A model generated the notes under the pieces. That model did no database searches and was not told where the DNA came from. It saw nothing but the letters and a program-made list of their open reading frames with translations. The position numbers and the translations under genes were made by a program. Of a stretch of DNA of 64,000 nt, positions 1 through 64,000 are shown piece after piece. The stretch lies in assembly GCF_023336905.1 (NCBI RefSeq), contig NZ_JAMBLS010000006.1, positions 1 to 64,000 of the forward strand. Reading direction: 5' to 3'. Numbering within the stretch: position 1 is the stretch's first letter; every line of letters begins with the position of its first letter. This DNA comes from Bacteroides sp. ET71. GTDB lineage: Bacteria > Bacteroidota > Bacteroidia > Bacteroidales > Bacteroidaceae.

Positions 1-2
1 AA

Positions 3-173
3 ATCAGAAAGTACACCAAATCAAAGCTTTCATTCCCCTCAGATGATGCCGTCAAAAAGACCGTGTATCTTTCACTTATGGAGATTGAGAAGAAATGGAC
101 GATGCCTATTTCAAACTGGGGATTGATTATGAACCAGTTTATGCTTATCTTTGAAAACAGAATACAGATATAA
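3..173 (+). mobile_element. 3' end of an IS256-family transposase (cut by window edge)
   Basis: An open frame entering from the left edge encodes 56 residues and stops at 171-173. It carries the features of the C-terminus of IS256/Mutator transposases: a K-W-T-M-P-x-x-N-W-G-L core followed by a short hydrophobic stretch and F-E-N-R. The catalytic DDE residues would lie outside the window. The stop codon falls almost exactly where integrase homology resumes on the other strand, so the element end must be within a few bases of it. That is tighter than usual for this family, in which an inverted repeat normally follows the stop. The family call is by motif recognition and the 5' part cannot be checked. 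Confidence 0.75.
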
Positions 174-841
174 GAAACTCACGCTCCTTGACATTCGGGC
201 TGATGTAAAACTGCGCAAACGGGCTTCTCGGTATCAGTCCGTTGAAGTGCACACGTATCACCACGCCTTTCAGCCACATGCACTTCTCCCATATCGTGCC
301 GTTGCGCAATCCCGCTTCCGTGGAGAAATAAACCGCAAACTCCTTGATGAAGTCGGGCGTAAGCTCCAGCATCGACATGTCGCTGCGCTTGTAGAATGAG
401 TTGATGAATGCCGCCACATAGCTCCTTGCCCTACTCTTGATTGATAGGTCGCCATCTTCCTGTCCTTGTCGACACGTTTCTTGAATACTTCCTCTCACGA
501 TCGAAGGCCTTGAGCAGCGTTTCATACTCGCCGCCTATGCCCTGATAGGCGTTGCGCACCATCTCTGCCGTCACAAACGCCTCACGGTCGGATATGCGTT
601 GGTAGTGCTTGATGATTTGCGCCTTAATGTTGTCGAGCGCAAGGTTCGTTTCCCTCGCCTCCACGTTCTTGCTCTTGACACGGTTTCCCTTTGCGTCCCC
701 ATAATATCTTTGGGATGCCCACTTGCAACTGAACTGCGCCACCGTCCCGTTGATTGTAACCCGTCCCATGATGGGGACAATTCCGTTCTTTTCCTTGCTG
801 CCGTTCGCATAGAACAGCACACGAAATGTGCTCCTTGCCAT
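172..841 (-). pseudogene. Tyrosine-type integrase, broken (two frameshifts, 3' end lost to the IS)
   Basis: The start at 841 opens an arm-binding-like domain typical of Bacteroides conjugative-transposon integrases (ARSTFRVLFYANGSKEKNG), followed by a SAM-like core-binding region (YKRSDMSMLELTPDFIKEF). The protein is spread over three frames. The first frame holds to about 490. A short piece with K-K-R-V-D-K-D-R-K continues in a second frame, and near 437 a third frame resumes with ARSYVAAFINSFYKRSDM. Homology stops after P-N-V-K-E-R-E-F-L at about 172-180, where the IS256-like sequence begins. The whole catalytic domain, with the R-H-R-Y residues, is missing. This is a dead integrase marking the relic edge of an integrated element. 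Confidence 0.8.
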
Positions 842-1424
842 ACTCGTTCTTTTTGGGTTGTAAAACTATAAATCAACGAGTTAAACCTTGATAAGTAAAT
901 CTACGCAGAGCACAGCAAATAAAACGGCGACTGTTAAATCTGCACTTTCGTCGGGTAATGACTTGGAAACCGTCTTTCTGCTTCAATCCGCTTAGAAACG
1001 GTTTTCACCCTTTTCCCAACTTCCGTAATTTTCTCCTAACTACTTAATTCACAGATCATATTGCGTTAATCTGCCATAATTCGTCGGATATTCCACAGAT
1101 TCTCCGTAACTTTAGTCTCTGAGAACATAGTGGTAATCGCTTAAATGCTATAATTGGACAATATAAATTTAAAGATTTTATCGCTATGTTACTAATTCTC
1201 AAACGAATAATTTTAATCTTTATATCGAACTCACGTTAATTTGAAAGAAAAAATTATTTCTCCCTTTCCGTAAAAATGATTCTTTTCAATTTGTAGACTT
1301 AAATCTCAGAGAAGTTGCTAACAAGAAATTCTTCTTATTCCGTATTGCAAACTTATATGCTTATCCCCACTAAAAATCTACTGCCCCAGAATATCCGCTG
1401 CCCTCAAAAGGTTACGTTCAAACG
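842..1424. other. AT-rich spacer without recognisable genes
   Basis: The stretch between the broken integrase and the galE terminator is clearly AT-richer than its surroundings and has no convincing coding frame, tRNA or array on either strand. It is where an attachment site of the lost element would be expected, but no direct repeat pair is visible within the window. Confidence 0.5.
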
Positions 1425-1465
1425 AAAACAAAAAAAATAAGCTCTGTCTCTCGACAAAGCTTATT
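1425..1465 (-). terminator. Rho-independent terminator downstream of galE
   Basis: An inverted repeat AATAAGCT/AGCTTATT at 1436-1465 carries an inner TGTC/GACA stem and a TCTC loop. Read on the minus strand it is followed by a T-rich run (A-run at 1429-1437 on plus), the layout of an intrinsic terminator. It lies about 190 bases past the galE stop. Confidence 0.65.
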
Positions 1466-1590
1466 CACAACACAAACACAAAATAAAACACGACAAAACT
1501 ACTATGCAAATTACCTGTTTTTGCCATGGGGCAAAATGCATGCAATGGATATTCACATAGGCATCGCACACTCAGGTTTGCATATAAACC

Positions 1591-1614
1591 AACAAATGCG
1601 GGGAAGCATTTGTT
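1591..1614 (-). other. Hairpin in the galE 3' region
   Basis: A perfect 9-bp inverted repeat AACAAATGC/GCATTTGTT with a six-base loop lies about 40 bases past the galE stop. No strong T-run follows on either strand, so it may stabilise the mRNA 3' end rather than terminate transcription. A second small inverted repeat (TTTTGCC/GGCAAAA) is at about 1516-1533. Confidence 0.45.
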
Positions 1615-1651
1615 CGGTATTTCTTCTTATTTTACTAAAAATATTTTCCAA

Positions 1652-2686
1652 TTACTGTATGCCTCTTTCACGAAGCTTCAGTTGCCACTTCCAAGCAGAG
1701 AGCAAAGTGTCTTCAATGCTCGTATCGGCTTTCCACCCCAGCTCTGTATTGGCCAGTGTAGGATCGGCCCAGACTTTTTCAATATCACCAGCACGACGGG
1801 GCGCCATCTGATAGTTCAGCTTTACACCTGTGGCTTTCTCGAAAGCCTGTACTAACTGAAGCACCGAAAGGCCATGACCCGTACCGATATTGAATACTTC
1901 TACCTTGGATTTTTGTTTCTTTTCCAAGATACGGGCAATGGCTACAACATGCGCCTTAGCCAAATCTACTACATTTATATAATCGCGGATACACGTTCCG
2001 TCCGGCGTATCATAGTCATTGCCGAATATGCTCAATTTCTCGCGGATACCGATAGCGGTCTGTACGATGTAAGGCACCAGATTTTGTGGCACTCCATTGG
2101 GCAGTTCTCCCAACAGAGCTGACGGATGTGCCCCTATCGGATTAAAATAGCGCAGCAGAATAGCACTGATAGGTGATCCGGAAGCAATGGTATCTTGTAT
2201 AATCTCTTCATTAATCTGTTTCGTATTGCCATAAGGCGACTCTGCTTTCTTAATCGGCGCTTGTTCGGTAACCGGAAGTTTGTCCGGCTGACCGTAAACC
2301 GTACAAGACGAAGAGAACACAATGCCTTCTACTCCATATTTCGGCATCAATTCAAGCAGGTTGATCAACGAAACGATGTTATTACGGTAGTAAAGCAACG
2401 GTTTCTGTACAGATTCGCCCACAGCCTTGCTGGCAGCGAAATGAATGATGGCCTTGATTCCGGCATATTTGGCAAATACGCCTTCCAAACCTGCATAATC
2501 CAAGCAATCCAGTCTCTCGAAAGCGGGACGGATACCGGAAACGGCTTCTATATTATCAACCACATCTGCACTGGAATTGGACAAGTTATCAACGATAACC
2601 ACCTCATAACCTGCATTCTGAAGTTCTACCACAGTGTGCGAACCTATATAGCCCGTACCCCCTGTAACCAAGATTCTTTCTTTCAT
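1652..2686 (-). CDS. galE: UDP-glucose 4-epimerase
   Basis: Interconverts UDP-glucose and UDP-galactose, supplying galactosyl units for surface glycans and allowing galactose entry by the Leloir route; cytosolic and NAD-dependent. The 344-residue length is normal for GalE. The N-terminus has the extended-SDR nucleotide-binding motif T-G-G-T-G-Y-I-G-S-H-T, a catalytic S-S-S-C-T-V-Y segment and the Y-x-x-x-K pair in SPYGNTK. The substrate-binding region R-Y-F-N-P-I-G-A-H and the P-R-R-A-G-D-I motif near the C-terminus are both typical of GalE. It lies 97 bases downstream of rnfA on the same strand and may be read partly from the rnf transcript. Hairpins follow the stop. Confidence 0.95.
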   Translation of the reverse strand: MKERILVTGGTGYIGSHTVVELQNAGYEVVIVDNLSNSSADVVDNIEAVSGIRPAFERLDCLDYAGLEGVFAKYAGIKAIIHFAASKAVGESVQKPLLYYRNNIVSLINLLELMPKYGVEGIVFSSSCTVYGQPDKLPVTEQAPIKKAESPYGNTKQINEEIIQDTIASGSPISAILLRYFNPIGAHPSALLGELPNGVPQNLVPYIVQTAIGIREKLSIFGNDYDTPDGTCIRDYINVVDLAKAHVVAIARILEKKQKSKVEVFNIGTGHGLSVLQLVQAFEKATGVKLNYQMAPRRAGDIEKVWADPTLANTELGWKADTSIEDTLLSAWKWQLKLRERGIQ

Positions 2687-2783
2687 ACGCTATGTTATAT
2701 CTTTTCTTTGTCTCAACGTATTGACGGCACAAATGTAAGGATTTAAATTCACAATCTATCTAAAATTTGAAAAAAATCGCGAT

Positions 2784-3383
2784 TTATAAGCCAAACAAAG
2801 CCGATAATCCTTTATCCACTCCTGAAAAACCCATAAATGCCATGGCCAACAACCCGGCTGTCAGCAAGGCTATGGGAGTGCCTTGCATACTTTTTGGAAT
2901 AGCGGAAAAGCGCATTTGTTCGCGCAGACCGGCAAAGAGTACCAACGCCAAGCCGAATCCCAGCGCCGTAGAAAAGGCGTAAATGACCCCTGTCAACAAA
3001 TCGAAGTTTTTCTGAATGACAAGGATGGCCACACCCAAAATACAGCAATTGGTGGTAATCAGAGGCAGAAAGACGCCCAAAGCCCGATAAAGTGCCGGAG
3101 ACACTTTCTTCAGGATAATCTCTACCAATTGTACCAGCCCCGCAATGACTAAAATAAAAGTAATGGTCTGCAAATAGGCAAGGCCAAAAGCATCCAACAC
3201 AAATTTCTGGATGACGTATGTAACCAAGGTGGACAATGTAAGCACAAAGGCTACCGCAGCCGACATGCCCAAAGCCGTATCGATTTTCTTGGAAACTCCT
3301 AAAAACGGGCAGATGCCCAAGAACTGAGACAGAACTATGTTGTTGACAAAGATGGCCGAAATAAAGATTAATAGGTATTCCAT
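2784..3383 (-). CDS. rnfA: Rnf complex subunit A
   Basis: Integral membrane subunit of the Rnf ferredoxin:NAD+ oxidoreductase, which couples electron flow from reduced ferredoxin to ion pumping. The 199 residues form about six membrane segments. The N-terminal half has the RnfA/NqrE signature N-N-I-V-L-S-Q-F-L-G-I-C-P-F-L-G, whose Cys, with one in the second half (T-N-C-C-I-L-G-V-A), belongs to the intramembrane Fe-S site known in this family. It is the last rnf gene, about 80 bases after rnfE; rnfA and rnfE are paralogues with opposite topology. Confidence 0.95.
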   Translation of the reverse strand: MEYLLIFISAIFVNNIVLSQFLGICPFLGVSKKIDTALGMSAAVAFVLTLSTLVTYVIQKFVLDAFGLAYLQTITFILVIAGLVQLVEIILKKVSPALYRALGVFLPLITTNCCILGVAILVIQKNFDLLTGVIYAFSTALGFGLALVLFAGLREQMRFSAIPKSMQGTPIALLTAGLLAMAFMGFSGVDKGLSALFGL

Positions 3384-3461
3384 AATATCATTTTTGTTTT
3401 TAACCGAAAATCAGAAAAGGCAAAATCCTGCACTCGCAAACGGCAAACAGTCATCTGCCAT

Positions 3462-4064
3462 TTATCGCTTTGCTTCATTACGCTTAAGCTTATTGACAAT
3501 AGCTATCAAATAGCCCAATGCAATGAAGGCACCCGGTGCCAGGATAAAGAACAAGACTCCATAATCTTCGGGGAAAAGGGTGAAACCAAAAACTTTGCCG
3601 GTGCCCAACAGCTCACGCACGCTGCCCAACAGGGTCAAAGCGATAGTAAATCCCAGCCCAATGCCCAAACCGTCGAAAAATGCAGGCAGAGGACTGTTTT
3701 TGGCTGCGAAGGCTTCGGCCCGCCCCAAAACAATGCAATTGACTACAATAAGGGGGATGAACAGTCCCAACGTTTTGTAGAGCGACGGCACATAAGCCTG
3801 CATCACCATCTGGAGCAGCGTGACGAAAGAGGCTATGACCACTATGTACGAAGGGATACGCACCATGTCCGGTATCAGGTTCTTGATGGCCGAGATGGCT
3901 ACGTTGGAACATACCAGCACGAACATCGTGGCCAGTCCCATGCCCATGCCGTTGATGGCGGACGAAGTAGTGCCCAGCGTGGGACACATGCCCAACAAGA
4001 GCACAAAGGTGGGATTTTCACGTACAATCCCGTTTATCAGTACTTTCATGTTATTCATAATCAA
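3462..4064 (-). CDS. rnfE: Rnf complex subunit E
   Basis: Membrane subunit of the Rnf pump, paralogous to RnfA. It has 200 residues, about six membrane helices and the conserved R-E-N-P-T-F-V-L-L-L-G-M-C-P-T-L-G segment with its cysteine, plus V-N-C-I-V-L-G-R-A-E-A-F-A in the second half. The start ATG overlaps the rnfG stop in an ATGA, indicating translational coupling and fixing the start. The short charged C-terminus (KLKRNEAKR) is probably cytoplasmic. Confidence 0.95.
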   Translation of the reverse strand: MIMNNMKVLINGIVRENPTFVLLLGMCPTLGTTSSAINGMGMGLATMFVLVCSNVAISAIKNLIPDMVRIPSYIVVIASFVTLLQMVMQAYVPSLYKTLGLFIPLIVVNCIVLGRAEAFAAKNSPLPAFFDGLGIGLGFTIALTLLGSVRELLGTGKVFGFTLFPEDYGVLFFILAPGAFIALGYLIAIVNKLKRNEAKR

Positions 4065-4690
4065 TCCTCCTCTGTATGATGTTCTACATGCTGCGAAGCC
4101 CCCGTGGCCCCGTCTGCCGTTTCTTGTCCCGCGTAAGCTGCATAGGCTGCATTAACGGCCGCCAGAAAGGCCCGCGTCGTGATGGTAGAAGCGGTAATGG
4201 CATCGACCTGCCCGCCATCTTTCGTGACAGCCAGCGGCGCATGCCCCGGGTTCATCCCGGTAATGTCTCCCTTGTGGCCGGTCTTGAACCAATCTGCCGC
4301 CTTCGAGCCCAGTCCTGGCGTTTCGGAATGTGACAAGAGTGAATAGTCCAAGATGTTTCCCTCGGCATCAAAACCTACCAAAACACGCAATTCTCCACCA
4401 AACCCCATTGCAGAAGCTTCTACAGCCGCACCTATATAGGTTTCTCCTTGCATGGCTGGATAGACTGCATATTCAACGCCGTCTACTGTCTGCACTTTCT
4501 TTTCGGCTATAGGGTCATTGTCGAAACCTGGAACTACTGCATTTACGGCGTCACTCAACGCCTGCGCCTCGGCCCGTGCGATAGGCCCGGCCGTAAGCTG
4601 GTTCACATAAGCCAACAGCGCCACGGACACGATGGTCACCCCTGTCAGCACCAGCAACATGTTCTTTAAAGACGATTCGAGTTTTTTCAT
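4061..4690 (-). CDS. rnfG: Rnf complex subunit G (covalent flavoprotein)
   Basis: Periplasm-facing flavoprotein subunit of Rnf, anchored by one N-terminal helix (about residues 10-30). The FMN-binding domain follows, with the P-G-L-G-S-K-A motif and a flavinylation-type sequence D-A-I-T-A-S-T-I-T-T in which a Thr would carry FMN through a phosphoester bond. At 209 residues it is the usual size. The gene overlaps rnfD by ATGA and rnfE the same way, so the three are translated as a block. The flavin transferase ApbE needed for modification is not in this window. Confidence 0.93.
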   Translation of the reverse strand: MKKLESSLKNMLLVLTGVTIVSVALLAYVNQLTAGPIARAEAQALSDAVNAVVPGFDNDPIAEKKVQTVDGVEYAVYPAMQGETYIGAAVEASAMGFGGELRVLVGFDAEGNILDYSLLSHSETPGLGSKAADWFKTGHKGDITGMNPGHAPLAVTKDGGQVDAITASTITTRAFLAAVNAAYAAYAGQETADGATGASQHVEHHTEED

Positions 4691-5679
4691 CTTTTTTTCG
4701 CTACCTCCCCAAAGCGTTTTGGTTTTACATAGGTATTAATCAACGGAGTAAAAGCGTTCATGATAAGAATGGCGAACGACATGCCTTCCGGATAGGAGCC
4801 AAAAAGACGGATGACAACCGTCAGCAGGCCAATGCAGACGCCATACAACAACATGCCGCGATGATTCATGGGCGAAGTGACGTAGTCAGTAGCCATAAAA
4901 ACGGCTCCCAACAACAAGCCTCCCGTCAAGAGGTGTGTGATGCCATCGGCATATTTCATCGGGTCGACCCAATGCATGGCTTGCGTCAATACAAACACCG
5001 TGACAAGGATGGAGACCGGAATATGCCACGTGATTATCTTCTTCCACAACAAATAGGCAAAACCCAATAAGAGAGCCAACGCACTGACCTCGCCGATGCA
5101 ACCGGGATTGTTGCCCAAGAACAGGCCGAAAGAAGCCGGCAATTGGTCTAACGACATGCCGGGAACTCCGCCGGCAGCACCTTTCATCACAGCCAGAGGA
5201 GTAGCGGTTGTCACTGCATCGGCATAGGTCAGCCACTGTCCGGGAGCCGGCCAACTGGTCATCTGTGCCGGGAACGACAACAGCAGGAAGGCACGTCCGG
5301 CCAAGGCCGGATTAAACAAGTTACACCCCAATCCGCCAAACGACATCTTTACGACACCGATGGCAAACAGTGCCCCGACCATGACAATCCACACAGGCAG
5401 GTTGGAAGGCAGATTGAAAGCCAACAGCACACCCGTTATGATGGCAGACCCATCGGCTATGGTAGTATGCGCTTGTTTCAAAATGTATTTTCCTATGACC
5501 CATTCAAAAAACACACAAGCAGCTACCGAAGTAAGCGTTACGACAAGTGCCCCTATCCCGAAAAAAAGCAGCGATGCCAGGAATGCCGGCAACAAAGCCA
5601 ACAGCACGCCATACATATTTCTCTTCACGCTGTCCTTTCCGTGAACATGAGGCGACAGGGATACAACAAACTTTTCCAT
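4687..5679 (-). CDS. rnfD: Rnf complex subunit D
   Basis: Membrane subunit with covalently bound FMN, homologous to NqrB. I chose the internal Met at 5679, giving 330 residues, because it begins the family-typical M-E-K-F-V-V-S-L-S-P-H-V-H-G. An alternative in-frame Met at 5709 would add ten residues with no family counterpart. There are about ten hydrophobic helices, a G-C-N-L-F-N-P-A-L-A-G-R-A motif and T-T-A-T-P-L-A, the likely flavinylation site. It lies 166 bases after rnfC, the widest gap in the operon apart from the one before galE, with no clear terminator in it. Confidence 0.92.
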   Translation of the reverse strand: MEKFVVSLSPHVHGKDSVKRNMYGVLLALLPAFLASLLFFGIGALVVTLTSVAACVFFEWVIGKYILKQAHTTIADGSAIITGVLLAFNLPSNLPVWIVMVGALFAIGVVKMSFGGLGCNLFNPALAGRAFLLLSFPAQMTSWPAPGQWLTYADAVTTATPLAVMKGAAGGVPGMSLDQLPASFGLFLGNNPGCIGEVSALALLLGFAYLLWKKIITWHIPVSILVTVFVLTQAMHWVDPMKYADGITHLLTGGLLLGAVFMATDYVTSPMNHRGMLLYGVCIGLLTVVIRLFGSYPEGMSFAILIMNAFTPLINTYVKPKRFGEVAKKR

Positions 5680-5845
5680 ATAAGACTTTGCATAATTAAG
5701 TTCAAACAAACGCGCAAACGCGATTTAATCCAAAAATCATTCCCGAAACACGGCCTCATTCCTCGACATCCGGTAAGTCCGCGGCCCGTGCCCGGGGAAA
5801 GCATCCTTCGTGTCCGAAAGAAAGACGGCCCTTGTCCGGAAGGCA

Positions 5846-7180
5846 TCAGCCTTTTTTCCGAGCCCGTATCATGGCACCAACTTTTGCCTTGCCCAACCGG
5901 ACATAATCCAAGATAGGACGATGGGAAGGGCAAGTGAACTGACACGAACCGCACTCGATGCACGACAGGATGTTTTCATTCTCCGCCCGCTCGAAATCGC
6001 CGTGAGCCGACACGGTTGCCAGCAAATAAGGTTCCAACCCCATCGGGCAAACGGCCACACATTTGGCACAACGGATGCAGGGCTGTACAGCCGACCGGCG
6101 GGCTTCCTGCCCACCCATCAACAAGATGCCCGAAGTGCCTTTGCTGACGGGAACATCCAGATTGACCAAAGCCTTTCCCATCATGGGGCCACCGCATATC
6201 ACCTTGCACGTGTCTTCGGGCAGTCCCCCGCAGGTTTCCACCAACTGGCGAACCGGAGTGCCCATCCGTACACACAGGTTAGACGGATTGCTCAACCCAT
6301 CGCCAGTGACTGTCACGACACGCTCGAACAAAGGCTTGTTTTTCTGCACAGCCTGATAGACAGCAAACACGGTAGATACATTTTGCACGACAGCCCCCAC
6401 AGAAACCGGCAAGGCACCGGCCGGCACCTGCCTCCCCATGATGGCCTCAATCAACTGCTTTTCCCCGCCCTGCGGATATTTCATTTGCAACGGTACGATT
6501 TCAATGCCGACATAAGCAGCAGCCACCTTTTTCATCAGGCGGATGGCATCCGGCTTATTATTCTCGATGCCGACAAAAGCTTTGTTAACCCTTATTGCCT
6601 TCATCAAGATAAAGACACCCACCATAATTTCTTCGGCATGTTCCAACATCAACTGGTGATCGGCCGTCAGAAAAGGTTCGCACTCCACGCCATTGACAAT
6701 AAGACATTCCGGACGACAAGTAGAAGGAGGGCATAGCTTGACATGAGTGGGGAAACAGGCTCCTCCCATGCCCACGATACCGGCATCGGCAATCTTCCCT
6801 ACGATTTCATCTGCCGTAAGGTTACATTCTTTAACCAACGTATCGCTCCGGTCGATACCTTCTTCCCATTCGTCTCCCTCCACATCAATGAACACCGCAG
6901 GTTTGGGATAACCACTGGCATCGATCACAGCATCTATCTTGTTCACACAACCGCTGACCGACGAATGTATGGCGGCAGACACCACCCCCACCGGTTCGGC
7001 AATCTTGGTACCTACTTTCACCCTGTCGCCTTTGGACACCAAAGGTTTGGCAGGCGCCCCGATGTGCTGCCCCAACAAAATGGCCACTTGCCCGGAAGGC
7101 AACACAGGCATTATGGGACGGTCGGCTGAAAGTTTCTTTTCGTGTGGATGGATTCCACCGATTGAAAAAGTCTTCCACAT
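5846..7180 (-). CDS. rnfC: Rnf complex subunit C
   Basis: Peripheral cytoplasmic subunit expected to exchange electrons with NAD(H). The 444 residues start with the characteristic F-S-I-G-G-I-H-P-H-E-K-K. A Rossmann-like NADH/FMN region follows (G-M-G-G-A-C-F-P-T-H-V-K and C-G-G-P-M-M-G), with two 4Fe-4S motifs at the C-terminus: C-I-R-C-A-K-C-V-A-V-C-P and C-I-E-C-G-S-C-Q-F-T-C-P. The protein ends soon after the clusters and lacks the long Ala/Lys-rich repeats of the E. coli homologue RsxC. Confidence 0.95.
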   Translation of the reverse strand: MWKTFSIGGIHPHEKKLSADRPIMPVLPSGQVAILLGQHIGAPAKPLVSKGDRVKVGTKIAEPVGVVSAAIHSSVSGCVNKIDAVIDASGYPKPAVFIDVEGDEWEEGIDRSDTLVKECNLTADEIVGKIADAGIVGMGGACFPTHVKLCPPSTCRPECLIVNGVECEPFLTADHQLMLEHAEEIMVGVFILMKAIRVNKAFVGIENNKPDAIRLMKKVAAAYVGIEIVPLQMKYPQGGEKQLIEAIMGRQVPAGALPVSVGAVVQNVSTVFAVYQAVQKNKPLFERVVTVTGDGLSNPSNLCVRMGTPVRQLVETCGGLPEDTCKVICGGPMMGKALVNLDVPVSKGTSGILLMGGQEARRSAVQPCIRCAKCVAVCPMGLEPYLLATVSAHGDFERAENENILSCIECGSCQFTCPSHRPILDYVRLGKAKVGAMIRARKKG

Positions 7181-7217
7181 ATAGTTTATACTGATTCGTT
7201 TATTTCTTCTTTACGTC

Positions 7218-8090
7218 TCAAGCTTCCATTTCTGATAATTCCTTGGCCGGCTCCGCTTCTCTCGGTTTGCGCGGCGGGAAATGAAGGGCAGCAATGGCAC
7301 CTTGTGGACAAACATCTTCGCATTTACGACACAGCTTACACTTGTGCGGGTCAATATAAGCCAGGTTATGCTCCATGCTGATAGCCTCAAACGGACAGGC
7401 CTTTACACATTTTCCACATCCGATGCAAGCCACCGCGCAAACTTTACGAGCCACACTCCCCTTGTCCTGATTAAGACAACGAACATAAACACGACGGTCA
7501 TTCTTCCCGCGAGGACGAATTTCAATAATGTTACGCGGACAGGCCTTGGCACATGCTCCGCAAGCAGTACACACAGACTCGTCTACTTCGGGAAGCCCCG
7601 TGTCCGGATTCATGTGAAGCCCGCCAAAACTGCAGGCATCCACACAATCGCCACCCCCCAAACAACCATAACTGCATCCCGTCTCACCTTCGTACAAAGA
7701 GGACATGATGGCACAAGTGCGCGCTCCGTCGTAAACATTCAATTGCGAACGATTGGCACAAGTCCCATTGCAACGGACCACAGCCACCAGTGGTTCACTC
7801 TCCTCTGCCTTCAATCCCAGAATAGCAGCGACCTGGTCCATCACAGGCTGGCCACCGACCGGACATCGCTTTCCATCCAATGAAGCACCCTTTACACAAG
7901 CAGCAGCGAAACCGTTGCAACCGGGATAGCCACACCCCCCACAATTAGCTTGAGGCAACACCGCCGCTACCTGGGCTATACGAGGATCTTCGTACACAGC
8001 AAACTTTTTGGAAGCAACATACAATATTGCCCCCAGTATCATGGCTATAACGCCCAATGATATTACAGCTATCAGAATTGCATTCATCAT
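7218..8090 (-). CDS. rnfB: Rnf complex subunit B (polyferredoxin)
   Basis: Entry point for electrons from soluble ferredoxin. One N-terminal helix (about residues 5-27) is followed by the RnfB Fe-S domain C-G-G-C-G-Y-P-G-C with a downstream Cys, then several ferredoxin-type motifs: C-T-A-C-G-A-C-A-K-A-C-P, C-I-G-C-G-K-C-V-K-A-C-P and C-K-L-C-R-K-C-E-D-V-C-P. An extra Cys-rich stretch (G-C-S-Y-G-C-L-G-G-G-D-C) lies in the middle. At 290 residues it is longer than the proteobacterial protein and typical of anaerobes. The gap to rnfC is 37 bases. Confidence 0.95.
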   Translation of the reverse strand: MMNAILIAVISLGVIAMILGAILYVASKKFAVYEDPRIAQVAAVLPQANCGGCGYPGCNGFAAACVKGASLDGKRCPVGGQPVMDQVAAILGLKAEESEPLVAVVRCNGTCANRSQLNVYDGARTCAIMSSLYEGETGCSYGCLGGGDCVDACSFGGLHMNPDTGLPEVDESVCTACGACAKACPRNIIEIRPRGKNDRRVYVRCLNQDKGSVARKVCAVACIGCGKCVKACPFEAISMEHNLAYIDPHKCKLCRKCEDVCPQGAIAALHFPPRKPREAEPAKELSEMEA

Positions 8091-8163
8091 GAATTTGAAG
8101 ATTAAGATTCGAACAATGGATATCAGTAAAGGATAAGAAACGGGAGTACTCGGAATAGCAGAA

Positions 8164-8586
8164 TCAAGGAGAAAAAGGCTGTATCGAGAAAGAGAACTGC
8201 CTTTCCAGCCGTTTTCGGAAAAGCCACATTATATAATAATATGGGACTAACAAAAGCAATGAAAATACGGCCGCCAACAACTCACCCCAATCCAACGACA
8301 AAAATAAACAAAGAGACAGTAATAAAATCAGGAACGGAAAAACAAAGGCCCACCAGACAGCACGCCTACCTACCGACATTTCGCACATCACCCACACCTC
8401 ATCGCCCAAGCGGTAAGCAGAAGCATCAGAAGCCAGCACTTCCACTTGGTTCTCACGCACATCTGCCGACGAGCAATAGCCCTTTGCGCCACATCCCGCA
8501 CAAGCAGACGTCTGCACAATCCGTACTGTTAGAAGATTGCCTTCTACGTTTTTCACGATACCTCGGTGTTTGATGACATTTGCCAT
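8164..8586 (-). CDS. RseC/MucC-family membrane protein (SoxR-reducing type)
   Basis: About 140 residues with an N-terminal soluble part carrying C-A-G-C-G-A-K-G-Y-C (a CxxCxxxxxC cluster), then two hydrophobic segments (roughly residues 75-115). This is the layout of RseC, linked in proteobacteria to the Rsx/Rnf complex and reduction of SoxR. Its place as the first gene before rnfB supports a role with the pump, such as assembly or redox sensing; no SoxR is present here. I chose the Met at 8586 because M-A-N-V-I-K-H-R-G-I-V is the conserved opening; a Met four residues upstream is possible. Confidence 0.8.
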   Translation of the reverse strand: MANVIKHRGIVKNVEGNLLTVRIVQTSACAGCGAKGYCSSADVRENQVEVLASDASAYRLGDEVWVMCEMSVGRRAVWWAFVFPFLILLLSLCLFLSLDWGELLAAVFSLLLLVPYYYIMWLFRKRLERQFSFSIQPFSP

Positions 8587-8695
8587 TTTGCAAAGCATAC
8601 ATTACAATTCTTGGCAAATTTACACATTCATCCGGGATTGGCAAATCTTTTACAGAGATTTTCTTTAACGAAATGTTTTTTGCAAAAATAATCGC

Positions 8696-8703
8696 TACTT
8701 TTG
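8696..8703 (+). promoter_or_regulatory. Bacteroides -7 box for the asmA-like gene
   Basis: TACTTTTG fits TAnnTTTG and lies 31 bases before the start codon, implying a short leader. No TTTG stands at the usual 19-21 base distance upstream; a TTTG at 8679-8682 is closer than normal. Confidence 0.5.
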
Positions 8704-8734
8704 CCTCACCAACTCGATTTAACTTTAAAAAGAT

Positions 8735-11704
8735 ATGAATACATCTATCAAAAAAACGCTCCGTATCGGTGCCGTCGTTATCGCTTCATTGATAATCCTA
8801 TTAACCGGAAGCATCGCTCTTCTCATCAATTTCATATTTAGTCCGGAAAAACTAACCCCCATAGTGCTGAAAGCAGCCAACCAGAACATGAATGCACAGT
8901 TGGATATGGACGGTGTGGAACTGACCTTCTTTTCCACATTCCCTCGTTTTGGACTGAAACTGACTGACGGGACGTTGGTCTCGAAAGCCGTACGCGACAC
9001 ACTGTGGGAAAGGAGTGACACGTTGGTTTCTTTTAAGAAAGCAGTACTCGTCATCAACCCCATCGACTATTTGGAAAAGAAAAAGGTGACCGTCTATCGT
9101 CTCGCCCTGGACAGTGCCAAGCTTTATGCTTACAAGCATTATGACGGACGTACCAATTGGGATATCATAAAGACAGATACAACGGATACAGAGACTGACA
9201 CTATAACCACAGACACCACCCGCCTCATCCGCGAAATAGACGTACGACGTATAGTAATCCGCCATGCCTCACTGACCTTTGATGACCGAGAAACCAACGT
9301 ATTTGCCAACCTCTGGGACGTCAACCTGAATCTGAAAGCCCAATGGCAAGAAGGTCATTCAATGCTGGCAGTGGATTGGCGCAACAAGAATATACTTTTC
9401 TGGCAAAACGGCGAATTACTGGCCAACCGCATCGCCACCCACCTATACACCGATATTGAATTGAACAGAAGTGACCGGAGTTTATCACTACACGACACAC
9501 GACTAAACATCAATGATGTAGAGCTGGACGTTAAAGGAACGTTGCAACGGGATACAACAGCCCGTGCCATCCATGTGGATCTGGCTTACAACCTGCACGC
9601 CCCTTCCATAGAAACTGTATTGCACATGATTCCCGAAAGCATCCTCAAGAAAGAAAAAGTTAAAGCTGGAGGAGAAGTCTTACTGGAAGGTACTTTAAAA
9701 GGATTGTACGGAAAACAAAAGATGCCGCTCGTTACGTTGAAAGTACAGATGAATAATGTAACAGCCCAATATGACCGGCTGCCTTATGGCGTAGACAATT
9801 TCAAAGCAGACTTTTACGGGCAACTGGACTTGATGCGCCAACAGCCGTCTTATGCAGACTTAAAAATCCTACAGTTCAAAGGAGCACACACAGACATACT
9901 GGCTGATGCAAAAATAACTGACTTGCTTCATGACCCAGTCATAGATTTCCACACCGAATCATCCATAGATCTCACAGCTTTGGCTCAAACCTTTCCCTTG
10001 CAAGAAGGCATCAGCATGGGCGGTAAACTGGACGCCAAGTTGCGCCTCCACACTCGCCTTTCTTCATTAAAGAAAAAAGACATTGGCCGCATCAAAGTTA
10101 AAGGAGATATAGCCATGACAGATTTGTTCCTACGAGATACAAATAAAGCATTTGACTTTACGTCGGATGCTTCGCTCAGTTTCATCGGCAACGAAGTTTT
10201 AGGAGCCAAGGCCGAAGTGAAGAACTTGACTTTACGTTCACGCCGTCTAAATTCTGACTTACAAAGTTTGAACGCAGTAGTAAAAACGACCAATCCACAA
10301 GATACAACCCGCATTGCCCACATGGAATGTAAGCTTGAAATGAACCGTCTGAAGGCATCAATGAGCGACTCGCTGAATGTATTCTGCGGGAAAAGCGCTG
10401 CTACCATAGAGCTGAAGCCGAGTAAACACAATCCCGAAAAGCCACAAATAGGACTGGCCCTGGAAGCTGATACTCTTTTTTGCCGCATGGGCACTACTCA
10501 AATGGGCATGGACAAAGCCGGCATTGGCATAACTGCAGAAAAGCTACGTGATTCGCTGTGGATACCGAAAGGCATTGTCGGTTTCAACCATCTGCTTGTC
10601 CGCACACCGATGTTTGCCTTGCCCGTACAAATGAAAAGGACGTCTCTCACAGTGGGAGACCGTGCTATCACCCTGCGTAATGCGACTTTACGCATCGGAC
10701 GTTCGGACCTGACAGCCAGCGGCGCAGTCTATGATCTTTATGGTGCCATGAAACATCACAAGACTTTACGCGCCAAATTGTCGTTAAGCTCCCGCAATTT
10801 GAATTGCAACCAACTGATACGCTCCATGTCTTTCCCGCAAGACACACTGGTAGCCGAAACAGACACCTTACCTGCCGACCTGAAGCTGTTTGTCATCCCG
10901 AAAAACATTGACTTCGAGCTGCAAACCAATCTTCGCCGCGTACGCTACGGTAAAATGTTGTTTGAGAAAGTGCAGGGAAAAGTAGACATACGCGACCAAG
11001 CTGTACACCTGCAAGAACTAAGCATGCAAGGACTGGGAGCCACCATGAACACTACCCTGCTCTACCGAGCCCAACAAGCATCTGACGGCTACGCCGGTTT
11101 CGATTTTAAACTGCATCGGGTAAATATAGGAAAGTTGGTAGACTTCATCCCTTCATTGGACAGTATCGTGCCCATGTTGCGTTCGTTCGAAGGGGTAGTT
11201 GACTTCAACGTAGCAGCCGAAACGTATGTGGACTCTTGCCTGAATTTGAAAATACCGACACTACGCTCGGCCATTCACTTGGAAGGTGACAGTCTGGTAT
11301 TGATGGATGGAGAGACTTTTGCTGAAATATCCAAGAAGTTCTTCTTTAAGAACAAAAAACGCAACCTGATAGACAGCATCGCCGTCAACATCAGTGTACA
11401 GAACGGAAACGTGACTGTTTATCCCTTTGTCGTACAAATAGACCGCTATCGGGCGGCCGTAGGTGGCACACAGGATTTGGACATGAATTTCGATTACCAC
11501 ATCTCTGTACTTAAATCACCTATTCCCATCAAATTCGGGCTAAATATCCGTGGCAATCTGGACGACATGAAATTCGGCATCGGAAAAGCGAAATATAAAA
11601 ACGCGGTCACTCCTGTAGAAATCCACAAGGTAGACAGTACGATTGTCAACATGGGCCAACAAATCGTGCAAGACTTCCGCAAAGTTATCCGACGGCGGGA
11701 ATGA
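8735..11704 (+). CDS. AsmA-family outer-membrane biogenesis protein
   Basis: A 989-residue protein with one N-terminal membrane helix (about residues 10-33) and a very long beta-rich periplasmic region, ending in the conserved AsmA C-terminal type sequence (K-S-P-I-P-I-K-F-G-L-N-I-R-G-N-L-D-D). AsmA/TamB relatives are thought to form bridge-like grooves that move phospholipids or aid outer-membrane assembly. The family assignment rests on overall layout and the motif I-F-S-P-E-K-L-T-P-I-V. It is divergent from the rse-rnf operon and stands alone as a transcript. Confidence 0.8.
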   Translation: MNTSIKKTLRIGAVVIASLIILLTGSIALLINFIFSPEKLTPIVLKAANQNMNAQLDMDGVELTFFSTFPRFGLKLTDGTLVSKAVRDTLWERSDTLVSFKKAVLVINPIDYLEKKKVTVYRLALDSAKLYAYKHYDGRTNWDIIKTDTTDTETDTITTDTTRLIREIDVRRIVIRHASLTFDDRETNVFANLWDVNLNLKAQWQEGHSMLAVDWRNKNILFWQNGELLANRIATHLYTDIELNRSDRSLSLHDTRLNINDVELDVKGTLQRDTTARAIHVDLAYNLHAPSIETVLHMIPESILKKEKVKAGGEVLLEGTLKGLYGKQKMPLVTLKVQMNNVTAQYDRLPYGVDNFKADFYGQLDLMRQQPSYADLKILQFKGAHTDILADAKITDLLHDPVIDFHTESSIDLTALAQTFPLQEGISMGGKLDAKLRLHTRLSSLKKKDIGRIKVKGDIAMTDLFLRDTNKAFDFTSDASLSFIGNEVLGAKAEVKNLTLRSRRLNSDLQSLNAVVKTTNPQDTTRIAHMECKLEMNRLKASMSDSLNVFCGKSAATIELKPSKHNPEKPQIGLALEADTLFCRMGTTQMGMDKAGIGITAEKLRDSLWIPKGIVGFNHLLVRTPMFALPVQMKRTSLTVGDRAITLRNATLRIGRSDLTASGAVYDLYGAMKHHKTLRAKLSLSSRNLNCNQLIRSMSFPQDTLVAETDTLPADLKLFVIPKNIDFELQTNLRRVRYGKMLFEKVQGKVDIRDQAVHLQELSMQGLGATMNTTLLYRAQQASDGYAGFDFKLHRVNIGKLVDFIPSLDSIVPMLRSFEGVVDFNVAAETYVDSCLNLKIPTLRSAIHLEGDSLVLMDGETFAEISKKFFFKNKKRNLIDSIAVNISVQNGNVTVYPFVVQIDRYRAAVGGTQDLDMNFDYHISVLKSPIPIKFGLNIRGNLDDMKFGIGKAKYKNAVTPVEIHKVDSTIVNMGQQIVQDFRKVIRRRE

Positions 11705-11725
11705 GACAATGTGAAACCAAGAATC

Positions 11726-11740
11726 TGTAATTTGGTTACA
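11726..11740 (+). promoter_or_regulatory. Candidate operator TGTAA-N5-TTACA before the alcohol dehydrogenase
   Basis: The inverted repeat TGTAATTTGGTTACA lies 42 bases before the -7 box of the dehydrogenase. A near-identical sequence (TGTAATCTGGTTACA) stands upstream of the susC-like gene at 30142-30156. The shared sequence extends beyond the palindrome (19 positions with two differences). I infer a common regulator, most simply the hybrid sensor at 13150-15888. Confidence 0.5.
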
Positions 11741-11782
11741 TTTATCCGTAAGTCAGTTATAGTCTTCGGAGAGAAATCAGAC

Positions 11783-11790
11783 TACCTTTG
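11783..11790 (+). promoter_or_regulatory. -7 box of the iron alcohol dehydrogenase gene
   Basis: TACCTTTG matches TAnnTTTG exactly. Transcription would start at about 11797, which excludes an upstream in-frame Met at 11788 and supports the start codon at 11830. No -33 TTTG is seen, consistent with activator dependence. Confidence 0.6.
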
Positions 11791-11829
11791 CCGCAGAAAA
11801 AGGATGTATATACTTTTAAATCATCAAGT

Positions 11830-13011
11830 ATGGAAACAAATCTTATTTACGACATGTATGTTCCGACCCGCCTGATGTTCGGGGCCGGTGTATTGAACCA
11901 ACTGAACGAGCAACCGATGCCGGGCAAACGCGCCCTGATTGTCATCTCCAACGGCAAGTCGACCCGTGCAAACGGTTACTTGGCACGCACGGAAGAACAA
12001 CTGCGCAAAGCAGGAGTAGAAACAACGATATTCGACGGTGTAGCGCCCAATCCGACCGTAAGCAATGTAAATGCGGGGGCAGAAGCTGCGCGTAAAAACG
12101 GTTGCGATTTCCTGGTAGCCCTGGGTGGGGGCAGTGTGATGGACTGTACGAAAGCCATCGCCGTCATGGCAACCAACGAGGGAGAGTTGTGGGATTATGT
12201 ATCGGTAGGTTCGGGCAAAGGGAAACCTATTGCCGTAAAACCTCTGCCCATCATCGCCATCACGACAACGGCAGGAACCGGGTCAGAAACAGACAACGCG
12301 GGTGTCATTACCAAAGAAGACACGCATGAAAAGGCATTTGTCGGAGATGCAACGCTCTTCCCTATCCTGTCTCTTGTAGACCCCGAGCTGATGGCCAGCG
12401 TGCCTCCCACATTTACAGCCTACCAAGGTTTTGACGCCCTATTCCACAGCACCGAAGGCTACATCGCCAAAGGGGCTAACCTGATGAGCGACATGTATGC
12501 CCTGGAAGCTATCCGCAACATTGCCGAATATCTGCCGCGCGCTGTGAAAGACGGCCAGGACTTGGAAGCCCGCACACGGGTAGCTTTCGGCAACAGCCTG
12601 TCGGGAGCTGTCATGTGTCTGACGCTCATCACCAGCGAACATGCTTTGGAGCATGCCTTGTCGGCCTATCATCCGGCCTTGCCTCACGGTGCGGGGCTGA
12701 TTATGGTCAGCAAAGCCTACTATAAGTACTTCATCGAACATCATGGATGCGACGAGCGCTTCGTCCGCATGGCGCAAGCGATGGGAATGCCCGAGGCGAC
12801 GAAGCCTGAAGACTTCCTGACAGCGCTGACCCGTCTGCAAGAAGCCTGCGGCGTGGCAGACCTGAAAATGTCTGACTACGGCATAACGCCCGCCGAATTC
12901 GGCACCCTGATGCGCAATGCCCGTGAAGTGATGGGAATCATGTTCAGCAGCGACCGCGTGCAGATGACAGACGAAGACATTGTGAACGTATATGCCGAGT
13001 CGTACAAATAA
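11830..13011 (+). CDS. Iron-containing (group III) alcohol dehydrogenase
   Basis: Cytosolic NAD(P)H-dependent oxidoreductase that interconverts aldehydes and alcohols. From the Met at 11830 it has 393 residues. The cofactor motif G-G-G-S-V-M-D-C-T-K-A-I-A lies near residue 96, followed by T-T-A-G-T-G-S-E-T-D-N-A. The Fe-binding helix H-A-L-E-H-A-L-S-A-Y-H-P and the later L-P-H-G-A-G-L carry the expected His ligands. The substrate cannot be read from sequence; the butanol/lactaldehyde/1,3-propanediol classes all look like this. Its upstream palindrome is shared with the fructan locus next door, so it may dispose of a fermentation aldehyde during fructan growth. Confidence 0.9.
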   Translation: METNLIYDMYVPTRLMFGAGVLNQLNEQPMPGKRALIVISNGKSTRANGYLARTEEQLRKAGVETTIFDGVAPNPTVSNVNAGAEAARKNGCDFLVALGGGSVMDCTKAIAVMATNEGELWDYVSVGSGKGKPIAVKPLPIIAITTTAGTGSETDNAGVITKEDTHEKAFVGDATLFPILSLVDPELMASVPPTFTAYQGFDALFHSTEGYIAKGANLMSDMYALEAIRNIAEYLPRAVKDGQDLEARTRVAFGNSLSGAVMCLTLITSEHALEHALSAYHPALPHGAGLIMVSKAYYKYFIEHHGCDERFVRMAQAMGMPEATKPEDFLTALTRLQEACGVADLKMSDYGITPAEFGTLMRNAREVMGIMFSSDRVQMTDEDIVNVYAESYK

Positions 13012-13035
13012 ACCCGGCCACGCATGCTCTTGAAC

Positions 13036-13084
13036 AAGCAGGGATAAGACATCCGGCATCATACGGCTGGGCTTATCCCTGCTT
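13036..13084. terminator. Bidirectional terminator hairpin between convergent genes
   Basis: A perfect 13-bp inverted repeat (AAGCAGGGATAAG / CTTATCCCTGCTT) with a 23-base loop lies between the alcohol dehydrogenase and the hybrid sensor, which converge. T-runs are weak on both sides, so termination in both directions is inferred from position and stem strength. Confidence 0.65.
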
Positions 13085-13149
13085 CTTCTATCATGACAGA
13101 CGTCAAGCCGCTGATACCGGGGTTGAAAATTAAATAGGAGTTCCTTCAA

Positions 13150-15888
13150 CTACTTTTTCCGTTTCCCGGTCGGGTTCTCTCCGAACTCTTCTTTATAGCA
13201 TTTCGTGAAATAAGAGGGCGAGGAGAAACCCACTTCATAGGCCACCTCAGATACGCTCATCTCTGTCGTCAGCAACAAAGAAGAAGCTTTCCGAAGACGT
13301 AGGCGGCGCAACAGTTCGTTAGGCGAAAAGTTAGTGAGCGACTTCAGCTTACGATAAAGTTGCACGCGGCTCATGCCCATTTCATGCCCCAATTCTTCCA
13401 CGTTCAACGACGAATCCTTCATCCGCTCTTCCACCAACGCTTTAAAACGGGAAACAAAATCTCTGTCCATATCGTTCACATCTCCTCTCTCCGGCAACTG
13501 CCCGTCAGTGAAAAACTGCTTCATGCGACAACGGTTGTCCAACAGATTCCGTATCCGCGACAAGAGAAGCTGAGAATTAAAAGGCTTAGAAATATACGAA
13601 TCAGCACCACCGTCATATCCTTGTATGCGCTGTTCGTCCAAAGAACAAGCTGTCAGTAAAATCACCGGAATATGGCAAGTTGTAACTTCTGCTTTCAAAC
13701 GACGGCAACATTCGATGCCATCCATCTTCGGCATCATTACATCACAAATGACCACATCCGGCACGAAGCGTTGCGCCTGGCGTAGCCCCGTTTCTCCGTC
13801 AGAAGCCGTCAGCACGCGATAGTCCTTGGCCAGCAACGAGGAAACATAATTACGAATATCGGCATTATCGTCTATGACCAGGATGACAGGAGCATCCGGA
13901 TTGGCCGGTTCTTCCTGCAAATCATCATCGTCCGTATCCATATCTGTGAAGGATGCAGATACAAGCTCGTGCGCTTCATCTTCCGTCGAGACAAGCAACG
14001 AGCGTTTGGGAAATGTGGCCACAAACGTAGTTCCTCTCTCGTCGCTGTTTGCCATGACATGGCCACCCTGCATCTCGACAAACGCATGTACTAGTGCCAA
14101 TCCTATTCCCGTCCCGGCCAAACTGCCTTCTGCCTGATAGAAACGTTCGAAGATAGCCTCTGCTTCTTCCGGAGAAATGTAGCTGCCGGAATTGAATACT
14201 GAAAGTTCGTAACAGTCTTCCTTGTCGGTCAAATGTATCGTGATTTCTCCTTTCTCCGGTGTATATTTTACGGCATTAGACAAAAGATTGAAATAGATGC
14301 GCTCCATCTTCCCGGCATCAGCCATCGTACAGAAATCGTCATCTCCCACCACTTGAAATGAAAAATGGATGTGCTTCTTGTGCAAAGTAATGCGAAACGC
14401 TTCATTCCAAAGCAAGAAGTTCTTACGCAAATCAAACGGTGCCAAATGCAAATCCATACGTCCGTTCTCTACCTTACGGAAATCAAGTATCTGATTGACC
14501 AGATTCAACAGCACGCCCACATTCTTGCGAACCAGCTCCAGCATCCGACGGGGCTGTCCTTTGATCGAAGCATCACCCAGCAACTGCTCCACCGGGTCGG
14601 CAATGAGTGTCAACGGTGTCCGGAAATCATGAGAGACATTGGTAAAAAAGACCAGCTTGGCATGAGTCGCCGTTTCCAACTCATGCGACAGTTGTTCCAA
14701 TTGGTCTTTCTGCTGCTGTAAAGTGCCTTTTTGCGCTTCCAAAGTCCGTGTTTGTTCCTCTAACATCCTTTTTTGGCGGGACAACTCTCTATTCAAACGG
14801 CTTTTAGCCCGCAAAGAGAGATAAACTACCAGCAACAACCCTATCAGCAACAGCAACCCAGCCAAACTGACTGACAAAATGATCTGCTGAGTAGCATACT
14901 GCTCCAAATAATGATTGATACGTCCGCTCAGCGTTTCGATTTTTTCGTCCAAGGCAGTGATATGTGCAGTCTGCAGTTGCATAATGGGAGCGTTGGTACT
15001 ATCCACCACCGATGTGTTCATATTGGTCTCCCGCTCGAACGGACGGTTTGTCAAGATTTTTATGGCAGTTTCCACCACCTCGTCACCCCCTGTCGGATAA
15101 ATGAACGTAGCGCTCAGCCTGCCGGCCAACACACTCTCCAATCCATAGCTTTCGCCCGAAAGAGCATCGGTCCCGATGAAACGAATGTTTTTCTCCCGCC
15201 CCCGGCTCAGAGCTGCCGCATATGCCCCGTCAGCCATGCGGTCGTTGTGTGCATAAAGCACATCAAACTGCGGATAGTCATCCAGCAGACTATCCATTTT
15301 CATTTCCGCCTTGTCGCGCAACCAGCCTCCGTCGGCCACGGCCAGCAGACGAATCTCCGGATAAGCGCTGATGGCTTTCATAAAACCGGCATGGCGGTCG
15401 ATGGCAGGCGTGGAGCCGGACAATCCGGTAATCTCTATGACAGAACCTTTCCCTGAAAGAATGTTGGCTATGTAGTTGCCGATGGAATAACCGATGCCGT
15501 AATTATCGGCGCCAATATAAGCCGTGTATTTGTCAGAAAGAATCTTGCGGTCGACCACAATTACTGGGATGCCCCGGTCGTATGCTTCTTCCACAACAGG
15601 CGTGATAGGCTCTGCTTCGTTGGGTGAAACCACCAGCAGGTCAATCCCGTCGTGAATGAAACGGCGAATATCCTCGGCTTGCCGCTTGCTGTCGTCTTTG
15701 GCTGTGCGGATGACCACCTTCAGGTCTTTGTAGAAGCCCGCCTCACGCACGATTTCTGCGTTTTGCTGATGACGCCATTCATCGTCACTGCACTGAGATA
15801 CACCAATGACGTAGCGTGGACGTTCTTGTCCGCAGGAAAAAAGCAGGAAGCAAAGGAAGAATATGAGAAAAGGAATCAGTCGTTTCAT
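13150..15888 (-). CDS. Hybrid two-component system regulator with periplasmic sugar-binding sensor
   Basis: A single 912-residue protein with a full signalling chain. A lipoprotein-like signal ends at Cys19. A LacI/ribose-binding-type sensor spans about 25-300 (Y-V-I-G-V-S-Q-C-S-D-D-E-W-R, V-V-D-R-K-I, F-I-G-T-D-A-L-S-G-E). A membrane helix (about 335-358) and a coiled coil (365-405) follow. The kinase H-box has His420 (N-V-S-H-D-F-R-T-P-L-T), with N534 in the ATPase N-box. The receiver has Asp716 (V-V-I-C-D-V-M-M-P-K-M-D-G), and an AraC HTH fills 820-912. The architecture matches BT1754 of B. thetaiotaomicron, whose sensor binds fructose and activates the levan locus; the adjacent fructan genes support the same role. 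A Cys right after the signal could be lipidated, or the signal could remain as an anchor. Confidence 0.92.
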   Translation of the reverse strand: MKRLIPFLIFFLCFLLFSCGQERPRYVIGVSQCSDDEWRHQQNAEIVREAGFYKDLKVVIRTAKDDSKRQAEDIRRFIHDGIDLLVVSPNEAEPITPVVEEAYDRGIPVIVVDRKILSDKYTAYIGADNYGIGYSIGNYIANILSGKGSVIEITGLSGSTPAIDRHAGFMKAISAYPEIRLLAVADGGWLRDKAEMKMDSLLDDYPQFDVLYAHNDRMADGAYAAALSRGREKNIRFIGTDALSGESYGLESVLAGRLSATFIYPTGGDEVVETAIKILTNRPFERETNMNTSVVDSTNAPIMQLQTAHITALDEKIETLSGRINHYLEQYATQQIILSVSLAGLLLLIGLLLVVYLSLRAKSRLNRELSRQKRMLEEQTRTLEAQKGTLQQQKDQLEQLSHELETATHAKLVFFTNVSHDFRTPLTLIADPVEQLLGDASIKGQPRRMLELVRKNVGVLLNLVNQILDFRKVENGRMDLHLAPFDLRKNFLLWNEAFRITLHKKHIHFSFQVVGDDDFCTMADAGKMERIYFNLLSNAVKYTPEKGEITIHLTDKEDCYELSVFNSGSYISPEEAEAIFERFYQAEGSLAGTGIGLALVHAFVEMQGGHVMANSDERGTTFVATFPKRSLLVSTEDEAHELVSASFTDMDTDDDDLQEEPANPDAPVILVIDDNADIRNYVSSLLAKDYRVLTASDGETGLRQAQRFVPDVVICDVMMPKMDGIECCRRLKAEVTTCHIPVILLTACSLDEQRIQGYDGGADSYISKPFNSQLLLSRIRNLLDNRCRMKQFFTDGQLPERGDVNDMDRDFVSRFKALVEERMKDSSLNVEELGHEMGMSRVQLYRKLKSLTNFSPNELLRRLRLRKASSLLLTTEMSVSEVAYEVGFSSPSYFTKCYKEEFGENPTGKRKK

Positions 15889-16014
15889 GATATTTATTCA
15901 AGCATTTGTCGCCCGCAAATGTAAAGAATAAAACCAAGAAAAGAAAGACGGAGAAGAAAAAAAGTGAGAGGGGAACCCATTTGACAGGTGGCACGCCCCT
16001 CCCCCTCTTTCATA

Positions 16015-16896
16015 CTACATCTCTATCAACTCGGCGGGCAGCAGAGGCATGGCCCCATTCTGCGTGCAGACATAGGCGGACGTGCAGACTGCCAACCGAT
16101 GGGCATCTTCGACAGGCGCCCCCTTCAGGATGGCTGAAACGAAAGCAGCGGTAAACGAGTCGCCCGCGCCGACGGTATCGGCCACCTCGACCTTGGGCGT
16201 TTCCTGGAAGTAGACCCTGCCGGGTGTGAAGACGTAGCTACCGTTGACGCCGCAGGTCAGGATGAGCATCTTCAGGTCGTACTTGCCCAGAAGTATCCAG
16301 CACTTGTCTTGCAGGTCGATGCCGGGATAACCGAACATGCGGCTGATGGTCACCAGCTCCTCGTCGTTAATCTTCAGCACGTTACACTTGCGCATCGACT
16401 GGCAAAGCACTTCCTTGGTGTAGAAATTCTGGCGCAGGTTGATGTCGAAGATTTTCAGTTGGCCCTCGCCGTCGGGCATGGTGTCGAGGAAGCGGTTGAT
16501 GGTCTCGCGCGACACCACGCTGCGCTGAGCCAGCGAACCGAAACAGACGGCGCGTGTCTGCCGGGCCAAGCCGTCGAGCGATACGGTATAGGGGATGTTG
16601 TCCCAAGCCACGCCTTCCTTGATGTCGTAACACGGTACTCCGGCGTCGTCCAGCGTCACCTGCACGGTGCCTGTCGGATAAGGCACGACTTCCACCATGC
16701 CGTTCAGCCCCTTGTCGCGGAAGCTGTCCAGAATCTCTGTGCCGAGCTTGTCGTTGCCCACGGCACTGACCACACGGCTGTCGAGGCCGAATTGCGATAC
16801 GTGATATGCAAAGTTGGCGGGTGCTCCGCCCAGTTTCTTTCCTTCGGGCAGCACATCCCAGAGTGCTTCGCCCATTCCTACTACGATATGGTTCAT
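16015..16896 (-). CDS. Fructokinase, PfkB family
   Basis: Phosphorylates cytosolic fructose, linking fructan breakdown to glycolysis. From the Met at 16896 (M-N-H-I-V-V-G-M-G-E-A-L-W-D) it has 293 residues. An upstream Met at 16923 lies in the repeat-rich leader and adds nothing conserved. The ribokinase-family substrate motif G-G-A-P-A-N-F-A-Y-H is near residue 29, and the second signature D-T-V-G-A-G-D-S-F-T-A-A-F, with the catalytic Asp, is near residue 240. It is the last metabolic gene of the fructan set before the sensor, separated from the permease by a repeat-filled 422-base spacer. Confidence 0.92.
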   Translation of the reverse strand: MNHIVVGMGEALWDVLPEGKKLGGAPANFAYHVSQFGLDSRVVSAVGNDKLGTEILDSFRDKGLNGMVEVVPYPTGTVQVTLDDAGVPCYDIKEGVAWDNIPYTVSLDGLARQTRAVCFGSLAQRSVVSRETINRFLDTMPDGEGQLKIFDINLRQNFYTKEVLCQSMRKCNVLKINDEELVTISRMFGYPGIDLQDKCWILLGKYDLKMLILTCGVNGSYVFTPGRVYFQETPKVEVADTVGAGDSFTAAFVSAILKGAPVEDAHRLAVCTSAYVCTQNGAMPLLPAELIEM

Positions 16897-16935
16897 AATA
16901 TATACGGTTTTAAAATGATTCATTTAGCGGGATTA

Positions 16936-17318
16936 ACCACAGATGACACGGATGATACGGATTGGCACGGATTATTTAATAGGTGCCTGTCATGTCGAGC
17001 TTGTCGAGACATCTCAGGCAACGCATGAGGGAGCCTTATGTGAGCCCCCTCGACTATGCTCGGGGTGACAGATACATCTGTGGTCATCGGTGGTTATAAG
17101 TAATCATTCCTATTTAGTTTATACTATTTATACTAACGATGTATCTGTCATTCTGAGCGAAGCCCGTAGGGCGTAGTCGAAGAATCTCACTACATGCACT
17201 GCCCAAGGGAATCGTGTTTTTCGGGAGATGTTTCGACTTCGCTTCGCTACGCTCAACATGACAGGCACACAGCATATAAATTAATTTTCAACATCTACTT
17301 ATCCGTGTAATCTGTGGT
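16936..17318. repeat. Nested inverted repeats in the fructokinase-permease spacer
   Basis: The outer arms are AACCACAGATGACACGGAT (16936 on) and its near reverse complement ATCCGTGTAATCTGTGGTT, which ends at 17318 and runs into the permease stop codon. Between them are two imperfect palindromes of the family seen at 20531-20971: a left arm like CTGTCATTCTGAGCGAAG (about 17146) and a right arm like CGCTACGCTCAACATGACAG (about 17251), and a diverged pair at about 16987-17072. Nothing coding is seen in the 422-base gap. Confidence 0.75.
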
Positions 17319-18479
17319 TTAAACTTTCTTCATGCGGGCGGCATAGACGATGAGGTAGAGCACGCCGACGGTCATCACCAGCACGGCACCCAGTTGGCCG
17401 ATGGCATCGCTGGCGAAGCCCATCAGCAGGGGGAAGACGGTGCCGCCGAACAGGCCCATGATCATCAGGCCGGAAATCTCGTTCTTCTTCTGAGGCATGG
17501 CCAGCAGGGCTTGCGAGAAGATGATGGAGAAGACATTGCTATTGCCGTAGCCGATGAAGGCGATGCAGATATAGATAATGTAGTGCACGTCGGATACAGA
17601 CAGCCCAATCATGGCTACCAGCATCATCAGCACGCTGACCCACAAGAAGGAGCGGGAGGAGCAGCGCGAGAGGATGAACGTGCCGCTCAGGCAACCCAGC
17701 GTACGGAAGATGAAGTAGAGCGACGTGGCCCACGAAGCTTCGTCGAGCGTCAGTTCCAGGCGTTCCATCAGCAGCTTGGGCGCGGTGGTGTTGGTACCGA
17801 CGTCGATGCCCACGTGGCACATGATGCCGAGGAAGCACAGCAGGATAAACGGGTTGCCCAGCAGGCGGAGGCAGGCGACGAAGCCCGAAGCCCGGTCGGG
17901 CTGCTCCTCGGCGATGGGCGTGGCGCCGAGCCAGAGGATGGCGAGCACGGCAATCACCATGTAGATGGGGAAGAGCACGCGCCAGTCGAGCCCAAGGTCC
18001 GGTATGGCGTGCGTGGCACCCCACATGGCGATGTAGGGGGCGAGGAACGAGGCGATGGCCTTAACGAACTGGCCGAAGGTGAGGGACGACGCGAGCCGGT
18101 CACCGCTGATGATGGTAGACAGCAAGGGATTGAGCGACGTCTGCATGAGCGCGTTGCCGATGCCGAGGAGCGAGAATGAGGCGAGCATCAGCCCGTAGGA
18201 GTCGCCGAAGATGGGCAGCGCGAGCGACACGGCGGTGACCACGAGGCTAAGCAATACGGTGCGTTTGCGGCCGATACGGTTCATCAGTATGCCGGTGGGC
18301 ACGCTGAAGATAAGGAACCAGAAGAAGACGAGCGAGGGGAAGATGTTGGCCTCGGAGTCGGTCAGGCCCAGGTCGGCTTTCACGTAGTTGGATGCGATGC
18401 CTACCAGGTCTACAAAGCCCATAGCGAAGAAGCAGAGCATGATGGGCAGAAGTTTGGATATATTGGTCTTGGTGTTCAT
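17319..18479 (-). CDS. MFS sugar permease (fucose/fructose:H+ symporter type)
   Basis: Inner-membrane carrier expected to import fructose released in the periplasm. From the Met at 18479 (M-N-T-K-T-N-I-S-K-L-L-P-I-M) it has 386 residues and about 12 helices. The MFS signature N-R-I-G-R-K-R-T lies after helix 2 and a family-typical start (C-F-F-A-M-G-F-V-D-L-V-G) precedes it. An upstream extension to 18620 runs through palindromic repeat DNA and is rejected. Position between GH32 and fructokinase matches BT1758, the monosaccharide importer of the B. thetaiotaomicron levan locus. The GC-rich third positions differ little from its neighbours. Confidence 0.88.
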   Translation of the reverse strand: MNTKTNISKLLPIMLCFFAMGFVDLVGIASNYVKADLGLTDSEANIFPSLVFFWFLIFSVPTGILMNRIGRKRTVLLSLVVTAVSLALPIFGDSYGLMLASFSLLGIGNALMQTSLNPLLSTIISGDRLASSLTFGQFVKAIASFLAPYIAMWGATHAIPDLGLDWRVLFPIYMVIAVLAILWLGATPIAEEQPDRASGFVACLRLLGNPFILLCFLGIMCHVGIDVGTNTTAPKLLMERLELTLDEASWATSLYFIFRTLGCLSGTFILSRCSSRSFLWVSVLMMLVAMIGLSVSDVHYIIYICIAFIGYGNSNVFSIIFSQALLAMPQKKNEISGLMIMGLFGGTVFPLLMGFASDAIGQLGAVLVMTVGVLYLIVYAARMKKV

Positions 18480-18512
18480 AACGATAGAATGAGTGATTAG
18501 TGGATGTAGCAC

Positions 18513-18635
18513 ACAGATAACGCAGATGGAACAGATGTGCACAGATTTTTTTATAGCTGATGAACGGTGTCTGACCAGAAAGACAGAGACATCTGCGGTC
18601 ATCTGCCATATCTGTGTCATCTGTGTGCCATAAAT
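18513..18635. repeat. Short palindromic CACAGAT repeat block between permease and GH32
   Basis: An ACACAGATAACGCAGATGGA-type arm at the left (about 18511) and ATCTGTGTCATCTGTGTGCC at the right (ends about 18632) form an imperfect inverted repeat around the short spacer. The motif belongs to the same CCACAGATnACACnGAT family seen at 16936, 17290 and 60228. Confidence 0.6.
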
Positions 18636-18641
18636 TCTTTG

Positions 18642-20468
18642 TTACTTGATGCGATAAATGTTTAGTTTGGTTACCTTGACGCTGCCGCGCCCGCAAGCGA
18701 ACGCCAGGCGGTCGTAGGGTGCGGAGGGGAAGAGGCGGTTGGTCATGACGAACTCGCCGCCGTTGCCGAAGGCTTCGATGCTGGAGCGGTCGACAAAGAG
18801 GCGCAGGCGGATGGTGCCGTCGCACGAGGCGGGAGCCACGGTCATGGCGGGGAAGTCGGCGTTGAAGTCGACCAGGCCGCTGCGGCTGCGGTCCATGACG
18901 AACTGCGAGCGGGTGACGTCATAGTACATGAGCAATTCTTCCTCGCGGTCGTTGGAGAGGATGATGTCGATGCGTTCGGCACCGTTGCTGCGAAGCTCGA
19001 GCTCGATTTCATAGCTGCCGCGGTTGTCGTCGAGCAGGGAGGGAATGTCGTGCGTTTCGCGGAAGGTGAACGGGGGGAACCGACGGGCATCGCCGCGGGC
19101 TTGCTCCATCTCGCGCACGGGGGCACAGCGGAGCAGCAGTTCGCCGTTGCTGCGGTAGAGCGAGAGTTCACGTGCCAAGGTGTTGGCACCGCGGTATTGG
19201 CTGGTAGGCAGGACCGCCTGGTATTGCCAGTTGCTCATCCACCCGAGCGCGACGGTGCGCCCGTCGGGGGCGTTGCTGAAGGTCACCGTGGCGTAATGGT
19301 CTTTTCCCCAGTCCATCCACTTGGTACGGGTGGGAGACTCGTTCGTGAAGCGCTTGCCGTCGAACGTGCCGACGAAGTACTGGGTGGCGTTGCCGCCGAA
19401 GGGGCCGCCGGGGTTGATGTTGCAGATGAGCACCCATTTCTTTTCATTGGTGCCTTCTATGGGCAGTTCCACCAGGTCGGGACATTCCCACACACCGCCG
19501 TGCGCGCCATGTTTCAGGCCGAAGGAGCTTTCTTTCTTCCACTCACGGAGATTGGGGGACGAGTAGATTTCCATCTGTTGTCCCACGGCCAATATCATGC
19601 ACCAATGCCGGGCGGGAGCATACCAGAAGACCTTGGGGTCGCGGAAGTCGGGGCGGTCGGAGGTGATGACGGGGTTGCCAGCATACTTGGTGAAGGTGCG
19701 CCCGCCGTCGGTGCTGTATGCCATGCTTTGCGACTGGCTGTCGCCCCAGGGCGTCGCTTTGGCCGAGGTATAGAACGCGATGATGGCGCCAGGGCCGAAG
19801 CCTGCGGTGTTATTGCTGTCGACCACGCACGAGCCGCTGAAGATGGAGCCGAGGGCGTCGGGCGCGATGGCGACGGGCTCGTGCTTCCAGTGCACGAGGT
19901 CGGTGCTGGTGCTGTGTCCCCACGTCATGTTGCCCCACGTGGAGCCGTACGGGTTGTATTGGAAATAGAGGTGCCACGTGCCGTCGAGGTAGAACATGCC
20001 GTTGGGGTCGTTCATCCATCCGTAGAGCGGCGTGTGGTGGTATAGGAGGCGGAAGTTTTCGCGGTTGGTGGTGTCGAAGGTATCGGACAGGCGGAGCGAC
20101 TTCCAGCAACTGGAGTTGGCGGGCATGCCTTGCACGTCGACGGTGACGTTTGTGCCGAGAAAGGCCGAGAGGTCGAGGGGCACGTAGTAGTCGGTATGTT
20201 CACGCGCCAGGCGGACGTTGACCGTTTCGGTGGCCGCGCGGTTGTCGCTGCTGATGAGTGTCAGCTTGGCCTCGGGGGCGCTGTCTTGGACGGGCAGCAG
20301 GAGAAAAGTCGGGGCGTTGTGTATGCTGATGAGGTTGTGCTCGCGTGCCAAGTGGCGGACGGTGAGCTGTGGATGGTCGTCTGCCCAAGCTTGCGGAGCT
20401 TGACAGAACAGCAGGGCAAGGCAGATGGCTCTTGCGGTGCGTAGGAGATTGTTTTTAGATAAGTGCAT
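18642..20468 (-). CDS. Glycoside hydrolase family 32 exo-acting fructosidase
   Basis: Releases fructose from fructo-oligosaccharides, probably in the periplasm. A signal peptide ends near A-Q-A-W-A-D (residue 30) with no lipobox. An N-terminal beta domain spans about 31-135. The five-bladed propeller carries the nucleophile Asp154 in W-M-N-D-P-N-G, the stabilising Asp277 in F-R-D-P and the acid/base Glu328 in W-E-C-P-D-L. A C-terminal beta-sandwich (about 470-608) contains V-D-R-S-S-I-E-A-F. At 608 residues it resembles the BT1759/BT1765 type. Upstream of its start lies a 647-base repeat region, so it may not share an unbroken transcript with susCD. Confidence 0.93.
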   Translation of the reverse strand: MHLSKNNLLRTARAICLALLFCQAPQAWADDHPQLTVRHLAREHNLISIHNAPTFLLLPVQDSAPEAKLTLISSDNRAATETVNVRLAREHTDYYVPLDLSAFLGTNVTVDVQGMPANSSCWKSLRLSDTFDTTNRENFRLLYHHTPLYGWMNDPNGMFYLDGTWHLYFQYNPYGSTWGNMTWGHSTSTDLVHWKHEPVAIAPDALGSIFSGSCVVDSNNTAGFGPGAIIAFYTSAKATPWGDSQSQSMAYSTDGGRTFTKYAGNPVITSDRPDFRDPKVFWYAPARHWCMILAVGQQMEIYSSPNLREWKKESSFGLKHGAHGGVWECPDLVELPIEGTNEKKWVLICNINPGGPFGGNATQYFVGTFDGKRFTNESPTRTKWMDWGKDHYATVTFSNAPDGRTVALGWMSNWQYQAVLPTSQYRGANTLARELSLYRSNGELLLRCAPVREMEQARGDARRFPPFTFRETHDIPSLLDDNRGSYEIELELRSNGAERIDIILSNDREEELLMYYDVTRSQFVMDRSRSGLVDFNADFPAMTVAPASCDGTIRLRLFVDRSSIEAFGNGGEFVMTNRLFPSAPYDRLAFACGRGSVKVTKLNIYRIK

Positions 20469-20530
20469 GTTGGATTAAGTTAAGTTGTTAATATTAGTTT
20501 TCTATTATTAGTATTGGTTTGTATGCCTGC

Positions 20531-20975
20531 ACCGCTTGTCACCCTGAGCGAAGTCGAAGGGTCTCACTATGCGTTAGGGAGATGTTTCGGCTTCGCTGCG
20601 CTACGCTCAACATGACAGAGAGGGCGGCAGGTAGTGAAAACCTGCACCGCTTGTCACCCTGAGCGAAGCCGAAGGGTCTCACTATGCGATAGGGAGATGT
20701 TTCGACTGCGCTGTGCTGCGCTCAACATGACAGGGAGGGCGGGCGGTAGTGAAAACCTGCACCGCTTGTCACCCTGAGCCTAGCCGAAGGGTCTCACTAT
20801 GCGTTAGGGAGATGTTTCGACTGCGCTGCGCTACGCTCAACATGACAGGGAGGGCGGGCGGTAGTGAAAACCTGCACCGCTTGTCACCCTGAGCCTAGCC
20901 GAAGGGTCTCACTATGCGTTAGGGAGATGTTTCGACTGCGCTGCGTTGCGCTCAACATGACAGGGAGGGCGGGCT
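20531..20975. repeat. 115-bp tandem repeat, four units
   Basis: The marker ACCGCTTGTCACCCTGAGC recurs at 20531, 20646, 20761 and 20876, a period of exactly 115 bases. Each unit is itself an imperfect palindrome: a left arm TGTCACCCTGAGCGAAG... and a right arm ...CGCTACGCTCAACATGACA around a short centre (ACTATGCGTTAGG). Units differ by a few substitutions (AGCGAAG versus AGCCTAG, for example). No ORF-like constraint is seen. Related single copies occur at 16987-17270. Confidence 0.9.
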
Positions 20976-20987
20976 GGGATGGCATAA

Positions 20988-21104
20988 TTTACGTAGCGGA
21001 GCGCGAAGGCTTCACTTCGCGGAGCGCGAAGGCTTCACTTCGCGGAGCGCGAAAGCCTCGCTTCGCGGGTCGCGAAGGCTACGCTTCGCGTCTCGCTACG
21101 TAAA
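20988..21104. repeat. Palindrome-flanked array of four 23-bp hairpins
   Basis: Four 23-base units (20997-21088), each centred on CGCGAAG-GCTTCA-CTTCGCG or a variant with compensated loop changes, are bracketed by TTTACGTAGCG (20988-20998) and its exact reverse complement CGCTACGTAAA (21094-21104). The block ends 11 bases past the stop codon of the HU-like gene. It could act as its transcript end, or be a small palindromic mobile element. Confidence 0.85.
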
Positions 21105-21115
21105 GCAAGTAGTTG

Positions 21116-21976
21116 TCATCCGAAGGTGCCTTGACCACTATCGTCGTCATCGCTGCCGCCTGGAATATCCGTAGACTCCTCGCCGACAACAAAGTTGGTA
21201 TCCATTACCACGACGCGTGGTTCTTTTAGCACGAAACTGCCATTATTAGAAAGCTGCGTACACAGCTTCACGCTCCACACACTCCCTTCGGGTGCGTCGG
21301 CGGGCAGCACGAAGCCCACTTGCGACTTGGTGTTGGGATAAAGCTTGTTTACGGGGAAGAAGTACGAAGTGCCGTCCGAGCCATCTACACGCGTGATGGT
21401 CACGCCGATGTCGTCGCCTTCGCCTCCCACCTTCAGGTTCTTGCCCTTGATGATGCAGGTTTGTCCGGCAGCAATGGGCACACCCTCTCCGCGGGTCACC
21501 GCTTCGGGGTTTTGCGCGTCTTGCGCACTGACTACGCTGTACAGTTGCGGACCGCTCGCCGACTTGAGGATTTCGACGTCAATCTCTGCATCGCTCAATG
21601 CTTCGCGCATCTCTTTGCTCATGCTATACGCCACACCCAGTGTCATCCGCTCACGGTCGGGTGCCGTGTTCAGCTCGCTTTCGATGAATACGCCCTGAAC
21701 GGTGGGACGGAAGTAACCCACAGGCAGCGTGATGCTGTATCCGGACGACAAGTACCACATCATGCGTTGCAAGAGTTGGCGGCCCGTGCGGGCAATGTCT
21801 TCCGGGTCTTCCTGCCGCGTGCTGAGCGCGGCCACCTCGGCAGCCAGGTCGTCCAGCGTGAGGCACTTTTGCAGTTTGGGCCGGAGGTAATAATCTTTTG
21901 TCTCGTCGGTGGTGAATGACAGCGGCAATGCGCGCAAAGGCAGTTTCGCCTTCTGAGTCGGGTCTTTAGTTGCCAT
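21116..21976 (-). CDS. HU-like DNA-binding protein with Ig-like DUF4469-type domain
   Basis: 286 residues. The N-terminal 120 or so resemble the HU-like DNA-binding fold of Bacteroidales proteins (Y-Y-L-R-P-K-L-Q-K-C-L-T-L-D-D-L-A-A-E-V; V-G-Y-F-R-P-T-V-Q-G-V-F). An Ig-like region (about 150-260) with G-K-N-L-K-V-G-G-E-G-D-D-I-G-V follows. The tail is acidic and ends in D-D-D-D-S-G-Q-G-T-F-G, which recurs at the end of the HU-like gene at 51165-51632. It has its own consensus promoter and splits the fructan locus between its two GH32 genes. Family call from motifs; function beyond DNA binding is unknown. Confidence 0.75.
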   Translation of the reverse strand: MATKDPTQKAKLPLRALPLSFTTDETKDYYLRPKLQKCLTLDDLAAEVAALSTRQEDPEDIARTGRQLLQRMMWYLSSGYSITLPVGYFRPTVQGVFIESELNTAPDRERMTLGVAYSMSKEMREALSDAEIDVEILKSASGPQLYSVVSAQDAQNPEAVTRGEGVPIAAGQTCIIKGKNLKVGGEGDDIGVTITRVDGSDGTSYFFPVNKLYPNTKSQVGFVLPADAPEGSVWSVKLCTQLSNNGSFVLKEPRVVVMDTNFVVGEESTDIPGGSDDDDSGQGTFG

Positions 21977-22019
21977 AGCAATTAAATTTTAAAGTGAATG
22001 AATATAACTTAATTTAATC

Positions 22020-22048
22020 CGTGGGGGAAGACTTGTCCTCCCCTCACG
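22020..22048 (-). other. Strong hairpin in the leader of the HU-like gene
   Basis: CCGTGGGGGAAGAC and GTCCTCCCCTCACGG pair around two bases. The hairpin lies directly after the predicted transcription start of the HU-like gene, so it would form the very 5' end of that mRNA. It could equally be the end of the upstream susCD transcript, since an AT-rich but not T-only run follows on the minus strand. Confidence 0.55.
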
Positions 22049-22049
22049 G

Positions 22050-22080
22050 CAAAAATAAGCATATTATCCTATAAAACAAA
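22050..22080 (-). promoter_or_regulatory. Consensus Bacteroides promoter of the HU-like gene
   Basis: On the minus strand TTTG (22077-22080) and TATTTTTG (22050-22057) are separated by exactly 19 bases, matching the -33 TTTG / -7 TAnnTTTG consensus. It lies 24-54 bases past the stop of the upstream surface GH32 gene. This is one of only two fully consensus promoters I found, and it makes the HU-like gene independent of the sus operon. Confidence 0.8.
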
Positions 22081-22103
22081 CTTTTGTCCCGGAATATTTG
22101 ACT

Positions 22104-23687
22104 TTAATAGCAACTCACCAGTATATCCGTCAGCCGGACAGAGCCGTTGTAGCAGTTGACCGACCAGCAGTTTTTCTGCGTACCATAGATGCGGTTCGTG
22201 TAGGCGACATTGTCGTTGACGTAGACCGTGCAGACGGAATTGTCGGTGTAGACCACGATATGATATACCCCGTCGGCGGGCGTGTTGAACGTATAGCTGT
22301 CAATTCCATTCACGAAGCCGATACCGCTGGGGCCTTCCTCTTCGAAGTTCAGCTTGCGCCGCGTATCGCTTTCGGGATTGACGATGATGCTATAATACTT
22401 TTCCGAATCAGTGCCGCGCGCCAGCGACAGGCCGAAGCGGTCGGTCTGCGATGCGGTGGTGACGGTAAACTCGATGCGGTTGTGTACATTCAGGCGGTTG
22501 AACAGTAGGTAAGCATTATCGGTCAGCGTATAACCTTCCGCGTCGCTGCTGACACCCTGCTCGCTCTGCGCCACGACCCGCACATCGACGGCAGTGCCAT
22601 ACTTGGCCTCTATGCCTCCGACGGCGCCCAGCGTCAGCGTACCGTCCTCGTGCTGCACGATGCGGTGCGCCACCAGGTTACCGGCCCACTGAGGCTCGTT
22701 GGGCGACGCGCCCACGGCCGTATTGTCACCCCCCTCGCGCGTAGGACACCAGCCCCAGATATAACGGTTCACGCCGTCCGAAGCCGTCTTTCCGGCATAG
22801 AAGCCGCGCGAGTCCAGAAAGCCCTCGTGGTCGTCGGGCCACAGCCCGGCATCGCCCGCAGTCGTCGCCTTCAGTTCGTCCAGCGTGCGCCCCTTCAAGT
22901 ACTGCACGCGGCGGATGGCACTGTGCTTCTCCGAGTAGACCAGATACCACCACTCGCCCATGCGGAACAGGTCCGGGCACTCATAGAAGCGGTCCCACAT
23001 CATCGTCATGAATACACCGGCGTGCTGCCACGTGCGGAGGTCGGACGAAGTGAACTCCGCCAGCGAGCCCTTGCCATCCTTGGTGGTCGACACCAGCATG
23101 TGCCACAATCCGTCTTCACCCTGGAACACGAAGGGGTCGCGGAAGTCGGTGCGGCTATATCCATAGTCAGTTCCCGCCAGGCGGAACGTGCGGTCTTTCG
23201 TCCAAGTGCGGAAGTCCTCGGACGTGGCATACATCACTACCTCCTGCGTGGCCGTGTGCCCCGTATAAAAAGTATAGTACTGTCCCTCGGCCTCGTTGTA
23301 CACCGTACTTCCCGTTCCTATGGCAGCGTCAGCCTCGGCAGCCGTCCCCGTAGGGATAAGCTCGCCCATCGACGTGTAGTGAGCGGCATCATCGGTCTGC
23401 ACACACCAGATGGGGTGGTACGTGCTTTCCTGATTAGGACGGTACTCCTGAAGGTACATCACCTTGAAGTCACCCTCCACCGGGTCGTAGAAAGGCATCG
23501 GGTCGCCCACGTAGCCCACGTAAGGTTTGTAATAAGTGCCGAACGTTGCTTCATCCGTCGGACTGAAATAAGTGCTCGTGCCGTCCCAATCGCGTTGCGT
23601 CAGGATAGGGTCGCCAAATTCGTTGCTGCAAGCGGAGACTGTGCTCAGCAAAGCTGTCATTGCAAGGGTAGATATCATTGTTTTCAT
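22104..23687 (-). CDS. Surface GH32 lipoprotein, probable endo-levanase
   Basis: Cuts fructan at the cell surface into oligosaccharides for SusCD import. The lipobox L-S-T-V-S-A-C gives Cys20. The GH32 catalytic residues are Asp62 (V-G-D-P-M-P-F-Y-D), Asp184 (D-F-R-D-P-F) and Glu236 (F-Y-E-C-P-D-L). The G-D-P-M-P-F form in place of W-M-N-D-P-N-G is the divergent type seen in BT1760-like endo-levanases. The C-terminal part (about 370-527) is a beta-sandwich that includes V-Y-V-N-D-N-V-A-Y. Levan rather than inulin specificity is an inference from the match in gene order to BT1760. Confidence 0.88.
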   Translation of the reverse strand: MKTMISTLAMTALLSTVSACSNEFGDPILTQRDWDGTSTYFSPTDEATFGTYYKPYVGYVGDPMPFYDPVEGDFKVMYLQEYRPNQESTYHPIWCVQTDDAAHYTSMGELIPTGTAAEADAAIGTGSTVYNEAEGQYYTFYTGHTATQEVVMYATSEDFRTWTKDRTFRLAGTDYGYSRTDFRDPFVFQGEDGLWHMLVSTTKDGKGSLAEFTSSDLRTWQHAGVFMTMMWDRFYECPDLFRMGEWWYLVYSEKHSAIRRVQYLKGRTLDELKATTAGDAGLWPDDHEGFLDSRGFYAGKTASDGVNRYIWGWCPTREGGDNTAVGASPNEPQWAGNLVAHRIVQHEDGTLTLGAVGGIEAKYGTAVDVRVVAQSEQGVSSDAEGYTLTDNAYLLFNRLNVHNRIEFTVTTASQTDRFGLSLARGTDSEKYYSIIVNPESDTRRKLNFEEEGPSGIGFVNGIDSYTFNTPADGVYHIVVYTDNSVCTVYVNDNVAYTNRIYGTQKNCWSVNCYNGSVRLTDILVSCY

Positions 23688-23705
23688 TGTTATGCGTATT
23701 TAGAG

Positions 23706-25103
23706 TTATTCTTCAGATAAATAGTTAAGGGCATTTTGTGTCATCGTCGCCACATTGGCGTGGTACTGGTCGGCCGAGGCATCCACCCCGTAGGAATACC
23801 AGTCGTAAGCGCCCGAACCGATGCAGACGATGCGTCCGCCGGCAGCGTTCTCCGGATATTCCCAAACCACCACCGCGCCGTCGCCTCCATAGCCCAGGTC
23901 GAGGCCGCCGTGCAGGTTGCGCCAGTCGTCCAGCGTGGCATAGCCGCCCCAGTCAGCGCCGATGTGCCACTGGGCTGTGCTGTTGGTGATGCGGTAGCCG
24001 GCGTCGCAGGTATAGACACCGTTACGCCCGTCGATGCTGCTCACCACGCCTTGGAATACGGGGTGCGAGGCGTTGTCGTCCACGTAGAAGCTCCACGGTC
24101 CCTTGGTAATCTCACCGTTTTCTTCTACCTGCCCCCAGCAATTATTGGGATTGTTGCCGTCGGCGGTTGCTCCCATGTCCACCGCGTAGTAAGTGGCGTA
24201 GCGCGATAGCAGCAAGCTGCCTCCGGCCTCATAGAAGTCTCTCATGGCGGTCACGGCCTGTATGGCAGCCGGGGCAGACGATGTGAAACGGTCACGGTTG
24301 TCGATGCCGCCGTCGATGTGCAAGTGCCACCACATTACCCGACATTCGCTCAGGTCTACGCGGCCCGTGCGCACATCGTCAAAGGAGACGTACTGTGAGT
24401 TCGCAACGTTCTGCAACATCCAGTTGGCGGCTTCCTGTTCCTCCAGGTTCAGTTCAGAGATACTTGTGGCTAAGCCTACGTAGACAGCGCTCGGCGCGTC
24501 AGACTGCTCGACCGTCACAGTATAGGTCGCCGAGGCCGTTCGGTAAGTGACGGTATATTCCACCGGTTCCGTGAAGTCCTGCGCCTCACCCGATGCCGGA
24601 GTCACCGTCGCACCCTCGGACAAGCCGATGGCAGGCACCATGTTCGTCACATCTTCCGTGGTCGGCACGCGTACCAGGATAGTCCGGTTTGTCTGGTTGA
24701 TTACCCCTATATAGCTCCCGTTCAATACAAAGGAGGTAATGCTGGCCGCGTCATGCTGCACACTGACCGTATAGTCCAGGTAAGCGTCGCCGTTGCGTAC
24801 GGTGACCGATTGTGGATAGGTAAAGTTCAGCACATCTCCCACCCGCACCGAGGTCTCCGCTCCGGCAGAAGCGGTAATGGCGCTTACCGTCATGGCACTC
24901 ACATCGTACGTCTCGGGCACGCCCACTACGACCGTCATGGCGTCGTTGTCAATCACACCTTCGTACTCATCCAGCGTGAGGCTCTCCAACCACGTGTCGC
25001 CATCCAGGCGCAGGTTGGACGTATTGTCGTCGTTACATCCGGCAACGGCCGTCAGCAAGGCCGTCGCTATGCAGAGTTGTTTGAAAAAGTTTATCGCTTT
25101 CAT
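23706..25103 (-). CDS. DUF4960-type surface glycan-binding lipoprotein
   Basis: About 465 residues. I start at the second Met (25103, M-K-A-I-N-F-F); a Met three residues earlier is equally possible. The lipobox L-T-A-V-A-G-C places it on the membrane surface. Two beta-rich repeats (about 30-110 and 115-200, each with a Y-T-V-x-V-x-x-x-like strand) are followed by a larger C-terminal domain rich in Trp and Gly (M-W-W-H-L-H-I-D-G-G-I-D-N). The position between SusD and the GH32 enzyme matches BT1761, the surface levan-binding protein of B. thetaiotaomicron. Binding rather than catalysis is assumed. Confidence 0.8.
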   Translation of the reverse strand: MKAINFFKQLCIATALLTAVAGCNDDNTSNLRLDGDTWLESLTLDEYEGVIDNDAMTVVVGVPETYDVSAMTVSAITASAGAETSVRVGDVLNFTYPQSVTVRNGDAYLDYTVSVQHDAASITSFVLNGSYIGVINQTNRTILVRVPTTEDVTNMVPAIGLSEGATVTPASGEAQDFTEPVEYTVTYRTASATYTVTVEQSDAPSAVYVGLATSISELNLEEQEAANWMLQNVANSQYVSFDDVRTGRVDLSECRVMWWHLHIDGGIDNRDRFTSSAPAAIQAVTAMRDFYEAGGSLLLSRYATYYAVDMGATADGNNPNNCWGQVEENGEITKGPWSFYVDDNASHPVFQGVVSSIDGRNGVYTCDAGYRITNSTAQWHIGADWGGYATLDDWRNLHGGLDLGYGGDGAVVVWEYPENAAGGRIVCIGSGAYDWYSYGVDASADQYHANVATMTQNALNYLSEE

Positions 25104-25134
25104 ATCTTTCATCGTGATTAAGGGTTAAAACATA

Positions 25135-26871
25135 TTACCAGTTACCGCAATTCTGCGTGTACAGCCCGTTGCTCGCACTGATTTGCGCGAAGGGGATGGG
25201 CAGGTACTCGTTCTTGTTGACGGTAAACGCAGCGTTCGTATAGATGGTGCAGTTGTCTGCCTCTTGCGCATAGTAACGCGTCAGTACCTCGGCAGCTTCG
25301 CCCCAGCGCACCAGGTCGAAGAAGCGGTCACATTCCATGGCCAGCTCCAGGCGGCGCTCGAACTTCAACAGCGTCAGTGCCTCAGCCTGCGTGTACGAGC
25401 CTGAATAGGGACGCACGTTGAAAGTGACGTTGTAATCCGCCGGATAGTTCGAAATCATCGTGGTGCTCTGACGGGCGCGGTTGCGCACTTCGTTAATCAG
25501 GTCTATCGCCTCCTGTATGCGCCCGTCGTTTAGCTGTATCAGTGCCTCGGCCCTCATCAGGAGCACGTCGGCATAACGCAGCACGATGTGGTTCATGGGA
25601 CTGCCCCAGTATCCGTTCCCTCTCACTATGTAGTCACCGTCCGGGTCAACGTTCTGCTTCAACGTCACGTAGTATCCATATAGCCCGTTGCTACGACTCC
25701 ATGTCGATGAACGGTCCATGATATAGTTAGCATTGAACTCATACGGCAGACCGGGCATGCCCACAGTCAGGAAAAGGCGTGGGTCCGCCGTCTCCGTCGT
25801 CATATCGTAATCGGAGTCGTTGAACGTATCGAAATACGGGTGGCCGTCGGCATCCGTGCGGAAAGCGTTCACCAAGTTCTGGCTGGGCTTGTAGAAATCA
25901 CACCCTCCGTCGGTCACACCGGGAATGTTGGGGACAATCAGTCCGTAAGCCCAATTACAGTTACCATCGGTCGTCCCGTCATTCATCGAGTACTGCATGG
26001 CCCACACAGACTCGCATCCGTTCTCATACTGAGGTTCGGGGCGGAAGTTGTTATGAAAGTCCGCTTCCAGCGCATAACCGCCCGCGCTCATGATGGCGGG
26101 TTCTGTGTACTCTACCACACGCTGCAAGTCCTCCGTATTGATAGACGTCACTTCGTTAGTCTCCGGATTGTCCTGCCGGTATGCCTTATACAAGTATGTC
26201 TTGGCCAGGTAAGCGGCGGCTGCCCCCCGGGTCGGACGGCCTTTGTCGGCCTGCGTGTCGGGCAGGTTATTGTAGGCGAACTCGAAGTCGTTGGCTATCT
26301 GCTGCCAGCCTTCGTCGTTGGTATAAGTCGTGTTGGACAGATTGTTATATTCTTCCGGCGAAAGGTTCTCGTCGTTGGCAAACACAATCTTCTTGTAGAG
26401 CTGTTTCAGCAGGAAATGGCCGTGGCCGCGCAGGAAACGCATCTCGGCAATGCGCTGTCGCTTGAGCGGATAAATATCCTCGTCAAGCTGGTTCAACAAC
26501 TGGAGAGCGGTATTGGCTCTCGAAATACAGTTGTACAAGCGTTGCCACATATCGCTGATGTTCCATGCCGTAGTCATGATACCCTGCGATATCTCCAGCG
26601 CGTGGAAGACGTCACCGTCCTCCGTGCCGTTTCCTCCCTTGTATGCGTCATCCGAACGCACGTCATAGTTCCACATGCTGAAAGAGGAGTTGATATCTTC
26701 TGCCGATATCCAGATAGCGTAGGCCGAAATGACCAGGTTGTCCACGTATTCAGGATTCTGCAACTGTTCGTTATCTATGGTGCCCTGCGGAACTTGCTCG
26801 TCCAGGAAATCAGAGCAACTGCCACACATGATAGCCAATCCCAATGCTGCTGTATAGAATATTTTTTTCAT
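25135..26871 (-). CDS. susD: SusD-like starch-utilization family lipoprotein
   Basis: Outer-surface lid of the SusCD transporter that captures fructan fragments. The lipobox around C-G-S-C-S-D-F-L gives Cys19. The TPR-rich RagB/SusD body has the typical L-D-E-x-V-P-Q-G start, W-x-x-L-Y-x-C-I-x-R-A-N, E-M-R-F-L-R-G-H and the C-terminal E-R-R-L-E-L-A-M-E-C-x-R-F-F-D-L-V-R-W-G. The 578-residue length is usual. It lies 28 bases after susC, so the pair is one transcript. Confidence 0.96.
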   Translation of the reverse strand: MKKIFYTAALGLAIMCGSCSDFLDEQVPQGTIDNEQLQNPEYVDNLVISAYAIWISAEDINSSFSMWNYDVRSDDAYKGGNGTEDGDVFHALEISQGIMTTAWNISDMWQRLYNCISRANTALQLLNQLDEDIYPLKRQRIAEMRFLRGHGHFLLKQLYKKIVFANDENLSPEEYNNLSNTTYTNDEGWQQIANDFEFAYNNLPDTQADKGRPTRGAAAAYLAKTYLYKAYRQDNPETNEVTSINTEDLQRVVEYTEPAIMSAGGYALEADFHNNFRPEPQYENGCESVWAMQYSMNDGTTDGNCNWAYGLIVPNIPGVTDGGCDFYKPSQNLVNAFRTDADGHPYFDTFNDSDYDMTTETADPRLFLTVGMPGLPYEFNANYIMDRSSTWSRSNGLYGYYVTLKQNVDPDGDYIVRGNGYWGSPMNHIVLRYADVLLMRAEALIQLNDGRIQEAIDLINEVRNRARQSTTMISNYPADYNVTFNVRPYSGSYTQAEALTLLKFERRLELAMECDRFFDLVRWGEAAEVLTRYYAQEADNCTIYTNAAFTVNKNEYLPIPFAQISASNGLYTQNCGNW

Positions 26872-26899
26872 AAGTGATGTCTTTTTTTATCTGGAAATA

Positions 26900-29800
26900 T
26901 TAGAAACCTACATTGATACCGAAAGTAATGTTCAAGGGAATGGGATAACCGTAGTTCGGATTCTCCGGATCGACTCCGGTAAAGTCCTTGCTCTTGATGG
27001 TCCACAAATTCTGGGCGCTTACATACAAGCGGAGACGGTCCATCTTCAACTTCCGCGCAAACGCTTGCGGCACGTTGTAACCCACTTGCAGGTTGCGCAG
27101 CTTCAGAAACGAACCGTTCTCTACGAAATACGTGGACACGCGCTTCTCGTTATTAACATCGTCGCGAGACACTGCCGGGATATCCGAGCCCGGATTGGTC
27201 GGCGACCACGCATCCAGCAAACGTTTCCCTTTGTTCAGGTAGCCGATGTTTAAACCGCTCCACAGGTCGGTTTCCTTCTTCAAATCACTGATGATGTCCA
27301 CACCCTGTACACCCTGCCAGAACATGGTAAGGTCAAAGTTCTTGTACTCCAGGTAGATGTTCAAGCCATAGCTGAAGGCAGGAGTCGGATCATAAATCCA
27401 CGTCTGGTCGGCTTCGCTGATAATGCCGTCGCCGTTCAAGTCGCGCCAACGTATACGTCCCAGACCGGCACCCTCTTGCGTGGCATGGTTATCAATCTCA
27501 TCTTGCGACTTGAAGATGCCGTCGGCCACGTATCCCACTTGCGCTCCGTTCGGGTGCCCCACCACGCTCTCAACTCCGTTACCGCCGAATGTGCCATTGG
27601 CAGCAACGGTAGCAGGCAGTGCGGTAATCTTATTGCGATAAGTAGAGATGTTGGCATTCAAATCGTACTTCAAACCAAAAGCGGTTGTGTTCCGATAGCC
27701 AAGATTCACCTCGAAGCCTCTATTCTCCATTTCTCCGGCATTAATCCACTGGGTACTACCCTCACCCATCGCTGCAATGCCGGCCATCTGCACGAGGATA
27801 TCGGTCGTCTTCTTGTAATACCAGTCAAAAGAGCCGTACAACGTTTGATGGAACAACGAGAAGTCGAAGCCCACGTTCGTCTGTGTGGTCGTTTCCCACT
27901 TGATATCGTCGTTTCCTATCTGGTCGCGCTTGAATCCAGACTGCAAGATACTACCGCCATTCGTACCGGCAATGTCGTAAGACGTGCCATAAGTCTGTCC
28001 GCCGAACGAAGATGTACCGTAGTTGGGTACGTAAATGGTATAGCGTGCAATGTTAGAAATTTCCTGGTTACCGGTCTGCCCCCAAGAGGCACGAATCTTC
28101 AAATCGTCCAGCCATGCAATATCTTTCATGAAACTTTCATTACTGATTCTCCAGCCAGCAGATACCGAAGGAAAAGTAGCATAACGATTATTTTTACCGA
28201 AGCGCGAAGAGCCATCACGGCGCAAGGTGAAAGAAAACAAATACTTCTCATCATACGTATAGTTCAACTTACCAAAGAAAGAGACCAACGAATAGCCTTC
28301 GCCCGAGCCGTAAGCTTGCGCGGTGCCGACGCCCGCATCTGGCCACATATAATCAGGATTCAGAATGGCAAAATCTTCTCGGTAACCGGAAAAGTTATTG
28401 TCATCCTCACGGTTCAACTCTATACCTACCATCGCGTCACCCCGATGTTTACCTATTTCAAGATTATATGTACCCACTAAGTTCCACATCCATTTCGTCC
28501 AATGTTCTTGCTTAGCCTCTACTGCATTCGTGCTATTGGCGACGTTGCCTTCTGTAATAGGATAAGTGAAAATACGTTGCTGCTTCTGCGCATAATCCAA
28601 GCCAAAGGTAGTGCGGACATTAAATCCCTTGAAAGGATTCAAGTTTAAATAAGCATCACCGAACATACGCCAGTAAGTATAACGGTTATCTGAATTTCTG
28701 TCCAAACGGGCTACCGGATTCTCACGGTCGGGATAACCTCCTACGGGACCTGCATATTCCCCGTCAATGGTATAAACAGGTAAGGAAGGATTAAATTGCA
28801 ATACATTCTGCAAGAATCCACCAGGCGACTGCACCTCAGACGTGCGGTTTAACGTGAAATGCTCACCAATAGTCAGAATCTTATCTATTAGATGATACTC
28901 AGTATTCATACGAGCAGAGAAACGTTCAAAATCAGTCTGCTTAATAATACCCAAGTTTTTGTAATAACCCAAAGAAAAGAAAGAGGAACCTTTCTCCGAA
29001 CCATTGCTCACAGACAAATTATACTGCTGGATAACACCTGTACGAGTAGTCTCATCGAACCAATCTGTATCGGCAGAAGGAGTCGTATTATCCGAATCGA
29101 GGAAACGGGACATGCTGATGCCGTTCAATTGAGGATAACCGTTAGTGTCATATCCCCAATCATATTTATAGCCCAACGGATTGGTATTCGGATCATAACC
29201 TCCATTGACATACGCTTGCCACATCACACGCCCGTATTCTTCAGCGTTCAGCACCTCCATCTTATTCGTATACATAGATGCAGAGACAGAAGCATCAAAA
29301 TTAATCTTTAATTGTCCTTCCTTACCTTTCTTGGTAGTAATAATGATAACACCATTTGCTGCACGAGAACCGTAGATAGAAGCAGAAGCAGCGTCTTTCA
29401 ACACTTGAATAGACTCTATATCATTGCCATTCAACTCATGCATACCACTTTTAGTCGGAACACCATCAATGATATAAAGCGGGTCATTATTGTTCAAAGT
29501 ACCAATACCACGAATACGGACTGTCGTAGAACCGCTCGGATTACCATCAGCAGTAATATTCATACCCGGAACTCGCCCTTGCAACGCTTTAATCGGGTTG
29601 TTCTCATTCTGCTTGGCTATTTCATCTATATTAACTACAGAAATGGCTCCCGTCAAATCTGCTTTACGCTGAGTGGTATAACCCGTCACTACAACTTCTT
29701 CCAGCATCTCGTTGTCACCCTCCATTTCAATACGCAGAGAAGGCGCAGCCTTCACCGACACGGCCTTATACCCTATGTAAGTAATAGAAATGGAAGCACC

Positions 29801-30010
29801 GGTCGGCACAGAGAGAACAAAATTCCCGTCGATGTCCGTAACTGTCCCATTCCGGGTGCCCTCTTCCAATACGGAAGCCCCAATAACTGTTTCACCTGTC
29901 GCCTTGTCGACGACCGTTCCTTTCACTTGCATCTGCTGGGCAAAAACCGATAGCCCCGCAAACAACAGCACCACAAAGGTGCAAATCCTTAATTTGATGT
30001 TTCCCATCAT
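26900..30010 (-). CDS. susC: SusC-like TonB-dependent outer-membrane transporter
   Basis: Imports oligofructans across the outer membrane with TonB energy. A signal peptide ends around V-F-A-Q-Q. A carboxypeptidase-regulatory-like domain (about 27-100: V-K-G-T-V-V-D-K-A-T-G-E-T-V-I-G-A-S-V) is followed by the TonB box/plug start (L-E-E-V-V-V-T-G-Y-T-T-Q-R-K). The plug has L-Q-G-R-V-P-G-M-N-I and I-R-G-I-G-T-L-N-N-N-D-P-L-Y-I-I-D-G-V-P. A 22-strand barrel ends in a terminal aromatic (N-V-G-F). At 1036 residues it is standard. First gene of the fructan operon; a second Met at residue 2 is an alternative start. Confidence 0.96.
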   Translation of the reverse strand: MMGNIKLRICTFVVLLFAGLSVFAQQMQVKGTVVDKATGETVIGASVLEEGTRNGTVTDIDGNFVLSVPTGASISITYIGYKAVSVKAAPSLRIEMEGDNEMLEEVVVTGYTTQRKADLTGAISVVNIDEIAKQNENNPIKALQGRVPGMNITADGNPSGSTTVRIRGIGTLNNNDPLYIIDGVPTKSGMHELNGNDIESIQVLKDAASASIYGSRAANGVIIITTKKGKEGQLKINFDASVSASMYTNKMEVLNAEEYGRVMWQAYVNGGYDPNTNPLGYKYDWGYDTNGYPQLNGISMSRFLDSDNTTPSADTDWFDETTRTGVIQQYNLSVSNGSEKGSSFFSLGYYKNLGIIKQTDFERFSARMNTEYHLIDKILTIGEHFTLNRTSEVQSPGGFLQNVLQFNPSLPVYTIDGEYAGPVGGYPDRENPVARLDRNSDNRYTYWRMFGDAYLNLNPFKGFNVRTTFGLDYAQKQQRIFTYPITEGNVANSTNAVEAKQEHWTKWMWNLVGTYNLEIGKHRGDAMVGIELNREDDNNFSGYREDFAILNPDYMWPDAGVGTAQAYGSGEGYSLVSFFGKLNYTYDEKYLFSFTLRRDGSSRFGKNNRYATFPSVSAGWRISNESFMKDIAWLDDLKIRASWGQTGNQEISNIARYTIYVPNYGTSSFGGQTYGTSYDIAGTNGGSILQSGFKRDQIGNDDIKWETTTQTNVGFDFSLFHQTLYGSFDWYYKKTTDILVQMAGIAAMGEGSTQWINAGEMENRGFEVNLGYRNTTAFGLKYDLNANISTYRNKITALPATVAANGTFGGNGVESVVGHPNGAQVGYVADGIFKSQDEIDNHATQEGAGLGRIRWRDLNGDGIISEADQTWIYDPTPAFSYGLNIYLEYKNFDLTMFWQGVQGVDIISDLKKETDLWSGLNIGYLNKGKRLLDAWSPTNPGSDIPAVSRDDVNNEKRVSTYFVENGSFLKLRNLQVGYNVPQAFARKLKMDRLRLYVSAQNLWTIKSKDFTGVDPENPNYGYPIPLNITFGINVGF

Positions 30011-30090
30011 ATAAGCATTTTAAAGTTAATAATAAAGATTGATTCATTCTCGGTAACTTCATCGTCCCACTCCAGGAACGATTTCGTGAG

Positions 30091-30098
30091 CAAAAGTA
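30091..30098 (-). promoter_or_regulatory. -7 box of the susC-like gene
   Basis: TACTTTTG on the minus strand (CAAAAGTA on plus) fits TAnnTTTG and gives a leader of about 75 bases. No TTTG stands 19-21 bases further upstream, as expected for a promoter that needs an activator such as the hybrid sensor. Confidence 0.55.
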
Positions 30099-30130
30099 AG
30101 AAGTTTGCGGTAATCGGGCTGTCACATTTG

Positions 30131-30192
30131 TTACAAAGGCTTGTAATCTGGTTACATGTAACAAAATTGACAGGTTTTGTAACCAAATTACC
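30131..30192. promoter_or_regulatory. Cluster of palindromic operator-like sites upstream of susC
   Basis: The cluster contains TGTAATCTGGTTACA (30142-30156) and the related TGTAACCAAATTACC (30178-30192), read as GGTAATTTGGTTACA on the minus strand; that shares 14 consecutive bases with the site before the alcohol dehydrogenase at 11726. TTACAAAGGCTTGTAA (30131-30146) overlaps the first site. The nearest site is 43 bases from the susC -7 box. The rest of the 300-base gap up to the antitoxin gene shows no gene. Confidence 0.55.
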
Positions 30193-30276
30193 AGCCAAAA
30201 TAGGCAATTGCGCCAATATAGCAGAGTTCAGAAACTTTTTCCGGCAGGCTTGACGGAGTTATTCCGAGACAATGCG

Positions 30277-30284
30277 TATCTTTG
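30277..30284 (+). promoter_or_regulatory. -7 box of the toxin-antitoxin pair
   Basis: TATCTTTG fits TAnnTTTG, with CTTGAC at 30249-30254 as a weak -33 element. The predicted start of transcription near 30291 excludes the upstream Met at 30272 and supports translation from 30311. Confidence 0.55.
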
Positions 30285-30310
30285 TACATGGAATCAAACT
30301 GAATAGAACG

Positions 30311-30559
30311 ATGAAAGCAACTATTTCTTTAGACAGCCTGTGGCAAACCATCCAATCCCTATCGCTCAACAACCAAAAGTGGTTGTCCTGTAAACTGCAA
30401 GAGAACATCCGCAAGCAGGAAGAAACGGAGTATATCAGCAAGAAAGAAATCCTGGCCGGGATAGATGCCGGACTGAAGGAAGTGAAATTGATGAGAGAAG
30501 GCAAGCTAGACGTCATCTCTGCTGAAGATTTCTTAGAAGAATTGAGAAATGAAAAGTAA
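30311..30559 (+). CDS. Putative type II antitoxin
   Basis: An 82-residue acidic protein starting M-K-A-T-I-S-L-D-S-L-W. The C-terminal half is helical and charged (K-K-E-I-L-A-G-I-D-A-G-L-K-E-V-K-L-M-R-E-G-K-L), ending in A-E-D-F-L-E-E-L-R, a common layout for the toxin-wrapping tail of antitoxins. It overlaps the toxin gene by 11 bases. The DNA-binding fold of its N-terminus is not recognisable; identification depends on the partner. Confidence 0.65.
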   Translation: MKATISLDSLWQTIQSLSLNNQKWLSCKLQENIRKQEETEYISKKEILAGIDAGLKEVKLMREGKLDVISAEDFLEELRNEK

Positions 30560-30890
30560 AATCAAACCCTTGCCAACGTTCATGCGTGAAGCCAAACGAC
30601 TGAAAAAGCATTATGCCTCCTTCACGGATGATTACGCCCGATTGCTTGAAGAACTTCATGCCAATCCCACCCTCGGCACCGACCTCGGAGGCGGATTGCG
30701 CAAAATCCGCATGCGTATCGCTTCGAAAGGACAGGGCAAAAGCGGCGGAGCCAGAGTCATCTCTCTCACCGTGATTCTTTCTGTGGAAGAGACGGAAATA
30801 GATTTGCTCTACATCTATGACAAGGCCGAACGCGCCAGCATCTCTGCGGCAGAAATAGACGACCTGCTGAAAAAAAACGGACTAAAATAA
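30549..30890 (+). CDS. RelE/ParE-like toxin
   Basis: A 113-residue basic protein with the RelE-superfamily plan: F-x-R-E-A-K-R-L-K-K near the N-terminus, a central L-G-x-G-L-R-K-I-R-M segment, and strands ending in I-D-L-L-Y-I-Y-D-K-A-E-R. It is most like the HigB/RelE group that cuts mRNA on the ribosome, though active-site residues cannot be assigned with confidence by eye. It overlaps the upstream antitoxin frame, so synthesis is coupled. The pair sits alone between the fructan locus and the peptidase gene. Confidence 0.75.
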   Translation: MKSKIKPLPTFMREAKRLKKHYASFTDDYARLLEELHANPTLGTDLGGGLRKIRMRIASKGQGKSGGARVISLTVILSVEETEIDLLYIYDKAERASISAAEIDDLLKKNGLK

Positions 30891-30932
30891 GAAATGAGAA
30901 CAAAAATGCGTTCTGCTCCCACATTTTTATAT

Positions 30933-30940
30933 TACCTTTG
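30933..30940 (+). promoter_or_regulatory. -7 box of the C1 peptidase gene
   Basis: TACCTTTG matches TAnnTTTG 38 bases before the start codon. No clear -33 TTTG is present. Confidence 0.5.
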
Positions 30941-30978
30941 CCCGAAAATACATTAATTAAACACAATAAACTTACCCA

Positions 30979-32166
30979 ATGATGAGAAAATCCGTACTTA
31001 TCGCCGCACTGGGACTGATGTCCCTCTCTGCGGTTGCACAAGACACCCCCAAAGAAGAGGGCTTCGTCTTCACCACTGTGAAAGAAAACCCCATCACCAG
31101 CATCAAGGATCAAAACCGTTCCAGCACATGCTGGAGTTTCTCCAGCCTGGGCTTTCTGGAGGCCGAACTGCTCCGCTTGAACAAAGGGACTTATGACCTC
31201 TCTGAAATGTTCGTCGTCCACCACACCATGGTAGACCGCGCTGTCAATTATGTACGCTACCATGGCGATGCCTCCTTCTCGCCGGGCGGTAGCTTCTACG
31301 ACATCATGTATTGCATGAAACACTACGGATTAGTGCCCCAAGAAGCCATGCCGGGCATCATGTACGGTGATTCACTTCCCGTACACACCGAACTGGACGC
31401 TGTCGCAGAAGCCTACGTGAAAGCCATAGGCAAAGGACGCTTCAGCAAACTGACTCCGGTATGGAAAAATGGAATCAGCGCTATCTATGACACTTATCTG
31501 GGTAAATGCCCCGACACCTTCACCTATCAAGGTAAAGAATATACGCCGAAAAGCTTCGCCGAATCTCTGGGCATCAACCCGGATGATTACGTGTCACTCA
31601 CTTCGTACACGCATCACCCCTTTTATACACAGTTTGCTATCGAAATACAAGACAACTGGCGCAACGGCTTGTCATATAACCTGCCCATCGATGAACTGAT
31701 GGCCGTGATTGACAATGCCATCAAGACCGGCTATACCTTTGCCTGGGGAAGTGACGTCAGCGAACAAGGCTTCACCAGAGACGGCATAGCTGTCATGCCA
31801 GACGCAACCAAAGGTGCAGAACTGACCGGAAGTGACATGGCACGCTGGACTGGCCTGACCGCAGCAGACAAACGCCGTGAACTGACCTGCAAACCCATGC
31901 CGGAAATGGAAATCACTCAAGAAATGCGTCAAGAAGCTTTTGACAACTGGGAGACGACTGACGACCACGGCATGGTAATCTACGGCATTGCCAAAGACCA
32001 GAATGGCAAGGAATATTATATGGTAAAAAACTCTTGGGGCTTAAGCGGCAAATACAACGGCATCTGGTATGCGTCGAAAGCATTTGTTGCATACAAGACT
32101 ATGAATATCTTAGTTCATAAAGATGCGCTCCCCAAAGACATCAAGAAAAAATTGGGAATTAAATAA
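30979..32166 (+). CDS. Secreted C1-family cysteine aminopeptidase (bleomycin hydrolase/PepC type)
   Basis: A 395-residue papain-fold peptidase with a signal peptide ending S-A-V-A-Q (residues 1-21), so it acts in the periplasm or outside. The catalytic Cys51 lies in N-R-S-S-T-C-W-S-F-S, the His in D-D-H-G-M-V-I-Y-G and the Asn in V-K-N-S-W-G. The insertion-rich central part and the C-terminal K-K-L-G-I-K match aminopeptidase C/bleomycin hydrolase, normally a cytosolic hexamer. Exported versions are common in Bacteroidales. Confidence 0.9.
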   Translation: MMRKSVLIAALGLMSLSAVAQDTPKEEGFVFTTVKENPITSIKDQNRSSTCWSFSSLGFLEAELLRLNKGTYDLSEMFVVHHTMVDRAVNYVRYHGDASFSPGGSFYDIMYCMKHYGLVPQEAMPGIMYGDSLPVHTELDAVAEAYVKAIGKGRFSKLTPVWKNGISAIYDTYLGKCPDTFTYQGKEYTPKSFAESLGINPDDYVSLTSYTHHPFYTQFAIEIQDNWRNGLSYNLPIDELMAVIDNAIKTGYTFAWGSDVSEQGFTRDGIAVMPDATKGAELTGSDMARWTGLTAADKRRELTCKPMPEMEITQEMRQEAFDNWETTDDHGMVIYGIAKDQNGKEYYMVKNSWGLSGKYNGIWYASKAFVAYKTMNILVHKDALPKDIKKKLGIK

Positions 32167-32177
32167 AATAAAAAGTA

Positions 32178-32226
32178 TACGCGAAAGGCCTTTTGAGGCG
32201 ATGCAATCATCAGGCCTTTTGCGTAT
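32178..32226 (+). terminator. Hairpin after the C1 peptidase gene
   Basis: TACGCGAAAGGCC and GGCCTTTTGCGTA pair around about 22 bases. The T-tract is interrupted, and the hairpin ends about 30 bases before the next start codon (32255), so it could also shape the leader of the fimbrillin gene. Confidence 0.5.
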
Positions 32227-32254
32227 GTATCCAACCTTATTAATATCTGATATC

Positions 32255-34159
32255 ATGAAACATCATTTTATCAAACGGGCATCCATATGGACGTCCACAA
32301 GCATTTTAGTGTTGTTTACCGCGTGTGTTAACCAGATTGAGTCGGAAACCGATATCAAAGAAGGCAATATTCCAATCAATTTCTCCATCAAAATAAAAGA
32401 GACAGCTACCAAAGTCAGTGAGAACGCATTTGAAGCAGGAGATGAGGTAGGAGTATATGGCATATTAACAGGAAACCAGATAAACGACGAACGTTATATT
32501 GACAATCTTTTGCTAAAGTGCACTACGGGAAATAACCTGATCCCGGAAAAGCCCGTCTTTTACCCGGAAGGAGACGCTACCCTTGATTTCATAGCATATC
32601 ATCCATATCAGCCAAACGCTATATCCCCTAATAGTTCTACTATCCCCATTTCTATCCACTCCGATCAAAGCAACTCTTCTAATCGCTCTTCCAGCGATTT
32701 TATGACCGCAGTAACTGAAAAAGTAAGCAATTCGAACAGCAGCGTATCGTTGGAATTCCACCACCGACTGACTAAGTTGAAAATAAGTTTACTGCCAGGA
32801 GAAAACGAAGACATTGATGAAATGTTGGCTGCCAATCCACGTATTATAGCCTCCAATTTCTATACACAAGCGAATTATGACTTTACGACAGAAGAGTTCA
32901 GCCAATTCGACCACATAGCCGACATCATTTCCGCCGGAGAATGGAAAAAGACAGAAGGAAAATTGAGCGGCAAAGAGTTCATCTTTATCCCACAAGATAT
33001 AGATAATACGCAAAGCTTTCAAATGGAATGGAACGGACGGATATATACATGCCCCATGCCACCCATAGACAGGTTGGAAAGCAATAAACAATATGAATTA
33101 GAAATCAATGCGGAAGAGACGGAAAGTCTGGAACTGGAAGGCGTAGTAGCCACCATCAAAGACTGGGAAGATGGGATTCCTTTAGAAAATGTAGAGAATG
33201 AATACACCAATCAAGCTTTGCACTTATCGGTACTTAGCTTCGAACCATCAAACATCTATCGGATATATATGAAAGGCAGAGAAGTAGCTGAAATATGCAA
33301 AGAATATCTGACCGGCGACCTTAACTCTACGGCTATCACAGCCTATCCCATACGCAACGGCATGCCCGATTTAACACAAGGTACCGTATTGCAGCTACTT
33401 GAGACGACCGAAAACATCAACGGAGGCACCATCAATTGGAATCTCGAAGAAAATACGTTTACTTATGAAGAAGGTAGTCTGCCTATCATTCGTCAAATAT
33501 ATTTTGATGAAACTGGTACCTTGCAAATAAAAAGCTCTACCCCACCAGCAAGCATCAACGTTGTGGCATATACATTAAGGGACATGCGAGATGTGACTGA
33601 AATCATTAACTATCCTATAGTAAAAGTGGGGACACAATACTGGATGCGAGAGAATCTGAGAGCAACCAGCTATGCTAATGGAACCTATATCGAACCGCAA
33701 GAAAAGCTAGATGGAACAGCGGGCTATTTCAACACGGGCGATATCTATTTCTACAACGGAGAGGCATTGGAAGCAGGAGAAATAAGTCCGGAAGGATGGC
33801 AACTGCCGACAGCAAAAGACTGGCAAACGTTGAGCAAATACGTAAACAAAGATGCATCCCTGCTGAAAGGAGGTGAATGGAGAATACTGAGCAGCGACCC
33901 CAATTCAGAGATAGGAAACCCAGTCAGCAACCTCACCATGTTTAGCATATTACCTTTAGGCCAATGGAGTCACAGTGGCGGTCATGTTAATCTAAACCAA
34001 GCTGCAGGCTTCTGGACCTGGGATTATGAGACAAATTCCATAGCAAAAGAAACTATATTCTTTAGTGGACAAAGCGACGAAATGCAGATAGCCTCCACGC
34101 AGGCAAGTGGTCAAAATTTCAGCAAAGCTCTCTCCGTCCGCTGTTTAAAACGTGAATAA
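32255..34159 (+). CDS. Fimbrillin-family/FISUMP-domain lipoprotein
   Basis: 634 residues from the Met at 32255 (M-K-H-H-F-I-K-R-A-S). An upstream extension lies within the preceding hairpin and peptidase gene and is rejected. The lipobox L-F-T-A-C gives Cys24. The first part (about 40-350) has the fimbrillin-like pattern seen in Bacteroidales adhesins (F-E-A-G-D-E-V-G-V-Y; F-Y-P-E-G-D-A-T-L-D-F-I-A-Y-H-P; H-R-L-T-K-L-K). The C-terminal 150 residues are a FISUMP domain (W-M-R-E-N-L-R-A-T-S-Y; W-Q-L-P-T-A-K-D-W; S-V-R-C). It is probably surface exposed; the partner and role are unknown. Confidence 0.8.
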   Translation: MKHHFIKRASIWTSTSILVLFTACVNQIESETDIKEGNIPINFSIKIKETATKVSENAFEAGDEVGVYGILTGNQINDERYIDNLLLKCTTGNNLIPEKPVFYPEGDATLDFIAYHPYQPNAISPNSSTIPISIHSDQSNSSNRSSSDFMTAVTEKVSNSNSSVSLEFHHRLTKLKISLLPGENEDIDEMLAANPRIIASNFYTQANYDFTTEEFSQFDHIADIISAGEWKKTEGKLSGKEFIFIPQDIDNTQSFQMEWNGRIYTCPMPPIDRLESNKQYELEINAEETESLELEGVVATIKDWEDGIPLENVENEYTNQALHLSVLSFEPSNIYRIYMKGREVAEICKEYLTGDLNSTAITAYPIRNGMPDLTQGTVLQLLETTENINGGTINWNLEENTFTYEEGSLPIIRQIYFDETGTLQIKSSTPPASINVVAYTLRDMRDVTEIINYPIVKVGTQYWMRENLRATSYANGTYIEPQEKLDGTAGYFNTGDIYFYNGEALEAGEISPEGWQLPTAKDWQTLSKYVNKDASLLKGGEWRILSSDPNSEIGNPVSNLTMFSILPLGQWSHSGGHVNLNQAAGFWTWDYETNSIAKETIFFSGQSDEMQIASTQASGQNFSKALSVRCLKRE

Positions 34160-34193
34160 TCCTTTCACAAAACCTCTTTTCTCTTTTTTTTCG

Positions 34194-34201
34194 TATATTT
34201 G
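34194..34201 (+). promoter_or_regulatory. -7 box of the etf-acyl-CoA dehydrogenase operon
   Basis: TATATTTG fits TAnnTTTG and precedes the etfB start by about 90 bases. A T-rich tract lies just upstream. Confidence 0.5.
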
Positions 34202-34292
34202 CGCGCTGACTCATGAATAACAGGGATGGAACAGACATCCCTATTATTCCTAACGAGAAATTAATCACTATAAACATATTAAAAGTAAAAAC

Positions 34293-35186
34293 ATGAGTTT
34301 GAAAATCGTAGTATTGGCAAAACAAGTTCCCGACACACGCAATGTCGGGAAAGATGCCATGAAAGCCGACGGAACCATCAACCGTGCGGCCCTTCCCGCT
34401 ATCTTCAACCCTGAAGACCTTAATGCTTTGGAACAAGCTTTGCGGTTGAAAGAGACACATCCGGGTTCTACTGTAACCATGCTAACCATGGGACCTGGAC
34501 GTGCAGCCGAAATCATTCGTGAAGGTTTATATCGTGGAGCAGACGATGGCTATCTGCTGACAGACAGGGCTTTTGCAGGTGCCGACACTCTGGCTACTAG
34601 TTATGCACTAGCTACAGCCATCCGTAAAATCGGTGAATATGACCTCATCATTGGAGGACGCCAAGCCATAGACGGTGACACCGCTCAAGTAGGTCCGCAA
34701 GTAGCTGAAAAATTAGGATTGGCTCAAGTAACATATGCTGAAGAAATCCTGAATGTAGATGAAAATGAGAAAAAAGTCACAATCAAGCGCCACATTGATG
34801 GTGGAGTAGAAACAGTAGAGGCACCATTGCCCTTAGTAATCACTGTCAACGGAAGCGCTGCTCCTTGCCGTCCTCGTAATGCCAAGTTAGTACAAAAATA
34901 CAAACGTGCTTTAGGTGCCCAAGAAAAAGCAGCTTTAACCAAAGATGGCATCACTCTCCCTTATGCTGATTTATACGAGCAACGCCCTTATTTGAACATT
35001 GTAGAATGGAGTACAGCCGATGTCAATGCAGATCTTGTACAATGTGGCCTCAGCGGCTCTCCAACCAAAGTGAAAACAATCCAAAACATCTCTTTCCAAG
35101 CAAAAGAAAGCAAGACGTTAACTGGCAGCGACCAAGATGTGGAAAGTCTGATTGTAGAACTTTTAGAAAACCATACTATCGGATAA
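34293..35186 (+). CDS. etfB: Electron transfer flavoprotein beta subunit
   Basis: Binds AMP (or FAD in bifurcating forms) and carries electrons with EtfA. The 297-residue sequence opens K-I-V-V-L-A-K-Q-V-P-D-T and contains the ETF-beta signature region G-G-R-Q-A-I-D-G-D-T-A-Q-V-G-P and A-E-x-L-G-L. At nearly 300 residues it is longer than mitochondrial EtfB and like those of anaerobes. It is first of a three-gene set, about 110 bases before etfA. Whether it bifurcates electrons cannot be decided by eye. Confidence 0.93.
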   Translation: MSLKIVVLAKQVPDTRNVGKDAMKADGTINRAALPAIFNPEDLNALEQALRLKETHPGSTVTMLTMGPGRAAEIIREGLYRGADDGYLLTDRAFAGADTLATSYALATAIRKIGEYDLIIGGRQAIDGDTAQVGPQVAEKLGLAQVTYAEEILNVDENEKKVTIKRHIDGGVETVEAPLPLVITVNGSAAPCRPRNAKLVQKYKRALGAQEKAALTKDGITLPYADLYEQRPYLNIVEWSTADVNADLVQCGLSGSPTKVKTIQNISFQAKESKTLTGSDQDVESLIVELLENHTIG

Positions 35187-35297
35187 TTCATCTTTGTCAG
35201 CTACAGCAACAAGTAACTACAGCAACAAGTAGCAAACGAGAAAGCAACAATAAAAACTTTACAGCATTTGCAACTTGCTGCTAAAAAACTAAAAGAC

Positions 35298-36317
35298 ATG
35301 AACAACGTATTTGTATATCTTGAAATAGAAGGCACCACCATTGCCGACGTCAGTTTAGAATTGCTGACCAAAGGCCGCAAATTGGCCAACCAATTAGGCT
35401 GCCAACTGGAAGCCATCGCAGCTGGCCATAATCTGGTAGGCATTGAAAAACAAGTAATGCCCTATGGTGTAGATAAATTACACATATTTGATGCTCCCGG
35501 GCTATTCCCCTACACTTCTTTACCCCACTCATCTATCCTGATTAATTTATTTAAAGAAGAGAAACCTCAAATTTGCCTGATGGGAGCTACTGTCATTGGG
35601 CGTGACTTAGGGCCTCGCGTATCTTCTGCACTGACCAGCGGTTTAACAGCAGATTGCACAGCCTTGGAAATCGGAAATCATGAAGATAAAAAAGAAGGTA
35701 AAATTTATGAGAATCTGCTTTACCAGATTCGCCCTGCTTTCGGAGGCAATATTGTAGCGACCATCGTCAACCCTGAACACCGCCCTCAAATGGCTACTGT
35801 TCGAGAAGGTGTGATGAAAAAAGAAATTCTAGATGAAAACTACCACGGCGAACTCATCAACCATGATGTGGCCAAATATGTTCATGAAACAGATTATGTA
35901 GTAAAAGTCATTGACCGTCATGTAGAAAAAGCGAAACATAACCTCAAGGGTGCTCCCATTATTGTAGCCGGAGGCTATGGCATGGGGTCAAAAGAAGGTT
36001 TTGACATGCTGTTCGAACTGGCCAAAGAATTACATGCTGAGGTGGGTGCCAGCCGTGCTGCTGTAGACGCAGGATTTGCTGACCATGACCGCCAGATTGG
36101 CCAAACAGGCGTAACAGTACGTCCAAAACTTTATATTGCCTGCGGCATTAGTGGACAAATCCAGCACATTGCCGGCATGCAAGAAAGCGGCATTATCATC
36201 TCAATCAATAATGATGAAAATGCACCTATCAATACAATAGCCGACTACGTCATTAATGGCACAGTGGAAGAGGTTATTCCCAAAATGATTAAATACTATA
36301 AATCCCACAGTAAATAA
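35298..36317 (+). CDS. etfA: Electron transfer flavoprotein alpha subunit
   Basis: FAD-binding partner of EtfB. From the Met at 35298 (M-N-N-V-F-V-Y-L-E-I-E) it has 339 residues. The C-terminal FAD domain shows G-G-Y-G-M-G, V-G-A-S-R-A-A-V-D-A-G and the signature P-K-L-Y-I-A-C-G-I-S-G-Q-I-Q-H-I-A-G-M, followed by I-N-N-D-E-N-A-P-I. It ends two bases before the acyl-CoA dehydrogenase gene, so the products are made together. Confidence 0.94.
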   Translation: MNNVFVYLEIEGTTIADVSLELLTKGRKLANQLGCQLEAIAAGHNLVGIEKQVMPYGVDKLHIFDAPGLFPYTSLPHSSILINLFKEEKPQICLMGATVIGRDLGPRVSSALTSGLTADCTALEIGNHEDKKEGKIYENLLYQIRPAFGGNIVATIVNPEHRPQMATVREGVMKKEILDENYHGELINHDVAKYVHETDYVVKVIDRHVEKAKHNLKGAPIIVAGGYGMGSKEGFDMLFELAKELHAEVGASRAAVDAGFADHDRQIGQTGVTVRPKLYIACGISGQIQHIAGMQESGIIISINNDENAPINTIADYVINGTVEEVIPKMIKYYKSHSK

Positions 36318-36319
36318 AT

Positions 36320-38026
36320 ATGGCTAATTTCTATACAGAACATCCTGAGCTGCGTTATCATCTGAATAATCCGATGATGGAACGCATCTGTGAACTTAAA
36401 GAACGGAATTATAGAGATAAAGAAGAATATGATTATGCTCCGCAAGATTATGCAGACGCAATAGATTCTTATGACAAAGTACTGGAAATAACGGGTGAAA
36501 TTACAGGCGAGATTATTGCACTCAATGCCGAAGGTGTGGACGCCGAAGGTCCGCACTGTGCCAACGGTCGTGTGGAATATGCAAGCGGTACGAAACAGAA
36601 TCTTGATGCCATGGTGAAAGCTGGGCTGAACGGCATGACAATGCCCCGTCGTTTCGGAGGATTGAATTTCCCGATCACCCCTTATACCATGTGCGCTGAA
36701 ATCGTAGCTGCTGCTGACGCAGGCTTTGGCAACATCTGGTCTTTGCAAGATTGTATCGAAACCCTCTATGAATTTGGAAATGAAGACCAACACAGTCGTT
36801 TCATTCCTCGCATTTGTGCAGGAGAAACCATGTCTATGGATTTAACTGAACCAGATGCCGGCAGTGACCTGCAAAGCGTGATGCTGAAAGCCACTTATGA
36901 TGAAACCAATAACTGCTGGCGCTTGAATGGCGTAAAACGCTTCATCACCAACGGTGACGCCGACCTACATCTAGTGTTGGCTCGTTCAGAAGAAGGAACC
37001 CGCGACGGACGTGGCTTATCCATGTTCATCTATGATAAAAGAGACGGAGGTGTAAACGTGCGCCGCATTGAAAACAAATTAGGTATCCACGGCTCTCCCA
37101 CCTGTGAATTGGTATATAAGAATGCGCGTGCCGAATTGTGCGGTGACCGTAAATTAGGTCTTATCAAATATGTAATGGCTTTGATGAACGGCGCTCGTCT
37201 TGGCATTGCTGCCCAGTCTGTCGGCCTCAGCCAAGCAGCCTACAACGAAGCATTAGCTTACGCGAAAGACCGCAAACAATTTGGCAAAGCCATCATCGAG
37301 TTTCCTGCCGTGTACAACATGCTCAGTACCATCAAGGCAAAACTAGACGCAGGCCGCGCCCTACTCTACCAGACAGCCCGTTACGTAGACATCTACAAAG
37401 CATTGGATGACATCGCACGCGAACGCAAACTGACTCCAGAAGAACGTCAAGAGCAAAAAAAGTATGCTAAATTAGCTGATGCTTTCACGCCATTGGCCAA
37501 GGGTATGAACTCTGAATATGCCAACCAAAATGCTTATGATTGCATCCAAGTGCACGGTGGTTCCGGCTTCATGTTAGAATATGCTTGCCAACGTATTTAC
37601 CGCGATGCGCGTATTACCAGCATCTATGAGGGTACCACACAGCTCCAAACGGTGGCTGCCATCCGTTATGTGACAAACGGGGCATATCTGGCCACACTGC
37701 GCGACTATGAACAAGTTCCTTGTTCGGAAGAAATGAAACCGATACTTGAACAAATAAAGGCTATGACGGATAAGTTTGAGGCTTGCACCAACGTGATAAA
37801 AGAATCACAAAACCAGGAATTACATGATTTCATGGCACGCCGCCTATACGAAATGGCTGCCGTGTGCATCATGTCGCACCTCATCATCCAAGATGCCACA
37901 CGTGCACCGGAAATGTTTGCTGCTTCAGCTAAACAATATGTCCGTTATGCCGAAGCTGAAGTCGAAAAGCACAATGCTTTCATCCGGAATTTCAATAAAG
38001 AAGAATTAAGCGAATATCGGAAATAA
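36320..38026 (+). CDS. Acyl-CoA dehydrogenase family protein
   Basis: Oxidises an acyl-CoA (or reduces an enoyl-CoA) with EtfAB as electron carrier; substrate unknown. The 568 residues exceed the classic length of about 380 because of an added C-terminal helical region (about 450-568). The core has the flavin/substrate motifs M-S-M-D-L-T-E-P-D-A-G-S-D-L, N-G-V-K-R-F-I-T-N-G-D-A-D, a middle domain with G-R-G-L-S-M-F, and the C-terminal signature Q-V-H-G-G-S-G-F-M-L-E-Y and I-Y-E-G-T-T-Q-L-Q. The possible catalytic Glu lies in Y-E-G-T. It is followed by a strong terminator. Confidence 0.92.
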   Translation: MANFYTEHPELRYHLNNPMMERICELKERNYRDKEEYDYAPQDYADAIDSYDKVLEITGEITGEIIALNAEGVDAEGPHCANGRVEYASGTKQNLDAMVKAGLNGMTMPRRFGGLNFPITPYTMCAEIVAAADAGFGNIWSLQDCIETLYEFGNEDQHSRFIPRICAGETMSMDLTEPDAGSDLQSVMLKATYDETNNCWRLNGVKRFITNGDADLHLVLARSEEGTRDGRGLSMFIYDKRDGGVNVRRIENKLGIHGSPTCELVYKNARAELCGDRKLGLIKYVMALMNGARLGIAAQSVGLSQAAYNEALAYAKDRKQFGKAIIEFPAVYNMLSTIKAKLDAGRALLYQTARYVDIYKALDDIARERKLTPEERQEQKKYAKLADAFTPLAKGMNSEYANQNAYDCIQVHGGSGFMLEYACQRIYRDARITSIYEGTTQLQTVAAIRYVTNGAYLATLRDYEQVPCSEEMKPILEQIKAMTDKFEACTNVIKESQNQELHDFMARRLYEMAAVCIMSHLIIQDATRAPEMFAASAKQYVRYAEAEVEKHNAFIRNFNKEELSEYRK

Positions 38027-38056
38027 AAGTAAACGGACTATTTTTATAAACTCTCA

Positions 38057-38094
38057 GACGGGCATATCGACAAAACGATATGCCCGCCTTTTTT
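38057..38094 (+). terminator. Rho-independent terminator of the etf operon
   Basis: CGGGCATATCG/CGATATGCCCG is an 11-bp perfect stem with a six-base loop, followed by a run of six T. The rest of the 309-base gap up to 38336 shows only promoter-like sequence. Confidence 0.9.
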
Positions 38095-38294
38095 CTTAAA
38101 ACATACCCTTTAGCTCCAATTGCATTTTAGACAAACGGATTTCTACTAAATGCCCCTTTTTCCCATAACTACAACTATCTTTTCTACACAAAAAATTCCC
38201 TATTTACAGAAAAAGAAGATAACAATTTCAGCTCTCAAGTAAAATGGGTGCTACGTTCTGTAATCCGTGTATGGACGGACACGGCGGTTCGCCG

Positions 38295-38302
38295 TACCTT
38301 TG
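38295..38302 (+). promoter_or_regulatory. -7 box of the aldo/keto reductase operon
   Basis: TACCTTTG fits TAnnTTTG 34 bases before the start codon at 38336, and excludes the upstream Met at 38267. No -33 TTTG at normal spacing. Confidence 0.5.
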
Positions 38303-38335
38303 CATCTGCAGAAACCAATCAAAATAGAAACATAT

Positions 38336-39184
38336 ATGGAAACAGTACGATTAAGAAACGGCGTAGAAATGCCGCAGTTGGGTTATGGAGTCTATCAGGT
38401 GTCTCCTTCAGAGTGCGAACGGTGCGTAACAGATGCCATCAGCGTAGGTTACCGTCTGATTGACACGGCGCAGGCCTACTTTAATGAGCAGAACGTGGGC
38501 AATGCCATCCGCAAGTGTGGCGTGCCACGGAGTGAACTGTTCATCGTCACCAAGGTATGGATTTCCAATGCCGGCTACGAGCGGGCTAAGGCCAGCATCG
38601 ACGAGTCGCTCCGCAAGCTCCAGACCGACTACATCGACCTGCTATTGATTCACCAGCCCTTCAATGACTACTACGGCACGTGGCGGGCCATGGAGGAAGC
38701 GTATAAGGCAGGCAAGCTCCGCGCCATCGGCGTGTCGAACTTCTATCCCGACCGCTTCATCGACCTGGCGGAGTTCAGCGAAATTCCCCCGATGGTCAAC
38801 CAGGTGGAAACACATGTGTTCAACCAGCAGATAGAGGCACAGCAGATTATGCAGCAGTACGGCACGCACATCATGGCGTGGGGACCGTTTGCCGAGGGGC
38901 GCAACAACTTCTTCGGCAACGAAACACTGATTGCCATCGGCGCCAAGTATAACAAGAGCGCGGCACAGACCGCCCTGCGCTACCTCCTCCAGCGCGGCGT
39001 CATCGTCATCCCGAAGTCTGTCCGCAAGGAACGCATGGAGCAGAACATCCATGTGTTCGACTTTAGCCTGAGCGACGAGGACATGCAGCGCATCCGCCAG
39101 TTGGACTTGCGCCACAGCCTGTTCTTCTCGCACTACGACCCGCAGACGGTGAAGTGGCTTTGCGATTATGGAAAGAGCAAATAA
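38336..39184 (+). CDS. Aldo/keto reductase (cytosolic, AKR class 2,5-DKG reductase type)
   Basis: NADPH-dependent carbonyl reductase of 282 residues from the Met at 38336 (M-E-T-V-R-L-R-N-G-V-E-M-P-Q-L-G-Y-G). The AKR catalytic tetrad is visible in D-T-A-Q-A-Y (Asp and Tyr), V-T-K-V-W (Lys) and L-L-L-I-H-Q-P (His). The cofactor-binding signature V-I-P-K-S-V-R-K-E-R-M-E-Q-N lies near the C-terminus. First gene of a three-gene operon with an 18-base gap to the next; a paralogue with a signal peptide is the third gene. Confidence 0.92.
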   Translation: METVRLRNGVEMPQLGYGVYQVSPSECERCVTDAISVGYRLIDTAQAYFNEQNVGNAIRKCGVPRSELFIVTKVWISNAGYERAKASIDESLRKLQTDYIDLLLIHQPFNDYYGTWRAMEEAYKAGKLRAIGVSNFYPDRFIDLAEFSEIPPMVNQVETHVFNQQIEAQQIMQQYGTHIMAWGPFAEGRNNFFGNETLIAIGAKYNKSAAQTALRYLLQRGVIVIPKSVRKERMEQNIHVFDFSLSDEDMQRIRQLDLRHSLFFSHYDPQTVKWLCDYGKSK

Positions 39185-39202
39185 AGTTAGAATCTGGATA
39201 AT

Positions 39203-40114
39203 ATGGATAAAGACAACAACAATGGCATCTCCCGTCGCTCCGCCCTCAAACGGATGGGGCTGCTCGTTGCAGGAGCCGCCTGCATGGGTATGCCGGCACT
39301 TACCGCGTGCAGCAACGACGCCAAGAAGCGCATTATCCTCTATTTCACCGGAACAGGCAACTGCCTCTATGTGGCACGCGAACTGGCAGACGAACACACC
39401 GAACTGCTCAGCATCCCGCAACTGGTGAAGCAAGGCCGCTATACGTTCGAGGCGGACGAAATCGGCATCGTCTATCCCGTCTACGGACACATGCCGCCCA
39501 ATATGGTGCGGGAGTTTATCAAGAAAGCGCAGTTGAAAGCCGGATACAAGTTTGCCGTGCTTACTTACGGCAACCGCAAATGCAGTTCCGTCGAGATATG
39601 GGACGACGTTTCCCGGAAGGCAGGCTGTCCCTTCGACTACATCACCACGATGATTATGGTGGACAACTGGCTGCCTAACTTCGATATGAACGAGCAAATC
39701 AAGATAGACAAGCACATCCCCGAAAGCCTGCAACGCATCCGTACCGACCTGACTGCACAGCGCCGCTGGCACGAGCCGGTCACCGAAGAAGAGCGGCGGC
39801 AGCACGCCGGATTCATACAGTTCTCGGGTGTAAATCCGGGAACCGGTTTCCTGATGCACAGCCAAGATGCCTTTACCGTGACGAATGCCTGCATCGGCTG
39901 CGGTATCTGTACCGAGGTCTGTCCGCGCGGTAACAACAAACTGACCTCCACAGGCGTAAAGACCGAGGGCGATTGCGAGTTCTGCTTTGCCTGCATCCAC
40001 AACTGCCCGCAGAAAGCCATCCTTTTCAAGCAGATGAAGGAAGTGAACCCCAACGCCCGCTACCGCAACGAACATGTGTCGCTGTGGAGCATCAAGGAAG
40101 CAAATCGACAATAA
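39203..40114 (+). CDS. EFR1-type flavodoxin-ferredoxin fusion protein
   Basis: 303 residues. The N-terminal R-R-S-A-L-K-R-M-G-L-L-V-A-G-A-A-C-M-G resembles a twin-arginine or lipoprotein-type export signal (a Cys at about 36, L-T-A-C-S). A flavodoxin-like domain (about 45-180) with the FMN loop Y-F-T-G-T-G-N-C-L-Y follows, then two 4Fe-4S motifs: C-I-G-C-G-I-C-T-E-V-C-P and C-E-F-C-F-A-C-I-H-N-C-P. The EFR1 family is usually soluble, so an exported form next to an exported aldo/keto reductase suggests a shared periplasmic redox role. The Tat or Sec route is not decided. Confidence 0.85.
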   Translation: MDKDNNNGISRRSALKRMGLLVAGAACMGMPALTACSNDAKKRIILYFTGTGNCLYVARELADEHTELLSIPQLVKQGRYTFEADEIGIVYPVYGHMPPNMVREFIKKAQLKAGYKFAVLTYGNRKCSSVEIWDDVSRKAGCPFDYITTMIMVDNWLPNFDMNEQIKIDKHIPESLQRIRTDLTAQRRWHEPVTEEERRQHAGFIQFSGVNPGTGFLMHSQDAFTVTNACIGCGICTEVCPRGNNKLTSTGVKTEGDCEFCFACIHNCPQKAILFKQMKEVNPNARYRNEHVSLWSIKEANRQ

Positions 40115-40131
40115 ATAATATATAATTCAGT

Positions 40132-41079
40132 ATGAAGACATTCAAACAAATCCTGCTTGCCGCCGCTTTGTTGATAGGCGGCACATGTGCAACCTATGCG
40201 CAAGAGAAAACGACGACGGCAGGCGTGCCCGTAGTCAAGTTGAACAACGGCGTAGAGATGCCCCGCTTCGGCATCGGCACCTTCCTCCAGCCCAGCGATG
40301 AAGTGTGCGAACAGTCGTGCCTCACCGCCCTGAAAGCCGGTTATCGCCACATCGACACCGCCCATGCCTATCAGGACGAGGCCGGTGTAGGCCGTGCCGT
40401 CAAGGAGAGCGGCATCCCCCGCGAGGAGATATGGATTACCAGCAAGCTCTGGCCCACGGAATACGGCGAGGGCAAGACACTGAAAGCCATCGACGAGATG
40501 CTGAAGCGGATGCAACTGAACTACATCGACCTGCTCTACGTTCATCAGCCCGTGGGCGATTTCGTGGGGGCATGGAAGGACATGGAGAAGGCGGTGAAGA
40601 TGGGCAAGGTGCGCGCCCTCGGCATCAGCAACTTCGACGCCAACGATGAAGTATGGAACACGATTATGAAGGAGGTGACCATCAAGCCCGCCGTGCTCCA
40701 GATGGAGTGCCACCCCTACGCCCAGCGTGTGGAGATGCGCAAGAAGGCCGCCAAGGGAGGCATCCAAGTGGAATGTTGGTTCCCGCTGGGAGGCGCGATG
40801 TCCAACGGTGCCCTGTTCAAAGACCCCGTGATAAAGAAGATTGCCACCGCACACGGCAAGACTCCGGCACAGGTCATCCTGCGCTGGCACATCCAGGAAG
40901 GCTTCTCCGTCATCCCCGGTGCATCGAATCCCGACTACATCAAAGAGAACATCCAAATCTTCGACTTCGCCCTGACTGATGCGGAGATGCAGCAGATGCG
41001 CTCGCTCAACAAGGAACAACGCTTCTTCAACGCCACGCTGGAAGATGTGGAACGGATGGTTTGGGGAGCGAAGCTGTAA
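40132..41079 (+). CDS. Exported aldo/keto reductase
   Basis: 315 residues with an N-terminal signal (M-K-T-F-K-Q-I-L-L-A-A-A-L-L-I-G-G-T-C-A-T-Y-A-Q). An AKR barrel follows: V-E-M-P-R-F-G-I-G-T, H-I-D-T-A-H-A-Y (Asp, Tyr), I-T-S-K-L-W (Lys), L-L-Y-V-H-Q-P (His) and V-I-P-G-A-S-N-P-D-Y-I-K-E-N. NADPH is not normally present in the periplasm, so either the signal is not cleaved, another electron donor is used (such as the neighbouring flavodoxin-ferredoxin protein), or export is not real. Third gene of the operon, 17 bases after the EFR1 gene. Confidence 0.88.
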   Translation: MKTFKQILLAAALLIGGTCATYAQEKTTTAGVPVVKLNNGVEMPRFGIGTFLQPSDEVCEQSCLTALKAGYRHIDTAHAYQDEAGVGRAVKESGIPREEIWITSKLWPTEYGEGKTLKAIDEMLKRMQLNYIDLLYVHQPVGDFVGAWKDMEKAVKMGKVRALGISNFDANDEVWNTIMKEVTIKPAVLQMECHPYAQRVEMRKKAAKGGIQVECWFPLGGAMSNGALFKDPVIKKIATAHGKTPAQVILRWHIQEGFSVIPGASNPDYIKENIQIFDFALTDAEMQQMRSLNKEQRFFNATLEDVERMVWGAKL

Positions 41080-41130
41080 ATAACCCTGATTACATAACAA
41101 AAAGCAGTCCTGCGGAAACGCAGAAAACAG

Positions 41131-41165
41131 TCCCCTGTCGCCGACGTGTGGCAGGGGATTTTTGT
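41131..41165 (+). terminator. Terminator after the aldo/keto reductase operon
   Basis: TCCCCTGTC/GGCAGGGGA forms a nine-base stem with one G-T pair around 11 bases, followed by TTTTTG. It separates the operon from the convergent HxlR gene. Confidence 0.85.
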
Positions 41166-41201
41166 GTCCAAGTCTTATTCGGCTGAGCTCTTATTCAAAA
41201 A

Positions 41202-41564
41202 CTATTCTGTCATTTCCGCTTTCTCCAATATCCGCACCATTTTCGGGCGGAAATCATTTCCCCATTGTTCCAGCATCCGGATAATGGGCATAAGGCTCCG
41301 TCCGTCGTCCGTGATGGAATATTCCACATGGGGCGGAAGTTCGGGATAAATCGTTTTCTCAATCATGCCGTGCATTTCCAGTTCTTTCAACTGCTGGTTG
41401 ATGACACGGGGGCTGGTATCCTCAAAATGCCGGTGCAGTTCACTGGGACGTTTGCAGCCTCTCTCCAGTTCGTAGAGGATGCACGATTTCCACTTGCCAC
41501 CCATGACTTCCATGGCTATGGCCACACCGCAATCCAGGTCTAAGGGTATTTTCTTCTTATACAT
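41202..41564 (-). CDS. HxlR-family transcriptional regulator
   Basis: A 120-residue winged-helix protein from the Met at 41564 (M-Y-K-K-K-I-P-L-D-L-D-C-G-V). The HxlR pattern V-M-G-G-K-W-K-S-C-I-L-Y-E-L-E-R-G-C-K-R-P-S-E-L-H-R and S-P-R-V-I-N-Q-Q-L-K-E-L-E-M-H-G-M-I is clear. Two or three cysteines near the helix (D-C, S-C, G-C) are the residues used for thiol sensing of aldehydes or oxidants in studied members such as HypR and YodB. It is divergent from the TIGR04076 gene, convergent with the reductase operon, and a plausible regulator of either. Confidence 0.9.
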   Translation of the reverse strand: MYKKKIPLDLDCGVAIAMEVMGGKWKSCILYELERGCKRPSELHRHFEDTSPRVINQQLKELEMHGMIEKTIYPELPPHVEYSITDDGRSLMPIIRMLEQWGNDFRPKMVRILEKAEMTE

Positions 41565-41590
41565 ATATTTGATGTTGTCAATTCGCAGGA

Positions 41591-41598
41591 CAAAAATA
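41591..41598 (-). promoter_or_regulatory. -7 box of the HxlR gene
   Basis: TATTTTTG on the minus strand (CAAAAATA on plus) lies 27 bases upstream of the start. The facing TATCTTCG at 41669-41676 is a one-mismatch -7 candidate for the divergent TIGR04076 gene, so the two promoters share a 70-base region. Confidence 0.5.
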
Positions 41599-41700
41599 GT
41601 GATTTTATGACGAGAAACGGATATAGGGGCAAATTTATCTATATATGAATAATTTGCCCGTACTTGCGTAATGCTATCTTCGCACACAAAAAAGGGTAAA

Positions 41701-42165
41701 ATGGACAGACGTAAGTTTTTCAAGCAAGCCGGTATATCGGCTTTGGCAGTGGCAATGAGCGGCAATGTGCTGCCAGCCCAAGGTGAAGAGTTGTTTTATA
41801 ATCATCCTAATGTGAACAATAATATGAACAAGCGTATGAAACACAAATGTAAGATTACCATCCTGAAACGGGAGTGTTACAAGGATTTGCAGGCGGAATA
41901 TCTGGCAGACCCCAAGTCGGGACCCTGCCCCTATTTCCACGAAGGGCAGGAAATCATGGTGGACAGCGACAATTTCTTCCGCATGTTAAACGGGACATTC
42001 TGTGCCGAGGCATGGGACTGCATCAGCCGCTACGTCTATGCGGCATTGCAGGGCGGTTCCATTATGCAGGGCTGGACGAACGACGAAAAGGTGATGATAA
42101 CCTGCTGCAACGATGGCACGCGCCCAGTCATCTTTAAGTTGGAGCGGATAGATGAAGAGGTTTAG
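41701..42165 (+). CDS. TIGR04076-family protein with an export-type N-terminus
   Basis: A 154-residue protein. The first 45 residues are an extra leader (D-R-R-K-F-F-K-Q-A-G-I-S-A-L-A-V-A-M) of twin-arginine style. The remainder is a small Cys-rich domain: C-K-I-T-I-L-K-R-E-C-Y-K-D-L, G-P-C-P-Y-F-H-E-G-Q-E, A-E-A-W-D-C-I-S-R-Y-V-Y-A-A-L-Q-G-G, T-C-C-N-D-G-T-R-P-V-I-F-K. This spacing is characteristic of the uncharacterised TIGR04076 family. The function is unknown; next to an HxlR regulator and reductases a redox role is plausible. The first copy of the dispersed repeat begins about 30 bases downstream. Confidence 0.75.
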   Translation: MDRRKFFKQAGISALAVAMSGNVLPAQGEELFYNHPNVNNNMNKRMKHKCKITILKRECYKDLQAEYLADPKSGPCPYFHEGQEIMVDSDNFFRMLNGTFCAEAWDCISRYVYAALQGGSIMQGWTNDEKVMITCCNDGTRPVIFKLERIDEEV

Positions 42166-42193
42166 AATATGAACTGATAAAGATTCAAATTTC

Positions 42194-42290
42194 ATGTTTA
42201 CCCCGTCTTCCTGTCAAGAATTATCCAAGCAACAACCTGCTCGCAGACACCCCGTTTTCCCGTCGGGGACACATGACCTCCTCGTCGGGG
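42194..42290 (+). repeat. Dispersed repeat copy A
   Basis: About 97 bases starting GTTTACCCCGTCTTCCTGTC and containing GTCAAGAATTATCCAA, AACAACCTG and CGCAGACACCCC. It then ends in GGGGACACATGACCTCCTCG, a GGGGACA unit plus a weak inverted repeat. It is most divergent of three copies (others at 46726 and 50922), all in the same orientation. It runs into the 3' end of the broken AraC gene. Confidence 0.85.
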
Positions 42291-42615
42291 GCAAAGATGA
42301 TGTATTGCCTAATGTAGTTGCTTGCCGTGTCATTGATGGTCTTTCTAACCAGATCGCTGAAATAATTGGGTAACAGACACAGCTTATCGGCAAAAATAGC
42401 GTGCCGCCCCGATAGTCGTATTTGCCGCAACCGTATTTCAGTTCCACGTCAATGTATCTCAGCATGAACAGCGCATAGACTTCGTAGTTGTTCAGGCTGC
42501 TCCTGACGGGCGACACGTCCGCATACTCCACCACGCTGACCAGCGGATGCTTGTCTTTCAGCCCCACATAACGGCTGTAGTCGTTGGCATTTTTTATTTT
42601 CAGTATTTTGGGCAT
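42270..42615 (-). pseudogene. AraC-family regulator relic (internal deletion, lost 3' end)
   Basis: The start at 42615 opens a normal AraC sensor domain: M-P-K-I-L-K-I-K-N-A-N-D-Y-S-R-Y, H-P-L-V-S-V-V-E-Y, Y-E-V-Y-A-L-F-M and Y-D-Y-R-G-G-T-L-F. Then the frame breaks. In a shifted frame at about 42300-42390 there is a piece of an AraC HTH: L-C-L-L-P-N-Y-F-S-D-L-V-R-K-T-I-N-D-T-A-S-N-Y-I, split here for clarity. The segment between the two domains and the last helix are missing, and sequence beyond about 42290 belongs to repeat copy A. It is a dead regulator beside an intact AraC gene, perhaps a remnant of an earlier occupant of the site. Confidence 0.75.
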
Positions 42616-42639
42616 AACTACTATAAATATTAATAGGTC

Positions 42640-43539
42640 CTATTCATATATTCCGTTCCGGTAATCCTGCAAATATTGCGTGAACGTCTTCCCTGTCTGC
42701 TGTTTGAAGAAGCGCATTAAGTGGCTGGGGTCGGAGAAATGGAAATCGTCCGCCAGTTCGCTGACGGTGCGGTTGGAGAAGAGCAGTTCGTTCTTCAGTT
42801 CTTCCAGCAGGCGTTGTTTCAGCAGATGGGCGGCTGATACGCCAAACTGCGCCATGACCGAAGTATTCAGCGTGATGCGGCTGATGTGAAGCTTGTCGGC
42901 ATACTCCTGCACCCGCTGCATGGTGCGGATGTTCTGTTCCAGCAAATCCTTGTATTGGAAGGCATAATTGTTCTTCGCGATTTCTACGGGCAGGCGGTAT
43001 GCGGCGGCATACGCACGGTTGATAATCAGCAGCAGGTAATAGAGCACGGACACAATGAGGTTGTACGTGTCCGCCACGGGATGCAGCAATTCCTGTTTGA
43101 TTTTGCCGAGCAGGCGCATGTATTCCGCCAGTTCTTCGGGCGAGGCATACAGGTAGGGCGGCGTATCAGTCTGATAATAGTACAGCAAACGATAGACAAA
43201 GAACTTGTCGGCAATGAACGTGCGCATGAAGTCTTCGCGGAAGATGAGGAACGTATAATCCAATGCCGCCTCGTCCACATGCCACTCCTGTTGCTGGTGG
43301 GGCGAAAGGAGCAGCACCATGCCGTCGTGCAACTCTATCTTGCGGAAGTTCAGCAGCAGGAAGCCGTTTGCCTTCCGAAGAAAATAAAAACTGAAGAAGT
43401 CCGTCTTGAACCGCTTGTATTCGGTCAGTACGGGACCGATGTCCCTGTTCGTGGCGGTATTGATGTAGAAGTCCACGCCGCAATCCGTCTTGCTGAACGG
43501 CACGCTGACCAATCGTTCGGGGTTGATTATCTCTTTCAT
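42640..43539 (-). CDS. AraC-family transcriptional regulator
   Basis: 299 residues. The N-terminal half is a cupin-like sensor (about 20-110: F-R-K-I-E-L-H-D-G-M-V-L-L-L-S-P-H-Q-Q-Q). A helical linker leads to two C-terminal HTH motifs (about 205-295: V-Q-E-Y-A-D-K-L-H-I-S, V-S-E-L-A-D-D-F-H-F-S-D-P-S-H-L-M-R-F-F-K-Q-Q-T-G-K-T). It is divergent from the sirtuin operon and the likely controller of it. The ligand is unknown. Confidence 0.9.
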   Translation of the reverse strand: MKEIINPERLVSVPFSKTDCGVDFYINTATNRDIGPVLTEYKRFKTDFFSFYFLRKANGFLLLNFRKIELHDGMVLLLSPHQQQEWHVDEAALDYTFLIFREDFMRTFIADKFFVYRLLYYYQTDTPPYLYASPEELAEYMRLLGKIKQELLHPVADTYNLIVSVLYYLLLIINRAYAAAYRLPVEIAKNNYAFQYKDLLEQNIRTMQRVQEYADKLHISRITLNTSVMAQFGVSAAHLLKQRLLEELKNELLFSNRTVSELADDFHFSDPSHLMRFFKQQTGKTFTQYLQDYRNGIYE

Positions 43540-43555
43540 ACGCTTGTCGTTTTCG

Positions 43556-43563
43556 CAAAGGTA
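43556..43563 (-). promoter_or_regulatory. -7 box of the AraC regulator gene
   Basis: TACCTTTG on the minus strand (CAAAGGTA on plus). A TTTG at 43578-43581 is 14 bases further upstream, closer than the 19-21 of the consensus. Facing it, GACCTTTG at 43632-43639 is a one-mismatch -7 candidate for the sirtuin operon. Confidence 0.5.
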
Positions 43564-43671
43564 ATGCTTTCTTTTATCAAAATGGCATAAATCCGTCTAT
43601 TTTAGGCATAACACTATCGGAGGGTATTACTGACCTTTGCAACCGGGAAAAAACAGGAAGATACATATATT

Positions 43672-44574
43672 ATGGTAGCAAAAGAAAAGATAGACTTGTT
43701 AAGAAAGAAGATTGACGAGGCCGATGCCATTGTCGTGGGCGGCGCGTCGGGGATGTCCGCCGCTTCTGGATTCGTGTTTTACTATCAGGACGATGAAGTA
43801 TTCCGCAAACTGGCAGGCGGGTTAGCGAGGAAATACGGGATACACAACATGTTCGATGCCTTTTACGACCGTCGCCTCACACGGGGCGAGCATTGGGCCG
43901 TGGTGTTGCGCACCATTAAATACATCTATGATTGCCACACGGGCGATACGTATACGGACTTGGCGGAACTGTTGGAAGGCAAGGATTACTACATCGTCAC
44001 CACCAATCAGGACGCGCAGTTCTATCGCGTGTTCCCTGCCAACCGCATTACGCGTATACAGGGCGACTGGCGTTACTGGCAGTGTTCGCAACCCTGCCAC
44101 GACAATATCTATGACAATCACACCGAGGTGATGTGGCTCTGCGACGCCATCCAGCAGGATGCCTTGCCCGACAAGCTGATACCCCGTTGCCCGCATTGCG
44201 GCCGCCCCATGGCACCTTGGGTGCGTTCACGCGAGTTCCTGCAAGGCACGTTCTACCACCGCGAGATGAAGCGTTATATGAACTTCCTGCAACGTAATGC
44301 CAACCGCAAGACGCTTTTCTTGGAGTTGGGCGTAGGCATGATGACCCCGATGTTCATCAAGGAACCGTTTATGAACATGGTGTATCAATGGCCGAATGCC
44401 TTTTACGCCACGCTCAATCCGCAGCATGCTCTTGTGCCGAAAGAGATTGCAAAGAAAAGCCTCGCCATTAGCGACGACATTGCCATTATCTTGAAACAAC
44501 TGCTCAGCAAGTCCACCGCCGGAATGAAGGAGTTTAATGTAAAGGAAGCGTTTAACCCTGCAAGAGTATATTGA
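43672..44574 (+). CDS. Class M-like sirtuin (His-to-Gln, zinc Cys present)
   Basis: A 300-residue Sir2-fold protein. The NAD loop G-G-A-S-G-M-S-A-A-S-G is at 23-33, and T-N-Q-D (111-114) matches the T-x-N-x-D motif. The catalytic His of deacetylases, normally in H-G, is replaced by Gln130 (R-I-Q-G-D-W). Zinc-type cysteines are at 138, 142, 173 and 176 (C-P-H-C). Gln in place of His, with an Asn nearby, is the hallmark of the SirTM sirtuins, which add ADP-ribose rather than remove acetyl groups. The usual SirTM partners (macrodomain, GcvH-L, LplA) are absent here. It is followed 91 bases later by a second sirtuin-like gene. Confidence 0.8.
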   Translation: MVAKEKIDLLRKKIDEADAIVVGGASGMSAASGFVFYYQDDEVFRKLAGGLARKYGIHNMFDAFYDRRLTRGEHWAVVLRTIKYIYDCHTGDTYTDLAELLEGKDYYIVTTNQDAQFYRVFPANRITRIQGDWRYWQCSQPCHDNIYDNHTEVMWLCDAIQQDALPDKLIPRCPHCGRPMAPWVRSREFLQGTFYHREMKRYMNFLQRNANRKTLFLELGVGMMTPMFIKEPFMNMVYQWPNAFYATLNPQHALVPKEIAKKSLAISDDIAIILKQLLSKSTAGMKEFNVKEAFNPARVY

Positions 44575-44583
44575 ACTGGCCGT

Positions 44584-44627
44584 TTGCCTTGGCTGGACGG
44601 AGGCATTGCCTTGGCTGGATGGAGGCA
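44584..44627 (+). repeat. 22-bp tandem duplication between the sirtuin-like genes
   Basis: TTGCCTTGGCTGGACGGAGGCA is immediately repeated with one change (GATGG). Each unit ends in TGCC...GGCA, so it can fold back weakly. A further small inverted repeat (GCTTGATTCAAGC) follows at about 44631-44643. Its location between co-directional genes suggests mRNA processing or differential stability. Confidence 0.75.
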
Positions 44628-44665
44628 AAAGCTTGATTCAAGCCTGATATTTTTAACAATTAACT

Positions 44666-45433
44666 ATGACGACAATGAATGAAATACAACGGGCTGCCCA
44701 AGCCATAGCCCAAGCTGATGCCCTGCTGATAGGAGCCAGCAACGGGCTTTCCATCGCCGAAGGCTACCACGTGTTCGCCAATAACGAAATGTTCCGTCGC
44801 CAGTTCGGCGACTTTGGACAGAAGTACGGTATACGGAATGTCATCGAGGGGTGCTTCTTCCGATACCCGACGGAATGGGAAAGGACAGAGTTCCTGCAAC
44901 GCCTCGTGCAATGCTGGGTGAAGGAGTATCGTCCCTCGCAGGTGATGAAAGATTTGCTCGCCACCGTGGGCGGCAAAGATTACTTCGTCCTCACCTCGAA
45001 TGCCGACACGCATCTGGAATTGTCCGGATTCGAAGCGGAAAAGGTCTTCGAAGTGGAAGGCACTTTTGAGGATATGCTGGAGCACCGCACACCCACGGAC
45101 AAAAGCCGTCAGGCAAATGAGTTCCTCCGGCGTTACAGCGGCAAGTACATCGTCATCCTGGAATTGGGCATCGGTAAGCACAATCGCTTCATCAAGCAGC
45201 CCTTGATGCAACTGGCAACCCACGAACCACACGCCGTTTACATCACGCTGAACCTGACACCGGAACTGTACATTCCCGATGCCATCGCCCACAAATCCGT
45301 TGGACTGGCAGGCGATATCGCCGTCACACTCAACAGACTGAAGAACGAACTTTATCAAAATGGCATTTATTCCCCTGTTTTAGGCATAGAGGTACGGGAA
45401 GATTCTACCGAACTTCGCAACCGTAAACATTAA
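44666..45433 (+). CDS. Degenerate sirtuin-like protein (His-to-Glu, no zinc site)
   Basis: 255 residues with the same N-terminal plan as the preceding gene: an NAD loop G-A-S-N-G-L-S-I-A-E-G at 23-33 and T-S-N-A-D (110-114). The catalytic His position is Glu131 (F-E-V-E-G-T-F). Only two cysteines (63 and 83) are present, neither in a zinc-type pair, and the zinc lobe is shortened. It is either a partner or regulator of the neighbouring sirtuin, or an NAD-binding or NAD-hydrolysing protein with another chemistry. The start could also be at the fourth codon (44675). Confidence 0.7.
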   Translation: MTTMNEIQRAAQAIAQADALLIGASNGLSIAEGYHVFANNEMFRRQFGDFGQKYGIRNVIEGCFFRYPTEWERTEFLQRLVQCWVKEYRPSQVMKDLLATVGGKDYFVLTSNADTHLELSGFEAEKVFEVEGTFEDMLEHRTPTDKSRQANEFLRRYSGKYIVILELGIGKHNRFIKQPLMQLATHEPHAVYITLNLTPELYIPDAIAHKSVGLAGDIAVTLNRLKNELYQNGIYSPVLGIEVREDSTELRNRKH

Positions 45434-45446
45434 AACATAGAAGATA

Positions 45447-46220
45447 ATGGAAACAACAACTATCCGTTTGGTGCGCAATGCCACCTTGAGAATCAATTAT
45501 GCAGGACACAACATCCTTGTTGACCCGTTCTTTGCCGACAAGGGAACCATCCAGTCGGCACTTGGCGTGTATAAAAGCCCCCGTGTGCACCTGACCATGC
45601 CTATCTGTGAAGTGACAGAAGGGTTGGACATGGTGTTGCAGACCCACATCCATCCCGACCACTACGATGAAACGGTAAAGCAACATCTGCCGAAGGACAT
45701 CCTTTATTATACCCAACCGCAGGATAAGGCGACGGTGGAACAGGATGGCTTCACTCGAGTGGAAGTAATCGAAGACAAGATGACAATGGGGGACATGACC
45801 ATCTATCGTGTGAGCGGCCATCACGGTTTCGGCAGGATTGGCGAGATAATGGGACCCGTATCGGGCTATGTCTTGACGGCAGAAGGATGCCCAACGGTCT
45901 ATCTCATGGGAGATTGCAAATGGGAGGACTGCATCCGCGAAATGGCGGAACGGTTCAAGCCCGACTACATCGTGGTGAACAGCGGCGGAGCGGTTTTTCC
46001 GGAGTTTTCCAAGGTGGACGGCTGCATCATCCCCGATGAAGCCGAGGTAATGCAAATGCTGGACGAACTGCCTGCACATATCAAGCTGATAGCCGTCCAC
46101 ATGGATGCCATTGACCATTGCCAGACCACTCGTGAAATCTTGCGCAATGAGGCTTGGCATCACGGTGCGGACATGAACCGCCTGATTATCCCGGAAGATG
46201 GAGAAACCATTAACTTATAA
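45447..46220 (+). CDS. MBL-fold metal-dependent hydrolase (UlaG-like)
   Basis: 257 residues of the metallo-beta-lactamase fold. The metal motif H67-x-H69-x-D71-H72 is in T-H-I-H-P-D-H-Y-D. Further ligands are likely His in S-G-H-H-G-F, Asp in M-G-D-C-K-W and His in A-I-D-H. The opening strand R-I-N-Y-A-G-H-N-I-L-V-D-P-F-F is typical of UlaG/PhnP-like lactonases and phosphodiesterases. It lies 13 bases after the second sirtuin-like gene, so it is co-transcribed. A role in turning over an ADP-ribose or cyclic product is a guess from context only. Confidence 0.82.
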   Translation: METTTIRLVRNATLRINYAGHNILVDPFFADKGTIQSALGVYKSPRVHLTMPICEVTEGLDMVLQTHIHPDHYDETVKQHLPKDILYYTQPQDKATVEQDGFTRVEVIEDKMTMGDMTIYRVSGHHGFGRIGEIMGPVSGYVLTAEGCPTVYLMGDCKWEDCIREMAERFKPDYIVVNSGGAVFPEFSKVDGCIIPDEAEVMQMLDELPAHIKLIAVHMDAIDHCQTTREILRNEAWHHGADMNRLIIPEDGETINL

Positions 46221-46242
46221 ACCCTATAAAAAGAATACAGAA

Positions 46243-46692
46243 ATGAAAGAAATTAAGAATGTGGCAGCAGCCGAAAACTTCAGCGCAATAAGCGTTGGCA
46301 AACTGAATGAACTGAGTGACTATGTGATAGAACTTTCTCCCGAAGTGAAGATTCCGGGAAAGGTGTTTGGAGGTGCGGCACTTCAAGCTACCGGCAGCGA
46401 GTTCTCCTTCCAGATGTTCCAGCCCGGCACGGAAACGGGATTCCTCCACACCCACAAGAAGCACGAGGAGCTTTACTTCTTCCTTGCAGGAAAGGGCGAG
46501 TTCCAAGTGGACGGACAAGTGTTCCCCGTTGAAGAAGGCAGCGTGGTGCGCGTGTCTCCCAACGGAAAGCGCAGTGTGCGCAACAACGGGACAACTCCGC
46601 TCGTGATGCTCTGCGTACAGTATCGGGGCGATACGTTCACGGCAGAAGACGCAACCGACGGCGTGATTCTGAATGAACCGGTGAAGTGGTGA
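46243..46692 (+). CDS. Cupin-domain protein
   Basis: 149 residues from the Met at 46243, 22 bases after the hydrolase stop. A single cupin barrel shows the metal motif F-L-H-T-H-K-K-H-E-E-L-Y-F-F-L-A-G-K-G-E-F, then P-V-E-E-G-S-V-V-R-V-S-P-N-G-K-R, with His ligands and a Glu for a divalent metal. The ligand or reaction is unknown. It is last in the sirtuin operon and ends about 33 bases before the second dispersed repeat copy. Confidence 0.85.
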   Translation: MKEIKNVAAAENFSAISVGKLNELSDYVIELSPEVKIPGKVFGGAALQATGSEFSFQMFQPGTETGFLHTHKKHEELYFFLAGKGEFQVDGQVFPVEEGSVVRVSPNGKRSVRNNGTTPLVMLCVQYRGDTFTAEDATDGVILNEPVKW

Positions 46693-46725
46693 GAAACAAA
46701 ATATGTAAAGGCAAAACAATTTTAA

Positions 46726-46820
46726 GTTTAACCCGTCTTTCTGTCAAGAATTATCCAATCGACAACCTGCCCGCAGACACCCCAATTTCCCGTCAGGGAC
46801 ACACGGGGTGCTCGTGGGAA
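46726..46820 (+). repeat. Dispersed repeat copy B
   Basis: Starts GTTTAACCCGTCTTTCTGTC and agrees almost base for base with copy C at 50922 through CAGACACCCCAATTTCCCGT, then has one hairpin unit (ACACGGGGTGCTCGTGGG) before diverging. It is in direct orientation with A and C. The rest of the 229-base gap to the MocR gene shows nothing else. Confidence 0.9.
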
Positions 46821-46921
46821 AAGTAAGATTGTATAGCTATATGACCTTTCTATATCCTGTTTGAATAATGCGAATCAATAGTATTCCGGGAGAGCTTGAC
46901 AGACAGATATTATATAATCAA

Positions 46922-48334
46922 TTAATGAAGTAAAGTAGAAAATATCATTCCAAGTTCTTTAACTAATTTTTCCAATTCTTCTTCCGAAAGCGAAGCGTAG
47001 CCTATCCGCATCCCGGTTCTTCCACAGCTATCGCAAAATACTGGGATGGAAAGGTGATGCTTTTCCAATGTATCTAGAAGCTGGTCTGGACTGATTGGTT
47101 GCAAAGGAATAATCCACAATGCCAATCCACCTTGCGGAATGGAGAAAGTCGCATAATCTATCAGATGTCGTTCCAACAGTTCGATGAAATACATGCGTTT
47201 CTGCTTGTAATATTTGGTGGACTTATTGATATGCCGATGGATGACTCCGTCTTCTATCAATTCAAGAATAGCAGCTTCCATCACCATATCACCCTGTATG
47301 TCAATAATCCTACGAAGATTACCAAGGGCTGAAACATTTGCTTCTGAAGTAGCAATATAGCCTACACGGATGGCTGGGGCTATGATTTTGCTGAACGTAC
47401 CAATATAAACGTATAAATCAGAAGGAAGCATGGCACTCAAGGGCATGATGGGAGTAGGCCGGAAACTAAAATCGCAATCATAGTCGTCTTCTATCATTAA
47501 TAAGTGATAACTCATTGCCAATTCAATTAATTGCCTGCGGCGTTCGGTTGAAAGTTCCACCATGGTAGGATATTGATGGCGGGGAGTCAGATAAACAGCC
47601 TTGACATTTTCAAAAAGATGTGGCAGCATGTCATTTACTATGATTCCATTTTCATCCACATCAATGGGAATCACTTTAATTCCGGCTTGTAAAAAAACCT
47701 CGTAAGCTTTTTCATAACAAGGTTGCTCCATAATTAAACAGTCATCTGGTCTCAATAGAGCATGTGCCACCAGATAAAGCCCCATCTGACTGCCGCGTGT
47801 GATAAATATTTCTTCGGTCCGTGTGCGCATCCCCCTTTCGTGATTCAACATAATGGATACAGCTCTACGGAACCTGAAAATACCGTTCGGATCGTTGTAA
47901 CCCAGCACGTTGTGTCTGCCTTTCATACGGAGTAAACGGCGATAAGCCCGTGCCAATTCATTCACTGGAGCAATACGTGTGTCTGGTGCGCCATCGTCCA
48001 CTCTTAATATAAGGGACGATGGTTTGATGTCCTCTACTTCTTCTGCTCGTATCACCTGTTTGTCGTCATGGAATACAGGAATAGCCACATATAACCCTGA
48101 TCGTTCTTTGTTGACTAACCAACCGGACAAGATCAACAAATCCATTGCATTGACAACACTCTTTCGGCTCACACCAAGTTCTGTTGCCAATACTCGACTG
48201 CCGGGTAAAGCATCACCGGGTTTCAGACCACCGGACATAATCTGTGCTTGTATCTTTTGTGCAATCTGTTTATAGAGAGGAATCTGTTTATTCTCTTTGT
48301 CCAACTCTATCGCAAAATACCATGGTCGTATCAT
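46922..48334 (-). CDS. MocR/PdxR-type regulator (GntR HTH fused to an aminotransferase fold)
   Basis: 470 residues. A GntR-type winged helix fills about 1-85 (L-Y-K-Q-I-A-Q-K-I-Q-A-Q-I-M-S-G; S-R-V-L-A-T-E-L-G-V-S-R-K-S-V). The remainder is a fold-type I aminotransferase domain with the PLP-binding Lys in Y-I-G-T-F-S-K, with L-M-I-E-D-D-Y-D-C-D-F before it. MocR proteins sense PLP; PdxR members control vitamin B6 synthesis. It is divergent from an aminotransferase, a PNPOx-like gene and a B6-kinase-like gene, which supports B6-linked control. Confidence 0.9.
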   Translation of the reverse strand: MIRPWYFAIELDKENKQIPLYKQIAQKIQAQIMSGGLKPGDALPGSRVLATELGVSRKSVVNAMDLLILSGWLVNKERSGLYVAIPVFHDDKQVIRAEEVEDIKPSSLILRVDDGAPDTRIAPVNELARAYRRLLRMKGRHNVLGYNDPNGIFRFRRAVSIMLNHERGMRTRTEEIFITRGSQMGLYLVAHALLRPDDCLIMEQPCYEKAYEVFLQAGIKVIPIDVDENGIIVNDMLPHLFENVKAVYLTPRHQYPTMVELSTERRRQLIELAMSYHLLMIEDDYDCDFSFRPTPIMPLSAMLPSDLYVYIGTFSKIIAPAIRVGYIATSEANVSALGNLRRIIDIQGDMVMEAAILELIEDGVIHRHINKSTKYYKQKRMYFIELLERHLIDYATFSIPQGGLALWIIPLQPISPDQLLDTLEKHHLSIPVFCDSCGRTGMRIGYASLSEEELEKLVKELGMIFSTLLH

Positions 48335-48396
48335 CTGGACTCCTTATTTATAATAGTTCTGGATATAATCTGGAGGCCAAATATACACTACTTTTG
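48334..48396. promoter_or_regulatory. Overlapping divergent promoters with TCTGGA direct repeats
   Basis: A plus-strand -7 box TACTTTTG (48389-48396) serves the aminotransferase and a minus-strand TATATTTG (48378-48385) serves the MocR gene; they are only three bases apart. TCTGGA occurs at 48334-48339, 48358-48363 and 48369-48374, the last two 11 bases apart. Spaced direct repeats are the typical target of MocR regulators, so binding here could switch both genes. No -33 box at normal spacing is evident for either. Confidence 0.5.
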
Positions 48397-48424
48397 CAAC
48401 ATAATAAAGGCAAAACAGAAGAAT

Positions 48425-49558
48425 ATGAAGCTATTTGAAGTTTATTCCCTATATGACATCAACCTGACACATGCCAAAGGATGCTATGTGTATGATGCCT
48501 GCGGACAAGAATACTTAGACTTATATTGTGGGCATGGAGTAATTTCTGTCGGTCACACGCATCCTTATTACGTTAATAAGCTGACAGAACAGTTGAACAG
48601 AATAGGGTTCTATTCCAATGCTGTAATCAATGGATGTCAGCGTGATTTCGCAATAAAACTTGGAGAAATTACAGGTTATAAGGACTATGCGTTATTCTTA
48701 TCAAACAGTGGAGCGGAAGCTAACGAAAATGCCATAAAGCTGGCCTCTTTTTCCAATAAGCGGAAAAAGGTACTTAGTTTCAACGGAGCTTTTCATGGAC
48801 GTACTGCCGCCGCTGTTATGGCAACGGACAATCCAACTATTGTTGCGCCAGCAAACCAAAGCAGCCACTTCACCAAGATATCTCTGAATGATATCACCTC
48901 GTTAAAGAGAGAACTGCGGACCGAGGAATATTGTGCTGTCATCATGGAAGGCATACAAGGGGTGAATGGCGTAAGATTCCCTTCGGCAGAATTTGCAAAG
49001 GAGGTGCAAGATAGTTGTGCGGAAACTGGAACCGTCTTTATTATGGATGAAATCCAGTCCGGCTGTGGACGGACCGGGCGTTACTTCGCCCATCAGCATT
49101 GGAATATCAGGCCGGACATCATTACGATGGCTAAAGGCATAGGAAATGGCTTCCCTCTTGCAGCTACAGCTATTAGCCCCATGTTTACCCCTGTAATCGG
49201 GCAACTGGGAACGACTTTCGGAGGGAATCATTTAGCTTGCGTGGCTGGTTCTGCCGTTATCGACATCATGCTTCGAGAACATTTGATGGATAATGCCAAG
49301 ACAACGGGAGAATATTTGTTAGAAGAACTTGGGAAACTACCTTACATAAGTGAAGTGCGGGGAAAAGGGTTGATGATAGGAATAGATTTTACTTTGCCTG
49401 CCTCAAAAGTACGGAATGCATTGATAACAAAAGAACATGTCTTGACTGGCATATCGGGACAGAACACTCTTCGCTTACTTCCTCCTTTATGCCTTTCTAT
49501 GGAAGATGCGGACTTATTCATTCATAAATTGGCTCATTGCCTTTCTAAGATTCATTGA
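48425..49558 (+). CDS. Class III aminotransferase (acetylornithine/GABA type)
   Basis: 377 residues from the Met at 48425 (M-K-L-F-E-V-Y-S-L-Y-D-I). Upstream in-frame codons lie in the divergent promoter region and are not used. Family features are Y-V-Y-D-A-C-G-Q-E-Y-L-D-L-Y-C-G-H-G, S-N-S-G-A-E-A-N-E-N-A-I-K-L-A, the PLP Asp in F-I-M-D-E-I-Q-S-G-C-G-R-T-G and the Schiff-base Lys in I-T-M-A-K-G-I-G-N-G-F-P. The nearest family is ArgD/succinylornithine aminotransferase, but being slightly shorter and next to B6 genes it may act on another amine. Confidence 0.88.
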   Translation: MKLFEVYSLYDINLTHAKGCYVYDACGQEYLDLYCGHGVISVGHTHPYYVNKLTEQLNRIGFYSNAVINGCQRDFAIKLGEITGYKDYALFLSNSGAEANENAIKLASFSNKRKKVLSFNGAFHGRTAAAVMATDNPTIVAPANQSSHFTKISLNDITSLKRELRTEEYCAVIMEGIQGVNGVRFPSAEFAKEVQDSCAETGTVFIMDEIQSGCGRTGRYFAHQHWNIRPDIITMAKGIGNGFPLAATAISPMFTPVIGQLGTTFGGNHLACVAGSAVIDIMLREHLMDNAKTTGEYLLEELGKLPYISEVRGKGLMIGIDFTLPASKVRNALITKEHVLTGISGQNTLRLLPPLCLSMEDADLFIHKLAHCLSKIH

Positions 49559-49582
49559 TAGACAAACAAAAAACAGAGAACG

Positions 49583-50071
49583 ATGATTTACGATAATTCA
49601 AATGTAAGAAGGCAAAACCGTCTTATGCCTGAAGATAAGGCTTACCAACTTTTGCAAGAAGGGGAATACGGAGTTATGTCAATGATTACTCCGGAGGGTA
49701 TGCCCTACGGTATTCCGATTAATTATGTATGGGATGGAAATGATAGCCTGTATATCCATTGTGCTCCAGAAGGAAAGAAATTACGTTGCTTACAGTCTTC
49801 GCCACAAGTATCCTTTGCCATTGTAGGCCATACGCATGTCATTTCCGGGAAATTCACGACCAATTACGAAAGTATTATTCTCACTTGCCATGCCCAAATA
49901 GGATTGACTCCGGAGGAACGTATGGAAGCCCTACGTCTGTTGGTCAGGAAGTATGCGCCTTCGTTTCAGGAATTGGGAGAGAAATATGCACATGGTTCTT
50001 TCCATCGCACGGAGATTATAAAACTAAGCATACTGTCGTTTAGTGGTAAATGTAAAAACATCCCAGAATAA
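49583..50071 (+). CDS. PNPOx-like flavoprotein (Nim-related)
   Basis: 162 residues of the split-barrel FMN fold: R-L-M-P-E-D-K-A-Y-Q-L-L-Q-E-G-E-Y-G-V-M-S, Y-G-I-P-I-N-Y-V-W, Y-I-H-C-A-P-E-G-K-K. These match the pyridoxamine-5'-phosphate-oxidase-like superfamily and particularly the NimA branch known in Bacteroides for 5-nitroimidazole reduction. It is 24 bases after the aminotransferase and two bases before the kinase gene, so all three form one operon. A resistance role is possible but not supported by context; B6-related flavin chemistry is equally likely. Confidence 0.8.
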   Translation: MIYDNSNVRRQNRLMPEDKAYQLLQEGEYGVMSMITPEGMPYGIPINYVWDGNDSLYIHCAPEGKKLRCLQSSPQVSFAIVGHTHVISGKFTTNYESIILTCHAQIGLTPEERMEALRLLVRKYAPSFQELGEKYAHGSFHRTEIIKLSILSFSGKCKNIPE

Positions 50072-50073
50072 GT

Positions 50074-50904
50074 ATGGAAAAGACATTGCACATACCTAAA
50101 ATTCTGCTGATAGGAGGCAGCGAACCGCTTGGATGCGCAGGTATTCAAGCGGACTTAAAAGCAGTGTGTGCTTGTGGCGGATATGGAGCCGCAGCCCTTA
50201 GTTGCATAGTGGATGAGGATACACATCGAGTAAAAAGTATTCATCCACTTCCCGCACAACTAATTGTCGAACAATGCATCTCTTGTCTGCAAAGCATGGA
50301 TGTAGATTGCATAAAGACAGGATTGCTTTATTCCGCAGAGACCGTCAGGACCATAGGGGAAATCTTACATCGCTTCAACAATATTCCGTTAATCATTGAC
50401 CCGGTATTTGTAGGCTATGCCAAGACGCTATTGATAACACCAGATGTAATCGAAGCTTATCAGAAATATTTGTTCCCTTTGGCCGCCCTTATCACACCTA
50501 ATGCGACCGAATGTGAAATCTTACTGCAAAGGTCTCTTAAGACAGATAACGTCCAAAGCGAATTGAAAGAATTATGCCAATGGGGAAATTACAGTATAAT
50601 AATGAAATCAGTCTTTATGGAGGGGAAGGTCTGTGATTATTTTTATGAAAGTAAAACAGATTCCCTGAAAGCTTATTCCAAAGTTCCTATTAGAAAAAAA
50701 GATGAAGGAATCAGAGGTGCAGGCGACAGTTTTGCATCATCTATTGCAACTTATTTGGGGAAACAATATCCACTATCAGATGCCATATGGAGAGCCGAAT
50801 TTTTCATAGACAATTCCATTCAGTTTGGCCATAAAATAGACTTCTCCTCAAAGTTCAACGTGGTACATTCATTCGGAAGCGATGATTTCAAAAAGATAAA
50901 TTAG
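50074..50904 (+). CDS. ThiD/PdxK-like hydroxymethylpyrimidine or pyridoxal kinase
   Basis: 276 residues of the ribokinase fold as in ThiD/PdxK: G-G-S-E-P-L-G-C-A-G-I-Q-A-D-L-K-A near the N-terminus, I-K-T-G-L-L-Y-S-A-E-T-V, I-D-P-V-F and I-T-P-N-A-T-E-C-E, and the ATP/catalytic R-G-A-G-D-S-F-A-S-S. In ThiD the loop is normally S-D-S-G-G-G-A-G-I-Q; here S-E-P-L-G-C is altered, so substrate may differ. With MocR and a PNPOx-like neighbour a pyridoxal or pyridoxamine salvage kinase is the favoured guess. Last gene before repeat copy C. Confidence 0.8.
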   Translation: MEKTLHIPKILLIGGSEPLGCAGIQADLKAVCACGGYGAAALSCIVDEDTHRVKSIHPLPAQLIVEQCISCLQSMDVDCIKTGLLYSAETVRTIGEILHRFNNIPLIIDPVFVGYAKTLLITPDVIEAYQKYLFPLAALITPNATECEILLQRSLKTDNVQSELKELCQWGNYSIIMKSVFMEGKVCDYFYESKTDSLKAYSKVPIRKKDEGIRGAGDSFASSIATYLGKQYPLSDAIWRAEFFIDNSIQFGHKIDFSSKFNVVHSFGSDDFKKIN

Positions 50905-50921
50905 CCAACAATCAACTTTAT

Positions 50922-51100
50922 GTTTAACCCGTCTTTCTGTCAAGAATTATCCAATCAACAACCTGCCCGCAGACACCCCAATTTCCCGTCAGGGACACAC
51001 GACATCCTCGTCGGGGACAAACGGGGTGCTCGTCAGGGACAAACGAGGTCCTCGTGGGGGACAAACGAGAGGCTCGTGGGGGACAAACGACAACCGCTTG
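50922..51100 (+). repeat. Dispersed repeat copy C with an expanded hairpin tract
   Basis: The first 85 or so bases match copy B almost exactly. The tail (about 50993-51100) is a four-to-five-fold tandem of about 21 bases built on GGGGACAAACG plus a small inverted repeat such as ACGAGGTCCTCGT or ACGAGAGGCTCGT. Loop bases vary while the arms stay complementary. The tract ends about 65 bases before the start of the second HU-like gene. No real gene is seen in this gap. Confidence 0.9.
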
Positions 51101-51164
51101 TCAGTCAGTCTGTTGAAAAGGCGTTTGGTAAAGAAGGACAGAAGACACTAAAAAATGAATTTGT

Positions 51165-51632
51165 ATGATATTCTGGAAACGAGTAAAGCAAGCTATCAAC
51201 GACCTGTGGTATCCCCGCAGCGTCACCGTGGGCAAACCTGTCGAGACGCAGGAACTTGCCAACCGCATCGCCCGTGAGTCGACCGTGTCGCCCGCCGACA
51301 CTCACGCCGTACTCCGTGCCCTGCCCAACATTATGGCGGATTTCATGAAAGAAAGCCGTGCCGTGCATTTTGAAGGACTGGGCTGGTTCCGCTACACCAC
51401 CGTTTCGGCAGGCAACGGCGTTGCCACGAAAGAGGAAGTAAGCAGCGACCAGATTACCGGCCTGCGTGTGCAGTTCACGCCCGACCGTACCCGTAACATG
51501 AGCGGTGGCTACACCCGTGCCCTCATTGCCGACGAAGGCATCACCTTCATGGAATGGCTGGGTAAGGAAAGCGATGAGACGCAGGTGCCGGACGACACGG
51601 ACGACGACAGCGGACAAGGGACTTTCGGATAA
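51165..51632 (+). CDS. HU-family DNA-binding protein with an acidic DSGQGTFG tail
   Basis: 155 residues. The middle has the HU-HIG-type pattern of Bacteroidales: V-E-T-Q-E-L-A-N-R-I-A-R-E-S-T-V-S-P-A-D-T-H-A-V-L-R, M-A-D-F-M-K-E-S-R-A-V-H-F-E-G-L-G-W-F-R-Y. The tail is acidic and ends D-D-D-S-G-Q-G-T-F-G, identical over its last ten residues to that of the HU-like gene at 21116. It starts right after a hairpin-rich repeat and is followed by a strong terminator. Role: nucleoid or phage/element-associated DNA binding is likely; target unknown. Confidence 0.82.
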   Translation: MIFWKRVKQAINDLWYPRSVTVGKPVETQELANRIARESTVSPADTHAVLRALPNIMADFMKESRAVHFEGLGWFRYTTVSAGNGVATKEEVSSDQITGLRVQFTPDRTRNMSGGYTRALIADEGITFMEWLGKESDETQVPDDTDDDSGQGTFG

Positions 51633-51657
51633 CATCTTAGGCCCTGCGCATGAGATT

Positions 51658-51691
51658 TCCCGCAACGATGTCCCCGCGTTGCGGGATTTTT
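51658..51691 (+). terminator. Rho-independent terminator after the second HU-like gene
   Basis: TCCCGCAACG/CGTTGCGGGA is a perfect ten-base stem with a nine-base loop, followed by TTTTT. The rest of the 237-base gap to pheS holds only the pheS promoter. Confidence 0.92.
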
Positions 51692-51826
51692 CATACCGCT
51701 CCCCTTCACCCCGGCAAGGCGGCCATGAGCGCGCAGCCGTCCCGATTCAGGCCCCATGCAAACAGAAAGTATGGAAATGAAAAAAGAAATCACCACACCA
51801 TCTGACAATGAATAAGAAGAAAATCG

Positions 51827-51834
51827 TATCTTTG
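51827..51834 (+). promoter_or_regulatory. -7 box of pheS
   Basis: TATCTTTG fits TAnnTTTG 36 bases before the start codon; TCTG at 51801-51804 is a weak -33 element. Confidence 0.55.
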
Positions 51835-51869
51835 CACCGCTTAACCAATGACAATAAACACATAAAGAT

Positions 51870-52904
51870 ATGATAGAGAAAATCGAACAACTGCTGCAAG
51901 AAGTAGACCACCTGCAAGCCTCCAACACCGAGGAATTGGAAGCCCTCCGCATCAAATACCTCAGCAAGAAGGGTGCCATCAACGCGCTGATGGCCGACTT
52001 CCGCCATGTGCCCGCCGACCAGAAAAAGGCCGTCGGCATGCGTCTGAACGAGCTGAAAGACAAAGCCCAAGAAAAGATTGCAGCCCTCAAAGAACAATTT
52101 GAAGCCCAAGACACCGGTTTGGATGACATTGACCTGACCCGTACCGCTTACCCCGTCGGACTGGGCACACGCCATCCACTCAGCATTGTCAAAAACGAAA
52201 TCATCGACATCTTCGCCCGCATGGGTTTTAACATAGCCAATGGCCCTGAAGTGGAAGATGACCTGCATGTGTACACCAAGCTGAATTTCGCCGCCGACCA
52301 TCCGGCCCGCGACATGCAAGACACGTTCTTCGTCAATGTCAACCCGAACGACGTAACCAAGAACATCATCCTTCGCTCACACACCAGTAGCGTACAGGTA
52401 CGCACCATGGAACAAGCCCAACCACCCATCCGCGTCATCTGCCCGGGACGCGTCTATCGCAACGAAGCTATCAGCTATCGTGCCCATTGCTTTTTCCATC
52501 AGGTAGAAGGTTTGTACATAGATAAAGGTGTGACGTTTACTGATTTGAAGCAAGTCTTACTGCTCTTTGCACAAGAAATGTTCGGAAGCGACACCAAGAT
52601 TCGCCTTCGTCCTTCCTACTTCCCATTCACCGAACCAAGTGCAGAAATGGACATCAGTTGCAACATCTGCGGTGGCACAGGCTGCCCGTTCTGTAAGCAG
52701 ACAGGCTGGGTAGAAATATTGGGCTGTGGCATGGTAGACCCCAACGTGCTGGAAGCCTGCGGCATAGACAGCAATGTGTACAGCGGATACGCCTTCGGCA
52801 TGGGCATCGAACGCATCACGAATCTAAAATATCAAGTAAAAGACCTGCGCATGTTCTCGGAAAATGACACCCGCTTCCTCCGCGAATTTGAAGCGGCATA
52901 CTGA
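51870..52904 (+). CDS. pheS: Phenylalanyl-tRNA synthetase alpha subunit
   Basis: Charges tRNA-Phe with its beta partner (pheT is not in this window). 344 residues: an N-terminal coiled coil (about 1-85), then the class II catalytic core with P-V-G-L-G-T-R-H-P-L, F-R-S-H-T-S-S-V-type motif 2 (L-R-S-H-T-S-S-V-Q-V-R-T-M-E), R-V-Y-R-N-E-A-I-S-Y-R-A-H and motif 3 F-G-M-G-I-E-R. An unusual internal C-x-x-C pair, I-C-G-G-T-G-C-P-F-C, lies at about 265-275; many bacterial PheS carry a similar loop with or without the cysteines. Confidence 0.96.
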   Translation: MIEKIEQLLQEVDHLQASNTEELEALRIKYLSKKGAINALMADFRHVPADQKKAVGMRLNELKDKAQEKIAALKEQFEAQDTGLDDIDLTRTAYPVGLGTRHPLSIVKNEIIDIFARMGFNIANGPEVEDDLHVYTKLNFAADHPARDMQDTFFVNVNPNDVTKNIILRSHTSSVQVRTMEQAQPPIRVICPGRVYRNEAISYRAHCFFHQVEGLYIDKGVTFTDLKQVLLLFAQEMFGSDTKIRLRPSYFPFTEPSAEMDISCNICGGTGCPFCKQTGWVEILGCGMVDPNVLEACGIDSNVYSGYAFGMGIERITNLKYQVKDLRMFSENDTRFLREFEAAY

Positions 52905-52914
52905 TTTAATTAAT

Positions 52915-53014
52915 AATTGAGAATTGAGAATTAAGAAATAAGTACGAAGGAAGCCTGCCCCATGCAGCAGCGATGTTTCCTCCACTCCTATTTCTTAATT
53001 CTCAATTCTCAATT
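52915..53014. repeat. 26-bp perfect inverted repeat between pheS and the MFS gene
   Basis: The left arm (52915-52940, beginning AATTGAGAATTGAGAATT) pairs exactly with the right arm (52989-53014) across 48 bases; the loop has a few extra complementary bases. The right arm continues in a further CTCAATT unit and runs up to eight bases before the MFS start codon, so it would place the start next to a very long hairpin. It may also end the pheS transcript. Confidence 0.9.
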
Positions 53015-53022
53015 CTCAATTT

Positions 53023-54219
53023 ATGAAAGACAAACTTATCACCCCCAGCTATTGCTTCATTTTAGCAGCCAATTTTCTACTCTATTTCGGATTTTGGCTA
53101 ATGATGCCGGTGCTCCCATTTTATTTGGCTGAGGTTTTTCAAGCAGACAAAGCGACCATTGGTATTGTCTTGTCGTGCTATACCATTGCTGCACTATGCA
53201 TCCGCCCTTTTTCCGGTTATTTGCTGGACACATTTTCCCGCAAACCACTCTACTTGGCAGCCTATTTCATTTTTACAGCAGTCTTCGGAGGTTACTTAAT
53301 AGCAAGCACATTAACCCTATTCATACTTTTCCGCATTATTCATGGCCTCTCATTCGGCACAGTGACAGTGGGCGGTAATACGATTGTCATCGACATCATG
53401 CCCTCTTCACGACGAGGAGAAGGATTAGGCTATTATGGCTTGGCCAATAACACAGCCATGTCCATCGGCCCCATGGTAGGTTTGTTCATGCACGATGCAG
53501 GAGTCGGATACCCCGTTATATTTTGTTGCTCATTGGGTTCCTGCCTGTTAGGCATGTTATGCGCCTTACTGGTTAAGACACCTTACAAACCTTCTGTCAA
53601 ACGAGATCCAATCTCATTAGACCGTTTTATCCTGGTGAAAGGACTTCCTGCCGGCCTTAGCCTGTTACTATTGTCCATACCCTATGGCATGACTACCAAC
53701 TACGTAGCCATGTACGCCCGGCAAATTAACTTAGATGTGTCCACAGGATTCTTCTTTACATTTATGGCAGTAGGCATGGCCATATCCCGCCTTTTCTCAG
53801 GACGTTTGGTGGACCAAGGCAAAATAACCCAAGTCATTGGTGCCGGTCTCTACCTTGTCATCATCAGTTTTTTTGTATTAGCAGGATGTGTCTATATTAT
53901 CCATTGGAACGCAGAACTTTGCAGTTTATTATTTTTCGGCATTGCATTAATGCTTGGCGTAGGCTTCGGCATTATGTTCCCGGCATACAATACATTATTT
54001 GTCAATCTTGCCCCGAATAAGCAACGTGGAACAGCAACCTCTACCTACTTGACATCATGGGACGTTGGCATCGGTATCGGTATGTTAACAGGAGGATATA
54101 TCGCAGAAATCAGCAGCTTCGACAAAGCTTATCTATTTGGTGCATGCCTCACCATTGTGTCCACTTTCTATTTTCACTTGAAGGTATCCCCTCATTATCA
54201 TAAATATAAAATAAGATGA
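53023..54219 (+). CDS. MFS transporter
   Basis: 398 residues in about 12 helices. The N-terminal half has D-T-F-S-R-K-P-L after helix 2, G-x-x-x-G-P-M-V-G in helix 5 (S-I-G-P-M-V-G-L-F, the antiporter-type motif C) and R-I-I-H-G-L-S-F-G. These features suggest a drug/metabolite:H+ antiporter rather than a sugar symporter; substrate unknown. The start is fixed by the hairpin just upstream; it overlaps nth by four bases (ATGA). Confidence 0.88.
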   Translation: MKDKLITPSYCFILAANFLLYFGFWLMMPVLPFYLAEVFQADKATIGIVLSCYTIAALCIRPFSGYLLDTFSRKPLYLAAYFIFTAVFGGYLIASTLTLFILFRIIHGLSFGTVTVGGNTIVIDIMPSSRRGEGLGYYGLANNTAMSIGPMVGLFMHDAGVGYPVIFCCSLGSCLLGMLCALLVKTPYKPSVKRDPISLDRFILVKGLPAGLSLLLLSIPYGMTTNYVAMYARQINLDVSTGFFFTFMAVGMAISRLFSGRLVDQGKITQVIGAGLYLVIISFFVLAGCVYIIHWNAELCSLLFFGIALMLGVGFGIMFPAYNTLFVNLAPNKQRGTATSTYLTSWDVGIGIGMLTGGYIAEISSFDKAYLFGACLTIVSTFYFHLKVSPHYHKYKIR

Positions 54220-54890
54220 GAAAAAAAGAAAGATACGAAAAGATATTGGCTTGGTTCCGAGAACATATGCCTATTGCCGAAACAGAATTGCATTACGACA
54301 ATCCTTTTCAATTGTTAATTGCTGTTATCCTTTCCGCACAATGCACAGACAAACGAGTAAATATGGTTACGCCAGCCCTTTTCAAAACTTTTCCTACACC
54401 AGAAGCGCTGGCAGTTGCAACACCTGAAGCTGTATTCGAATACATTCATAGTGTTTCCTACCCCAACAACAAAGCCAAGCACTTGGTCGGCATGGCTCGC
54501 ATGCTGCTACAAGATTTCGATGGACAGGTACCTGAACAGATGGAAGACCTATTAAGACTGCCCGGAGTAGGACGAAAGACAGCCAATGTTATTCAATCTG
54601 TTGCTTTCAACAAGGCTGCAATGGCTGTAGATACCCATGTATTCCGTGTCAGCCACCGTTTAGGCTTAGTTTCTGCTCAATGCACAACTCCTTTGAGCGT
54701 AGAAAAAGAACTGGTAAAAAATATTCCTGAAACAGAAATTCCTATTGCCCACCATTGGCTTATCCTGCACGGACGTTACATCTGTCAAGCCAGAACACCT
54801 CAATGTGATAAGTGCGAACTTAAGTTCCTATGCAAATATTACAGTCAAAAGTATAAAGTAAAAGAAGGGACCAATAAAGAAAGCGAATAA
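54216..54890 (+). CDS. nth: Endonuclease III
   Basis: Removes oxidised pyrimidines from DNA and cuts the abasic site. 224 residues with the helix-hairpin-helix L-P-G-V-G-R-K-T-A-N-V-I (catalytic Lys), the catalytic Asp in V-D-T-H-V-F-R-V, and a 4Fe-4S loop C-x6-C-x2-C-x5-C (C-Q-A-R-T-P-Q-C-D-K-C-E-L-K-F-L-C). The start overlaps the MFS stop, so both are translated together although they are functionally unrelated. Confidence 0.96.
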   Translation: MRKKERYEKILAWFREHMPIAETELHYDNPFQLLIAVILSAQCTDKRVNMVTPALFKTFPTPEALAVATPEAVFEYIHSVSYPNNKAKHLVGMARMLLQDFDGQVPEQMEDLLRLPGVGRKTANVIQSVAFNKAAMAVDTHVFRVSHRLGLVSAQCTTPLSVEKELVKNIPETEIPIAHHWLILHGRYICQARTPQCDKCELKFLCKYYSQKYKVKEGTNKESE

Positions 54891-54926
54891 ATAAGATTTT
54901 TTTATATTGAAACAAAGAAAAAATGC

Positions 54927-54934
54927 TAACTTTG
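54927..54934 (+). promoter_or_regulatory. -7 box of pgk
   Basis: TAACTTTG fits TAnnTTTG. A TTGA at 54907-54910 is near the -33 position (17 bases), so the promoter is close to consensus. It gives a leader of about 50 bases. Confidence 0.6.
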
Positions 54935-54992
54935 CGGCAATGAAAGAAGTAAAAGAATTAAAACAACACTTTTAAACTAAAAATATAAGGTT

Positions 54993-56249
54993 ATGACAAT
55001 TGATCAATTCAACTTTGCCGGTAAAAAGGCATTCGTCCGTGTAGATTTTAATGTACCTTTGGACGAAAACTTCAACATCACAGATGATACGCGTATGCGC
55101 GCTGCCCTGCCTACGCTGAAGAAAATCTTAGCCGACGGCGGTAGTATCATCATCGGTTCACACCTTGGCCGCCCGAAAGGCGTAACTGATAAGTTCTCCT
55201 TGAAACATATTTTGAAACATCTGAATGAGCTGCTGGGCGTTGAAGTACAATTTGCCAACGACTGTATGAGCGAAGAAGCCGCAGTAAAAGCTGCAGCTTT
55301 GAAACCAGGTGAAGTTCTGTTGCTGGAAAACCTCCGTTTCTATGCAGAAGAAGAAGGTAAACCTCGTGGTTTAGCAGAAGATGCTACTGATGAAGAAAAA
55401 GCTGCTGCCAAGAAAGCAGTGAAAGAAAGCCAAAAAGAATTTACCAAAAAACTGGCTTCTTATGCAGACTGTTATGTAAATGACGCCTTCGGTACTGCTC
55501 ATCGTGCACACGCTTCTACGGCTTTAATTGCCAAATATTTCGACAAAGACAACAAGATGTTTGGTTATTTGATGGAAAAAGAAGTAAAAGCCGTTGATAA
55601 AGTATTGAACGACATTCATCGTCCATTCACTGCTATCATGGGCGGTTCTAAAGTATCTTCTAAGATTGAAATTATTGAAAACTTACTGAACAAGGTTGAC
55701 AACCTTATTATTGCAGGTGGCATGACATACACCTTTACCAAAGCTATGGGTGGAAACATTGGCCTTTCAATCTGTGAAGACGATAAATTAGATCTGGCTC
55801 TTGACTTGATGAAGAAAGCCAAAGATAAAGGCGTAAATCTTGTTTTAGCCGTAGACGCTAAAGTAGCTGACTCGTTCTCAAACGACGCCAACACGAAATA
55901 CTGCAATGTAAACGAAATCCCTGATGGTTGGGAAGGCCTTGACATAGGCCCGAAGACAGAAGAACTCTTCGCCAATGTTATCAAAGGTTCCAAAACTATT
56001 TTGTGGAACGGTCCTACGGGCGTATTTGAATTCGAAAACTTCACTCACGGCTCTCGCGCAGTTGCAGACGCCATTGTTGAAGCAACAAAGAACGGAGCTT
56101 TCTCACTGGTAGGTGGAGGTGACTCTGTAGCTTGCATCAACAAGTTTGGCTTGGCTGACCAAGTTTCTTATGTTTCTACGGGTGGTGGTGCATTACTTGA
56201 AGCCATAGAAGGAAAGATTCTTCCCGGCATAGCAGCCATCAACGAATAA
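54993..56249 (+). CDS. pgk: Phosphoglycerate kinase
   Basis: Glycolytic enzyme transferring phosphate from 1,3-bisphosphoglycerate to ADP. 418 residues with the N-terminal substrate site [18 protein letters not shown], the R-A-H-A-S-T loop, G-G-S-K-V-S-S-K-I near residue 210 and the nucleotide loop [10 protein letters not shown] short acidic insertion near residues 130-150 ([14 protein letters not shown]) fits Bacteroidales PGK. Strong codon bias as expected of a highly expressed gene. Confidence 0.97.
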
Positions 56250-56270
56250 ACATTAATAACATTTAGCCTC

Positions 56271-56311
56271 AAGGCAATCCGACGGAAACGTACGGGTTGC
56301 CTTTGTTTTTG
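56271..56311 (+). terminator. Rho-independent terminator after pgk
   Basis: AAGGCAATCCG/CGGGTTGCCTT pair (one G-T) around about 11 bases, followed by TGTTTTTG. Confidence 0.85.
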
Positions 56312-56324
56312 CATTTCCACTCTT

Positions 56325-57362
56325 ATGAAAAAAAAACTGATTATATGGCTACTGATATCCATAAACATAGGTAGCACATTATTCGCTCAGGAAACCACAA
56401 ACAATTCCCAAAACTTAGTAAATACGCTGAAAGACAGGTTAACTGTGGAAGGCTATGCTCAAATGGCATATACATACGACGACACAGAGGGAGCCAAAGC
56501 CAACACATTTGAAGTTAAAAGGGCCATTCTAATGGTACGTGGTAGAATCACAGATCAGTGGTCATGCTACTTTTCTTACAATTTCGCCAACACTAGCAAG
56601 ATTCTGGAAGTATATACTGAATATAAATTTCTACCTGAGCTCACAGTACGATTGGGAGAATTTAAAACGATGTTCACTTTTGAAAATCCTATGTCGCCAT
56701 GCAACATGGAACTTATCAACGTTTATTCACAAGCGACAAATTATTTGGCAGGGTATGACAGCAGTGACCCTTTGTACGGTTCTAATGCTGGGCGTGACAT
56801 AGGATTGCTGATATACGGAGACTTATTCGGAAAACTGTTTAATTATAAGTTGGCAGTGATGAACGGGCAAGGCATTAACAAGAAAGACGGCAATAACCAA
56901 AAAGATATTGTAGGAACCTTGATTGCGAATCCTACAAAATGGCTGTCTGTCGGAGGAACTTTTATCAAAGGAACAGGATGCGCCGTAGGTACTTCGGCTA
57001 TAAACCCAGATATTGCTATCGGCGACAACTATGAGCGCAATCGTTGGTCTGCTGGAGCAATGCTAAAATTCAAGCAATTAGATGTCCGTAGCGAATATCT
57101 GCATGGTAAAGACGGCCGGGTACGTAGCGATGGATATTATGCAGTAGCCTCTATACATGTACTTCCGCGCATAGATGTAATAGCTGCGGTTGACTATTTT
57201 AATCGTAATAAAGCCTTACGGGACCGACAGACAAATTATGTGGGCGGATTGCAATGGTGGTTTTACCCCAAGTGCCGTTTGCAAGTGCAATACACCTATC
57301 GAGATCCACATCTACGAGAAGCTTCAAACCTTCTGCAAGCACAAGTCCAAGTACGATTCTGA
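56325..57362 (+). CDS. Outer-membrane porin of the phosphate-selective (OprO/P-like) type
   Basis: 345 residues with a signal peptide ending T-L-F-A-Q and a predicted 16-strand barrel. Typical features are V-K-R-A-I-L-M-V-R-G-R-I-T-D-Q-W, R-L-G-E-F-K-T-M-F, Y-G-S-N-A-G-R-D-I-G and a C-terminal aromatic (V-Q-V-R-F) for Bam-dependent insertion. It is placed by shape with the porin O/P family; anion or phosphate selectivity is not demonstrated. It is 27 bases before the TPR gene, so both may share a transcript. Confidence 0.82.
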   Translation: MKKKLIIWLLISINIGSTLFAQETTNNSQNLVNTLKDRLTVEGYAQMAYTYDDTEGAKANTFEVKRAILMVRGRITDQWSCYFSYNFANTSKILEVYTEYKFLPELTVRLGEFKTMFTFENPMSPCNMELINVYSQATNYLAGYDSSDPLYGSNAGRDIGLLIYGDLFGKLFNYKLAVMNGQGINKKDGNNQKDIVGTLIANPTKWLSVGGTFIKGTGCAVGTSAINPDIAIGDNYERNRWSAGAMLKFKQLDVRSEYLHGKDGRVRSDGYYAVASIHVLPRIDVIAAVDYFNRNKALRDRQTNYVGGLQWWFYPKCRLQVQYTYRDPHLREASNLLQAQVQVRF

Positions 57363-57389
57363 GCCCACTTCCTTTATTTTACCATCATT

Positions 57390-59591
57390 ATGAGCATAAA
57401 CGAGACATCCATCAATAAGCAGTACCAAAACATTATTGATTTGCTGAGGCAAAAACGTTTAAAAGAAGCGTTGAGGCAGACAGAAACACTCATAACGCAA
57501 GGGAATGTCAACCCAGCCTTGACCAACAGACTGGAACAGGACAAAACTTCTTATGAATATATGTTGCAATACATGCGCCAAGGAATGGAAGATCCACAAC
57601 GCAAAGGCATGTATCAGCAATTGTGCGCAGGAGCATGGAACTTAGCAGACTTAATAAGATTAAACCTGTTAGACAAAGACTCAACACATTACTACCATGA
57701 ACTAAGAAGGACACAAACTTATCGGCCATCAGAAATATCAATAAAAGAAACTCTGCATTTGTTGGAAGGAATCTCCGATGATATTGCTCTATTTCGACTG
57801 ACAGCCAACGGCAAGCCATTGCCCAGTGAATTACTGCAAAAACATGACAATAATTGCCGAGACATTTTCCTGGAGACATGGACCAACAGTCGATGGTCGA
57901 AAGAAGAAGAAAACGAAGCAAACTTGTGGCTGGAATCCATATCGCTGCCAAGCATTGATTTATGCATAATGACCAGCGCAGTAACTTTAAGTTTACTAGA
58001 ATGCTTCGATGAAGCAAAATTGCTATGGCTGCTTCAAGCCACGAGGCACAACGAAACAGCACCTGCACAACGAGCATTGGTAGGACTTGCTTTGGCATTG
58101 CTAACTTACGGGAAACGGCTGGAATTGTATCCCAAGATAACACAAGCTTTAACCCTGCATAATGAAGAATACGGATTGGGAATCCAACTAAACCGCATCA
58201 TCATCCAGTTACTCCGAGCACAGGACACGGAAAAAATCAACCGCAAAATGCAGCAAGAGATTCTGCCGGAAATGATGAAAAATGCCGACTTGTTACGCCA
58301 AATGAGGCTCGGAACAGAAGAGACAGAAGAGGAGGACGCCAATCCGGACTGGGCAGAAACTTTCGACCGGATGGGGCTAACAGAAAAGATACAAGAGATG
58401 AACGAACTGCAAATGGAAGGTTCGGACATTTACATGAGCAGTTTTGCGATGTTGAAGAATTATCCTTTCTTCCATGACTTAGTAAACTGGTTTGTTCCTT
58501 TCTATCAGGAACATTCCAGCATAGCCCCTTTGCTGACAGGCACCAACCCGCTAAGCCGCCCTTTGTTGTTTTTGTTAGAATCTGGCTTCTTCTGTAACAG
58601 CGACAAATATTCGTTGGCGTTCATGCTGCAATACTTGCCGCAGGCGCAACGTGACCAGATGGTGACACAACTGACCAACGCGGACATTGACAGGTTGGAA
58701 GAAGAGAACCATGTAAGCCAACTACAAAAGCATGCAGCCCGACCGGAAGTCATCAGCAACCAATATGTGCATGACTTATATAGATTCTTCAAATTAAACC
58801 GAAGGCGCACAGAGTTCCGAGATCCCTTTGCAGAAACCATCCATCCGTATGAATGCGAAATACTACGTACATTGCTGGGAGAGGACAAACAAATGAGGCA
58901 AGTGGCAGACTTCCTGTTTCAAAAAGAGCGGAGAACTGAGGCGTTGCCCATTTACCAAGAACTAACCACACGGATACCGGACGATGCAGAATTGTTTCAG
59001 AAAGTAGGATTCTGCCTGCAGAAAGAAAAAAGATACGATGAGGCCATAAATGCCTACCGCATGGCTGATGTCCTGAAGCCGGACCATGTATGGACCATCC
59101 GGCACCTGGCCACTTGCTATCGGCTTTCACACCAATACGACAAAGCGCTAGAATATTACCTGCACATCGAACAGATTCAGCCCGGCAATGCCACCGTCCT
59201 CTACTATGCCGGAGCCTGCCTGGCTGCGTTAAGCCGATACGAGGAAGCTTTACAGTATTTCTTTCGCCTCGACCTGCAAGAAGAGAACTGCATACGGGCA
59301 TGGAGATCGATTGCCTGGTGTTCTTTGCTCTCCGGCCGCTGGCCGCAAGCAGCCAAATACTACGGGCGCATCCCCGAAGAAGAACGCAATGCAGACGATG
59401 ACCTCAATGCCGGACACACTTCATGGGTATCGGGTGACCTGCCTGCCGCTGTTAAACATTACCGCAAGGCAGCCGCACGATATGGTTCACACGTGCTGTT
59501 CCGCCAAGCATTCGACCGCGACCGCATTGTGCTCGTCGGGCTTGGAATAGATGCAGAAGACATTCCGCTGATGGAAGACCAGGTGTTTTGA
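57390..59591 (+). CDS. Large TPR-repeat protein
   Basis: 733 residues, no signal peptide or membrane segment. The N-terminal 480 residues are helical and unclassified. At about 500-640 there are canonical TPR units: A-L-P-I-Y-Q-E-L-T-T-R-I-P-D-D-A-E-L-F-Q-K-V-G-F-C, Y-D-E-A-I-N-A-Y-R-M-A-D-V-L-K-P-D, Y-D-K-A-L-E-Y-Y-L-H-I. It is a scaffold by inference. Ends five bases from the end of maf, which is convergent, with no room for a terminator between them. Confidence 0.75.
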   Translation: MSINETSINKQYQNIIDLLRQKRLKEALRQTETLITQGNVNPALTNRLEQDKTSYEYMLQYMRQGMEDPQRKGMYQQLCAGAWNLADLIRLNLLDKDSTHYYHELRRTQTYRPSEISIKETLHLLEGISDDIALFRLTANGKPLPSELLQKHDNNCRDIFLETWTNSRWSKEEENEANLWLESISLPSIDLCIMTSAVTLSLLECFDEAKLLWLLQATRHNETAPAQRALVGLALALLTYGKRLELYPKITQALTLHNEEYGLGIQLNRIIIQLLRAQDTEKINRKMQQEILPEMMKNADLLRQMRLGTEETEEEDANPDWAETFDRMGLTEKIQEMNELQMEGSDIYMSSFAMLKNYPFFHDLVNWFVPFYQEHSSIAPLLTGTNPLSRPLLFLLESGFFCNSDKYSLAFMLQYLPQAQRDQMVTQLTNADIDRLEEENHVSQLQKHAARPEVISNQYVHDLYRFFKLNRRRTEFRDPFAETIHPYECEILRTLLGEDKQMRQVADFLFQKERRTEALPIYQELTTRIPDDAELFQKVGFCLQKEKRYDEAINAYRMADVLKPDHVWTIRHLATCYRLSHQYDKALEYYLHIEQIQPGNATVLYYAGACLAALSRYEEALQYFFRLDLQEENCIRAWRSIAWCSLLSGRWPQAAKYYGRIPEEERNADDDLNAGHTSWVSGDLPAAVKHYRKAAARYGSHVLFRQAFDRDRIVLVGLGIDAEDIPLMEDQVF

Positions 59592-59596
59592 CAGGG

Positions 59597-60178
59597 TCAC
59601 ATCAGTTTCAGTTCTTGGTAAAGCCGCTGCATCGGCAGCCCCATGACATTGTAATAACTGCCTTCGATGTATTCGACGCCCACATAACCTATCCACTCCT
59701 GCACGCCATAGGCACCTGCCTTGTCCAAGGGGTGGAAATGCGAAACGTAATACTGTATTTCCTCATCGCTGAGTTGGGCGAAACGCACTCGCGTGCCTAC
59801 GGTAAAACTGCGCTGACGGGCAGAGGTTGTCAGACAAACACCGGTATAGACTTCGTGCGTACGTCCGGACATGTCGCGCAGCATCTGCACAGCTTCCGCC
59901 TCATCGCGAGGCTTGCCCAGCACACGGCGGTCCAACCAAACGATAGTATCGGCCGTAATCATCAGTTCGTCCTTATGCAAGTAGGTGCGATAGGCTTCTG
60001 CCTTCTTACGGGCAATATACAAGGGGATATGGCTGCCTTCCAGCGAATCCGGGTACGACTCGTCGATGCCCGGCAGCGTTCGAACTTCGAAATCAAGCCC
60101 CAAACCGGCCAGGAGTTCCCGGCGACGGGGAGAATTAGAGGCCAAAATAATGTGGTATTCTTTCAGATTGTCAAGCAT
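59597..60178 (-). CDS. maf: Maf-family nucleotide pyrophosphatase
   Basis: House-cleaning hydrolase of modified NTPs (dTTP/UTP type). 193 residues from the Met at 60178 (M-L-D-N-L-K-E-Y); a Met three codons earlier is possible. Signatures: I-I-L-A-S-N-S-P-R-R-R-E-L-L and I-T-A-D-T-I-V-W-L-D-R-R-V-L-G-K-P. C-terminal G-A-Y-G-V-Q-E-W-I-G-Y agrees with the YhdE/Maf dTTPase group. Convergent with the TPR gene. Confidence 0.93.
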   Translation of the reverse strand: MLDNLKEYHIILASNSPRRRELLAGLGLDFEVRTLPGIDESYPDSLEGSHIPLYIARKKAEAYRTYLHKDELMITADTIVWLDRRVLGKPRDEAEAVQMLRDMSGRTHEVYTGVCLTTSARQRSFTVGTRVRFAQLSDEEIQYYVSHFHPLDKAGAYGVQEWIGYVGVEYIEGSYYNVMGLPMQRLYQELKLM

Positions 60179-60227
60179 ATTGTTCAAAATAACTCATCAG
60201 ATTCGATTTATTGAAATGTAAGGTAAG

Positions 60228-60262
60228 CCACAGATAACACAGATTGTAAGGCAACCCCGACA
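60228..60262. repeat. Short CCACAGATAACACAGAT repeat
   Basis: A single copy of the CCACAGATnACACnGAT motif stands between maf and the kdsC-like gene, unrelated in position to the fructan locus. It indicates a genome-wide repeat family rather than a local duplication. Confidence 0.5.
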
Positions 60263-60329
60263 ATACTTTTCCAGCTTTCACGAGAGACAGCCATCGCAAG
60301 ATTCCAGACATTTGGGCAAGGGGTGGCGT

Positions 60330-60860
60330 TTACCAGCCAAAAGCCTTATCGTCTGCCAGCCACAAACCTTTTGCCTTCATCACCTGCTCTATCAAATCGC
60401 GTCCGCAACCATGCCCGCCATCAGCATGAGATATGTACGTGCAGGCCGACCTAACTTCGGGGGCGGCATCACGAGGGCAGGCGGACAAGCCGCAGGCATG
60501 CAACACCTGCAAGTCGGGAACGTCGTCGCCCATATATGCAATCTCCTCGTCCGCCAACCCGTAACGAGCGCGGAAGTCATCGTAATCCTTCAATTTGACG
60601 GCAGACCCCAGGTAAATATCTTTTGGCGCGACGCCCAACGAAAGGAAACGACGGCGGACAGCCTCTGCACGCCCCCCGGTGATGATGGCGACATGCAATC
60701 CTTGCCGGACAGCCAACTGCAAGGCATAGCCGTCTTTAATGTTGACCGTACGCAAAGGTTCTCCCTCACTGTTCATGGGAACAACCGTGGCGCTCAGCAC
60801 ACCGTCCACATCAAAGGCCAACGCGCGAATCTTCGACAAGTCGTAATTAATAGTACTCAT
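60330..60860 (-). CDS. kdsC: KdsC-type HAD phosphatase
   Basis: 3-deoxy-D-manno-octulosonate 8-phosphate phosphatase of lipopolysaccharide core synthesis. 176 residues from the Met at 60860. HAD motifs are A-F-D-V-D-G-V-L-S (nucleophile Asp), I-T-G-G-R, and D-D-V-P-D-L. There is no cap domain, as expected for KdsC. The C-terminal A-K-G-L-W-L-A is usual. Part of a minus-strand cluster of maf, kdsC and the DUF2520 gene. Confidence 0.88.
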
Positions 60861-60908
60861 ACATATTAAAATTAAACATACAAAAATCAAGGCTGCTCAA
60901 TCCTCCGG

Positions 60909-61733
60909 TTACCCCGCTTTCAGGCTTTCCGTTTTCGCGGCCTGGCGGCGGGAAATCCCCTCACTCATACGCCGGTACAAATCCTGCAAATTCGGGATGT
61001 CGGCCAACAGGCGTAAATGCTCCTCCATGACCATCGCATCGCCCCGTGCAGCAGGCCCAGTCTGAGCATCCTCCGGAGTCATCGCATGCACCTTACGCGC
61101 AGTTTCGTCAATAAGAGGCAGCAATGCACTGAAAGGCAAGCCGTGATTGGACAACAAATCGGAAGCCAACGTATAGAGATAATTACTGAAATTGCAGGCC
61201 AGCACGGCAGCCAAATGCAGATAACGTCGCTGCTCGGAAGAAGCTAGATAGACATCGTGGCTCAAAGCCGAGGCTACAGCCCGTAGAAAGTCGGCACATT
61301 CCGCATCGCATCCCTCTATGAAAACAGGCAAATGAGTAAAATCCACCTCACACTCCTTGCTAAAGGTCTGCATCGGATAAAACACGCCGTACTTGGACAC
61401 ATGACCTTCCCACACATCCATACCGACACTTCCCGCCGTATGCACCCACAAGCTGGATTCACGATTCTCTGTCAACAACGGAATCAAACGTGGAAACACA
61501 TCGTCCGGCAAAGACACGACATACATCCCCGCCCGCGACTGCAAGGCAGCGAACGAAGTCACAGCCTCCGCCTCGACCTGCTGTGCCAATTCCAAAGCAG
61601 CTGCCTCCGTGCGGCTATATACTTGCATGATGCGGAAACCTTTACGATAAAAAGCCTTGGCCAGATTGGTGGCCAGCCGTCCTGCTCCCACCATGACGAT
61701 GGAAGTATCCTCTATGCTGCGTTTCATACTCAT
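60909..61733 (-). CDS. DUF2520-type Rossmann-fold protein
   Basis: About 274 residues from the ATG at 61733, which shares one base with the preceding stop (TGATG); the Met two codons later (61727) is also possible. The N-terminal NAD(P) fold has M-V-G-A-G-R-L-A-T-N-L-A-K-A-F. The middle has V-H-T-A-G-S-V-G-M-D-V, and the helical C-terminal part contains A-A-V-L-A-C-N-F-S-N-Y-L-Y. This matches the ketopantoate-reductase-like DUF2520 family; the reaction is unknown. Confidence 0.85.
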   Translation of the reverse strand: MSMKRSIEDTSIVMVGAGRLATNLAKAFYRKGFRIMQVYSRTEAAALELAQQVEAEAVTSFAALQSRAGMYVVSLPDDVFPRLIPLLTENRESSLWVHTAGSVGMDVWEGHVSKYGVFYPMQTFSKECEVDFTHLPVFIEGCDAECADFLRAVASALSHDVYLASSEQRRYLHLAAVLACNFSNYLYTLASDLLSNHGLPFSALLPLIDETARKVHAMTPEDAQTGPAARGDAMVMEEHLRLLADIPNLQDLYRRMSEGISRRQAAKTESLKAG

Positions 61734-62062
61734 CAACGTGTCGAAATAAAATAAATGATAATGCCAATCAACAGCAAAGCGACAGGAAGCAGATAAGCAG
61801 ACATGGTCCCCAGCAAAGCCGTAATCAACCCGAAGTTCAGAACCACCCACAAGCCTATCAACACTAGTCCAACCGATTTGTCATGCTTCAGCAACAGGAA
61901 AATAAGCGCCGTGTAGAGCAAAAAATTATCCTTGTTCATCACCCAGGAAAGTCCCAAGCGGCCGAAACCCACCAAACGGTCTACCAAATAGAGTATGCCG
62001 AATACGATAAGCGTCACAGCCACAGCCTTATACGTATCACTATTATTATGAGCCTTAGCCAT
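61733..62062 (-). CDS. Small multi-pass membrane protein
   Basis: 109 residues from the ATG at 62062. There are about four hydrophobic segments (A-V-T-L-I-V-F-G-I-L-Y-L-V, L-L-Y-T-A-L-I-F-L-L-L, V-G-L-V-L-I-G-L-W-V-V-L, L-L-P-V-A-L-L-L-I-G-I-I-I-Y-F). Not recognised. Its stop overlaps the next start, suggesting a joint operon with the DUF2520 and kdsC genes. Confidence 0.65.
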   Translation of the reverse strand: MAKAHNNSDTYKAVAVTLIVFGILYLVDRLVGFGRLGLSWVMNKDNFLLYTALIFLLLKHDKSVGLVLIGLWVVLNFGLITALLGTMSAYLLPVALLLIGIIIYFISTR

Positions 62063-62225
62063 GCCGACCTCCTCTCTCTGCAAAAGCCACACAGACTTGC
62101 ATCCGTGTACAACACAAACAAACCATATAAATCAATTCTGATAATACGGGCACAAAGATACAGAAAAATAACATATCCCGCGACAAGATTCCCGCTTCGG
62201 ATACGAGAAGTTACAGGATTATTCA

Positions 62226-62233
62226 TAAATTTG
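62226..62233 (+). promoter_or_regulatory. -7 box immediately before the GNAT gene
   Basis: TAAATTTG fits TAnnTTTG and its predicted transcription start (about seven bases downstream) falls at or next to the ATG at 62240. No -33 TTTG at normal spacing. This would give a leaderless or near-leaderless mRNA. Confidence 0.4.
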
Positions 62234-62239
62234 CAACCG

Positions 62240-63223
62240 ATGCCTTTAGAATTAACCACATACCGCCATTCCAACGACCTGCCCCCACTACCGGGCACAG
62301 ACACGTTCCATTCGGCCGAGCTCTTCCGTACCTACGAAGCCACGCCCGGCTACCGTCCCCTGCTCGTTGTAGCGTGGGAAGATGGGCATCCCCTGGGCAA
62401 AATGCTGGGAGTTATCCGGCGAAGTGTCCGCCTCACTCCTCCGGCTTTCATCCACCGATGCGAAATCTACGGCACAGGCGAATACTTCGTCCCCCCTTCC
62501 CGGCAACCGGCCCTATTCGCCGTCCTTCTCCAACAACTCACTCGCGAAGCACTCAAGCACAGCTTTCTCATCGAATTCCGCAACCTCGAAGACCCCAAGT
62601 TCGGATACCTTCCTTTCAAACAAAACGGCTACTTCCCTGTCAATTGGCTGCGCGTCCGCAACTCCCTTCACGAAGAACGCTCCATCGAATCACGCTTCAG
62701 CCCGTCACGCTTGAGACAGATACGCAAAGGCCTGCAAAACGGAGCCGAAGTACGCGAAGCCTGCTCTCCAGAAGAAACAGAATCTTTTGCCCGGATGCTC
62801 CACCATGTCTATTCTTTCAAAATCAGACGACATTTCCCCAGTCTACGTTTCTTCCGTGAATTAGAACGGCAATTCATGGAACGGCAACAAAGCCGTATCT
62901 TTGTCGTCACCTACCGGGGACGCATCATCGGCGGCAGCGCCTGCATATACTCGGGCACCACAGCCTATCTGTGGTTTTCAGGCGGGATGCGTAAGACCTA
63001 TGCCCTCCAGTATCCCGGCATACTGGCCGTCTGGGCTGCCCTGCGCGATGCCAGGCAACGCGGTTATCGCCACCTGGAATACATGGATGTCGGACTTCCT
63101 TTCCGACGTCACGGATATCGGGATTTTGTACTTCGATTCGGAGGCAAGCAAATCAGTACACGACGCTGGTTCCGCTTCCGTTGGGAATGGCTCAACCGAC
63201 TGCTCTCGAAGTTCTACGAATAA
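62240..63223 (+). CDS. GNAT/FemAB-like acyltransferase
   Basis: 327 residues from the ATG at 62240; any upstream frame would run over the divergent membrane gene. The C-terminal half (about 180-327) is GNAT-like: S-R-I-F-V-V-T-Y-R-G-R-I-I-G-G-S-A-C-I-Y, A-Y-L-W-F-S-G-G, Y-P-G-I-L-A-V-W-A-A-L-R-D-A-R-Q-R-G-Y. The N-terminal half (about 30-150) is a second, weaker GNAT-like domain, as in FemABX-type proteins. Substrate unknown. Confidence 0.78.
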   Translation: MPLELTTYRHSNDLPPLPGTDTFHSAELFRTYEATPGYRPLLVVAWEDGHPLGKMLGVIRRSVRLTPPAFIHRCEIYGTGEYFVPPSRQPALFAVLLQQLTREALKHSFLIEFRNLEDPKFGYLPFKQNGYFPVNWLRVRNSLHEERSIESRFSPSRLRQIRKGLQNGAEVREACSPEETESFARMLHHVYSFKIRRHFPSLRFFRELERQFMERQQSRIFVVTYRGRIIGGSACIYSGTTAYLWFSGGMRKTYALQYPGILAVWAALRDARQRGYRHLEYMDVGLPFRRHGYRDFVLRFGGKQISTRRWFRFRWEWLNRLLSKFYE

Positions 63224-63334
63224 ACAAGACCTGTTTTCCCCTCCTTTTTCCTCCTTTTCCCCGCGAAGGAAGGTACAGAATGTTGCACAGGAAAGCATAA
63301 TTTGTCTTTTTTAATGAAAAAAATTTGCCTTCCG

Positions 63335-63365
63335 TTTGCAGTATGAGATTCTTCCACTACCTTTG
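63335..63365 (+). promoter_or_regulatory. Consensus promoter of the DUF3575 gene
   Basis: TTTG (63335-63338) and TACCTTTG (63358-63365) are separated by exactly 19 bases, an ideal Bacteroides promoter. It rules out translation from an upstream in-frame ATG at 63342 and supports the start at 63415. Confidence 0.8.
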
Positions 63366-63414
63366 CAGCCCAGCAAACAACACCTTCAACGGTTTAAGAA
63401 AATACATTCTCTAT

Positions 63415-64000
63415 ATGGTCACATACAAAGAAAAAACATCTATTGGTGCCTTCTTATCCCTACTGCTATTGGCACTTATACCGGCCTCTTCGCCGAAAGC
63501 ACAAGAGATAGCCGTGAAGACCAACGCAGTGTATGACGCCACCGCCACCATCAATGCCGGTGTCGAAGTCGCCGTAGCACCCCGTTGGACGCTCGATGTC
63601 TCCGGCAACTTCAACGGTTGGAACCAGTCGCACCAACGCCGCTGGAAGCACTGGCTGGTGCAGCCGGAAGCGCGCTATTGGTTCTGCGACCCCTTCGCCG
63701 GGCATTTCGTCGGGATGCACCTCCACGGCGGACAGTACAACGTGGGCGGGCTGGACAACAACATTTCCTTCCTGGGGACGGACTTCTCCGGATTGAGCGA
63801 CTACCGCTACCAAGGCTGGTTCATCGGCGCGGGCGTGGCCTATGGTTACAGCGTCATCCTGGGCCGGCACTGGAACCTGGAGTTCGAAATAGGCATCGGC
63901 TATGCCTACACCCGCTACGACCAATTCAACTGCGTGGGCTGCGGCCGCAAAATCAAGGAAAACCAGAACCACCACTACTTCGGCCCGACCAAAGCTGCGG
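63415..64000 (+). CDS. DUF3575-type outer-membrane protein (cut by window edge)
   Basis: At least 195 residues, no stop before the window end. A hydrophobic signal (about residues 10-30: G-A-F-L-S-L-L-L-L-A-L-I-P-A-S-S-P-K-A-Q) precedes a beta-rich region: K-T-N-A-V-Y-D-A-T-A-T-I-N-A-G-V-E-V, P-E-A-R-Y-W-F-C-D-P-F-A-G-H-F-V-G, F-I-G-A-G-V-A-Y-G-Y. These are typical of DUF3575 beta-barrel proteins linked to Mfa2-like or capsule loci in Bacteroidales. Role not established; downstream genes lie outside the window. Confidence 0.8.
   Translation, partial: MVTYKEKTSIGAFLSLLLLALIPASSPKAQEIAVKTNAVYDATATINAGVEVAVAPRWTLDVSGNFNGWNQSHQRRWKHWLVQPEARYWFCDPFAGHFVGMHLHGGQYNVGGLDNNISFLGTDFSGLSDYRYQGWFIGAGVAYGYSVILGRHWNLEFEIGIGYAYTRYDQFNCVGCGRKIKENQNHHYFGPTKAA

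Follow-up and report, generated by a model that had tools for sequence, protein, structure and literature searches.

A Gln/Glu pair of adjacent sirtuins, inherited together in two phyla, suggests a two-part NAD-consuming enzyme

Two neighbouring sirtuin genes in the window, the whole 64,000-nucleotide stretch of Bacteroides sp. ET71 DNA that was analysed, encode a Gln-type protein (S1) and a Glu-type protein (S2). This Gln/Glu pair is an old unit, inherited together in two phyla, and its features suggest a two-part NAD-consuming enzyme. The positions given for the sirtuins in a preliminary description of this DNA proved exact to the base (Table 1), and its account of an MBL-fold hydrolase gene 13 bases past S2, a cupin gene 22 bases past the MBL gene and an AraC-type regulator on the minus strand was likewise accurate.

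Table 1. Features of the sirtuin pair locus, numbered from the first base of the window.
Feature	Position	Strand	Remarks
AraC-type regulator, divergent	42640..43539	-	
S1, Q-type sirtuin, 300 aa	43672..44574	+	AlphaFold model, pLDDT 89.3
S1 landmarks			Gln130 = bases 44059-44061; Arg185 = SirTM Arg192; TTNQD; four Zn cysteines
S1-S2 gap, 91 bases	44575..44665	.	Intergenic
S2, E-type sirtuin, 255 aa	44666..45433	+	SirTM fold without Zn module
S2 landmarks			Glu131 = bases 45056-45058; motifs SNG, TSNxDxH, FExEG
MBL-fold hydrolase, SaxA-like	45447..46220	+	HxHxDH metal motif intact
Cupin_2 protein, 149 aa	46243..46692	+	Nearest solved relative 3cew

Both proteins are kin to the SirTM of S. pyogenes (PDB 5a3a): S1 matched it at E 5e-49 and S2 at E 4e-20, the latter relationship being apparent also by fold. 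In the alignment to 5a3a, S1 Gln130 fell on SirTM Gln137 and S2 Glu131 occupied the same position, which bears out the earlier placement of these residues where the catalytic His would stand. Conservation was assessed in the best 120 listed of 1143, 1103 and 1218 matches from the S1, window S2 and Bacillota S2 searches, respectively; the listed homologues include the window's own S1 and S2. Among these, Gln was present in 120/120 S1 proteins and was followed by Gly in 119/120 (the window reads IQG), and Glu was present in 120/120 S2 proteins with either S2 query; His was found at the catalytic position of neither protein. The HG His of canonical deacylases was likewise absent from S1 and S2 in the alignments and listed homologues, and an HG motif was present in ten other sirtuins among the order-level matches (n=35, eleven weakest left out). 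The SirTM alignments and residue counts together ruled out a misread catalytic position.

SirTM activity drops dramatically on mutation of Asn118, Gln137 or Arg192 (PMC4518038). S1 retains the equivalents of all three together with the zinc cysteines of SirTM, in agreement with its first description as SirTM-like: among the best 120 listed, Asn112 (SirTM Asn118) was kept in 119/120 with one gap, Arg185 (SirTM Arg192) in 118/120, and the four cysteine positions in 119, 120, 120 and 120. S1 reads GVGMMTP where the class motif is GVGx[NT]TP, with Met at the [NT] place in the window and the TP kept in 120/120 of the best listed, and it carries TTNQD where SirTM carries TTNAD or TTNVD. Given these motif differences, the activity of S1 may differ from that of SirTM.

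In S2, the Arg192 place was held by Glu in 114/120 of the best listed Bacillota-type proteins, and the module bearing this place is absent from the Bacteroidota type. The CxxC module was missing from the window S2 and its 120 listed relatives; both cysteine pairs were present in 119/120 of the best listed Bacillota-type S2. Absence of the zinc cysteines is therefore a lineage loss rather than a property of S2, and the earlier statement that only the first sirtuin carries them holds for the window but not as a trait of S2.

S1 and S2 each formed one well-supported clade across Bacteroidota and Bacillota, with support of 100/99 and 100/100 for the branches splitting off the S1 and S2 rows in a tree that omits fifteen rows (near-copies, fragments and spurious frames). 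Macrodomain-linked SirTMs formed no single supported clade in this tree. S1 and S2 distances mirrored each other (r 0.955 over 14 pairs, 0/10000 permutations as high), owing in part to shared species history. S1 adjoined S2 in 11/11 Bacteroidales genomes having S2, and the two are fused in one protein, P0313, from a single 2610-base contig that could be an assembly join. Adjacency, mirrored trees and fusion all favour the proposal, already made in the preliminary description, that the sirtuins act as one unit. The S1 and S2 families both land on the same half of P0313 in the MAFFT alignment. Spacing varied among pair loci: relatives L005-L007 have a gene of 196-198 aa with a weak GNAT match at the place of the gap, and in others the two genes touch or overlap. 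One S1-like Q-type sirtuin (L164) had neither S2 nor a macrodomain within the 16 kb read.

Gene neighbourhoods were compared at 23 pair loci picked for having both S1 and S2. About 17 of these are independent: L005 and L126 are apparently one contig, and close copies make up three further sets, L006/L127, L079/L131 and L059/L066/L133. The stretches read spanned 4.7 to 19 kb (18 kb for the window), so that an absent partner may sit outside them. Bacillota neighbourhoods were read on plasmids only, S2 of L133 was cut by the record end, and L138 (Mycoplasma) was scanned with the standard code only.

A Zn-macrodomain was found in the stretches read at 0/23 pair loci compared with 30/32 single SirTM-type loci, the latter counted after removal of ten HG sirtuins. 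S2 sits in the neighbour slot where SirTM loci have the macrodomain. No macrodomain gene was found within the window; the sole macrodomain of the genome lies on another contig and gave no BLAST match to the Zn-macrodomain reference, and the sole GcvH is also on another contig. The locus lacks these two SirTM partners, in line with what had been reported at the outset. Because the Zn-macrodomain linkage is missing, we set the pair as a related group and not as SirTM.

A check for a conserved sirtuin-sirtuin-MBL-cupin order had also been proposed. The MBL link was recovered as an optional one: SaxA-like MBL genes occurred in 12/23 pair loci, in both phyla (Bacteroidota and Bacillales), and within one genus in 7/8 pair genomes vs 7/53 others (p 6e-5; a weak match in G990 was dropped from the comparison). 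The cupin link was weak, with the Cupin_2 family of the window in 8/23 pair loci and no genome-wide enrichment within one genus (6/8 pair genomes vs 26/53 others, p 0.16). MBL and cupin genes were also found apart from the pair, and Lactobacillaceae have S2 joined in one protein with a different cupin family, Cupin_5. The nearest solved relative of the MBL protein is the isothiocyanate hydrolase SaxA (PDB 6brm; E 2e-43, residues 8-255 of 257). The near full-length match and the kept metal motif, THIHPDH, make it a putative SaxA-like enzyme by sequence, which suits the idea of a role in electrophile stress. A role for the MBL as ADP-ribose eraser was unsupported, given its likeness to SaxA and the 11/23 pair loci in which no such gene was found.

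An AraC gene of this kind was present at 14/15 Bacteroidota pair loci, and the contig of the fifteenth starts ~250 bases before S1. Genes for HD, nicotinamidase and nicotinate phosphoribosyltransferase (NAPRT) proteins follow the pair in L058 and L062 (Bacillales) and in L081 and L128 (Bacteroidales), or 4/23 loci; a weak NAPRT match in L061 was not counted. That these salvage genes stand beside so few pairs counts against the main reading set out below, as do the motif differences of S1, the lone L164 sirtuin and the MBL and cupin genes found apart from the pair. The NAPRT proteins differ in kind, PRK09243/TIGR01513 in L058 and PRK05321/TIGR01514 in L081 and L128, an indication that the gene was recruited separately or was replaced later on. 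A sequence search found no solved relative of the HD protein. Fic genes were seen in 7/23 pair loci, that of L128 matching the PADLOC model SoFic (E 2.6e-64), and a GNAT-like gene (weak match) lay between S1 and S2 in 5/23. Neither nicotinamide-salvage genes nor Fic adjoin the window pair. PADLOC models gave no match at E 0.1 to S1 or S2 of the window or of L058. A phage-borne system was rejected: the S2 alignment matched nothing in viral_contigs, and the phage records contributed fragments plus one Staphylococcus contig whose SirTM is linked to a macrodomain, but no pair.

Among known systems, class M SirTM (with Zn-macrodomain) has the same fold, and S1 shares its QG motif, Asn/Gln/Arg and zinc cysteines (Rack et al. 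2015, PMC4518038; Ariza et al. 2024, PMC11490716). SirTM loci in these sources combine a sirtuin with a macrodomain, whereas here there are two sirtuins, and S2 differs from SirTM by Glu for Gln and by Glu or nothing for Arg (PMC4518038). The salvage, Fic or SaxA-like MBL links of some pair loci were not met in the SirTM descriptions in the accessible parts of the two papers. Macro-sirtuin toxin-antitoxin-like pairs are likewise two-gene units with an ADP-ribosylating sirtuin, but their partner is a macrodomain and that of S1 is a second sirtuin (PMC9503650). Human FAM118A and FAM118B are likewise a pair of paralogous sirtuins and set a precedent for a heteromeric unit: weak singly, they are good at NAD processing only in combination. 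They are ThsA-like and filament-forming, and each depends on His and Asn in its active site, whereas S1 and S2 are without the His (PMC12700824). No Gln/Glu sirtuin pair was found in the titles or abstract openings met, subscription papers being outside this scope. Such neighbourhoods may have been noticed in a comparative-genomics study of NAD-utilising pathways from 2012.

On balance, we lean towards the pair being a heteromeric NAD-consuming SirTM-type ADP-ribosyltransferase with S2 as an acidic, non-SirTM partner subunit. S1 would be the catalytic subunit, having the three residues that SirTM needs (Asn, Gln, Arg). S2 would be SirTM-derived, with the NAD-binding core kept and the active site turned acidic (Gln to Glu; Arg to Glu or deleted), so that its most likely role is to bind NAD or ADP-ribose without repeating the chemistry of S1. 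S2, whose gene stands where a macrodomain eraser is otherwise encoded, may activate S1, restrain it or present substrate to it. The unit would pass ADP-ribose to some target, releasing nicotinamide, which the nicotinamidase and NAPRT in some operon versions could return towards NAD. The SaxA-like hydrolase, cupin and AraC neighbours suggest that a small reactive molecule may be the inducer. A further reading, which we think unlikely, makes S2 a new kind of enzyme, a sirtuin with Glu at the ribose that undoes, or completes by another route, the ADP-ribosylation begun by S1. If this is true, the writing and erasing halves of a single ADP-ribose switch go back to one ancestral sirtuin, and the macrodomain has been given up.

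It is unlikely that S2 is an eraser or antitoxin that removes S1-placed ADP-ribose or blocks S1, replacing the Zn-macrodomain, with Glu131 as general base. The missing macrodomain, the position of S2 in its slot and a strict Glu at a ribose-contacting position beside a kept NAD-binding core would all fit; however, salvage genes beside some pairs suggest net NAD use and not a balanced switch, and we know of no sirtuin that hydrolyses ADP-ribosyl bonds. The salvage genes (4/23 loci), Fic (7/23) and the SoFic match of L128 are in keeping with a FAM118A/B-like NAD glycohydrolase that lowers NAD or makes an ADP-ribose signal, with salvage for recovery, and a heteromeric NAD-processing sirtuin pair does exist (PMC12700824). 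Because S1 is closest to an ADP-ribosyltransferase and the PADLOC models did not match either sirtuin of the window or L058, we regard this as improbable too.

ADP-ribosylation of a small molecule, either an antibiotic or a toxic electrophile, would need no eraser, in keeping with the missing macrodomain; the MBL, cupin and GNAT-like protein would add further detoxifying steps. This reading would suit the spread of the SaxA-like MBL over both phyla, the GNAT-like genes and the AraC regulator. We consider it quite improbable, given that the MBL was not found in 11/23 loci (some stretches being short), that the GNAT-like match is weak and that SirTM is known to modify a protein, GcvH-L (PMC4518038). 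Loss of the zinc module in Bacteroidota S2, the missing SirTM Gln and Arg, and the existence of broken copies and of a cassette surviving as a remnant (G168) could indicate that S2 arose by duplication of S1, is decaying and shares no function with it. We discarded this as exceedingly improbable, since Glu was kept in 240/240 of the best listed S2 proteins, S2 is under purifying selection (dN/dS 0.06-0.19) and forms a separate old clade, and its distances mirror those of S1.

The ADP-ribosyltransferase pair favoured here would be a sirtuin system with the catalytic position split into a Gln/Glu pair and kept across two phyla. Phocaeicola coprocola is among the named carriers, which may open the pair to genetic work in a gut commensal. 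The pair bears on SirTM-like enzymes without a macrodomain eraser and on why nicotinamide recycling adjoins in both phyla, and it allows direct tests of what steers a sirtuin towards deacylation, ADP-ribosyl transfer or hydrolysis.

The preliminary description had placed Gln and Glu where sirtuins normally have their catalytic His, and homology searches bore this out. The searches returned 1143 (S1, the Q-type sirtuin), 1103 (S2, the E-type sirtuin) and 1218 (Bacillota S2) proteins, and residues were counted in the best 120 of each. Among S1 homologues, Gln was present in 120/120, the catalytic Asn in 119 (one gap) and Arg in 118. In the S. pyogenes class M sirtuin, SpySirTM, mutation of Asn118, Gln137 or Arg192 is reported to reduce activity dramatically, and Gln137His to abolish it (PMC4518038). 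Across both S2 sets, Asn (240/240) and Asp (239/240) were kept and Glu replaced the SirTM Gln in 240/240; the Arg place held Glu in 114/120 Bacillota-type proteins. S2 carried SNG at the position of the SirTM GAG, the specific motifs TSNxDxH and FExEG, and a specific Asn close to the TP that holds pyrophosphate in SirTM. Bacteroidota-type S2, including that of the window, lacked the zinc module (CxxC in the last 140 residues in 0 of the best 120). Both catalytic side chains of S2 are thus altered, and the alterations are retained: dN/dS was 0.06-0.19 for S2, 0.05-0.14 for S1 and 0.05-0.18 for the MBL hydrolase (several comparisons saturated or without estimate).

The pair was rare in whole genomes: in the window's family it occurred in 8/399, with a remnant in one further genome, in one genus in 8/61 and in the order in 2/393. 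S1 adjoined S2 in all 11 genomes found by these surveys. Further pairs occurred in Parabacteroides An277, Phocaeicola coprocola and two Bacteroides, and on plasmids of Mesobacillus, Paenibacillus and several Lactobacillaceae. In a 60-row tree, S1 rows all fell on one side of a branch (support 100/99), as did S2 rows (100/100); macrodomain-linked SirTM rows formed no single resolved clade. S1 and S2 distances over 14 pairs were correlated (r 0.955, Spearman 0.90; as high in 0/10000 permutations), due in part to shared species history. The two genes overlapped by 8 bases in five Lactobacillaceae records, and P0313, a 552-aa database protein from one contig, consisted of an E-type half joined to a Q-type one. 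In both overlapping Lactobacillaceae records tested with Pfam, S2 had a C-terminal Cupin_5 domain, one over and one slightly under cut-off. The remnant cassette (G168, L097) retained AraC, MBL and cupin, with S2 cut down to its last 29 residues; S1 was not found in that genome. Between the window and L004, S1 and S2 were 100% and 99% identical but MBL just 89%, which suggests recent exchange of the sirtuin genes between species without MBL. Genes split across frames were seen for S1 in L129, S2 in L130 and the HD protein gene in L128 (two frames), reflecting either true decay or assembly error.

No Zn-macrodomain was found in the stretches read of 23 pair loci, and a macrodomain was present in 30/32 single QG-type loci (18/18, 9/10 and 3/4 in three sets). 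The two without were L138 (Mycoplasma, lipoate-type genes) and L164, where neither S2 nor a macrodomain was found within the 16 kb read; its solo sirtuin, which is S1-like, is possibly an ancestral single form. S1 lacks the macrodomain link of the class M definition and S2 additionally lacks the QG motif, and we therefore treat the pair as a SirTM-related group, beside rather than within SirTM, that probably works in part like it. In the SirTM papers, as far as seen, SirTM is accompanied by a macrodomain, fused to one or set within a lipoate operon, whereas here the partner is a second sirtuin. A Q/E sirtuin pair was not found in the titles, abstract openings and selected passages searched.

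Features near the pair, elsewhere in its genome and at a solo-sirtuin locus
Feature	Location	Position	Remark
Aldo/keto reductase	window	40132-41079	adjoins HxlR/TIGR04076 genes
HxlR regulator divergent from TIGR04076-family protein	window	41202-42165	NCBIfam RrpA/RrpB match HxlR under cut-off; HxlR matches also in 10/18 SirTM-macrodomain loci
MocR/PdxR-type regulator divergent from aminotransferase-like, pyridoxamine-oxidase-like (Nim-like, under cut-off) and kinase-like (by eye) genes	window	46922-50904	possibly vitamin B6 genes without a link to the pair
Macrodomain gene, the genome's only one	L132 (contig 23, window's own genome)	2805-3260	presumably TARG1/DarG-like, not Zn-type (by eye)
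Solo Q-type sirtuin	L164 (G708)	7986-8906	top score with S1

Partners among the 23 pair loci were MBL (12), Cupin_2 (8), Fic (7), Cupin_5 (5), GNAT-like (5) and HD (4). The preliminary description had linked the sirtuins to both an MBL hydrolase and a cupin; the first link held in part and the second weakened. In the 61-genome genus, the MBL family occurred in 7/8 pair genomes versus 7/53 others (p 6e-5), adjoining the pair in 5/8, and the cupin family in 6/8 versus 26/53 (p 0.16), adjoining it in 3/8. SaxA (6brm) was matched by the MBL of the window (E 2e-43) and of Mesobacillus (1.3e-66), and the window's cupin family was also present in two SirTM-macrodomain loci (L083, L096). In both phyla, MBL is thus a real partner, though an optional one; the cupin is only loosely associated.

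S1 has the residues required by a SirTM transferase; S2 lacks them yet is retained with S1. Read most simply, the two would form a heteromeric NAD-consuming transferase in which S2 is the partner that binds NAD or ADP-ribose. Because the macrodomain eraser is missing from pair loci, S2 might itself erase or inhibit, or an eraser might be unnecessary, the product being a small molecule or the result of plain NAD breakdown. The human paralogous sirtuins FAM118A/B, reported to be near-inactive singly and active jointly (PMC12700824), offer a precedent for two-sirtuin cooperation. All of the chemistry proposed for the present pair is our inference.

Nicotinamidase and nicotinate phosphoribosyltransferase (NAPRT) occurred in exactly the four HD-bearing pair loci. 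L128 united nearly all partners: AraC (+), cupin and MBL (-), then S1-S2-HD-nicotinamidase-NAPRT-Fic (+). In L081, which comes from a different family within the order, the genes AraC-S1-S2-HD-nicotinamidase-NAPRT-Fic overlapped or almost touched. The Bacillales plasmids L058 and L062 had S1-S2-HD-NAPRT-nicotinamidase plus MBL, upstream and divergent in L058 and downstream in L062. The nicotinamidases fell under the NCBIfam cut-off for PRK11609, and that of L058 was short (152 aa); judged by eye, those of L081 and L128 retain the metal and cysteine residues to be expected. The HD proteins were homologous (L081 versus L058, 44%). The NAPRTs fell into different subfamilies, one in L058 and another in L081 and L128, suggesting that this function was recruited separately, or replaced, next to the pair. 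Such recruitment or replacement of one function there is our strongest hint that the two sirtuins release nicotinamide.
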